36,729 bases of DNA from Bacteroidota bacterium. GTDB taxonomy: Bacteria; Bacteroidota; Bacteroidia; 2-12-FULL-35-15. This document shows, piece after piece, positions 1 to 36,729 of the stretch (positions are counted from its first letter, which is position 1; every line of letters begins with the position of its first letter). Location: assembly GCA_021323165.1 (NCBI GenBank), contig JAJTCJ010000044.1:1-36729 (forward strand). Reading direction: 5' to 3'. The notes under the pieces are model-generated. The model did no database searches. It saw only the letters and a program-made list of their open reading frames with translations, and was not told the DNA's origin. Position numbers and translations under genes: made by a program.

Positions 1-581
1 GGCTCTGCATTTGTATTGAAACCAAAATTGCGTGCTATCAACTGATAGAAAGTTTCTTCCCAATTGTTATTATTTAGCTTAAGTGAATTTAGAATGACTG
101 CAGATTTTCTTTCCAGACGTTCTAACAACATCTTATCAATTGTACTGTGAAGAGTTAGCGATGGGACTGAAGAGATTTGTTTTACGCAAGGAATCCAATC
201 TGAAGTATTTTTAAAACTGAGATAATTATCATGAAGTTTTTGATCGATCCTCTTATTTATCTCAATTGTGGGGATTTCTTCTCCATTTGACCGGCAGAGC
301 TTTTCATCTGCTTTATACACCACATGAAGAATAATGTTATCGTACGCTTTATCGAATTGATGCTTATGTTTTCTCCAGTCGCTTGTATTAATATGAACTT
401 CAACATTTCCTGCCCAGAGGGTTTTCCCTATGCGTATTCTGGCATTGAAAAAATCGGGTCCTGAATCGTGGTTATGATCTCCGGCCTTTATAATTTCGAC
501 TTCTTCCCCAAAAGTTGTTACCAGATCTGTTTGCTCAAACAACTTAAATTTCCATATATGATGTAAAAACTCTTCTGTCAT
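1..581 (-). CDS. DUF2851 family protein, partial (N-terminal 193 codons)
   Basis: The reading frame opens with ATG at 581 and stays open to the left edge, so the C-terminus is outside the window. The product begins MTEEFLHHIWKFKLF and continues through AGDHNHDSGPDFFNARIRIG and LWAGNVEVHINTSDWRKHKH. I recognise this as the start of the DUF2851 family, common in Bacteroidota. Its function is unknown; the conserved H/D/E-rich opening has the look of a nuclease or hydrolase fold, but that is only an impression. There is no signal peptide, so it is probably cytoplasmic. A TAnnTTTG element sits only four bases before the ATG, and the terminator of the preceding gene lies just upstream, so it probably has its own promoter. 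Confidence 0.8.
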   Translation of the reverse strand, partial: MTEEFLHHIWKFKLFEQTDLVTTFGEEVEIIKAGDHNHDSGPDFFNARIRIGKTLWAGNVEVHINTSDWRKHKHQFDKAYDNIILHVVYKADEKLCRSNGEEIPTIEINKRIDQKLHDNYLSFKNTSDWIPCVKQISSVPSLTLHSTIDKMLLERLERKSAVILNSLKLNNNNWEETFYQLIARNFGFNTNAE

Positions 582-585
582 TCGG

Positions 586-593
586 CAAAAGTA
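586..593 (-). promoter_or_regulatory. Bacteroidota -7 promoter element before DUF2851 gene
   Basis: On the minus strand the sequence reads TACTTTTG, a match to TAnnTTTG, followed by CCGA and then the ATG. Transcription starting 5-7 bases downstream would give an mRNA with almost no leader. I see no convincing TTTG -33 element at the usual 19-23 base spacing, which limits confidence. Confidence 0.4.
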
Positions 594-657
594 AATGGAA
601 AAATATTTTTTAATAATTCAATTTCTTCTAATTCTAATCAGTCGGAAGTGATAAAAA

Positions 658-675
658 AAAGCCCTTTCGGGCTTT
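658..675 (-). terminator. Rho-independent terminator of the 73-residue gene
   Basis: AAAGCCC and GGGCTTT form a 7-bp stem with a four-base loop. On the minus strand it is followed by a T run. The stem overlaps the stop codon of the small gene at 674. Confidence 0.8.
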
Positions 676-895
676 ATTTACTTTGTCTGTATTTATTGAA
701 CCTTTCCGGATTCTCTAATGAAGTGATCTTTTCAATCCTGCATTTTGAAACCGAATAATACATTTCGTAATACTGATCGTTTAATGCGTATAAGGACACA
801 TCGTAATCATTTAACTCAATTGCTCCAATAAATTTACCTTCTCCCCACAGAATATCTGCTTTTTCGTTTATCGGGAGTACATTCACATTCGTCAT
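674..895 (-). CDS. Hypothetical protein, 73 residues
   Basis: A small gene whose product I do not recognise. It begins MTNVNVLPINEKADILWGEG and is rich in tyrosine and acidic residues, with a central segment AIELNDYDVSLYALNDQYYE that looks like alternating beta strands. There is no signal peptide, membrane segment or cysteine pattern (one Cys only), so a small cytoplasmic protein is likely. The case for a real gene is the terminator fused to its stop codon and the lack of any competing frame; the coding character is plausible. No neighbour is close enough to suggest an operon partner. Confidence 0.6.
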   Translation of the reverse strand: MTNVNVLPINEKADILWGEGKFIGAIELNDYDVSLYALNDQYYEMYYSVSKCRIEKITSLENPERFNKYRQSK

Positions 896-994
896 AATTT
901 TCTAATCATTAAATTTCGATGTAAAATTACAACTGATAAAGATCCTCAGGATTAATATTCGTTCAAAGGACTTTTATTTCCGCTATAGAGTTGG

Positions 995-1405
995 TTATGC
1001 AGGTTGGCTGAGGCTTTTTCTGAATGAACCGATAACGCGTCTTATTATATCTACAGTATCTTCAAATAAGATTGGTTTTTCAATACAATCTTTTGCACCT
1101 AATGTCTTCACCTTAATTTTGTCTGCAATATTACTTGTAGTAGAATAAACTATTATGGGAATTTGATTGAAAGTATTAATTGATCTTATCTTTGTCAGGA
1201 ATTCAATTCCATTCATACGGGGCATATTAATATCCAAGAAAATCAGATCCGGCTTAACTACCTGCAGCTTCTCGAAGGCATATACGCCATCCTTTGCTAT
1301 TGATAATAAAATTGACCGGTCTACAACTTTTAATGCATTATTAAAAATGTACTGGTCGTCCGGGTCGTCATCGACTAATAAGATGGAGTGTATCATATTA
1401 TACAA
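995..1405 (-). CDS. Stand-alone response regulator receiver (CheY/Rcp1-like)
   Basis: This 136-residue protein is a single REC domain with no output domain. Visible landmarks are the acidic cluster ILLVDDDPDD (D12-D14), the phospho-acceptor in FLDINMP (D58), the switch serine/threonine in IVYSTTS (about S88-T90) and the conserved lysine in CIEKP (K110). The DDDPDD opening and the length fit the Rcp1-like receivers that pair with hybrid or phytochrome-type kinases in Bacteroidota. No kinase is in the window, so the partner is unknown. It probably acts by phosphorylation-dependent protein binding in the cytoplasm. Its 105-bp upstream region shows no clear promoter match. Confidence 0.9.
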   Translation of the reverse strand: MYNMIHSILLVDDDPDDQYIFNNALKVVDRSILLSIAKDGVYAFEKLQVVKPDLIFLDINMPRMNGIEFLTKIRSINTFNQIPIIVYSTTSNIADKIKVKTLGAKDCIEKPILFEDTVDIIRRVIGSFRKSLSQPA

Positions 1406-1510
1406 AATTGATATATGTAAAATTAAATCACTAAAAGACTTTTTTAAAAGGATTTAGTCAATAGAGGAAAATTCTAAGCTAAGAAGTTAGAAATAAATGC
1501 TGAAAAGGAT

Positions 1511-1858
1511 TTAAATACCGCCAGGATAAAAATCATATGTAAGTACAAATTCGAAATCCACGTTCTTTAATTCTACAACTTTAAAGATCAGCTCCGTACA
1601 TTTACGCGGAATCCCGTATACAGCGCCCCCACCGTGATAGAAGAATATGCTATTAGCTTCCAGTTTAGGAAACGCGTTCGAATTGTTGAATGGTAAAGTA
1701 TATCCTGTTGAAGCATTTAAAAAATTAATTTCCAGCTCAATACTTTCAAAACCTTTATATCCCTTACTGAATGTAGCATTGGAGATGCGTATAGTGCTTT
1801 TATTTAATATAGGTACAACCGCAATCTTATGTAGATTAGAAAATTTTTGTATTGGCAT
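1511..1858 (-). CDS. Hypothetical protein, 115 residues
   Basis: I do not recognise this product. It has no signal peptide or membrane segment. The sequence alternates short beta-like stretches (KIAVVPILN, SIELEINFLN, LIFKVVELK, DFEFVLTYDF), suggesting a small beta-sandwich or barrel. It ends DFYPGGI. It is divergent from the Crp/Fnr-family gene, with 173 bp between the two starts. That region carries the FNR-type palindrome, so the two genes might share regulation, but the palindrome lies about 120 bases upstream of this start. A TAAATTTG element at 1931-1938 on the minus strand could be its -7 box. Confidence 0.6.
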   Translation of the reverse strand: MPIQKFSNLHKIAVVPILNKSTIRISNATFSKGYKGFESIELEINFLNASTGYTLPFNNSNAFPKLEANSIFFYHGGGAVYGIPRKCTELIFKVVELKNVDFEFVLTYDFYPGGI

Positions 1859-1979
1859 ATTTTTTAAAAGTGTAAGATTAAGATGAAGCTCCGGGAGCGA
1901 ATCTTAATTCTACCGGCAGGAAAATATCTTCAAATTTAGTCAGGTACTGTCTAAGTTCCTTTGAGCCAAATCAAACATT

Positions 1980-1999
1980 AACTTGATTAATATCAAGTT
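1980..1999. promoter_or_regulatory. FNR/Crp-type operator palindrome
   Basis: Two perfect 8-base arms, AACTTGAT and ATCAAGTT, flank the spacer TAAT. The core is exactly TTGAT-N4-ATCAA, the classic FNR-box consensus. It lies 33 bases before the ATG of the Crp/Fnr-family regulator at 2032, so autoregulation is the simplest reading. If transcription starts near 2031-2033 from the TATTTTTG element at 2020, the palindrome centre would sit at about -42, the class II activator position. Binding is inferred. Confidence 0.65.
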
Positions 2000-2019
2000 T
2001 TTAAAAGCAATATTAATTT

Positions 2020-2027
2020 TATTTTTG
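2020..2027 (+). promoter_or_regulatory. Possible -7 element before the Crp/Fnr gene
   Basis: TATTTTTG matches TAnnTTTG and ends four bases before the ATG at 2032, implying a leaderless or nearly leaderless mRNA. No TTTG is visible at -33, which would be compatible with activator dependence through the palindrome at 1980-1999. The region is very AT-rich, so a chance match is possible. Confidence 0.4.
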
Positions 2028-2031
2028 AACC

Positions 2032-2733
2032 ATGGCAACTCCTAATAACCATCCATTAGAAAAATATCATTTAAGAAGTGATACTGTCATATCCGGTTTA
2101 CCTAAAGCCGATATTATTTTCTTAGAATCCAAAATGGTTAAAAATCATTTTAAAAAAGGCAAGACAGTCTTTAGTGAAGGTTCTTATCCTTCCGGAATTT
2201 TTTATCTCATAAACGGCAGAATAAAAAAATATAAATCAGGGCATAATGGAAAGGAACAAATAATTTGCGTTTGTACAACCGGAGAAATATTTGGCTATCC
2301 TGCAGTCCTTAGTGATGAACCATTCCCTGATTCAGCTGTAGCGCTTGAAGATTCCATTATCGCATTTATTCCAAAAGATGATTTTCTGAAATTACTCGCT
2401 GAATCAAAAGTGTTGGCTTCTAAACTTTTAAAGAATCTGAGCCATCGATTTGGTGTACTGGAAAATATAATAGTGGCTTTTGCACATAAAACAGTGAGAG
2501 AGCGCCTTGCGTTGAGCTTATTGATATTAATCGAAAAATTTAAAGATAAGGACCATAAAAAAACTGATATTATTTTATCCCGCGATGATCTTGCAAACTT
2601 CGTAGGAACTGCGGTTGAAACCCTTGTCAGACTTCTGAGAGAATTCAAAGATGAAGGACTTATTGAAACTGAAGGAAAAAAGATCCGAGTGATCAACATT
2701 AAAAAAATGCTTCAGATAGCAAATGTGTATTAA
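2032..2733 (+). CDS. Crp/Fnr family transcriptional regulator
   Basis: The 233-residue product has an N-terminal cyclic-nucleotide-binding-type beta barrel (about 20-130, with FKKGKTVFSEGSYPSGIFYL and GEIFGYPAVLSDEPF), a long dimer helix, and a C-terminal winged helix (about 150-225). The recognition helix reads GTAVETLVRLL, keeping the Glu and Arg of the FNR-type E-x-x-S-R pattern but with Val in place of Ser. Only two cysteines are present (ICVC, mid-barrel) and none at the N-terminus, so an FNR-type iron-sulfur cluster is not expected; the ligand is unknown. The FNR-like palindrome upstream suggests autoregulation. The start at 2032 is the first ATG; the next candidate, M34, would cut into the barrel. 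Confidence 0.9.
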   Translation: MATPNNHPLEKYHLRSDTVISGLPKADIIFLESKMVKNHFKKGKTVFSEGSYPSGIFYLINGRIKKYKSGHNGKEQIICVCTTGEIFGYPAVLSDEPFPDSAVALEDSIIAFIPKDDFLKLLAESKVLASKLLKNLSHRFGVLENIIVAFAHKTVRERLALSLLILIEKFKDKDHKKTDIILSRDDLANFVGTAVETLVRLLREFKDEGLIETEGKKIRVINIKKMLQIANVY

Positions 2734-2764
2734 AAAACGGGATGATAATTTCATCCCGTTTTTT
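2732..2764. terminator. Bidirectional terminator between convergent genes
   Basis: AAAAAACGGGATGA pairs with TCATCCCGTTTTTT around a five-base loop. A/T runs on both sides let it work for the regulator (plus strand, stop at 2733) and for the lipoprotein (minus strand, stop at 2769). Confidence 0.9.
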
Positions 2765-2768
2765 TTAT

Positions 2769-3197
2769 TTAGACTTTTTCAAAGTTTAGATAATCAATAC
2801 TGCCGTCTCCTCCGCTGACATGTTTCATCTGCATAGAATCAGCACTACCGCTTACAATTACCCAATCTTCATTTAATTCATTGAAAGGAGCTGTATCGAA
2901 ATTGATCACAAATTTAGATTTACTGTCATCTCCTCCTTTTGACCATGTACCTCTGACCACTTTCCCGTCCTTAGTTGCCGTAACGGTACCATTTGTATTG
3001 AACTCGAATACGTAACCTGTGAAATGATCCGTTTCATTTTTACCATCCTCTTCGAATTTGGTCACTTTCCATTTTCCGTTATTTACATAATTAGTAGCAA
3101 CGGTTGCAGCAATTTCTTCTTGTTTTTCTTTGCTGCAGGAATATAAACTTGCTGAAGAGATTGCAAGCACAGCTATAAATATTTTGATCGGTCTCAT
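2769..3197 (-). CDS. Lipocalin-like lipoprotein, 142 residues
   Basis: The product starts MRPIKIFIAVLAISS and has a lipobox ending LYSC (Cys21), so it should be lipid-anchored. The mature part contains NNGKWKVTKFEEDGK, GYVFEFNTNGTVTAT and GKVVRGTWS, a pattern of strands typical of the small Bacteroidota lipocalin-like lipoproteins (the DUF4923/lipocalin_4 type). Function is unknown; such proteins may bind small hydrophobic ligands. A -7 element (TAACTTTG) lies 30 bases upstream of the start and a shared terminator follows the stop, so it is a monocistronic unit. The family call is from pattern only. Confidence 0.75.
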   Translation of the reverse strand: MRPIKIFIAVLAISSASLYSCSKEKQEEIAATVATNYVNNGKWKVTKFEEDGKNETDHFTGYVFEFNTNGTVTATKDGKVVRGTWSKGGDDSKSKFVINFDTAPFNELNEDWVIVSGSADSMQMKHVSGGDGSIDYLNFEKV

Positions 3198-3226
3198 CTT
3201 ACTATCTTTTTAATTGGTTAACAACA

Positions 3227-3234
3227 CAAAGTTA
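3227..3234 (-). promoter_or_regulatory. -7 promoter element of the lipoprotein gene
   Basis: The minus strand reads TAACTTTG, a full match to TAnnTTTG, giving a leader of roughly 24 bases before the ATG at 3197. A -33 TTTG is not evident at normal spacing. Confidence 0.45.
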
Positions 3235-3316
3235 GAGCAAGATGAAGCGCAGAGCTGCTGTTTTTCGGCAGGAATCTATAAACCCCTGTTAAAACAAGGA
3301 TTAATTATATCAATAA

Positions 3317-3341
3317 AAAAGCTTCGTAAAACGAAGCTTTT
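3317..3341 (-). terminator. Terminator of the purM-prfA-pyrF-TPR operon
   Basis: AAAAGCTTCGT pairs perfectly with ACGAAGCTTTT around an AAA loop, just past the stop at 3345 on the minus strand, with an A/T-rich flank (TTTTTTATTG downstream). Confidence 0.85.
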
Positions 3342-3344
3342 CAA

Positions 3345-3998
3345 TTATCCAGGAAGACGGGAAATGTGTTTATCCATTTGCTGGATCTGCTTTACAATCT
3401 CTTCAGATTTAGGCTTAAGTGCTTTTGCCTTTCTATAATATTCCTTTCCCACCTTATTTTGCTTACGCTGAATCTCAATGGATGAAAGCTGTAAATAACA
3501 TGCAGCCAGACTTTCCTTATCCGGAATTCCAACCTTAACTGCTGCTATTAAATTCAGGCGGGCTTCTTTCATTTCACCTTTTTTAAGCTGAATGAATGCA
3601 AGCTGCATTAAATTAGTGCCCTGCATATCACCAACAATCTTTGATTTCGTATTCAAACTTTTACGAATATTCTTTTCTGCAGTCTGAAGATCGTCTGTTG
3701 CAAGTGACAAGTTGCTTTGGATCATATAATATGCCGCGCGGATAGGTTTGAATAACAATCTCGGGAATCGGATCATCTTAATGTATTTCATTGCAAGCTC
3801 CGGATCGCCTTCCGTAACTGCCTCCTGAACCAAACGCATGGTTCCCATCATAAAATAAAGTAGCAAGGAAATAGCAGCGGCAATATATAACAGCCAGGCT
3901 GTTATAGCATCGTCATAAATATGAGAAAGTATTCCTAATCCGATCAGAACAACAATAATCGGCAAACGATAAATGATATAAAAACGTAAAAATTTCAT
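3345..3998 (-). CDS. Membrane-anchored TPR protein, 217 residues
   Basis: Two N-terminal hydrophobic segments (about 8-28, LPIIVVLIGLGIL; and about 32-52, AWLLYIAAAISLLLYFMMG) anchor the protein. The remaining helical region contains TPR-like pairs, for example GDPELAMKYIKMI, DDLQTAEKNIRKSL, GEMKEARLNLIAAV and NKVGKEYYRKAKALKP. It probably offers a scaffold at the inner membrane; no enzymatic motif is visible. It starts six bases after the pyrF stop and is followed by a terminator, so it is the last gene of the housekeeping operon. Its link to nucleotide synthesis or translation is unknown. Confidence 0.8.
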   Translation of the reverse strand: MKFLRFYIIYRLPIIVVLIGLGILSHIYDDAITAWLLYIAAAISLLLYFMMGTMRLVQEAVTEGDPELAMKYIKMIRFPRLLFKPIRAAYYMIQSNLSLATDDLQTAEKNIRKSLNTKSKIVGDMQGTNLMQLAFIQLKKGEMKEARLNLIAAVKVGIPDKESLAACYLQLSSIEIQRKQNKVGKEYYRKAKALKPKSEEIVKQIQQMDKHISRLPG

Positions 3999-4004
3999 AT
4001 TTTT

Positions 4005-4850
4005 TTATTTGATATTAGTAGATAAATATTCAGCCATTTCTATTTGAAGCTTCAATGCTTCTTCACGTGCTTTTAAAGCGAAATCCTCACCATTTCCGGC
4101 ATAGATGATTCCTCTGGAAGAATTCACAAGCAGACCACATTCTTTATTCATTCCGTATTTTACCACTTCTTCCAAACTTCCACCCTGAGCTCCTACTCCC
4201 GGTACAAGTAAAAAATGATTCGGAACGATCCTTCTTATTTCTGTAAACATTTCAGCTTTAGTAGCTCCAACAACATACATCATGTTATCAGAATTACCCC
4301 AATCCAAAGATGTTTCCAAAACATACTCATAAGTTTTTCTTACTCTTCCTCCGCGGACAACTGAAATCATTCCATTTGTCTGGAAATCAGATGCGCCTCT
4401 ATTGGAAGTAAGAGCTAAAAGTATTACCCATTTATTTTTATATTCAAGAAAAGGGCTCACACTATCTTCACCCATGTAAGGAGCGACAGTTATTGAATCG
4501 AAATCCATTTTTTCTAAAAATGCTTTTGCATACATTTTAGAAGTATTTCCAATATCACCACGTTTAGCATCAGCAATTGTAAACTGATCAGGATATCTTT
4601 CATTAATGTAATTAATGGTCTTCTCAAGACTTATCCAGCCCTTTACTCCTTCGGTCTCATAAAAAGCCATGTTTGGTTTATAAGAAACACAAAGATCGTG
4701 AGTGGCGTCAATGATCTGCTTATTGAATTCAAAAACGGGATCTTCTTCCTTCAATAAATGAGGAGGTATTTTTGTAAGGTCAGTATCGAGACCGATACAC
4801 AAAAAACTTTTTTTCCGTTTTATATTTTCAAATAATTGTTGTCTTGTCAT
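4005..4850 (-). CDS. pyrF: Orotidine 5'-phosphate decarboxylase (type 2 family)
   Basis: The enzyme converts OMP to UMP, the last step of pyrimidine synthesis, in the cytoplasm. The 281-residue length fits the longer type 2 family. The catalytic D-x-K-x-x-D motif is clear in [13 protein letters not shown] (D94, K96, D99). Other family segments are [10 protein letters not shown] near the start, [10 protein letters not shown] (about 57-65), [12 protein letters not shown], and the phosphate-binding end [12 protein letters not shown] and [10 protein letters not shown]. It lies 62 bp downstream of prfA, the gap being filled by a repeat-like hairpin, and six bases upstream of the TPR gene. No regulatory signal of its own is seen. 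Confidence 0.95.
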
Positions 4851-4852
4851 TT

Positions 4853-4884
4853 AATCCCCCTACACCCCCTTTTTAGAGGGGGAA
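4853..4884. repeat. C/G-rich palindromic intergenic repeat between prfA and pyrF
   Basis: AATCCCCCTACACCCCC is followed by a T run and AGAGGGGGAA, forming a CCCCCT/AGGGGG hairpin in an otherwise AT-rich operon gap. From memory, sequences of this type (AATCCCCCT...CCCCTTT...AGGGGGAA) are scattered between genes in many Bacteroidota. Its presence inside an operon could alter mRNA stability or partial termination. Confidence 0.55.
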
Positions 4885-4912
4885 TTGATTCTGCTAATAT
4901 TATAATTCGAAA

Positions 4913-6004
4913 TCAGACAGTTAATCCGCCTTCTTTTAATCGTTCTGAATTTTCAGCCAACTGCAAAGCATCGATCATATTCTGAATCTTACCGTCCATA
5001 AAATCAGTGAGGTTGTATAAGGTCAGATTGATGCGGTGATCTGTGATTCTGTTTTGAGGATAATTATAAGTTCTGATCTTCTCAGAACGATCACCGGTTG
5101 CAACTATGGTTTTTCTTCTCTTTGAAATTGCATCAAGATGTTTCTGCATTTCGATATCATAGATCTTAGTACGAAGCATCTGCATTGCTAATTCACGATT
5201 ACCCAACTGAGATCTATCTTGCTGACACACGACAACAATTCCTGTAGGCTTATGGGTTAACTGAACCTTGGTTTCAACTTTATTCACGTTCTGTCCACCT
5301 GCACCGCCTGAACGGGAAGTCTGCATTTCAATATCTCCTGGATTCAAAACAACATCCACCTCATCAGCTTCAGGCATTACAAGTACAGTAGCAGCTGATG
5401 TATGAACACGACCCATTGTTTCGGTTAATGGAACACGCTGCACACGATGAACTCCCGCTTCAAATTTCAACATCCCGTAAGCTCCATCAGAATTAATATT
5501 TATGATCACTTCTTTGTATCCGCCCATTGTTCCATCATTAGAATCGACCACTTCGTATTTCAATCCTTTTTCTTCAAAGTATCTTGTGTACATCCGAAAA
5601 AGATCTCCTGCAAAAATACTTGCCTCATCTCCACCCGTTCCTGCACGAATTTCCATTACTGCATTTCTTGCATCTTCAGGGTCCTTTGGTACTAACATCT
5701 GACGAATATCATTTTCCATCTGCTCTTTTTTAGGAAGCAGCTCGTCCATGTCCATTTTTGCCATTTCACGCATCTCCTCATCTTTCTCGTTAGCAAGAAC
5801 AGATTTATTAAATTCTATATTTTCAACCACGTTTTTATATTCGTGGTATGCATTTACAACATTGGTGAGTTCTTTATATTCTTTATTGAATTTTTTAAAC
5901 TCTTTCATATCGCCAATAACTTTTGGATCAGAAAGTTTTTGTTCAACTTCTTCCCAACGTCTTTTAATGGCAGCTAATAACAAGTTCAGGATGACCCAAC
6001 ACAC
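4913..6004 (-). CDS. prfA: Peptide chain release factor 1
   Basis: RF1 reads UAA and UAG stop codons and triggers peptide release on the ribosome. The catalytic GGQ loop is in [18 protein letters not shown] (GGQ 236-238), the stop-codon-reading P-x-T motif is PLT in [15 protein letters not shown] (192-194), and the PCRF domain is intact ([22 protein letters not shown]). The length of 363 is normal. The start is odd: no ATG is available in frame. The GTG at 6004 gives a start of [17 protein letters not shown], a few residues longer than usual; a TTG seven codons further in is an alternative. The first codons overlap a repeat-like sequence (5979-5995). It follows purM by 18 bp. Confidence 0.93.
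5979..5995 (-). repeat. Half of a dispersed palindromic repeat fused to the prfA start
   Basis: On the minus strand this reads GTCATCCTGAACTTGTT. I recall this string as the left half of a common Bacteroidota intergenic palindrome whose right half is TTCAGGAT. Here only the left half is present, and it runs straight into the conserved RF1 coding sequence. The identification is from memory and needs a genome search. Confidence 0.5.
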
Positions 6005-6022
6005 AGAATCAGTTTAAAAATG

Positions 6023-7195
6023 CTAATATTCGAATGTTCCGAATTCAGAAGTGATAGTCAGCTTGTTTTTATCCGAATCCTCTACACGTCCAACTATTTG
6101 AGCATCCACATTAAATGATCGTGAAATGGCTATGAGATCTTCAGCGATCTTTTCAGGAACATATAATTCCATTCTATGTCCCATATTAAACACTTTATAC
6201 ATCTCCTTCCATTCTGTTCCGCTTTGTTCCTGAATCAGTTTAAATAAAGGAGGGATAGGAAATAAATTATCTTTAATTACATGTACCTTTTCCACAAAAT
6301 GCATCACTTTGGTTTGTGCTCCACCGCTGCAGTGAACCATTCCATGAATTTCAGAATGATATTTGTCCAGAATTTTTTTGATAACAGGAGCATATGTTCT
6401 TGTAGGGGAAAGAACAAGTTTTCCTGCAGTCACTTCTTCAGTTCCAATATTGATCTTTTGGGTCAGGTTAATTTTTCCGCTATAAATAAGCTTTTCGGGA
6501 ACAGCGGCATCAAAACTCTCCGGAAATTTTTTTGCAAGCTTCTTTTCAAAAACATCATGGCGTGCTGAAGTTAAGCCATTGCTCCCCATTCCTCCGTTGT
6601 ATTCCGTTTCATATGTTGCTTTTCCTGAAGAAGAAAGTCCAACAATAACATCTCCTCCTTTTATATTACTGTTATCAATTACATCGGAACGTTTCATGCG
6701 GCACACAACTGTGGAATCTACTATAAGTGTCCGGACAAGATCGCCTACATCAGCTGTTTCACCACCGGTTGAGTATATTCCAATACCATAACTGCGCAGC
6801 TGCTCAAGTATCTCTTCTGTTCCATTGATCACTCCTGAGATCACCTCAGCAGGGATAAGATTTTTATTACGGCCAATTGTAGATGAAAGAAGAATATTAT
6901 CAACGGCACCAACACACAGAAGATCATCTGTATTCATAATTATAGCATCCTGAGCTATTCCTTGCCATACAGAAAGATCACCCGTTTCTTTCCAATACAT
7001 ATATGCAAGTGAAGACTTTGTACCGGCTCCATCAGCATGCATAACAATGCAATAGTTCTCATCTCCGGTAAGATGATCAGGAACTATTTTACAGAAAGCT
7101 TTAGGAAATAGTCCTTTATCAATTTTGGAAATAGCAGCGTGTACATCTTCTTTGGAAGCGGAAACACCGCGTTGATTGTATCTATTGTCACTCAT
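6023..7195 (-). CDS. purM: Phosphoribosylformylglycinamidine cyclo-ligase (AIR synthetase)
   Basis: PurM closes the imidazole ring of purines, turning FGAM plus ATP into AIR, in the cytoplasm. The 390-residue product has family landmarks in order: RYNQRGVSASKEDVHAAI (N-terminus), MHADGAGTKSSLAY (Gly-rich, ATP/Mg), AQDAIIMNTDDLLCVGA, YSTGGETADVGDLVRT, GGDVIVGLSSSGKATYETEYN and the C-terminal MVHCSGGAQTKV and FNMGHRMELYV. This divergent, slightly long form is typical of Bacteroidota. It is the first gene of the purM-prfA-pyrF-TPR operon. It starts about 50 bp after the terminator of the upstream OmpA gene, with a short TTAAT/GTTATT-rich stretch between. Confidence 0.95.
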   Translation of the reverse strand: MSDNRYNQRGVSASKEDVHAAISKIDKGLFPKAFCKIVPDHLTGDENYCIVMHADGAGTKSSLAYMYWKETGDLSVWQGIAQDAIIMNTDDLLCVGAVDNILLSSTIGRNKNLIPAEVISGVINGTEEILEQLRSYGIGIYSTGGETADVGDLVRTLIVDSTVVCRMKRSDVIDNSNIKGGDVIVGLSSSGKATYETEYNGGMGSNGLTSARHDVFEKKLAKKFPESFDAAVPEKLIYSGKINLTQKINIGTEEVTAGKLVLSPTRTYAPVIKKILDKYHSEIHGMVHCSGGAQTKVMHFVEKVHVIKDNLFPIPPLFKLIQEQSGTEWKEMYKVFNMGHRMELYVPEKIAEDLIAISRSFNVDAQIVGRVEDSDKNKLTITSEFGTFEY

Positions 7196-7246
7196 AAGAG
7201 TTAATGGTTAATAGTTATTGGTTAAATGGGAGAAACCTGCAAAAAA

Positions 7247-7274
7247 AAACATCCCGGCAAATGTCGGGATGTTT
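7247..7274 (-). terminator. Terminator of the OmpA-family gene
   Basis: ACATCCCG pairs with CGGGATGT, extended by a wobble and one more pair, followed on the minus strand by a run of nine T. It separates the OmpA gene from the purM operon. Confidence 0.85.
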
Positions 7275-7304
7275 TTGATTGATTCTTTGGTAAGAAATGA
7301 GTTT

Positions 7305-9377
7305 TTATTCACTATTCCTCTTCTTCTTCTTCAGTTTTTGGCTTAGGCTGATCCGTTTTAGGAAGATCTTTCGGAGCATTGTACGTCTGTTCTTCTGCAT
7401 CAAAGCTTCAAATTCTTCTTTTGGCTTACCTTTAGTTGTTTTGTTGATATAAGCTTCAGACAAAGTGTACATAAGTTTACCTTCAGAATCTTTAACCTCA
7501 AGCGGAGCTTTTTCACCATAACCTTTAGCTTTCAAACGTGCAGGATTAATTCCTTTAGATATAAGGTAATCAACACAAGACTTAGCACGCGCTTCAGATA
7601 ATTTCTGGTTAGCAACATCAGAACCACGGAAATCGGTATGTGAACTTAACTCGATTACGAAAGTTGGATTATCCAATAATGTCTGGTATAAGAAATCCAA
7701 TGAATCTTTGGATTCAGGACGAAGATCAGCTTTACCCAAATCGTACAACACATCCGGGAAACGGATAAAACGTTCGATAGGAACAAGACAGAAATCGTGT
7801 TTGAAGGTTTTAGCTTCTTCAACACCTACAGTAGTTTCTTTGGCTTTATCCGAGCTGCTTAAGAACCCTTGTGGAGCCTGTGCAGTTTTAACATCATTAG
7901 AAACACTTGCAGTGATTATATATGATGTGTTTGGGTTTACGTAACGAGCTGTACCATTCTCAGCAAATTTGTAATGACCGGCAGCATCAGTTTTTGTTTC
8001 AACTGAAGAACCATCAGAACCTACTAATTTAACGGTTACCCCAGGAATTGTTTCTTTAAATTTACAATCTGTGATATCTCCTTCAATTGTAAACAACAAT
8101 GGAGGTAAAACAAACTGGTAAAGATCATCTGCACCTTTAGTTCCTTCGCGGTTTGAAGAAAGAATACCTCTTTCTTTTTTACCTTCGAAAACAATACCGA
8201 AATCATCACCGGCAGAGTTTATTGGAAATTTCATATTGGTAACGTTTGCCCATTGGTCTTCGCCTTTTTTCTCAGCTCTGAAAATATCAAGACCGCCCAT
8301 TCCTAAATGACCATTTGAAGAGAAGTATAAAGTACCATCTTCATGGATAAAAGGAAAAACATCATTACCGGCAGTATTGATACCAGGACCTAAATTAACA
8401 GGAGTACCCCATTTAGCACCTTTTTTATCATACTTAGAATACCAGATATCATTTTCACCTTGTCCACCAGGCATATTTGAAGCGAAGAACAAAGTCAAAC
8501 CATCAGCAGAAAGAGAAGGTGCTGCATATTTTAATGAATCTACGCAAAAAGCAATTTTAGTAGGTTCTCCCCAGGTATTTCCTTTTTTAGGAGCAGACCA
8601 CAACTGGTTGAACATTTCTTTATTCTTAGCAACAAGACAACGTGTAAAAACCATCAAATCACCTTTTTTAGTCATTGCAGAAAGGCCTTCATTGTCTTTT
8701 GTGTTAACTGGTGCAGGAAGTGCTGTAGGAGTAGCCCATTTACCGTTCTTATCCATTACTGTTTCAAAAATATCACTGAATAGTTCACCTAAAGTAGGGT
8801 CAATGTCGCTACCTGCAACTCCCGGACGCATAGATGTAAAATAGATTCTGTTATATTTTTTATCAGCAAACATTGGACAAAAATCAGGGTCTTTTGTATT
8901 GATCTGAGCCATGTTATCTACTTTATAACGAGTAGGTGCATCTTTCCATTTTTGAGCAAGCTCGCAGGCTTTAGCACCATCTTCACCACGCGGATCAGAA
9001 GGCATTTGTTTTTTGTAGTTATTATATTCGATCAAGGCTTCGTTATATTTTTCCTGAGCTTTTTTAGCATCAGCAAGATATAATGTTGCTTTCGGATCAG
9101 GATAGTTAGCCTTGATAGCCTTAATATACCAGGCTTCCGCTTGTTTATTATCATTGATCATTCTGTAACACTCAGCAGTCATAAAAATATTACGAGCTTT
9201 CTCATCCTTCTTTTTGATCTTTGTGTAAGCCTTCTTGTAAAGCTCAATAGCATTAAAATACTCTCTGTTATCGAATGCTTTATCAGCATCTTTAGAGAAA
9301 TTCTTTTGGGCTACAGCAGTTGTTGAGAAGAATAGGAGAATTGCTAATCCCGCAGTTAATTTTGTAAATATCTTCAT
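7305..9377 (-). CDS. PorE-like outer-membrane protein: TPR, beta-propeller, CNA_B-like, OmpA (C-terminal frameshift)
   Basis: Domains in order: signal peptide (about 1-23, ending TTAVAQ); TPR-like helices (about 30-145, AFDNREYFNAIELYKKAY and onward); PD40/WD40-like propeller blades (about 165-430, FTSMRPGVAGSDIDP, APSLSADGLTLFFASNMPGG, YFSSNGHLGMGGLDIFRA); a carboxypeptidase-regulatory/CNA_B-like domain (about 435-540); and an OmpA peptidoglycan-binding domain (about 555-660, FVIELSSHTDFRGSD, LSEARAKSCVDYLISKGI). This order matches PorE of the T9SS and its many Bacteroidota relatives, periplasmic proteins tied to the cell wall. The last 25 residues are anomalously basic, while the -1 frame encodes an acidic tail (NAPKDLPKTDQPKP then TEEEEEE) that ends at 7312, so a one-base shift is likely after QKNRRT. 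Confidence 0.88.
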   Translation of the reverse strand: MKIFTKLTAGLAILLFFSTTAVAQKNFSKDADKAFDNREYFNAIELYKKAYTKIKKKDEKARNIFMTAECYRMINDNKQAEAWYIKAIKANYPDPKATLYLADAKKAQEKYNEALIEYNNYKKQMPSDPRGEDGAKACELAQKWKDAPTRYKVDNMAQINTKDPDFCPMFADKKYNRIYFTSMRPGVAGSDIDPTLGELFSDIFETVMDKNGKWATPTALPAPVNTKDNEGLSAMTKKGDLMVFTRCLVAKNKEMFNQLWSAPKKGNTWGEPTKIAFCVDSLKYAAPSLSADGLTLFFASNMPGGQGENDIWYSKYDKKGAKWGTPVNLGPGINTAGNDVFPFIHEDGTLYFSSNGHLGMGGLDIFRAEKKGEDQWANVTNMKFPINSAGDDFGIVFEGKKERGILSSNREGTKGADDLYQFVLPPLLFTIEGDITDCKFKETIPGVTVKLVGSDGSSVETKTDAAGHYKFAENGTARYVNPNTSYIITASVSNDVKTAQAPQGFLSSSDKAKETTVGVEEAKTFKHDFCLVPIERFIRFPDVLYDLGKADLRPESKDSLDFLYQTLLDNPTFVIELSSHTDFRGSDVANQKLSEARAKSCVDYLISKGINPARLKAKGYGEKAPLEVKDSEGKLMYTLSEAYINKTTKGKPKEEFEALMQKNRRTMLRKIFLKRISLSQKLKKKKRNSE

Positions 9378-9442
9378 ATCTGTGTTTAGGTTTAACTAGA
9401 ATTAATGGGTGCTAAAATAAAGAAATATTTGAAACAAAAAAA

Positions 9443-9471
9443 TCTTTATGATTTTTTCTTTATGATTTTTT
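9443..9471. repeat. 14-bp tandem duplication upstream of the OmpA-family gene
   Basis: TCTTTATGATTTTT occurs twice head to tail about 65 bases before the gene start. The rest of the 174-bp gap (9378-9551) holds only AT-rich DNA and the terminator of the glutamine synthetase gene. Confidence 0.6.
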
Positions 9472-9504
9472 ATTAGTCAAATTAGAAAGGGCTTAAGAAG
9501 TAAA

Positions 9505-9534
9505 AACCCCCGAAAAATATAGATTTCGGGGGTT
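9505..9534 (-). terminator. Terminator of the glutamine synthetase gene
   Basis: AACCCCCGAAA pairs with TTTCGGGGGTT around an eight-base loop, 18 bases past the stop at 9552 on the minus strand, followed by TTTTTAC. Confidence 0.85.
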
Positions 9535-9551
9535 AATGCTTGATATTTAGT

Positions 9552-11741
9552 TTATTTGGTAAATAACAACTCTCTGTACTTAGGCAGAGGCCAGTTTTCG
9601 TCATCCACCAAAAGCTCAAGCTTATCAACGTTATAACGGATCTCATCAAAATAAGCTTTAACTTTATCACAATACTCAACAGCCTGTTTTTTAACATCAG
9701 TAAGTGCATTGGCTTTTTTACGGGCCTCAGTCATTTCATCCACTTTTGTTTTTATGATATTGATGTGATCAGAAATCGCCATGATCATATCAAGCTGTAT
9801 TTGAGCCGCTTTTTTAAAGTCGCCACCTGAAAAGATTTCTTTAAGCCCTTTTACATTTTCAACAAGAGAACCCTGATATCTAATTGCAGTGGGAATTATG
9901 TGATTCAAAACAAGATCTCCCATAACGCGTGATTCGATCTGGATCTTCTTCGTATATGTTTCAAGATAGATGTCATAACGTGCATGCTGCTCGCGCTCAG
10001 TCATGATATTATTTCTCATGAACAGATCCATTGTTTGTTTCGAAACAAATGCACCCAAAGCCAATGGCGTAGTTTTGATGTTTGAAAGTCCGCGCTTACC
10101 AGCTTCCTTCACCCACTCTTCACCGTAGCCATTTCCTTCGAAACGGATCTTTTTTGATTCAATGATATAATCTCTTAACACCTGGAAGATCGCTTCGTCC
10201 TTATCAACATTTTTTGAGGTAAGTGAATCAACATCCTTTTTGAATTTTATCAATTGATCAGCCATGATAGCATTCAAAACAGTCATTGGACCGGCACAAT
10301 TCTGTGAAGAACCAACAGCGCGGAATTCAAATTTATTTCCAGTGAATGCGAATGGAGATGTTCGGTTACGGTCTGTGTTATCAAGAAGAATATCCGGAAT
10401 CTTACCTACACCAAGTTTCAGTGCGGTTTTTTCATCAGGACTCATTTTACCTGATTTCACTTTTGCTTCCAAGTCATCTAAGACATTGGAAAGCTGAGTC
10501 CCAAGAAATACAGACATGATAGCAGGAGGAGCTTCATTTGCACCAAGTCGGTGATCATTGTTTGCTCCTGCGATAGATGCTCTTAACAGATCAGCATTAT
10601 CATGAACAGCCTTTACAGTATTAATAAAGAAAGTAAGAAACTGAAGATTTGTTTTAGGAGTTTTTCCCGGGCTTAATAAATTTTTCCCTGTATTCGTACT
10701 CATACTCCAGTTGTTGTGCTTACCGCTACCGTTTACACCTGCAAATGGTTTTTCATGAAGCAAAACGCGGAAGTTATGTCTACGTCCAACTTTTTCCATA
10801 ACATCCATTAATAACTGGTTATGATCCACAGCAAGATTACATTCTTCAAAAACAGGAGCACATTCAAATTGGTTTGGAGCAACTTCGTTATGGCGAGTTT
10901 TGATAGGAATCCCTAATTTCAGTGATTCGATCTCAAAATCACGCATAAAGAAAGTTGCGCGATCAGGAATAGAGCCAAAATAATGATCTTCAAGCTGTTG
11001 CCCTTTTGCGGGTGTATGGCCAAACAACGTTCTTCCGGTCATAGCCAGATCCGGACGTGCATTGAATAATGCTTCATCAACAAGAAAATATTCCTGCTCC
11101 CACCCTAATGTCGCAGTTACTTTTGTTACATTCTTATCAAAGAACTGACAAACATCCACTGCTGCTTTATCAAGTGCATGCAATGCTTTTAACAAAGGCG
11201 TTTTAAAATCCAGCGCTTCCCCTGTATACGCAACAAAAATTGTTGGAATGCATAATGTTTTACCAATTACAAATGCCGGGGAAGTTGGATCCCAGGCAGT
11301 ATATCCTCTTGCTTCAAATGTATTTCTGATACCACCATTTGGAAATGATGATGCATCCGGCTCCTGCTGAACTAATTGTCCGCCTCCGAAACGCTCAATA
11401 GCTCTTCCGCCTTCCGTAGGTTCAAAAAAAGCATCGTGTTTTTCTGCAGTAGTGCCTGTTAAGGGCTGAAACCAGTGTGTATAATGAGTTGCCCCTTTGT
11501 AATTTGCCCATGATTTCATGCTGGCAGCCACCTGATCGGCCATCTTACGATCGATCTGAGTTCCCTGCTGCATTGCAGCCATAACGCTGTTAAAAGCTTC
11601 TTCCGATAAATATTCACGCATTGCATCAATACCGAATACGTTTTCTCCGAAAAATTCAGAAACTTTTGTACTTGGTAAAACAACATCAATAGGAGTTCTG
11701 GTCATAACCGACTCCAGGGCTTTAAATCTGTGAAATGCCAT
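9552..11741 (-). CDS. glnN: Glutamine synthetase type III
   Basis: The enzyme makes glutamine from glutamate, ammonia and ATP. The 729-residue length is characteristic of the type III (GSIII, GlnN) family and excludes the shorter type I and II forms. Family segments include TGTTAEKHDAFFEP, FGGGQLVQQEPDASSFPNGG, TLGWEQEYFLVDEALFNARP (metal-binding glutamates), RHNEVAPNQFECAPVFEE, and the ATP/ammonia site region FAGVNGSGKHNNWSM. The C-terminal helical extension (VKKQAVEYCDKVKAYFDE) is also typical. It is flanked by a terminator downstream and a 186-bp gap upstream, so it looks monocistronic. No PII or nitrogen regulator is nearby. Confidence 0.96.
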   Translation of the reverse strand: MAFHRFKALESVMTRTPIDVVLPSTKVSEFFGENVFGIDAMREYLSEEAFNSVMAAMQQGTQIDRKMADQVAASMKSWANYKGATHYTHWFQPLTGTTAEKHDAFFEPTEGGRAIERFGGGQLVQQEPDASSFPNGGIRNTFEARGYTAWDPTSPAFVIGKTLCIPTIFVAYTGEALDFKTPLLKALHALDKAAVDVCQFFDKNVTKVTATLGWEQEYFLVDEALFNARPDLAMTGRTLFGHTPAKGQQLEDHYFGSIPDRATFFMRDFEIESLKLGIPIKTRHNEVAPNQFECAPVFEECNLAVDHNQLLMDVMEKVGRRHNFRVLLHEKPFAGVNGSGKHNNWSMSTNTGKNLLSPGKTPKTNLQFLTFFINTVKAVHDNADLLRASIAGANNDHRLGANEAPPAIMSVFLGTQLSNVLDDLEAKVKSGKMSPDEKTALKLGVGKIPDILLDNTDRNRTSPFAFTGNKFEFRAVGSSQNCAGPMTVLNAIMADQLIKFKKDVDSLTSKNVDKDEAIFQVLRDYIIESKKIRFEGNGYGEEWVKEAGKRGLSNIKTTPLALGAFVSKQTMDLFMRNNIMTEREQHARYDIYLETYTKKIQIESRVMGDLVLNHIIPTAIRYQGSLVENVKGLKEIFSGGDFKKAAQIQLDMIMAISDHINIIKTKVDEMTEARKKANALTDVKKQAVEYCDKVKAYFDEIRYNVDKLELLVDDENWPLPKYRELLFTK

Positions 11742-11927
11742 TAGTGATTAGTTTTTATTAACACCCCCATAAAAAACAATTAATTGATAGTTATTTAATC
11801 AAAAAAGGCGGAGTGTAAAGAAAATAAAAATTTAAAAAAGATATCAATTTAAGAGGAAGGGGGAAAAAGAAGGGGATTTTTATTGAACCAGAATTACTAA
11901 TAACTATTAACTATTTTCCAATAACTT

Positions 11928-12452
11928 TTATTCAATTCCATAAGCTAACCGGTCTTTTATAATACGGGCAGGACTAGTATAAGCATGAGGAGTACCTTTA
12001 CTTTTATCCATAATATGAATCACCTTCCAGTCGTGAAATTTTAAATAATCAGAAACCAGGGCACGATGACAGCTCCACCACAGGGCTTCCGAACACATAT
12101 ATGCGGTTGGAACTTTATTGGCGATCTTTTCCAGCTGTTTAATGGCATCACGAAATTGTTTGGTTTCCATATAATCTGCATAGCCACGAAAAGCAGCTAT
12201 TTTCCATGCTGTATTCTTAGAATCAGGAAGAGGCTTTCTTCTGCCACCCAGTTCCTGAAGGTGGGTATATTTAATACCGTTTTGAGCAAGCGCTTGTTCC
12301 AAATAATCCTTATTGAAATGTGAAAAAAGACGAGAACCGGGATAATTCCTTATATCCACCAGGTGTTTGATACCAAACACTTTCAACAAATCCACAAACT
12401 CCTCTAAAGTGCGCGTAGAATGACCGATAGTATATATTTTGCTTTTCTCCAT
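11928..12452 (-). CDS. DUF488 family protein
   Basis: The product opens KIYTIGHSTRTLEEFVDLLK and carries the family's VDIRNYPGSR, GGRR and CSEALWWSCHR (C-x-E...CHR) segments and ends in the usual basic IKDRLAYGIE. Biochemical function is unknown. The conserved Cys/His/Arg set suggests a catalytic or nucleic-acid-related site, but this is not shown. I chose the ATG at 12452 (M of MEKSKIY). Upstream in-frame ATGs at 12461 and 12503 exist, but the longer one would place its first codons inside the terminator hairpin of the preceding giant gene. The 174-residue length fits the family. Confidence 0.88.
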   Translation of the reverse strand: MEKSKIYTIGHSTRTLEEFVDLLKVFGIKHLVDIRNYPGSRLFSHFNKDYLEQALAQNGIKYTHLQELGGRRKPLPDSKNTAWKIAAFRGYADYMETKQFRDAIKQLEKIANKVPTAYMCSEALWWSCHRALVSDYLKFHDWKVIHIMDKSKGTPHAYTSPARIIKDRLAYGIE

Positions 12453-12473
12453 GATTACCATGGATACAAAAAA

Positions 12474-12500
12474 AATGCGCCAGTATTTAACTGGCGCATT
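12474..12500 (-). terminator. Terminator of the 2071-residue surface protein gene
   Basis: AATGCGCCAG pairs with CTGGCGCATT around a seven-base loop, followed by eight T on the minus strand and lying 22 bases past the stop at 12522. Confidence 0.9.
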
Positions 12501-12521
12501 CATATTTCAATCTAAAAAATC

Positions 12522-13286
12522 TTATTTACTTAAGAGCTGAATAAAACCTTTATAAAGGTGTTCTTTCCCATCCTGCGCTTTTACAGTAATTATATAATAA
12601 TAGGTTCCATCAACTACAACCACACCGCTTGGTGTTCTTCCATCCCATCCTTCATTAATCTGATTCCAGTCGTATAACTTCAATCCCCAACGGTCAAAGA
12701 TCTCTCCTTTAAGGTTTTCAACTCCCGTTGAATACACTTTGAAAATATCATTGTTATTATCTCCGTTTGGAGTAAACACATTCGGAATAACAATAGTGAA
12801 ATCATCATAAACTACTATTGTTGCTGTGGCAGTATCAGGACATGCATTATTATTCGATGCAATTAAAGTAACATTATATGTTCCCGGTGTAGTATAAATA
12901 TATGACGGATTAGTTGCAGCCACTAAAGCAGACCCATCCCCGAAATTCCAAACATAAGTATTAGAAAGTGAACTTGAGTTTGTAAAATCAACAGGCAATG
13001 GGCTTGTTCCCGACATAGGGTTTGCACTAAAGGAAGCTGCAGGTGCAGGAGCAGCCACTACAAGAACTGAATCAACTGAACTACAACCTGTAGTAGTGTT
13101 TGTTACAGTTACTGTATAAGAACCCGCAGCATCAACGGTAGGTGTAATTGAATTAGTTCCTGCTACAATATTACCATTTATTGTTGTCCAGTTATAAGTA
13201 ATGTTTATTCCTGTTGAAGAAGCTGAACCGTCTAAGATCGCTGCTATAATACCACAACCAATTGGTTGAGGAGGTCCGGCATCTGC
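12522..13286 (-). repeat. C-terminal block shared with the 2537-residue protein (copy 1)
   Basis: Residues 1818-2071 align without gaps, except at the last residue or two, with residues 2285-2537 of the neighbouring giant protein. By eye the first half is about nine-tenths identical; the CHU_C half is less so. Confidence 0.85.
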
Positions 13287-16200
13287 GGTAGGTAAAGAGT
13301 TAATAGAAATGATCACTGGAGTTGCAGGGCTTGTACAACCTCCAACTGTTTCTGTTACATAGAAAGTATCTGTTACCGTATTAGTTGGTGTATAAGTGGC
13401 ATTGCTTGAAAGCAGAAGAGTTAAGGCTGCATCATCATACCAGTTAAAAGTTCCACCAGTTCCTGAAGCTGTTACCGAAGAGATAACCGCACCCTGACAA
13501 TAAGCTGCACCTGAGGCTGTTGGAGCGGCAGGAGTGCTAGGTGTCGTTAACACGAATGGGCCTGCATTAGTTGAAGTACAACCTGCTAAACTCACAACGA
13601 TATTACTGTAAGTACCTGAAGACAGACCTGTTATAACAATATTACCTGAAGCATCTGTTGTCATTAAGGTAGGTCCGACAACTGTTACACCATCTAAATA
13701 ACCTAAGTTATAACTTGTGGATGCTGATAACCCTGACAGTGTTAATGTTCCATCTAAACCTCCGCAAGTAGTAGGATTTGAAGGCGTTATAGTGAACACT
13801 GGAGCCGATGGATCAGTTAAAATATATGGGCCCGCATCTGTTCCATTGCATCCTACCAGATTTACAATAAGATTGCTGTAAATACCCTGAGACAAACCTG
13901 AGATAACAATATTACCTGTTGCGTCCGATGTCATATTAACAGGACCTGTTACAGTAGATCCGTTAGTATATGTAACGCTGTAACTAGTAGTAGCGATTAA
14001 ACCGGATAAAGTTATTGAACCATCTGTACCGCTACATGTTGTAGGGTTTGAGGATGTAACTGTATATGTTGGGACACTAGGGTCACTTAAAGTAAAAGGA
14101 CCGGTAACTGTTGTGTTGCAGGAACCTGTAGCGACAATAACGTTATTATAAGAGCCCTGGGATAAGCCACTAATAGTAATATTTCCAGAACCGTCAGATG
14201 TCATTGAAACAGGGCCAACAGTTGTTCCGTTTGAATAAGTCACATCGTAAGATGTGTTAGCAACCAACCCTGAGAGTGTTAATGATCCGTCAGTTCCACC
14301 GCATGTAGTCGGGTCACTTGAAGTAACAGAAAATGAAGGTGCGGCAGGACTGGTTAAAACAAAAGGCCCGGCATTGGTTGAAGAACATCCTAATAAACTC
14401 ACTATCATATCTATATAATTGCCTGCAGACAACCCATTAATTATAATATTTCCAGAGGCATCGCTGACCATTGCGTTTGGACCAAAAGTAGGCCCGTTGG
14501 TATAAGTAATATCATAGCTTGTATTAGCTGTTAATCCGGACAATGTTATTGAGCCATTGGCTCCACCGCATGTTGTTGGATTTGAAGCAGTAACGGTGAA
14601 AGTTGGCGAACCTGGATCACTTAAAACAAACGTTCCCGGGTCTGTTGTAGTACAACCGTTCAAATTAACAGTGATGACAGAATAAGAACCCGCTAACACG
14701 TTGATTATAATATTACCTGAGCCATCTGAATTCATACTAGTAGGACCAGCAACACCAGATGCATCTGTGTATGTCACATCATAAGCAGTAGAGGTATTTA
14801 AACCTGACAAAGTAAGAGTACCTGTTCCACCACATGTTGTGGGATTAGCAGCTGTTACAGTAAATACAGGAGGTGCAGGATCATTTAATGTATAAGTAGC
14901 TACATCTGTGTAATTACAACCTGTTAAAGAAGTAGTAATATTACTATAAGTTCCCTGGGTAAGTGAACTAATTACTATAGTTCCTGTTCCTGTTGAAGTC
15001 ATTGAAACCGGCCCCACGACACCCGATGCGTTTGTATATGTAATATCGTAAGCTGTAGCTGGATTTAAACCTGATAATGTAATTGTTCCTTGTGATCCTC
15101 CACATGTAGTCGGATTAGTTGATGTTACAGTAAATGCCGGTATTGGATCAACAGTTACTACAATAGTAAATGTATTTCCGGTACATGAGCCAGCTACAGG
15201 TGTTACTGTGTAAGTAGCTGTTGCGGCAACAGTAGATCCGTTAGTTAGTGTTTGACTTATTGCTGCTTGTCCTGTGGCCTGAGCACTTCCACCTGTAATA
15301 GCGCCTACTGGTGAACTTACCGGGGTATTCCAGGTGAACACAGTACCTGCTGGAACTCCCGTAGGTGCTATATTAAATGCAGTACCACTGCAAATCACTG
15401 AGGTTTGATTTACTATTATTGGTTTCGGATTTACAGTTACGACATAATTCACCGGAGTTCCCTGACAAAAAGTAGGAGCTGGTCCTACTGGAGTAATCAC
15501 GTATGTCACACTTCCTGAATTAACAGTTGTGTTTGATAATACATCCCCGATAGAAGTAATTCCGGTCGCGGATGGAGTAAGACCTGTAACTGTTCCGCTG
15601 GTTACAGATGCAGTATAATTAAAAGTTGAGCTTGCAACACTTGATGTTAAGTTAATACTTGTATTATCACCTGAACAAATTGCTTTTGATAATGGATTAT
15701 TTGTAACAGCCGGTATTGGGTTGATCGTTACAGAGGCGCTTCCGCTGGAAGTACCGGTACAATTCACATCGTTTACAGCAACAACAGTGTATGTTCCTGA
15801 AGTTGTGGCTGCAATAATATAAGGAGAAGAATTAATTCCTGTAACGGCAGGCTGATTAATACCTCCTATAGCATAAGTTAAGTTCCACGGACCTGTTCCA
15901 GTTAAGGCAACTGATACGTTCACTGCATTTCCGGCACATGCATTTCCACCACCGGTAACAGTTGCAGTTGGAAGAGTTAAGATTGTTACAGAAGCAGCTC
16001 CACTTCCTGACCCTGTACATGAAGCATCTGCAATGGACACGATCGTGTAAGTTCCTGCTGACGGATTTGTTATCGAATATGTAGAAGAAGGGAAACCAGT
16101 GGAGACTGTAACAGCCGGTTGTGTTACACCATTAATAGCATATGTTAATGTATATGGAGAAACCGTACCATTAGCTAAAGTAAACACGACATTAGGAGCA

Positions 16201-18737
16201 GGCGAACCTGAGCACGCTGATCCTCCACCTGAAACCACACCTGTTACACCGCAGGCGCAGTTTTTCACTCCGTCAACATCTACATTAAGAGAAGCGCAAT
16301 TCAATGCATCATTCACATTAAAAGAATAACTTGTTCCTGAAGGAATAGACGAACTTGTAAAAGTGTTTCCAGATAAAGTACCGGTTCCGCCAGTAACAGT
16401 ATAAGGAGTAGTTCCTCCGCTGATATCAAAAGTTACAACATAGTTAACGCCCGTACATGTTGTAACAATATTCGATACAACAATTGCAGGATTAATAGTA
16501 ATAATTGCAGATCCTGTTCCAGTATTAGAACAAACAGCATCCGTAACGTTAGATACTGCATACGTTCCTCCAACTCCTGTTGTAAAAGTATAAGGAGATG
16601 TTAAAATATTATTAACGGTTACGGGTGAGCCCCCGTTAGTTGTATAAGTTATTGACCATGGAGCTGTACCGGTTAAAGCTACAGAAACAATGGCAGTAGA
16701 GCCAGGACATATTTTTTGAGTTCCACTTATAGTACCAGTTGGAAGAGGATTTACAGTTACAGTATAAGTATGAACAGTTGAGCAACTACCAGAAGTAGCT
16801 GTTACTGTTACCGTTCCGCTAATTGCAGAAGATGAAGCATTTGTTGCTACAAACGATGGCACATTTCCGTTTCCGCTTGCTGCCAATCCTATTGCTGTAT
16901 TAGAGTTGGTCCAGGAAAATGTAGCGCCTGCTGGTACACTTGTGAAACTAGCGCCTGCAACCGTAGTACCTGCACATTGGGTTATATTTGAAGGCACGGT
17001 AAATGCAGGTCCATTTGGAACGTTAATAGTAACTGACCTTTGATATTGACATCCGAATTCATCTGTCGCAGTAAAATCATAAACAAATGATCCTCCTGTT
17101 AAAAATGGACCAAGATTGATGGAGTTAGTTAATCTATTTCCAAGGCAGGTACCTGGGGTAGGACATGCACCAGGTCCAGGATCTGTAACAACTGCGCTTG
17201 AGGTAGTTTGTGAAGGAATTGCAGGACCGGTGCCGGTAGTAGACCAAACTGCGGTGGTCATATCCGGTGTTACAGTTTCTAATCCTGAGTAACATGTAGT
17301 TGGAAAATCTAATGACCAACTAAACAACGTACCATCATCCTGAGCCGCATTATCGGTTACCCTTAAACTCCATGTACCATTTAAATCTGCTCCATTAAAA
17401 CCCGCGAATGAGTTAGTTGAATTATAGGTAATTGGACGGTAATATGTTCCTGCTTCACACGCTCCTGCATATCCTGCACATGGTGATGTAGTTGTAGTTC
17501 CGATGACGGCTCCATAATTGGTCCATGACTGGCCAGTTCCATCTCCAACAACAGTATATGTTGCACCACATCCCGGGACACCATTATCTGCAGCGTTTAC
17601 ACATGACCCGAATTCATAAATGGCTGTAACAAAAGGGGGAGTACCTTGTATTCCGTGTCTGTTGAATAAACGAACTGTTTGACCTGTTGGAGCAAGAAGA
17701 TCAATTGTTAAATCATTCGCATACGAATGCTCGAGATTAAGTATAACCTTGGGATAACAAGCAGGAGTAACGGTAGAGCCCGCTGGAAAAAACCCTGTAT
17801 AATTAATACCGGAGGTATAACTGGCCCCGGTTCCGTCAGGAAGGGCGGTAACAGTTGAAACAGGAATCGGACTTGAGGTGATTGTTTGTGAAGCTGCCAC
17901 ACCTGTGAGGGTGGTAGAACCACCACAAGAAAGATTTATTGGGGAGGCCGTTGTACCGGTAAAGTTCGGTTCGGGCAATATCTTAATCACTCTCGAAACT
18001 CCATTTGTACTTGGACACCCTGAGGGGTCAACATCAGTATTATTATTTCTTACGACTAACTGAGCTGTGTAAACTCCGGTCCCCGGATATGTATGCGTTG
18101 TTGTTGGAGTCGCTGTAGTAGTTGTTGTACCATCACCCCATGTCCACACATAACTTGAAACAGTTCCCTGGCTGCTTGTAGATGGCGATGCATCAAAAGC
18201 CACTGTTAAGGAACCGGGATTCAATGATGTAGGTGGACAAAGATTTAAAGTTGAAGTATTCGTTAATGCTGCAACAGGAGTAACACAGGGTGTAGCACAG
18301 GAAACCGTTGCTACCCATCCTGCTCTCTGCGTGTTATTATCGGACACAAAACGGAATGAGATGCAACCGTCTGGACTAGTTGAAACAATGGTAAAGGCTC
18401 CAAGATTACCGCAGTAGCGAGCATCTTGAGTTCCAGCTGCACCAACAGCATTTGCATTCCACATTTCCAAGTAATCAAAACAAGCTGTAGCTCCGCTTGG
18501 TTCAGTATTGTAGGATGAAAAACTAATCTTTATAACATCTCCGGGTGTAGCCGGACAAAAAGTGATTGTACTATTTTGATTAGATGAATAATTACTTGCC
18601 GAACCTCCATTATCAACAAATGTTCCTGAACATGTACTTATTGTAGCCGTTCCGGTTCCGGCAGGCATAGTATAAGTTTGGGAAAAAACGGTAGCTGTTA
18701 TTAATAAAAAGAGAAACGTAAAAATTTTATTTTTCAT
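12522..18737 (-). CDS. Giant T9SS surface protein with CUB-like, P-domain, PKD repeats and CHU_C tail (2071 residues)
   Basis: Domains by eye: signal peptide (1-20, MKNKIFTFLFLLITATVFSQ); CUB-like domain (about 21-150, CFDYLEMWNA, GCISFRFVSDNN); PKD domain (about 153-255, YVWTWGDGTTTT); proprotein-convertase P-domain (about 280-480, LNLEHSYANDLTIDLLAP, LNGTWSLRVTDNA); PKD/Ig-like modules (about 480-1200); six tandem modules of about 89 residues (1202-1737, each opening with FTVTxxNPTTCGG); an Ig-like module; then a C-terminal block (1818-2071) with a PKD (VWNFGDGS) and the gliding-motility-associated CHU_C domain (VIPNVFTPNGDNNNDIF, DRWGLKLYD, WDGRTPSG, DGTYYYI). The CHU_C tail predicts T9SS export and surface attachment. 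A role in adhesion or gliding is inferred. It follows the 130-residue gene by 52 bp. Confidence 0.92.
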   Translation of the reverse strand: MKNKIFTFLFLLITATVFSQTYTMPAGTGTATISTCSGTFVDNGGSASNYSSNQNSTITFCPATPGDVIKISFSSYNTEPSGATACFDYLEMWNANAVGAAGTQDARYCGNLGAFTIVSTSPDGCISFRFVSDNNTQRAGWVATVSCATPCVTPVAALTNTSTLNLCPPTSLNPGSLTVAFDASPSTSSQGTVSSYVWTWGDGTTTTTATPTTTHTYPGTGVYTAQLVVRNNNTDVDPSGCPSTNGVSRVIKILPEPNFTGTTASPINLSCGGSTTLTGVAASQTITSSPIPVSTVTALPDGTGASYTSGINYTGFFPAGSTVTPACYPKVILNLEHSYANDLTIDLLAPTGQTVRLFNRHGIQGTPPFVTAIYEFGSCVNAADNGVPGCGATYTVVGDGTGQSWTNYGAVIGTTTTSPCAGYAGACEAGTYYRPITYNSTNSFAGFNGADLNGTWSLRVTDNAAQDDGTLFSWSLDFPTTCYSGLETVTPDMTTAVWSTTGTGPAIPSQTTSSAVVTDPGPGACPTPGTCLGNRLTNSINLGPFLTGGSFVYDFTATDEFGCQYQRSVTINVPNGPAFTVPSNITQCAGTTVAGASFTSVPAGATFSWTNSNTAIGLAASGNGNVPSFVATNASSSAISGTVTVTATSGSCSTVHTYTVTVNPLPTGTISGTQKICPGSTAIVSVALTGTAPWSITYTTNGGSPVTVNNILTSPYTFTTGVGGTYAVSNVTDAVCSNTGTGSAIITINPAIVVSNIVTTCTGVNYVVTFDISGGTTPYTVTGGTGTLSGNTFTSSSIPSGTSYSFNVNDALNCASLNVDVDGVKNCACGVTGVVSGGGSACSGSPAPNVVFTLANGTVSPYTLTYAINGVTQPAVTVSTGFPSSTYSITNPSAGTYTIVSIADASCTGSGSGAASVTILTLPTATVTGGGNACAGNAVNVSVALTGTGPWNLTYAIGGINQPAVTGINSSPYIIAATTSGTYTVVAVNDVNCTGTSSGSASVTINPIPAVTNNPLSKAICSGDNTSINLTSSVASSTFNYTASVTSGTVTGLTPSATGITSIGDVLSNTTVNSGSVTYVITPVGPAPTFCQGTPVNYVVTVNPKPIIVNQTSVICSGTAFNIAPTGVPAGTVFTWNTPVSSPVGAITGGSAQATGQAAISQTLTNGSTVAATATYTVTPVAGSCTGNTFTIVVTVDPIPAFTVTSTNPTTCGGSQGTITLSGLNPATAYDITYTNASGVVGPVSMTSTGTGTIVISSLTQGTYSNITTSLTGCNYTDVATYTLNDPAPPVFTVTAANPTTCGGTGTLTLSGLNTSTAYDVTYTDASGVAGPTSMNSDGSGNIIINVLAGSYSVITVNLNGCTTTDPGTFVLSDPGSPTFTVTASNPTTCGGANGSITLSGLTANTSYDITYTNGPTFGPNAMVSDASGNIIINGLSAGNYIDMIVSLLGCSSTNAGPFVLTSPAAPSFSVTSSDPTTCGGTDGSLTLSGLVANTSYDVTYSNGTTVGPVSMTSDGSGNITISGLSQGSYNNVIVATGSCNTTVTGPFTLSDPSVPTYTVTSSNPTTCSGTDGSITLSGLIATTSYSVTYTNGSTVTGPVNMTSDATGNIVISGLSQGIYSNLIVNLVGCNGTDAGPYILTDPSAPVFTITPSNPTTCGGLDGTLTLSGLSASTSYNLGYLDGVTVVGPTLMTTDASGNIVITGLSSGTYSNIVVSLAGCTSTNAGPFVLTTPSTPAAPTASGAAYCQGAVISSVTASGTGGTFNWYDDAALTLLLSSNATYTPTNTVTDTFYVTETVGGCTSPATPVIISINSLPTADAGPPQPIGCGIIAAILDGSASSTGINITYNWTTINGNIVAGTNSITPTVDAAGSYTVTVTNTTTGCSSVDSVLVVAAPAPAASFSANPMSGTSPLPVDFTNSSSLSNTYVWNFGDGSALVAATNPSYIYTTPGTYNVTLIASNNNACPDTATATIVVYDDFTIVIPNVFTPNGDNNNDIFKVYSTGVENLKGEIFDRWGLKLYDWNQINEGWDGRTPSGVVVVDGTYYYIITVKAQDGKEHLYKGFIQLLSK
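13527..15134 (-). repeat. Six tandem modules of about 268 bp (TCGG repeat array)
   Basis: Six protein modules of about 89 residues, each with NPTTCGG (once NPTTCSG) near the start, a TLSGL or ITLSGL strand, a tyrosine-rich T(S/A)YDxTYTN strand, a GNIxIxGL turn and a conserved Cys near the end. The modules look like Ig-fold adhesin stalk units. They differ enough in DNA that recombination would be imperfect. Confidence 0.85.
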
Positions 18738-18789
18738 TTTGTGAGTGGTTTGAGAGAAGTGTATTCTTTGTAATCTTTGTGATTTTATT

Positions 18790-19182
18790 TTATCGGATAT
18801 CTTGCAGTTGATTTTTTAATTTTTGGTCATAGTAATAGATATACCACAACTCGTCAATCGTAAAAGTTGTTTTAACTTTATTAGAAAGTCCATTATAATA
18901 TGCCTGAGCAATCGTGTAATATTTATAACTTTCGGGAGCATTTACTTTCATGTCAGCAAGGTCTTTACTAATTTCTTTTAAAAAATCTCCCTGAATATAA
19001 TTTAAGGGTTCGCTTGAAGGAATCTCCACTAACTTATATGAATAATCAATACTTACATAACTTTTAATATTTATAACCGCACCAGGAGGCAGATTTACTG
19101 TTTTTTCCTGAGAGAAAACTGATGTGCTGCAAGAAAATGTCAGCATTAAAAAAAGCGAAAATGGCAAGTTAAATTTTAACAT
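18790..19182 (-). CDS. Small exported protein, 130 residues, upstream of the giant gene
   Basis: The product has a signal peptide (MLKFNLPFSLFLMLTFSCSTSVFSQ). A Cys sits inside the hydrophobic core, but the VFSQ end favours ordinary signal-peptidase cleavage over a lipobox. The mature 105 residues are rich in tyrosine (IDYSYKL, ESYKYYTIAQAYYNGL, ELWYIYYYDQ) and mostly helical. I do not recognise the family. It precedes the 2071-residue gene by 52 bp, with no terminator between, so the two are probably co-transcribed. Its role may be linked to that surface protein (inference). A long leader with hairpins and a poly-G tract lies upstream. Confidence 0.75.
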   Translation of the reverse strand: MLKFNLPFSLFLMLTFSCSTSVFSQEKTVNLPPGAVINIKSYVSIDYSYKLVEIPSSEPLNYIQGDFLKEISKDLADMKVNAPESYKYYTIAQAYYNGLSNKVKTTFTIDELWYIYYYDQKLKNQLQDIR

Positions 19183-19228
19183 AATTATTAATTTATAGAG
19201 TTAGTTCAGATAATTTTAAATAATAAAA

Positions 19229-19264
19229 GGCTAACAGTTAGCCGTCTGCGTGTTTTAAGACGCA
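19229..19264 (-). promoter_or_regulatory. Leader hairpins, attenuator-like, upstream of the 130-residue gene
   Basis: On the minus strand GGCTAA-CTG-TTAGCC is followed by TTTTATTATTT, a terminator-like structure 46 bases before the gene start. Just upstream CGTCT/AGACG and GCGT/ACGC stems overlap and cannot form together. This may be an attenuating leader or the terminator of an unseen small RNA. Confidence 0.45.
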
Positions 19265-19341
19265 ATGTATCAAAAAAAAGTTGCATTGAATAAATATAAA
19301 TACCCGAATAATATATTTTCTTACTTTTAAGGTGTAAATAC

Positions 19342-19351
19342 GGGGGGGGGG
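19342..19351. repeat. Ten-base poly-G tract in an intergenic region
   Basis: Ten consecutive G (C on the coding strand of the downstream gene), about 160 bases before the start of the 130-residue gene. Such tracts slip easily. The 254-bp gap (19183-19436) otherwise holds the leader hairpins and the terminator at 19392. Confidence 0.8.
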
Positions 19352-19391
19352 AATGATTAAAATAGATAACAATCAACACTTTAACCTATAA

Positions 19392-19416
19392 AAAAGGCCG
19401 TCTAGGACGGCCTTTT
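19392..19416 (-). terminator. Terminator of the 2537-residue surface protein gene
   Basis: AAAAGGCCGTC pairs with GACGGCCTTTT around a three-base loop, 21 bases past the stop at 19437, with a T run on the minus strand. Confidence 0.9.
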
Positions 19417-19436
19417 GAATTTATAAAAAAATTAAA

Positions 19437-20198
19437 CTATTGTAACACCTGAATAAATCCAGTATATGTGTATTCTTTTTTATCATATCCTTTTAACTGA
19501 AGGATGTAATAGTAAGTTCCGTCAGTAACCATAGAACCGCTTTGGGTGTGCCCGTCCCAGGCTTGCGATACTCCCTTTAGTTCATATATCTTTAATCCCC
19601 AGCGGTCATAAATCTCTCCTGATAAACTTTCAACACCAGTTGAATTAATCTTAAATTGATCATTGTTACCATCGTTATTTGGAGTAAATATGTTTGGTAT
19701 TAACACCGAAATATCATCAAACACAATAATTGTGGCTGTTGCTGTATTCGGACAAGCATTATTGTTGGATGCTATTAAGGTAACCGTATATGTCCCCGGA
19801 GCATTATAAGTATAAGAAGGATTAGTTGATGAAACTGAAGGAGATCCATCACCAAAATCCCATACATAGCTATTAGATAAGGTACTGGTATTTGTAAAAT
19901 CCACAGGTAATGGATGAGTACCTGACATCGGATTTGCTGTAAAGGATGCTGATGGAGCAGGAGCTGCTATCACAAGAACGGAGTCTACTGAACTGCAACC
20001 TGTAGCTGTATTTGTTACTGTTACAGTATAAGAACCTGCTGCATCAACCGTTGGTGTTATTGAACCAACTCCTGATACAATGTTACCATTTGTGGTTGTC
20101 CAGTTGTAAGTGATAGTTGTACCTGTTGAAGATGCTGAACCATCCAGTATCGCTGCTATAATTCCACAACCGATTGGCTGAGCCGGTCCTGCATCAGC
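19437..20198 (-). repeat. C-terminal block shared with the 2071-residue protein (copy 2)
   Basis: Residues 2285-2537 match the end of the other giant protein, starting ADAGPxQPIGCGIIAAILDG. Short stretches are also nearly identical in DNA. Confidence 0.85.
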
Positions 20199-23100
20199 TA
20201 TTGGTGATGAAGTGTCCGGTGTTACAACTACCGTTGAAGTTGCCGTACAGCCACTAAAGCCATCGGTTACAGTCACAGTATAAGTTCCTGCTGTATTAAT
20301 AATAGGTGTTGCTGTTGATCCTCCAGATACGATTCCCGGACCTGACCAGGTGAATGATGCTCCTGCCGTTGTGGAAGAACCATTTAAGGTAACTGAAGTT
20401 GTTGAACAAGTAATCGTTTGACCTGAACCTGCGTTTGCATCCGGTGGAGTTGTGATGTTCTCAACAACCACCGTATCCGTTGCTATGCAACTGTTTGCAG
20501 TATCTATTACTGTTAAAGTATAAGTACCTGCTGCATTTACAGTAGGAGTTGGCGTTGAGCCTCCCGATACAATACCCGGACCTGACCAGCTGAATTGAGC
20601 ATTGACAGTTGTTGAACTTCCGTTTAATGATCCTGTTAAATTGATACAGGTTAAAGTATCTGCTGCGCCAGCATCTATATTTGGTGCATTAATATTGGAG
20701 ATTACTGATACTGTGTCGGTATTGCTGCAGTTTTCTGAAGTAACGGTCAATGTATATAAACCCGTTGCATTAACTGTTGCACTTGACGTATTACCACCTG
20801 AAACTATCCCAGGACCTGACCAGCTAAATGAAGGGCTTAACGCTGCGGATGTACCATTAAGAACAGTGGTTGTTACTCCACAGGCAAGGCTCTGCATTAC
20901 GCCTGCATCAACATTTGGAGGAAGGGAAATAGTTAATAATAATGTATCATTTACTACTCCGCATGAATTTGCAGGATCATTGCTCATAATGTAAAGCTGA
21001 ACGCTTCCTGCAAGGCTATCTGCTGATGAAGGCACATAAGCTGTGGCAATGAATATTCCAGTGCCAGCTGTTCCCCATGTAAATGAAGAAGCGCTACCGC
21101 CCACAGAACCTGTTGTAGGATAAACAGCTCCAGCACAGATAGCTGTATCGTTTCCTGCAAACGCTGTTGCAGGTTGATCGATCACAATTACTGCTGAGTC
21201 GATCGCTGAAGCACATCCTCCCGAAGCTGCAATGTCATTATATACTGTATATGTTCCCGGAGTACTTCCAGTAATATTTACTGCTCCCGTACCTGTTGTT
21301 AAAGACAAGCCTATTGCTGAACTGAAAACTCCTCCGCTGGAAGTACCACTAAATACAGGTGATGCCGTTCCGCCTGCACTCTGGCAGTATGGACCTGAGT
21401 AACTAAATGAAGCTGATGGGGAATTTGTAATTGTTATCGTTACACTGCTTGACATCGGACAAACGCCATTAGTTGTATACGTTACAGTGTAAGTTGCAAG
21501 TGTACTCGTAGATAAAGTTATTTCACCTGTTGCAGCATCCAGAGAAAGACCACTAGTGGAAGAGAATGCACCTCCTGTTGCACCTGTAATAACCGGAATG
21601 GGATTCGATCCTGTTGAACAGAAAGTTGTTCCACCATAGCTAAAAGTAGCATCATCAGAAGGGGTGATCGTAAGTATCAGATCATCAACCTCAGCGGAAC
21701 AAGCTCCGGAAGGGTCATTTGTAAGGAATGTTAAAGTAACACTTCCGGCAGAAATATCGGCAGGTGAAGGCGTATAGACAGCACCTGGTAAAGATGTATT
21801 ATCAAAAGTACCTGTACCTGATGTTGTCCATGTTGCAGATGAAGCGCTTCCTCCGAATGATCCTAATAATGTATAATCAGTGCCGCTGCATATAGATGCA
21901 TCAGAGCCTGCACTTACAGTTGCAGATGGGTCAATTGTTACACTTGTAGTGAAACTTGCAGCCGAACATCCACTGCTTGCAGGAATATCATTTGTCACAC
22001 TATATGTCCCCGGAGTACTTGCAAGAAGATCGATCTCACCGGTAGCGGTACTCACAAAAATCAATCCTGAAGGCGTGGCACTGAATGTTCCTGCACTGGA
22101 TCCTGAATTGAATGATGGAAAAGGATTTGAGGCGGACATACAATAAGGACCTGCATAAGAGAAATCAGCAGAAGGCGCAGTTGTAATAGTTACATCAAAA
22201 GTACTGGAATTCGGGCAAGCTCCGTTTGTATTATATGTTATTGTATATGTACCAAGTGTACTGGCATCAAGATCAATTAAACCTGTTGCTGTATTTAAAA
22301 TTATCAAACCTATTGTTGAACTGAATGTTCCCCCATTAAGTCCAGAAATTGTTGCTGCAGGATCAGTACCAGTTGCACAATAAGTTGATGAATAAGAAAA
22401 AGATGCATCATCAAGCGGTGTGATATTAATTGTTACCAGGTCGGATGCTGCAGGGCAAGGTCCTACAGGATCATTCGATGTAAGAGTTAATGTAACTAAA
22501 CCTGCAGAAATCTCAGAAGCTGAAGGTGTATAGGTTGCATTCAACGTAGTATTATTCGGATTAAATGTTCCTGCGCCACCCGTCCAGGTTCCGTTGAAAG
22601 CACTTCCACCTAAACTTCCTGCAAGAGTAACTGTTGCTGAAGATGCGCAAACTGTCTGATCAGTTCCTGCATCCGCAGTAGCAATTGGATCAATGGAAAT
22701 GATCATCTGATCTGTCGCTGCAGGACAAGAGCCTGCAGGATCATCTGTTGTTAAAGTCAAAGTAACACCGCCTGCTAAAATTTCAGCAGCTGAAGGTGTG
22801 TAAACAGCATTGAGAGAAGAAGCTGAAGGATTAAAAGAACCCGTTCCACCCGACCAGCTTCCGCTTGTTGCTGAACCACCAACATTTCCGTTCAATGTAA
22901 CATCCGGTGAGGAAGTACAAACAACCTGGTCAGCATTTGCAGTTGCAGTTGCAGGGTTATTTATAAATATTGTAATCTGGTCATTAACTGCAGAGCATGC
23001 TCCGGCAGGATCATTTGTTGTAAGGGTCAAGGTAACTGATCCTGCAGTAATCTCTGTTGCAGAAGGAGTATAAATTGCATTCAGAGTGGTATTGTTTGGA

Positions 23101-26100
23101 TTGAAGGATCCAGTGCCACCCGACCATGTAGCTGAAGAAGCTGTTCCGCCAATTACACCAGCAAGTGTAACGGACGCTGCAGAAGAACAAACAGTCTGAT
23201 CTGTGCCGGCATTAACTGTTGTCGGCTGATCAATTGTAATTGTCATCTGATCAGTAGCGGCCGAACATGGACCAGTAGGATCATTAGTAGTTAAAGTAAG
23301 AGTAACGGTTCCTGCAGTGATCTCCGCAGCCGAAGGAGTATAGATCGCTGTAAGAGTTGTATTATTAGGATTGAATGCACCGGTTCCTCCTGACCAGGAA
23401 CCAGTTGTTGCACTTCCTCCGACAGAACCTGCTAAAGTTACAGCTGCTGAAGTTGCACATGAGGATTGATCAACATTGGCATTAGCAATTGCAATCGGGT
23501 TTATGGTTATGATCATTTGATCAGAAACAGCTCCGCAAGGGCCGGAAGGATCATTTGTTGTTAATGTTAATGTAACTGTTCCTGCTGTGATCTCTGCAGC
23601 TGAAGGTGTATAGATTGCTGTCAGAGTTGTATTATCAGGATTGAATGTTCCTGTTCCACCAGACCATGTTGCAGAACTTGCGCTTCCTCCTATTGATCCT
23701 GCTAAAGTTACTGCAGGTGCACTCGCGCATGAAATCTGATCAACATTTGCGCTAACAGTAGCAGGCTGGTTAATTGTAATTATCATCTGATCCATTACGG
23801 CAGGACAAGGTCCTGCCGGATCATTGGTCGTTAATGTTAGTGATACAGTCCCTGCTGTGATCTCTGTGGCAGAAGGTGTATAAACTGCGTTAAGAGTAGT
23901 GTTGTTCGGATTGAATGATCCTGTACCTCCTGACCATGTTCCAGTTGATGCACTGCCCCCCACTGAACCTGCAAGAGTCACTGCTGGAGCAGTTGCACAT
24001 ACATTTTGATCACTATTCGCATTGGAGATTGCTGAAGGATCGATGGTTACAGTGTTGGTCGCCAAAGCTGCTGCACAACCTCCCGCTGCAGGAATAGAAT
24101 TAGTTACAGTATATGTTCCGGGAGTAGTTAAAGCAAGGTTAATCTGTCCTGTTGAAGTACTTACGAAAGTTAATCCCGCAGGTAAGGCACTGAACGTTCC
24201 TGCACTTGCACCGGCACCAAATGTTGGGCTTGGATTAACACCGCTCTGACAATAAGGTCCGGCATAACTGAATGCCGCAGATGGCGCAGTTGTTATAGTC
24301 ACATTGAATGTGGCTGTATTCGGACAAGTTCCATTCGTAGTGTATGTGATTACATAAGTGCCGAGTGAACTTAGCAACACGTCTATTTGTCCTGTAGCTG
24401 TACTCACGAAAACCAATCCGGCAGTAGAACTGAATGTACCTCCGGCTAATCCTGTAACCGTAGGGGTTGGATTTGCACCTGTCTGACAATATGTTGATGA
24501 TGAATAGCTAAAAGATGCATTATCCATCGGATTTACAGTGACACTTACAGTTTGTGGTGCACCAACACAACTATTAGCAGTAGAAGTAGGAGTTACAGTA
24601 TATGTAACAGTTTGAATTGATGAAGAAGTACTTGTTATTGTATTATTTAATGTAGAAGTAGTTTGCAAGGTTGTACTCTCCCCGGTCGTATTCACATTAT
24701 TTGAGCCTATCCAGGTAAAGCTCGATGCAACATCTGCTGTTAGAGGAATATTCACTGTTCCGCCACTGCATATTGAGGCTGTATTAGCACTGGTCATAAC
24801 AGGAGCCGGATTAACAGTGACTGTTACTGTTTGCGGTGTACCCGGGCAGCTACCAACAGTTGATGTTGGTGTAACTGTAAAAATAACATTCTGTGAAGAC
24901 GAAGAGGTATTTATAATTGTATTACTAAGTGTTGCTGTCGTTTGAGCACTTGTACTTTCTCCCGTTGTATTCACATTATCTGCCGCGATCCATGAAAAAG
25001 TTGAAGCGACATTGCTTGTTAACGGAATACTCACTGTTGTACCGCTGCAGATAGTGGCAGCGTTAGCGCTTGTCATTGTTGGAACCGGATTCACAGTTAC
25101 AGTAACTGTCTGAGTTGTTCCTAAACAAGTACCTGCGGCAGATGTAGGAGTAACTGTGTACGCTACTGTCTGCACTGCAGATGTAGTATTGTTTAACGTA
25201 TTATTTAATGTACTTGTATTCTGCAGCGTTGTGCTTTCTCCTGTAACGTTCGTGTTAGTTGCAGCTATCCATGTATAAGTAGAAGCAACATTACTTGTCA
25301 GGGGAATATTAACAGCAGCACCACTACAGATGGTTGCAGTGGATGCACTTGTCATTACAGGTGCAGGATTCACCGTAACGGTCACAGTTTGGGTAGTACC
25401 AACACAACTTCCGGATGTTGATGTTGGAGTTACTGTATATGTTACAGTTTCTGCAACAGCAGAAGTACTGGTAATAGTATTGCTTAATGTAGATGTATTT
25501 TGAAGAGTAGTACTCTCTCCTGAAGTGTTTGGATTATTAGATGCGATCCAGGTGTACGTTGCAGCGATATTACTTGTTAATGTAATGCTTACTGCTGAGC
25601 CGCTGCAGATAGTTGCAGTGTTCGCGCTTGTCATTGTCGGAGCAGGATTAACGGTAACAGTAACAGTTTGTGGAGTACCAGGACAACTTCCTGCTGTTGA
25701 TGTAGGAGTTACAGTATAGGTTACGGTTTGTACCACAGCTGTAGTGTTAACAAGTGTATTACTTAAGGTTGAAGAAGTTTGTGAAGTAGTGCTTTCACCT
25801 GTCACATTCGTATTACTCGCTGCTATCCATGTATATGAAGAAGCAACATTACTTGTCAATGAAATACTTACAGTCCCTCCGCTGCAAACAGTTGCTGTGT
25901 TTGCACTCGTCATCACCGGTATAGGATTCACAGTTACATTCACCGTTTGAGTAGTTCCTACGCAACTACCTGTTGTGGATGTTGGAGTAATCGTGTAGGT
26001 CACCGTTTGAACAGATGAAGATGTATTTGTAATAGTATTATTTATTGTTGAAGTGTTTTGGGTTGTTGTGCTTTCTCCCGTTGTATTCGCATTATTTGCC

Positions 26101-27050
26101 GCTATCCAGGTATAATTTGCCGGGACATTACTGGTCAAAGGGATATTCACTGCATTGCCGCTGCAGATGGTTGCGGTAGTCGGGCTTGTCATTAAAGGTC
26201 GTGGATTAACAGTTATAGTAACTGTTATAGGAGCTCCGACACAACCTGATGATGTTGGTGTAACAGTATACGTAACAGTTCCAGCGGTTGTACCTGTTGC
26301 AGTTAGCGTCTGCGCTATAGTGGATCCGCTTCCGGAGGATGCGCCAGTAGTACCGCTTTGGCTTGCCGTCCAGGAATAAGTAGTTCCAGATACACTGCTG
26401 CTGAGTGCAATTGAAGTTGCAGTACCAGAACATATTGTTTGTGAAGAAGGAGTAGCCGTTGCTACCGGTGTGGTACATGGACACGTAACTGAGATCGTGA
26501 CGGGATTACAGGTTGCCCCCCCGTATCCATCCACCATCATAAATGCACATTGTCCTGCCGGTATTGTTACCGTAAATGAAAAACCATCAGCTGCACCGCC
26601 TACATTACTATCAAAATAGCTATATTCGGAATTACCACAATCCATCGTTGTTGCATCAAGGCTGGCTCCTACCCATACAGCACCCTGAATATTACATGTA
26701 CTTCCAGATCCTGTTTCATCCGCAACCATGGTTACTGTTACTGCACTTCCTGTAGAATTACAGTATTGATACCATTCCGAATTTTCCACAGAGAAAGGAA
26801 CATCCTGCAAACCATCTCCATCCAGATCCGCGCCAGCGTAGCAGCAAGGATTACATCCGCCATCACCAGAAGTGGGATTCGATCCTGCAAAGCCACTTGC
26901 ATCCAAATTAATTGTTACAGGACTTCCGCATGACAAACTTGTTGCAGATGGAGTTCCACCGCCACCGCCACCGCCACCGGCTGTAAGTTTAGTGTTGATC
27001 GCGACCAGAAAGAAAAGAAACAAAATAGTTAGCTTAATAAAACTTTTCAT
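19437..27050 (-). CDS. Giant T9SS repeat-rich surface protein with CHU_C tail (2537 residues)
   Basis: By eye: signal peptide (1-24, ending NTKLTA); eight Gly; a Cys-rich N-terminal domain (about 33-193) with a calcium-type loop DLDGDGLQD; one divergent PKD-like module; six 93-residue PKD-like modules (286-841, MTSxxTATICSG...TWIAxxNxNxTGEST); paired FSYxGPYC modules (about 842-1009, and two more pairs later); six modules of about 89 residues (1010-1545, WSGGTGxFNPNNTTL...YTPSAxEI); two more distant copies; three Ig-like modules (SFSWSGPGIVSGG); and the C-terminal block 2285-2537 with PKD and CHU_C (LIPNIFTPNNDGNNDQF, DRWGLKIYE, DGTYYYI). T9SS export and surface attachment are inferred from the tail; adhesion is the likely role. 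It starts 25 bp after the membrane-synthase gene and is probably co-transcribed with it. Confidence 0.92.
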   Translation of the reverse strand: MKSFIKLTILFLFFLVAINTKLTAGGGGGGGGTPSATSLSCGSPVTINLDASGFAGSNPTSGDGGCNPCCYAGADLDGDGLQDVPFSVENSEWYQYCNSTGSAVTVTMVADETGSGSTCNIQGAVWVGASLDATTMDCGNSEYSYFDSNVGGAADGFSFTVTIPAGQCAFMMVDGYGGATCNPVTISVTCPCTTPVATATPSSQTICSGTATSIALSSSVSGTTYSWTASQSGTTGASSGSGSTIAQTLTATGTTAGTVTYTVTPTSSGCVGAPITVTITVNPRPLMTSPTTATICSGNAVNIPLTSNVPANYTWIAANNANTTGESTTTQNTSTINNTITNTSSSVQTVTYTITPTSTTGSCVGTTQTVNVTVNPIPVMTSANTATVCSGGTVSISLTSNVASSYTWIAASNTNVTGESTTSQTSSTLSNTLVNTTAVVQTVTYTVTPTSTAGSCPGTPQTVTVTVNPAPTMTSANTATICSGSAVSITLTSNIAATYTWIASNNPNTSGESTTLQNTSTLSNTITSTSAVAETVTYTVTPTSTSGSCVGTTQTVTVTVNPAPVMTSASTATICSGAAVNIPLTSNVASTYTWIAATNTNVTGESTTLQNTSTLNNTLNNTTSAVQTVAYTVTPTSAAGTCLGTTQTVTVTVNPVPTMTSANAATICSGTTVSIPLTSNVASTFSWIAADNVNTTGESTSAQTTATLSNTIINTSSSSQNVIFTVTPTSTVGSCPGTPQTVTVTVNPAPVMTSANTASICSGGTVNIPLTADVASSFTWIGSNNVNTTGESTTLQTTSTLNNTITSTSSSIQTVTYTVTPTSTANSCVGAPQTVSVTVNPMDNASFSYSSSTYCQTGANPTPTVTGLAGGTFSSTAGLVFVSTATGQIDVLLSSLGTYVITYTTNGTCPNTATFNVTITTAPSAAFSYAGPYCQSGVNPSPTFGAGASAGTFSALPAGLTFVSTSTGQINLALTTPGTYTVTNSIPAAGGCAAALATNTVTIDPSAISNANSDQNVCATAPAVTLAGSVGGSASTGTWSGGTGSFNPNNTTLNAVYTPSATEITAGTVSLTLTTNDPAGPCPAVMDQMIITINQPATVSANVDQISCASAPAVTLAGSIGGSASSATWSGGTGTFNPDNTTLTAIYTPSAAEITAGTVTLTLTTNDPSGPCGAVSDQMIITINPIAIANANVDQSSCATSAAVTLAGSVGGSATTGSWSGGTGAFNPNNTTLTAIYTPSAAEITAGTVTLTLTTNDPTGPCSAATDQMTITIDQPTTVNAGTDQTVCSSAASVTLAGVIGGTASSATWSGGTGSFNPNNTTLNAIYTPSATEITAGSVTLTLTTNDPAGACSAVNDQITIFINNPATATANADQVVCTSSPDVTLNGNVGGSATSGSWSGGTGSFNPSASSLNAVYTPSAAEILAGGVTLTLTTDDPAGSCPAATDQMIISIDPIATADAGTDQTVCASSATVTLAGSLGGSAFNGTWTGGAGTFNPNNTTLNATYTPSASEISAGLVTLTLTSNDPVGPCPAASDLVTINITPLDDASFSYSSTYCATGTDPAATISGLNGGTFSSTIGLIILNTATGLIDLDASTLGTYTITYNTNGACPNSSTFDVTITTAPSADFSYAGPYCMSASNPFPSFNSGSSAGTFSATPSGLIFVSTATGEIDLLASTPGTYSVTNDIPASSGCSAASFTTSVTIDPSATVSAGSDASICSGTDYTLLGSFGGSASSATWTTSGTGTFDNTSLPGAVYTPSPADISAGSVTLTFLTNDPSGACSAEVDDLILTITPSDDATFSYGGTTFCSTGSNPIPVITGATGGAFSSTSGLSLDAATGEITLSTSTLATYTVTYTTNGVCPMSSSVTITITNSPSASFSYSGPYCQSAGGTASPVFSGTSSGGVFSSAIGLSLTTGTGAVNITGSTPGTYTVYNDIAASGGCASAIDSAVIVIDQPATAFAGNDTAICAGAVYPTTGSVGGSASSFTWGTAGTGIFIATAYVPSSADSLAGSVQLYIMSNDPANSCGVVNDTLLLTISLPPNVDAGVMQSLACGVTTTVLNGTSAALSPSFSWSGPGIVSGGNTSSATVNATGLYTLTVTSENCSNTDTVSVISNINAPNIDAGAADTLTCINLTGSLNGSSTTVNAQFSWSGPGIVSGGSTPTPTVNAAGTYTLTVIDTANSCIATDTVVVENITTPPDANAGSGQTITCSTTSVTLNGSSTTAGASFTWSGPGIVSGGSTATPIINTAGTYTVTVTDGFSGCTATSTVVVTPDTSSPIADAGPAQPIGCGIIAAILDGSASSTGTTITYNWTTTNGNIVSGVGSITPTVDAAGSYTVTVTNTATGCSSVDSVLVIAAPAPSASFTANPMSGTHPLPVDFTNTSTLSNSYVWDFGDGSPSVSSTNPSYTYNAPGTYTVTLIASNNNACPNTATATIIVFDDISVLIPNIFTPNNDGNNDQFKINSTGVESLSGEIYDRWGLKIYELKGVSQAWDGHTQSGSMVTDGTYYYILQLKGYDKKEYTYTGFIQVLQ
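22416..24023 (-). repeat. Six tandem modules of about 268 bp (WSGG repeat array)
   Basis: Six modules each with a DQxxC opening, VTLAGSxGGSA, TWSGGTGxFNP, YTPSAxEI, LTLTTNDPxGPC and a closing ITI strand. Two more divergent copies occur separately further toward the C-terminus. Confidence 0.88.
24528..26195 (-). repeat. Six tandem modules of about 279 bp (TICSG repeat array)
   Basis: Six modules of about 93 residues, each opening MTS(A/P)xTATICSG and containing TWIAxxNxNxTGEST and TYTVTPTS...VTVTVNP. A seventh, divergent copy precedes them. They resemble PKD-like domains. Confidence 0.9.
26956..26979. repeat. (CCACCG)4 microsatellite encoding poly-glycine
   Basis: Four perfect 6-bp units encode eight glycines right after the signal peptide of the 2537-residue protein. 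Loss or gain of a unit keeps the reading frame and changes the linker by two residues. Confidence 0.9.
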
Positions 27051-27075
27051 GAGGAGAGTTCGTTTTTAATAGCGT

Positions 27076-28635
27076 TTAATTGGTCAATGGTATATTATAT
27101 TCTTCTTTAAACTTTAGAGTAAAATTTTTATAATAGCCTTCCCTCCATTTATCTGCCGCGAACCTGTTCAACTGTTCCATTACGGGTTTATCATCGGTAA
27201 TAATTACCGCGTCCGACATATTTAACTCAAATGTAGGTAAAAAATGTTTATCGATAATATATTCACTTCCGTCTTCAGTTTTTACATTTATAGAGGCTTT
27301 CCACTGAGGTTCTTTTAAATAAGAAATATATAAAACATTGCGCTCTGACTCCTCTGTCTCATTAGTAGCAAAAAGATTTACTTTAAATCCTGCAGCTAAG
27401 AGTGTTTTATATAATGATCTTCCTGCTCTTCCTTCTTTACCTGATAAGAATCCGTTAAAATTTATGACTAACATTCCGCCTTCTGCTAATCGTTCTTTTA
27501 TGTCTTCAAAAGATTCTTTGCTTAAGCCATGAGAAGGAGCAATTTCGCCATTAAAAATATCGAGAACAATGAAATCATATTTCTTCTTACTCTTTTTAAT
27601 GAAACGTCTTGCATCATCCTGAAAGATCTTTATTCCGAACCCTCTTAAATTAAAATACTTTTTACTGATTTCTACTATCCGGCCGTCAAGTTCGACTGCA
27701 TCAACATTGTGCTTACAATATTCTTTAAGCTGCTTGGCAACTACTCCACCACCCAATCCCAAAACGAGTGATGAAGATCCTTGCGGATAAATACTGCCTA
27801 ATGAAGTAATATAATTCGGATAACCCCAGATAGAATAATTGGATGTAGTATTGAACCATGTTTGTCCCATACGATTAATAAAAAGCATTCTTTCATTATG
27901 ATCTTGTTTGTTAATATCTGCAACGATCAACTGACCATTGATACCTTCAGAGTATTCCAGAATTTTTACTGAAGGTGAATCAGACAAAGCAGGCTTTGCA
28001 TTAATTAATCCGATACTTAAGATAATCAATACCACTAATGGAAAATAGAATTGCTTTCTTTTTTGCCTGAAATAAAAAACAAGAGGCAAAGCTGCGGTGA
28101 AGACTATTGCCCATAAAACAGTATGAGATAAACCCAAAGAAGGAATGAAATAAAATCCAGCAAGAAAGGAAAAAAGAATTCCTCCGCAGGTTGAAATACT
28201 ATAGATCTTTCCAACAATATCTGATTTTCGGTCTTTTTGAAGATCCATACAAGCAATGAGCACCGGTGTGGTAGATCCGAACAATAATAATGGAATAAAA
28301 AGTAAAACAATAATGATCAGCCAGGAAAAATATTGATTGTTTGAGCCTATATTGGAATTGTTCTGCAGATAAATAAGGAACCAACCTGTTAATACTACAA
28401 GTGAGTTAAGCGCAAAGACAGACATCGAATATTCTGCCACAGCTCCTTTACCTGCTCTTCTTCCACCTAAAAAATATCCGATAGCCAGAGCAGCAATCGA
28501 AATACAAATAAGGATCGCCCAGATATTAACTGAACTCCCTAAAACAGGGGCAACGATCAAAGGAGATGAAACTTCAAGAAGCATCACCAATCCTCCTTCA
28601 AGGAAAGCGGTTAAAAGGATTTCATTTCTTTTCAT
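27076..28635 (-). CDS. Membrane protein fused to spermidine-synthase-like domain (519 residues)
   Basis: The N-terminal half (about 1-215) has roughly six hydrophobic helices, with EGGLVMLLEVSSPLIVAPVLGSS and AALAIGYFLGGR typical of the MFS-like half of fused MFS/spermidine-synthase proteins. The C-terminal half (about 225-500) has a Rossmann SAM-type site: LVLGLGGGVVAKQL, then VDAVELDGRIVEIS, FQDDARRFI and YDFIVLDIFNGEIAPS. In true aminopropyltransferases the last motif is D-x-x-D-P; here the second Asp is Asn (DIFNGE). Real spermidine synthase activity is therefore doubtful, and the substrate is unknown. The start overlaps the previous gene by 14 bases, and the giant gene follows after 25 bp. 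Confidence 0.85.
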   Translation of the reverse strand: MKRNEILLTAFLEGGLVMLLEVSSPLIVAPVLGSSVNIWAILICISIAALAIGYFLGGRRAGKGAVAEYSMSVFALNSLVVLTGWFLIYLQNNSNIGSNNQYFSWLIIIVLLFIPLLLFGSTTPVLIACMDLQKDRKSDIVGKIYSISTCGGILFSFLAGFYFIPSLGLSHTVLWAIVFTAALPLVFYFRQKRKQFYFPLVVLIILSIGLINAKPALSDSPSVKILEYSEGINGQLIVADINKQDHNERMLFINRMGQTWFNTTSNYSIWGYPNYITSLGSIYPQGSSSLVLGLGGGVVAKQLKEYCKHNVDAVELDGRIVEISKKYFNLRGFGIKIFQDDARRFIKKSKKKYDFIVLDIFNGEIAPSHGLSKESFEDIKERLAEGGMLVINFNGFLSGKEGRAGRSLYKTLLAAGFKVNLFATNETEESERNVLYISYLKEPQWKASINVKTEDGSEYIIDKHFLPTFELNMSDAVIITDDKPVMEQLNRFAADKWREGYYKNFTLKFKEEYNIPLTN

Positions 28636-29233
28636 TCACCGAAGCCAGGTATATTCTGAGTATTATTCCAATTAGTAAAAGAAGGATTCCAAGACAAAAC
28701 GAGGTTAATTTAACACCAAGTACAGGTATAAAAAAATATACAGTTGTGATGATTAGGAAGATCCCGCCAATAGTTCCGGTGCCATATATGATTCCTGTGG
28801 ATCTTCCAATATGGTCATAATAAATATTCAGAATTTTAACAATCAAAGGCGAGATTGTCCCCATAAAAAAAACAGGAAAAAAAAGTATTATCCCTCCTCC
28901 GAATAATGATGCCCATTTGATATCTAAATTCAATAATAGAGGCAAGCAAAAAGAAGCTATTTGCGTAGAAAAGAAGACAAGTATCCCGGAAATTATGTAG
29001 GAAGATGCAAGAAAATTAAATGATCTTTTTTCAGATAACACTCCTCCTACCCAATAACCGATAGCAAGTGCTGCAAGTGTAGTAGTAAGAATAGAAGTCC
29101 ATACGTATATGGAAGAACCAAGATAAGGTGTATATATTTTTATACTCAGAACTTCAAAGGCCATTAAACAGCCTCCTTCAATAAAAGAAGAAATAATAAG
29201 AAGGTATTTCAGAAATGATCTGTTTTCCTGCAT
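28622..29233 (-). CDS. Six-helix membrane protein, MFS-like half (203 residues)
   Basis: This protein resembles the membrane half of its downstream neighbour: IEGGCLMAFEVLSIKIYTPYLGSS and TTTLAALAIGYWVGGVLSEK match EGGLVMLLEVSSPLIVAPVLGSS and AALAIGYFLGGR in position and spacing. About six transmembrane segments fill the whole length and no catalytic domain follows. It overlaps the next gene by 14 bases, implying translational coupling and possibly a two-subunit complex. It could be the relic of a longer 12-helix synthase-fusion protein that split. Transport substrate unknown. Confidence 0.82.
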   Translation of the reverse strand: MQENRSFLKYLLIISSFIEGGCLMAFEVLSIKIYTPYLGSSIYVWTSILTTTLAALAIGYWVGGVLSEKRSFNFLASSYIISGILVFFSTQIASFCLPLLLNLDIKWASLFGGGIILFFPVFFMGTISPLIVKILNIYYDHIGRSTGIIYGTGTIGGIFLIITTVYFFIPVLGVKLTSFCLGILLLLIGIILRIYLASVNEKK

Positions 29234-29279
29234 AAACAGGTAATCTCGATTAGTTGCTAAATATTAATAAAAACATTGA

Positions 29280-29585
29280 TTATTTCTCAACTGCAAGTAT
29301 CTCGGTGGTCTTTACTTCTGAGGCGGCCACATAAACTGTTGTCATATCGCTTTTAACACCCATATTCTTCACATGATCAATAGCTTCTTCTTTTGTTTTA
29401 AAAAGCGGATATATTACATTATCAATTTTGATCACTTTAGGAAAAGCCTCTTTCTCTTTCAATTCAACTTTTACATAACGAATCTCTACGCCACGATCAA
29501 CAAGATTTACTGCAGATAAAGGTTTGATTGCAAGAAACAAAACAAGTGTAAAGCACAGTATCAGATTTTTTTTCAGATTCGTCAT
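29280..29585 (-). CDS. Small exported protein, 101 residues
   Basis: There is a signal peptide (about 1-25, KKNLILCFTLVLFLAIKPLSA) and a short mature region with alternating strands and helices (GVEIRYVKVELKEKE, KVIKIDNVIYPLF, EEAIDHVKNMG). I do not recognise the family. It lies 46 bp upstream of the 203-residue membrane gene with no terminator between, so it may head the operon that ends with the 2537-residue surface protein. The gap upstream (29586-29793) shows only AT-rich DNA and the tatA terminator. Confidence 0.7.
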   Translation of the reverse strand: MTNLKKNLILCFTLVLFLAIKPLSAVNLVDRGVEIRYVKVELKEKEAFPKVIKIDNVIYPLFKTKEEAIDHVKNMGVKSDMTTVYVAASEVKTTEILAVEK

Positions 29586-29772
29586 TTTAGATCAGATTAA
29601 TTGGTTTATAAACTATTGAATTATAAGACCTTAAAAATAAATTTCAGATTGTACACTGCGCAAGGTATTAAAAAGAGAGAATACAAAGCAAGTTAATAGA
29701 TGATAAATTTTTTATAACTCTCTTTTATGTAAACACTGCTTTTATAATCTATATTAATAATAATCAAAAAAA

Positions 29773-29794
29773 ATCTCCATTAAAAAATGGAGAT
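29773..29794 (-). terminator. Terminator of tatA
   Basis: ATCTCCATT pairs with AATGGAGAT around an AAAA loop and is followed by a T run on the minus strand. It touches the first base of the tatA stop codon. Confidence 0.85.
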
Positions 29795-30126
29795 CAATTG
29801 TTAAGAGTATCTTTTATAGTTTTGCCCTCATCGGATATTGCTTTGTTTACGTCTGCAACCTGTCTTTTAACTACCTGCCCGGCTTTATCAATTTCCGATT
29901 GTATCTCTTCGGTATGTCTCTTTATCTCTTGAGAAAACCCATCCGTGCTTTTAGTGATCTCATTCTGAATCTGAGCTTTCGCATCATTAAGTTCTCTCAA
30001 ACCTTTACCAAGTCCCTTGGCTATTCCGGGTAATTTATCCGAACCAAAGAACATAAGCACAACAATAGCAATGATGAATACTTCACCTCCACCTAAGTTC
30101 AAAAAAAGAAAAACAGAGCCTGACAT
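29794..30126 (-). CDS. tatA: Sec-independent translocase subunit TatA
   Basis: TatA forms the pore-associated oligomer of the twin-arginine pathway, which exports folded proteins. The 110-residue product has one N-terminal membrane helix (GGGEVFIIAIVVLMFFGSDKLP), the FG hinge motif (FFGSDKLP), and the amphipathic helix GIAKGLGKGLRELNDAKAQI, followed by a long charged coiled tail. No tatC or tatB lies in the window, so it acts with partners elsewhere. It lies between secDF and the small exported protein, each with its own terminator, and is probably monocistronic. Confidence 0.92.
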   Translation of the reverse strand: MSGSVFLFLNLGGGEVFIIAIVVLMFFGSDKLPGIAKGLGKGLRELNDAKAQIQNEITKSTDGFSQEIKRHTEEIQSEIDKAGQVVKRQVADVNKAISDEGKTIKDTLNN

Positions 30127-30207
30127 TTATCTGATTTATTATAATACAGCTCAGCCCCCAAGATTATAAAAAAGTCCAGGATAACTAGCTGACACACATA
30201 AAACAAA

Positions 30208-30234
30208 AGCCCGGTATCTTTTGAATACCGGGCT
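30208..30234 (-). terminator. Terminator of secDF
   Basis: AGCCCGGTAT pairs with ATACCGGGCT around a seven-base loop, 18 bases beyond the secDF stop at 30252, with TTTTGTTTT on the minus strand. Confidence 0.9.
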
Positions 30235-30251
30235 CATAAAAATGATGGTTA

Positions 30252-33200
30252 TTAAGCTTTCGCAGGAACCGGCTTATCAGCCTTTTCACTTTCCAGATCA
30301 ATTACAATCGGAGTTGCTATACAGATTGAAGAATAAGTTCCGATAACAATACCAATCAACAACGCGAATGAGAATCCTTTGATAGTTTCACCGCCAAAAA
30401 TAAATATCGCCAATAATACGAAGAAGATAGTCAATGAAGTATTGATTGTACGGCTTAATGTACTGTTCAAGGCAAAATTGATAACTCTGACTCTTTCATT
30501 CTTGTCAAGATCAGTTTTATTGCGTTCTGACAAGTATTCACGGATCCTGTCGAATACAACGACTGTGTCAGTCATGGAGTAACTCATAACGGTAAGGATT
30601 GCTGCAATAAAATCCTGAGTGATCTCTAATGAGAAAGGAAGTATTCCATCAAAAATCAGATAGAAAGAAAGAACCATTGCAACATCATGGAATAATGCGA
30701 CAACCGCACCCAAACCATACTGCCATTTCTTAAATCGAATGAAGATGAAAATAAACATGACCAGACACGATAACAATACAGCCCAAACCGATTTAGACTT
30801 AATATCGCGGGAAACCGTTTCACCTACTTTATCGGATGACATCACCTGGTATTTCACTCCAAGAGTTTTAAGACCTTCATTCAGTTTGCTTTCAACTTTT
30901 GATTCTGCATCTCTTGAAGCATCTTCAATAAGATAAGTAGTAGTAATTCTTAATTGAGTGTTAGCTCCGTAAGTTTTTACTTCAGGTGCTTCACCAAAAG
31001 AAGTTGTAAGTGCTTTATTCACCTCTTCGGTTGAACGGATCTCATCTAAACGAACAACATATGAACGACCACCCTGAAAATCAACACCAAGACTGAAACC
31101 ACCTTTTTGGAAATAGCAGAAGATACCTGCAGCGATGATCAATCCTGAAAATGCATAGTATAACTTACGTTTTCCAACGAAATCGATATTGATGTTCTTA
31201 AATGCTTTTGCAGTCATTGGTATTGAGAACGGAATCTCTTTGTTCTTGCTCAACCAACGATCAAACACTAAACGAGTAATGAAGATCGCACAGAATAAAG
31301 ACGATATGATACCGATGATCAAAGTTGTTGCAAAACCCTGGATCGGACCTGTACCGAAAACGAAAAGAATGATACCAAGTAATAAACCTGTTATATGTGA
31401 ATCGATCACCGAGGACATCGCATTCTTATATCCTTCCTTGATTGCAACAGCTGTTGACTTACCAAGAGCAAGCTCTTCACGGATACGTTCAAAGATAAGA
31501 ATGTTCGCATCCACGGACATGGCGATCGTTAATACGATACCTGCAATACCTGGTAAGGTTAATACAGCCTGGAATGAAGCAAGGATACCTACAACAAAGA
31601 AGTTATTGATTACCATCGCAAGATCGGCAACCCAACCCGCTTTACTGTAATAGAAGCCCATAAATAAAAGAACAAGAACAAGAGCGATCAATGTAGAGAT
31701 GAAACCTTTTTTAACTGCTTCTGCTCCTAATACCGGACCTACAACTGTTTCCTGTACAATGTGTGCAGGAGCAGGTAATTTACCAGCTTTAAGAATGTTC
31801 ACTAAATCGTCTGCCTCTTCATTCGAGAAATTTCCTGTGATTGAAGAAACACCTCCTGCAATTTCGTTCTGAACTGTAGGGAATGAATAAACACTGTTAT
31901 CAAGAACGATAGCAATCGATTTACCGATATTGTCTTTTGTTAAACGTTTCCAAACCTGACCTGCCTCTGCAGTCATTGACATTGAGATCTGAGGTGATCC
32001 TCCGCCAGCCTGGTCAAATACTTTACGTGCATCAACAATGATATCACCTGATAAAGGAGCTTTGCCTTCTCTGTTAGTACTGCGTATAGCAACTAACTGA
32101 ACAGTTGTTTCTTCTTTGTCAAAAGCTTTAAATGTCCATAGGAATTTCGTACCTTTTTTGAAGATCGATTTTACTTTTGGATTGTTAAGGTATTCATTCA
32201 CTTTTCCAGTATCACCGATAGCAGCGTATCCAACAACAGGACCGCGACCAAGAACAGGCTGTCCTTTATCATCACGACCAATTGCCGCACTTAATACCGC
32301 AAATAATGGATTTTCTTTACGAAGACGAGCGATAGTGTCTGCTCTTGTTTCACCTGCTTTTGCAGTATCTTCTTTATCATCTTTACCTAACTGAGCAGAT
32401 AAAGAAGTAAGCTTACTTGTATCTTTTGCAGCAGATTTAACAGTATCAGTTTCAGTTTTTGCGATAACAGTTTTTGTTTTACTTGTATCACTTTCAGCAG
32501 CAACGACTGTATCTGTCGGAAGCATTATTTCTTTTAATCTGGTATTCGCTTTATCAAGCAAAGGATAGATCTCCTCATTATCATAAGTTTCCCAGAATTC
32601 AAGATTTGCACTTCCCTGTATCAATTTACGTACACGCTCTTTATCTGTAACACCCGGAAGTTCTATAAGGATACGGCCTGAAGAAGCAAGACGCTGGATA
32701 TTAGGCTGTGTTACACCAAACTTATCAATACGAGCTCTTAATGTATTCTCTGAAGTTGCAATTGCTTCTTCAATTCGTTCACGTAAATATTTTAACACAT
32801 CTTCATTTGAAGTATTAAAATCAACTTTTCCTTTTAATTCAATCGTCTGGAAATTGATTGCAAGTTTTCCGTTTGGATTTAGTTTTTGAAACTCCTCTCC
32901 AAAAATTGTAACGAAATCTTTAGTTGAAGTTTTTTGAACTTCCTGTGCTTTTGCAAGCGCATTTACGAAAGAAGGCTCATTGCTGTTATTGGACAAACCA
33001 CGAATGATATCCGCAACAGAAACTTCAAGGGTTACGTTCATCCCACCTTTCAGATCCAGACCTAAATTCAGCTGACGTTTTTTAACATCATCATATGTGT
33101 AGGTTGCAATACCAAGATCGATAACCGTTTTTTTCTTTAATGAATCCAGGTAATAGTTATATTTTGAACTCTTTACAGAATCAAGATATGTATTTTCCAC
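30252..33200 (-). CDS. secDF: Fused protein translocase SecDF (N-terminus in another frame)
   Basis: SecDF uses the proton gradient to pull exported proteins through SecYEG. SecD comes first: LNLGLDLKGGMNVTLEV (about 46-62), then a large periplasmic P1 domain with an acidic Thr/Lys-rich insert (about 235-300), and the multi-helix region TGNFSNEEADDLVNILKAG, SVDANILIFERIREEL and FGTGPIQGFATTLIIGI. SecF follows: GVDFQGGRSYVVRL, then YSMTDTVVVFDRIREYLSE. The fusion is normal for Bacteroidota. The GTG at 33200 leaves the protein without its first membrane helix. That helix (MQNKGAIRLFAILLALAC) is encoded just upstream in a shifted frame (33181-33303). Removing one G from the CCC/GGG run at 33225-33227 joins the two into a 1016-residue protein reading FTWWQAASNSGVENTYLD. 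Confidence 0.94.
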   Translation of the reverse strand: MENTYLDSVKSSKYNYYLDSLKKKTVIDLGIATYTYDDVKKRQLNLGLDLKGGMNVTLEVSVADIIRGLSNNSNEPSFVNALAKAQEVQKTSTKDFVTIFGEEFQKLNPNGKLAINFQTIELKGKVDFNTSNEDVLKYLRERIEEAIATSENTLRARIDKFGVTQPNIQRLASSGRILIELPGVTDKERVRKLIQGSANLEFWETYDNEEIYPLLDKANTRLKEIMLPTDTVVAAESDTSKTKTVIAKTETDTVKSAAKDTSKLTSLSAQLGKDDKEDTAKAGETRADTIARLRKENPLFAVLSAAIGRDDKGQPVLGRGPVVGYAAIGDTGKVNEYLNNPKVKSIFKKGTKFLWTFKAFDKEETTVQLVAIRSTNREGKAPLSGDIIVDARKVFDQAGGGSPQISMSMTAEAGQVWKRLTKDNIGKSIAIVLDNSVYSFPTVQNEIAGGVSSITGNFSNEEADDLVNILKAGKLPAPAHIVQETVVGPVLGAEAVKKGFISTLIALVLVLLFMGFYYSKAGWVADLAMVINNFFVVGILASFQAVLTLPGIAGIVLTIAMSVDANILIFERIREELALGKSTAVAIKEGYKNAMSSVIDSHITGLLLGIILFVFGTGPIQGFATTLIIGIISSLFCAIFITRLVFDRWLSKNKEIPFSIPMTAKAFKNINIDFVGKRKLYYAFSGLIIAAGIFCYFQKGGFSLGVDFQGGRSYVVRLDEIRSTEEVNKALTTSFGEAPEVKTYGANTQLRITTTYLIEDASRDAESKVESKLNEGLKTLGVKYQVMSSDKVGETVSRDIKSKSVWAVLLSCLVMFIFIFIRFKKWQYGLGAVVALFHDVAMVLSFYLIFDGILPFSLEITQDFIAAILTVMSYSMTDTVVVFDRIREYLSERNKTDLDKNERVRVINFALNSTLSRTINTSLTIFFVLLAIFIFGGETIKGFSFALLIGIVIGTYSSICIATPIVIDLESEKADKPVPAKA

Positions 33201-33303
33201 ACCAGAATTCGATGCCGCTTGCCACCCACGTAAACATTAAATAATAAGCACAAGCTAGTGCCAGTAAGATTGCAAACAGCCTGATAGCGCCTTTGTTCTG
33301 CAT
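33181..33303 (-). pseudogene. Frame-shifted 5' end of secDF (first membrane helix)
   Basis: This 40-codon frame starts MQNKGAIRLFAILLALAC, the canonical start of Bacteroidota SecDF, and ends in a TGA after the junction. It was not linked to the main frame because of the apparent one-base insertion at 33225-33227. It should be read together with the main entry. Confidence 0.85.
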
Positions 33304-33401
33304 AATTGATTTTAATTAAATTATTGTGTGTCTAATACTAGTACTGTGAAAACTAATTAACTGATTACAGTTAACTCTTAACTTTTCCCAAATTAAGGGT
33401 G

Positions 33402-33433
33402 CAAATATAGAATAACAATTATTATTTACCAAT
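33402..33433 (-). promoter_or_regulatory. Promoter of secDF
   Basis: On the minus strand an ATTG element is followed after 20 bases by TATATTTG, a full TAnnTTTG match. This fits the Bacteroidota housekeeping promoter layout and gives a leader of about 95 bases before the true ATG at 33303. Confidence 0.65.
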
Positions 33434-33475
33434 TTTATCCTCTTTTTGCGGAATTATGCCAAAACAGCTCCTCAT

Positions 33476-33508
33476 TTTCAAGATAATAACACGAATTGCG
33501 TAGCTTTG
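33476..33508 (+). promoter_or_regulatory. Promoter of the calcium-loop surface protein gene
   Basis: TTTC, then 21 bases, then TAGCTTTG (full TAnnTTTG match), ending 19 bases before the ATG at 33528. It is divergent from the secDF promoter, with the two -7 elements about 92 bases apart. Confidence 0.65.
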
Positions 33509-33527
33509 CGATACCAACAGTACAAAG

Positions 33528-36329
33528 ATGAAACGCATACTTTTTTTAACCCTTCTTTTAATTTCAATCGTAAATCAGATTTTGTTAGCGCAACCCTTAC
33601 TTCAGCGCTATGACAGTATCCCTGTTAAAATAAATTCTGCTTTTATTACAAACCCATGGGCTGGCGGTTTGAATTTCGCACAAAATTCCGAAATAGACCT
33701 GAATATGGACGGAATAAAGGACCTTTTCACTTTCGACAGGACAGGAAATAAGATCCGCACTTATATTAATGGTGGAACAGCGAATACAATTGATTACAGA
33801 TATGACCCATCTTACGAAAGCAGGTTTCCTGAGAAACTTCACGAATGGTGCCTGCTTGCCGATTATAATAATGACGGCAAAGAAGACATTTTTACCTATT
33901 CACGGATCGGAGGCGGATTTGATATTTATAAGAACATTTCCACTGTTTCAGGCGGACTTCAATTCGAATTGTCTGCAATCCAGCAAAAATCTGTTTTTAA
34001 TCCCAGCAGATTCAACACTACACCTGCTGCAATACCTGACGGAGGAATCAGTTCTACCTGGGATGGGGTTTCCGGACCGGCTTCCGGTTTTGCAAGCAGG
34101 CCAATAAATGTAACCACCCTGATTCCCGGAAACTGGCATATGACTTCGGTATGTCTTAATATCACTCATCCTAATGATGAAGACTTAATTGTTTATCTGG
34201 TTAATCCTTGCGGCAATAAGATAAGGCTGATAAAAAATGCCGGTGGCACAGGTGATGATTTTTCAAAAACCTGTTTTGAACCTATATTGACAAACGTTAT
34301 TGGGAGTGTTGGAAATAATTCTGCACCATTTTCTTCCGCTTACGCACCTGAAGCAGGTCAGGCGGCTTGGGCCTCTTTTCTTTCATGTAGTAATCCTAAC
34401 GGAACGTGGTATCTGAATGTGGGTGATCAGACGATCTCTAATTCAGGTTCAGTTGAGAGCTGGGCTATCACATTTTATTCACCCACAACAACCTTCCCGA
34501 ACGGACTCATAAATCTGTATGTGAGTTCAGTTGATCTCCCTGCTTTATCAGACATTGACAGTGACGGAGATCTTGACGTAGTCACATTTTCAAGCACCGG
34601 TACTTTTATAGAATATCATCAGAACATGAGTATGGAATTTTACAATAATGCGGATAGTCTTGTTTATATGCTCAAGAATCCTTGCTGGGGAAATGCAACC
34701 GAGGATGCCATGAGTAATAATTACACACTTAATATCAATTGTCCTTATACCAATGTTTCTAATCCGGGAATAACTGAAAAGAATTATGAACAAAAGTCAT
34801 TTGAAAGACATGCAGGTTCTTGTCAGCTCTGTCTTGATCTCGATAATGATGGTGACAAAGAATATATAGTAGGTGATGTTTCTTTTTCAAATCTTACCAT
34901 GCTCACCAACAGCGGTACTCCGAGGTCTGCTAATTTCACTTCAGTTGATACGCAATTTCCAATGAACAATTCATCCACTATTCCGGTTGACCTCACTTTA
35001 TTTCCTTGCGCATATTATCTTGATGTGAATAATGACGGACTCAAAGATCTTATTGTAACACCTAATGCCAGTGGAGTAAACACCACCGAAAATTTTAATT
35101 CAGAAGTATATTATCAGAATACCGGCACAAATAATTTCCCTGTCTTCGATTATCAGCAATCAAATATTCTTCAGGATAATATGATAGAAGTTGGTGAAGG
35201 CGCTTATCCGGTATTTTTTGATTATGACAATGACGGATTGAAAGACCTTTTTATCGGGAACTTTGGTTATTATAACAATCCATCTTTCGAACATAAAATA
35301 GCTCAATTTAAAAACACAGGCACATCAACAAATCCAAAGTTTGAACTTATTACAAGAGACTATGACGGATTTGACGGAACACAGAGTCCCCTTAGCTCAC
35401 TCAATATCACAAACATGGTTCCTGCATTCGGAGATATGGATGCAGATGGGGATGCAGATATGTTCATAGGAGGATTCGATGGCAAGATCCATTACTTTAA
35501 AAACATTGCAGCGACAGGAACAACTGCGAAATTTATTCTGGCTCAGGCCAACTATAAAAACTCAAACAATCGTTCGATCGATGTCGGGGATTTTGCCGCA
35601 CCACAAATCTTTGATGTTGATAATGACGGCAAAAATGATCTTGTTATAGGCGGATTAAATGGCAAATTAAGTTACTACCGTACAACAGGAATATCCGGCA
35701 CGCTGCCTGTACTTGATTCGATGACTAATTTTTTCGGACGGATAAAAGTAAATCAACCGGGATATTTCAGTGGATACAGCTATCCGTTTATGTTCAGAGA
35801 ATCGGGAGAAACCAAACTTATTTCCGGCTCAGAGCTCGGTTATCTTAGACTTTACGAGAGAATTGATAATAATCTTAACGGAACATTCGATCTTATTGAT
35901 TCCACTTTGCTTGGAATCCGGGAAGGTTCACGCACTGCACCTTCTGGAACAGATCTTAACAACGATGGTTTAATGGATATGATCATAGGTAATTACCAGG
36001 GTGGAGTTGCTTTTTACAAAGGAGTAGATTCACTTACATCAGTTAATAATGTGGAAAAAGCAAATGACTGGAATCTGGAAATTTTTCCAAATCCTGCGGA
36101 TCATTTTTTTAATATCATTATTTCCAATGACAGACATAGTAATTACCGGATAGAATTACATAATGCATTAGGACAATTAATATTTTCGAAAACAACTTCA
36201 GAAGTTTCAATAGATCTGAATGCTGAACAATTAAAACGAGGAATTTACATTTGTAAAGTTTCGGAACTGCAGAGTAACAGGATCATATCAGCCCCATTAA
36301 CAAAACGAATTGTAATTAACCATCGATAA
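33528..36329 (+). CDS. Exported FG-GAP/VCBS repeat protein with P-domain and type A T9SS sorting tail (933 residues)
   Basis: The product has a signal peptide (1-22, FLTLLLISIVNQILLAQ). At least nine calcium-type loops of the D-x-D/N-x-D-G form are visible, for example DLNMDGIKDLF, DYNNDGKEDIF, DIDSDGDLDVV, DVNNDGLKDLI, DMDADGDADMF and DLNNDGLMDMI, indicating a calcium-stabilised FG-GAP/VCBS propeller. A proprotein-convertase P-domain (about 170-325, LNITHPNDEDLIVYLVNP, NGTWYLNVGDQT) is inserted between them. The last about 80 residues (WNLEIFPNPADHFF, GIYICKVSE) form a type A T9SS sorting domain. A role as a secreted adhesin or substrate-binding protein is inferred; no catalytic motif is seen. 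Confidence 0.92.
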   Translation: MKRILFLTLLLISIVNQILLAQPLLQRYDSIPVKINSAFITNPWAGGLNFAQNSEIDLNMDGIKDLFTFDRTGNKIRTYINGGTANTIDYRYDPSYESRFPEKLHEWCLLADYNNDGKEDIFTYSRIGGGFDIYKNISTVSGGLQFELSAIQQKSVFNPSRFNTTPAAIPDGGISSTWDGVSGPASGFASRPINVTTLIPGNWHMTSVCLNITHPNDEDLIVYLVNPCGNKIRLIKNAGGTGDDFSKTCFEPILTNVIGSVGNNSAPFSSAYAPEAGQAAWASFLSCSNPNGTWYLNVGDQTISNSGSVESWAITFYSPTTTFPNGLINLYVSSVDLPALSDIDSDGDLDVVTFSSTGTFIEYHQNMSMEFYNNADSLVYMLKNPCWGNATEDAMSNNYTLNINCPYTNVSNPGITEKNYEQKSFERHAGSCQLCLDLDNDGDKEYIVGDVSFSNLTMLTNSGTPRSANFTSVDTQFPMNNSSTIPVDLTLFPCAYYLDVNNDGLKDLIVTPNASGVNTTENFNSEVYYQNTGTNNFPVFDYQQSNILQDNMIEVGEGAYPVFFDYDNDGLKDLFIGNFGYYNNPSFEHKIAQFKNTGTSTNPKFELITRDYDGFDGTQSPLSSLNITNMVPAFGDMDADGDADMFIGGFDGKIHYFKNIAATGTTAKFILAQANYKNSNNRSIDVGDFAAPQIFDVDNDGKNDLVIGGLNGKLSYYRTTGISGTLPVLDSMTNFFGRIKVNQPGYFSGYSYPFMFRESGETKLISGSELGYLRLYERIDNNLNGTFDLIDSTLLGIREGSRTAPSGTDLNNDGLMDMIIGNYQGGVAFYKGVDSLTSVNNVEKANDWNLEIFPNPADHFFNIIISNDRHSNYRIELHNALGQLIFSKTTSEVSIDLNAEQLKRGIYICKVSELQSNRIISAPLTKRIVINHR

Positions 36330-36382
36330 ATTTTATTCCCTTCAGGAAGTTAAAACACATCTAAAATTAATTTTAAGAAAGA

Positions 36383-36729
36383 ATGATCTTTAGCTTTAAC
36401 CGATTTTTTTCAATCACCATCTTATCTATTTTGATTACAACTTTTTCCTGTACCAAAGAAGGCACCGGTGGTTCTTCAACAGTTAATGGTGAGGTGCTTC
36501 ATCACTCCACTCCTATACCGAATTGTGTTGTTTATATTAAATACGATGCAAAAGAATTTCCGGGAAGCAATACTTCTGTTTATGATCAATCTGTAACAGC
36601 AGATAACAATGCACATTATGAATTCAAAGGTCTGAGAGACGGAGATTATTATCTTTATGGTGTAGGTTATGATGCGTCTTCTGGAGAAACAGTTACCGGA
36701 GGAATAGGAGTTAAACTGAAATACAATAA
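36383..36729 (+). CDS. Lipoprotein with carboxypeptidase-regulatory-like domain, partial
   Basis: The frame begins with ATG at 36383 and remains open to the right edge (115 complete codons), so the C-terminus may lie outside. The start MIFSFNRFFSITILSIL runs into a lipobox-like TTFSC (Cys about 22), suggesting lipid anchoring. The mature part reads VNGEVLHHSTPIPNCVVYIK and YEFKGLRDGDYYLYGVGYD, a transthyretin/CNA_B-like fold typical of carboxypeptidase-regulatory domains. It starts 53 bp after the previous stop, so it may be co-transcribed with the FG-GAP gene. The remaining length is unknown, though this family is often short. Confidence 0.75.
   Translation, partial: MIFSFNRFFSITILSILITTFSCTKEGTGGSSTVNGEVLHHSTPIPNCVVYIKYDAKEFPGSNTSVYDQSVTADNNAHYEFKGLRDGDYYLYGVGYDASSGETVTGGIGVKLKYN

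Follow-up and report, generated by a model that had tools for sequence, protein, structure and literature searches.

A four-gene set in a Bacteroidota genome encodes, beside a giant cargo protein of the type IX secretion system (T9SS), a membrane protein, P0003, whose enzyme domain is most likely a methyltransferase and not an aminopropyltransferase, to judge by its conserved residues and by the characterised proteins of related fold. The set lies in contig JAJTCJ010000044.1 (assembly GCA_021323165.1), of which positions 1 to 36,729 were analysed (the window). We tentatively propose that P0003 and its membrane partner P0002 form a split transporter-methyltransferase that may modify the exported cargo encoded beside it, here P0004; of the readings weighed below we hold this one to be possible, short of probable.

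Layout of the gene set and its exported products

The ORF list and translations confirmed four open reading frames on the minus strand (Table 1). The common direction, the 14-base overlap of the two membrane genes and the 25 bases between the P0003 stop and the P0004 start, all described in a first-pass annotation of this DNA, were borne out by the coordinates, and this spacing suggests that the four genes are co-transcribed. A terminator-like hairpin does follow the giant gene, but the claim that it is the only one is weak, because the same scan placed one site inside P0003, several inside P0004 and another in the upstream flank after tatA (29795-29772), and because its total of 12 was not clearly above the 8.1 +/- 2.6 obtained in shuffles.

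Table 1. Features of the gene set, in window coordinates
Feature	Position	Strand	Basis
P0001, small exported protein, 101 aa, putative partner gene of giant	29280..29585	-	signal-like N-terminus and homologues
P0002, six-helix membrane half of MFS-like bundle, without enzyme domain, 203 aa	28622..29233	-	NF037959 71 bits (cut-off 40)
P0002/P0003 overlap, 14 bases	28622..28635	-	overlap of equal length in L067 and L068, the closest homologous pairs
P0003, seven-helix membrane domain and spermidine-synthase-like SAM-enzyme domain, 519 aa	27076..28635	-	NF037959 145.6 bits; PF01564 44.9 bits
P0003 seven predicted helices, residues 3-211	28003..28635	-	AlphaFold2 model, charge bias
GLGGG, residues 293-297, SAM site without acidic residue of GxG(D/E)G	27745..27759	-	position 296 G/A/S/T in 130/130
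D359-I-F-N-G-E364-x-x-P367, family form of catalytic loop	27535..27561	-	D 130/130, E 126/130, P 130/130
P0004, giant T9SS type B cargo, 2537 aa, PKD-like repeats	19437..27050	-	PKD_5 397 bits; CHU_C 75.6 bits
Eight glycines right behind predicted signal peptide, residues 25-32	26955..26978	-	sequence
N-terminal Cys-rich domain of P0004, residues 25-215	26406..26978	-	48% identical in L069_5
CHU_C T9SS sorting domain	19446..19703	-	PF13585 75.6 bits (cut-off 27); TIGR04131 48.2 bits (cut-off 35)
Terminator-like hairpin after giant	19229..19243	-	scan; as a class not clearly above chance

The identification of the giant as a T9SS adhesin held, its C-terminal type B domain scoring over both cut-offs. 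A simple rule found a hydrophobic core and a cleavage-like site in its signal peptide. P0004 resembles other T9SS type B (CHU_C) cargo in its signal peptide, PKD-like repeats and CHU_C domain, and differs in its N-terminal glycine run, in its Cys-rich domain, for which Pfam gave no match at E 0.01, and in that no sprF/porP-like gene was noticed by eye among its translated neighbours. CHU_C matches number 64 in this genome. A DNA pattern for Ala-Gly4 matches the genome 10 times; six matches are in the reading frame of a called ORF, and P0004 holds the only one at an exported N-terminus.

Homologues of P0001 (L227_5, 38% identity, E 4e-17; L230_6; L069_3) lie in three other genomes upstream of giants with a homologous N-terminal domain. 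This conserved gene order suggests for P0001 the role of an exported helper specific to this giant. Small proteins resembling P0001 were also sought at other enzyme loci; apart from the five seeds, one of which (L229_5) was taken by position, not similarity, nothing scored above chance level.

A proposed split MFS-like bundle carrying an enzyme domain

P0002 and P0003 both scored over the curated cut-off (40) of NCBIfam NF037959, 'fused MFS/spermidine synthase', which 32 of 32 aligned relatives matched at E 0.001. This is a family name with a putative function; in the window the first half is encoded separately, next to cargo genes, and elsewhere a P0002-like half is joined to the enzyme in natural fusion proteins of 740-757 aa. 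The AlphaFold2 model of P0003 (pLDDT 88.9, pTM 0.84) has the spermidine synthase fold, with Z 24.2 over 251 residues to 3gjy and Z ~20 to many spermidine synthases. One natural fusion, L072_1, was modelled as 6+7 helices that give a full MFS fold, one extra helix and then the enzyme; it was this fusion, not the window pair, that was compared with SLC37A4 (Z 35.2, 371 residues, rmsd 3.7) and with NorA (TM-score 0.64 by target length). From these models we infer that P0002 and P0003 may likewise assemble into one MFS bundle. The split membrane module of the first-pass description is better termed a split MFS bundle with a SAM-enzyme domain.

The catalytic site does read D-I-F-N-G-E at residues 359-364 in the translation, as had been noted, but the verdict 'degenerate' does not fit: the altered motif is kept across the family, so it is a conserved signature and not decay, and a degenerate, non-functional enzyme was rejected. 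Among 130 distinct full-length family members the first Asp of the D-x-x-D-P loop is invariant, the position of the second Asp varies and a Glu follows two residues on. The acidic residue with which spermidine synthases bind decarboxylated SAM occurs in 0 of the 130, P0003 having Gly, and this backs the earlier suggestion of a substrate other than putrescine. Spermidine synthase equivalog models scored far under their cut-offs for P0003 (TIGR00417 36.4/249.55, PRK00811 47.3/260 and PRK03612 66.3/472 bits). The conserved residues and the relatives of the fold indicate that the domain probably binds S-adenosylmethionine (SAM).

Compared by description, the closest characterised design to the P0003 family is NHMT (AN4663) of Aspergillus nidulans, an ER-membrane protein with seven transmembrane helices and a spermidine-synthase-like domain (Batth et al. 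2023; PMC10349129). According to the excerpts of that report, NHMT methylates the N-terminal His of secreted LPMOs, its membrane part is required, its lack of the D/E of GxG(D/E)G is taken to exclude a spermidine synthase, and BLAST matches to its seven-helix part come, one unclassified fungus aside, from filamentous fungi (PMC10349129). P0003 shares with NHMT a seven-helix domain of ~215 residues followed by a spermidine-synthase-like domain without the D/E, and its proposed role shares a membrane of the secretory route and, as substrate, a secreted protein made with a signal sequence. NHMT differs in being fungal, in acting on the N-terminal His of LPMOs and in that the excerpts describe no separate six-helix half. 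Beyond PMC10349129 we found no follow-up literature on NHMT, and searches on spermidine synthase with type IX secretion, fused MFS/spermidine synthase and periplasmic methyltransferase found no description of the present system. The spermidine-synthase-like C-terminal domain of METTL13 methylates the N-terminal glycine of eEF1A (PMC6109062; PDB 5wcj). It matched P0003 with structural Z 16.6 and profile E 1.6e-9; unlike P0003 it is a recombinant soluble domain, specific for eEF1A and free of any membrane domain. PilD, a prepilin peptidase/N-methyltransferase, resides in the membrane and methylates an exported protein at its N-terminus; it differs from P0003 in its unrelated fold, cytoplasmic active site and pilin substrate.

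The number of helices and the charge bias suggest that the enzyme domain is periplasmic. Mean K+R per loop was 1.47 at the N-terminus, 2.84 in L2, 1.75 in L4 and 2.66 in L6, compared with 0.00 in L1 (0.84 if loop 1 is drawn from residue 23), 0.28 in L3 and 0.56 in L5. The seventh helix is hydrophobic in 31 of 32 relatives and short (15-18 residues) in the P0003 model; if it did not cross the membrane, the enzyme domain would be cytoplasmic. SAM is not known to be available in the periplasm, which counts against a periplasmic methyltransferase.

Association of the enzyme family with exported cargo

The composition of the gene set is not a one-off: a groundwater MAG (L069) carries on one 8.6-kb contig the membrane pair, a P0001 homologue and a giant whose N-terminal domain is homologous to that of P0004. 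The possibility that the pair is never found near giants in relatives, named earlier as telling against the set, fails, though only in part. In L067 and L068, the orthologues most similar to the window pair (53-54%), no giant gene is directly adjacent, and the 35 further genomes of the genus yielded no orthologue of the pair. There, the best full-length identity to P0003 was 37% (38% over a part), and two contig-end fragments matched over 60-75 residues only. The window's set was not found conserved inside the genus; the genus-wide P0003 relatives (33-38%) sit in a different conserved cluster, with a CHU_C giant two to four genes off in 11 of the 21 such stretches examined.

Across Bacteroidia, 26 of 87 clusters (26.6 when counted fractionally) had a secreted protein of at least 1000 aa no more than three genes from the enzyme, vs 10.6% expected from a control gene density of 12/646 (p 7e-7; these statistics ignore kinship). 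T9SS C-terminal domains, detected with models built from seeds in the loci and not from Pfam, lay within three genes in 36 of 87 clusters vs 20% expected (p 6e-6). The gene-density expectation is the more cautious one and replaced a first control, in which none of 66 inner control genes had a secreted giant within three genes. Neighbourhood counts left out genes under 90 aa, signal peptides and secretion were called by crude hydropathy rules, and some genome searches went no further than three scored candidates per genome and can therefore miss additional copies. A cargo domain, 'CNL', recurs beside the enzyme in different families, with an enzyme gene within ~6 kb at 7/13 loci, and at 3/9 of those that had not gone into building the search. 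Part of the enzyme family adjoins an exported ~410 aa protein (18/80 loci; an S8 peptidase in the single case scanned), and another part belongs to the genus-wide cluster, which is led by a sigma factor.

The N-terminal domain of P0004 was found in seven of 395 class genomes, its own included. The enzyme was adjacent in one (this window) and ~8 kb off in another (G451); the other five (G016, G539, G586, G694 and G695) had no enzyme gene within the 13-20 kb examined. General linkage of this domain to the enzyme was rejected on the count of two in seven. The two genomes with the enzyme near are also those whose giants carry a glycine run (2/2 vs 0/5, p 0.048, one being the index case). The closest contrast is G016, whose giant shares the N-terminal domain and the small partner and lacks both a neighbouring enzyme gene and the glycines.

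We compared mature N-termini of large or T9SS cargo, leaving out those cut by contig ends and counting identical N-terminal stretches once. A Gly-Gly start was predicted for 9 of 110 cargoes lying no more than three genes from the enzyme vs 0 of 165 farther away (p 2e-4), a set that includes the window itself and L069, the latter found through its enzyme. The contrast was also seen at two genes (7/69 vs 2/206, p 0.001) and was lost at one (2/37 vs 7/238, p 0.35). One of the nine, L181, is doubtful, as it looks like a lipoprotein; without it and with four related cases collapsed the counts were 5/106 vs 0/165 (p 0.009). Large cargoes within two genes (n=39) were predicted to start with Gln in 18 cases and Gly in eight, those farther away (n=84) with Gln in 56 and Gly in two. 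Because most enzyme-linked cargoes start otherwise, and enzyme-linked members without Gly-Gly exist in a second cargo family, A8 (18/287 genomes), N-terminal glycine is not a general substrate and Gly-Gly was rejected as a universal mark. N-terminal Cys was rejected too, since 'CNL' domains begin with this residue both with and without an enzyme gene nearby, and it does not discriminate.

Possible roles of the enzyme

In the mechanism that we tentatively favour, P0002 and P0003 would contribute six helices each to an MFS-type bundle, from which the spermidine-synthase-like domain would hang by the seventh helix of P0003. The domain would face the periplasm and use SAM, probably as a methyltransferase, on the exported cargo encoded alongside (P0004), once the signal peptide has been removed and either before the cargo enters the T9SS or while it passes through. 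The likeliest site might be the amino group at the N-terminus, because P0004 and several enzyme-linked cargoes begin with Gly-Gly. P0001 would be a helper dedicated to P0004 and, speculatively, the bundle may bring SAM outside or return SAH. A bolder version, in which split MFS proteins carry SAM/SAH to their own periplasmic methyltransferase that caps the N-termini of giants, with one helper per giant, seems to us quite unlikely.

Three other explanations were weighed. The enzyme could be a general envelope enzyme whose target is a lipid, a glycan or some other part of the surface, and lie near T9SS genes only because these are common and co-regulated. T9SS cargo is indeed abundant here, judged by the CHU_C matches, some family members lie beside the ~410 aa protein or in the sigma-factor-led cluster, and L067 and L068, the closest orthologues, are not next to giants; we nevertheless consider this rather doubtful given the enrichment near giants over control density, the recurrence of 'CNL' beside the enzyme in different families and the excess of Gly-Gly cargo at two and three genes. 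Alternatively, a cytoplasmic enzyme could make a methylated or polyamine-like small molecule that the MFS bundle exports to the envelope, where the surface layer would use it or be built with it. Points in favour are that SAM is a cytoplasmic product, that the paired halves adopt an MFS fold in the fusion model, that the seventh helix is short and that in this genome (89.6% complete) no soluble spermidine synthase passed the Pfam cut-off, only three membrane forms being seen. This is unlikely in view of the charge bias and seven helices, which place the domain outside, the family's lack of the acidic residue for decarboxylated SAM and the lack of a recurrent biosynthetic partner gene in an unsystematic look at the neighbourhood lists. 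A true membrane-anchored spermidine synthase with irrelevant neighbours would fit the NF037959/PF01564 annotation, the fold, the want of any other spermidine synthase over cut-off in this genome and a carboxynorspermidine decarboxylase model that matches only below its cut-off, but is very improbable with no acidic residue at the decarboxylated-SAM site, no conserved second Asp and equivalog scores so low.

The 'fused MFS/spermidine synthase' family, in the part surveyed, lacks the residues of classical spermidine synthases despite its name. If modification of exported cargo by P0002/P0003 is correct, Bacteroidota would modify adhesins after export, a modification that we did not find described in the literature searched, and the fungal NHMT would gain bacterial counterparts. 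The supply of SAM to an enzyme outside the cytoplasm would then be testable in a simple gene set, for which the cargo genes beside the enzyme are ready candidate substrates.

Gene layout and the predicted split membrane module

The window comes from an uncultured member of the Bacteroidia with a 4.0 Mb genome in 171 contigs, 89.6% complete, and 64 matches to the T9SS sorting domain CHU_C; in the collection used, its order consists of one genus of 36 genomes, this one included. The four open reading frames of the first-pass annotation were confirmed in the sequence, as were the 14-base overlap of the two membrane genes and the 25-base gap before the giant gene. The gene tatA is followed after 208 bases by P0001, the small exported protein, and P0001 after 46 bases by P0002, a six-helix membrane half; terminator predictions around the gene set were weak. 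A second pair downstream, P0005 and P0006, repeats the small-plus-giant arrangement without an enzyme.

P0002 and residues 1-200 of P0003, the seven-helix membrane protein with a spermidine-synthase-like enzyme domain, are homologous halves with about 30% identity, and both match NF037959. In the collected loci, 12 of 14 stand-alone complete halves have an enzyme gene no more than 25 bases away, a count of 11 of 13 once L056 and L146 are taken as the one place they represent; in L056 and L057 the half and the enzyme gene are on opposite strands. The half is fused to the enzyme in five proteins of 733-757 aa, one truncated by a contig end, suggesting that P0002 and P0003 bind to each other. For P0003, AlphaFold2 predicts seven helices followed by the fold of a spermidine synthase (pLDDT 88.9; Z 24.2 to 3gjy). 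For the fusion protein L072_1 (pLDDT 85.2, pTM 0.83) it predicts membrane helices in groups of six and seven, with a low-confidence linker at residues 201-229; helices 1-12 of this model match MFS transporters (SLC37A4, Z 35.2, rmsd 3.7 over 371 residues). The pair in the window is therefore most plausibly a split MFS bundle, with the enzyme joined via one extra helix.

Enzyme site and membrane placement

The motif D-I-F-N-G-E (P0003 residues 359-364) had been considered degenerate, a view not borne out among 130 distinct full-length relatives, where D359 and P367 never vary and 126 have E364; the motif is therefore a family signature. At the decarboxylated-SAM position of spermidine synthases, located by alignment to solved synthases, these relatives carry G, A, S or T, and D or E in 0/130. 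A polyamine role for the membrane enzyme is thinkable, since no soluble spermidine synthase above the cut-off was found in the 89.6% complete genome, but the conserved residues of the enzyme site argue against it.

Under the positive-inside rule, charge in 32 relatives alternates over the seven helices in a manner that would place the enzyme domain outside the cytoplasmic membrane. This placement is tentative, since the K+R value of loop 1 increases from 0.00 to 0.84 if the loop is drawn from residue 23, and since the seventh helix of P0003 is short. SAM is not known to be present outside the cytoplasm, which weighs against a periplasmic reading; speculatively, the MFS bundle may transport SAM.

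Genes encoded beside the enzyme

P0003-like genes (E <= 1e-20, up to three candidates scored per genome) were found in 2/395 genomes of the phylum sample and 74/395 of the class sample, the own genome included in both. We collected 158 stretches in batches of 38, 80 and 40, with partly overlapping genomes, plus the window; controls were 40 stretches of 20 kb from 28 enzyme-carrying genomes, none with an enzyme gene. Secretion and T9SS domains were assigned by simple rules and by models made for this survey. After clustering at 70% identity, a secreted protein of at least 1000 aa lay within three genes of the enzyme in 26 of 87 clusters (26.6 fractional), where the control density (12/646 genes) would predict 10.6% with kinship ignored. 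A T9SS C-terminal domain lay within that distance in 36 of 87 (36.1 fractional), against 20% expected, again ignoring kinship. Clustering at 45% identity gave fractional values of 12.5/27 and 12.9/27, respectively. In the genus-specific enzyme cluster, a sigma factor leads in L035, the only genome scanned, and a CHU_C giant lies two to four genes away in 11/21 stretches. In the nearest orthologues, L067 and L068, no giant is directly adjacent, which counts against the cargo reading. Of the 80 loci in the second batch, 18, mostly Saprospiraceae, have an exported protein of 403-431 aa immediately ahead of the enzyme. In one lineage (L148, L150 and L151) the membrane half and the enzyme are preceded by a ZIP-type zinc transporter-like gene, classed with Pfam in the case of L148. 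The third own copy (G000:C21, L049) comprises a membrane half, a 378-aa protein that by reading resembles a thioredoxin-type lipoprotein, and the enzyme, and is divergent from a CNL-type secreted protein gene.

Coordinates of features in the window and in collected stretches
Feature	Stretch	Coordinates	Strand	Description
P0005 and P0006	window	12522-19182	-	small exported protein (130 aa) directly before CHU_C giant (2071 aa; P-domain and weak CUB matches)
Own-genome copy of the genus-wide enzyme gene	L048 (G000:C68)	6814-8299		split in the assembly; two reading frames, 402 + 97 aa
Neighbour of 403-431 aa, example locus	L110	1694-2929		exported protein; I9 and S8 peptidase domains in the single neighbour scanned among these loci
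Genes next to a weaker enzyme relative	L062	10648-11498		by reading, exosortase-like membrane protein and small protein with VPIDGG anchor-like C-terminal tail

Behind its signal peptide, the giant T9SS type B cargo P0004 has a Cys-rich domain of ~190 residues with no Pfam match, found in 7/395 class genomes (own included) and in the stretch L069 (48% identity). Giants with this domain have a P0001 homologue upstream in G016 (38% identity, 18 bases away), G451 (about 420 bases away) and L069, where another T9SS gene intervenes; in G539 a small exported gene holds the same position, its similarity to P0001 not being clear. This arrangement indicates that P0001 is a partner of the giant, from which it is separated in the window by the membrane pair. 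The G016 giant retains the Cys-rich domain and lacks a glycine run, and no enzyme gene was found within the 17 kb examined around it. A second cargo domain, CNL, occurs in 11/395 class genomes, and the enzyme is present at E <= 1e-20 in 10 of these 11; an enzyme gene lies no farther than about 6 kb away in 7 of 13 CNL loci, four of these seven being search seeds. In L171, L234 and L235, from three genomes, sigma/anti-sigma-like gene pairs, recognised by eye, lie between or beside the enzyme and CNL cargo genes, which suggests joint regulation of the two.

The mature N-termini of large or T9SS cargoes, the window included, were called by a simple signal-peptide rule. Gly-Gly starts were found in 9/110 cargoes within three genes of the enzyme and 0/165 farther away (p 2e-4), with 7/69 versus 2/206 (p 0.001) at a cut-off of two genes and 2/37 versus 7/238 (p 0.35) at one. 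Removing the doubtful L181 and merging four related cases gave 5/106 versus 0/165 (p 0.009). The majority of enzyme-linked cargoes start otherwise.

Known parallels and a proposed role

METTL13-C, also spermidine-synthase-like, methylates N-terminal glycine, with a strong preference for glycine there (PMC6109062). The Aspergillus enzyme NHMT joins a seven-helix domain of 215 residues to one that is spermidine-synthase-like; it is located in the ER membrane, acts on secreted LPMOs by methylating their N-terminal histidine, and is inactive without its membrane part (PMC10349129). The P0003 family resembles NHMT in combining seven helices with a spermidine-synthase-like domain and in the missing acidic residue.

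Collectively, gene order, family, fold, residue conservation and recurrence, each read from sequence or model, support a SAM-enzyme of the membrane, other than an aminopropyltransferase, whose gene recurs next to those for exported surface proteins. Because NHMT, the nearest analogue with a tested activity, modifies secreted proteins at their N-terminus, we propose that the enzyme may modify exported cargo from the periplasmic side, the cargo being its putative substrate, probably by methylation.
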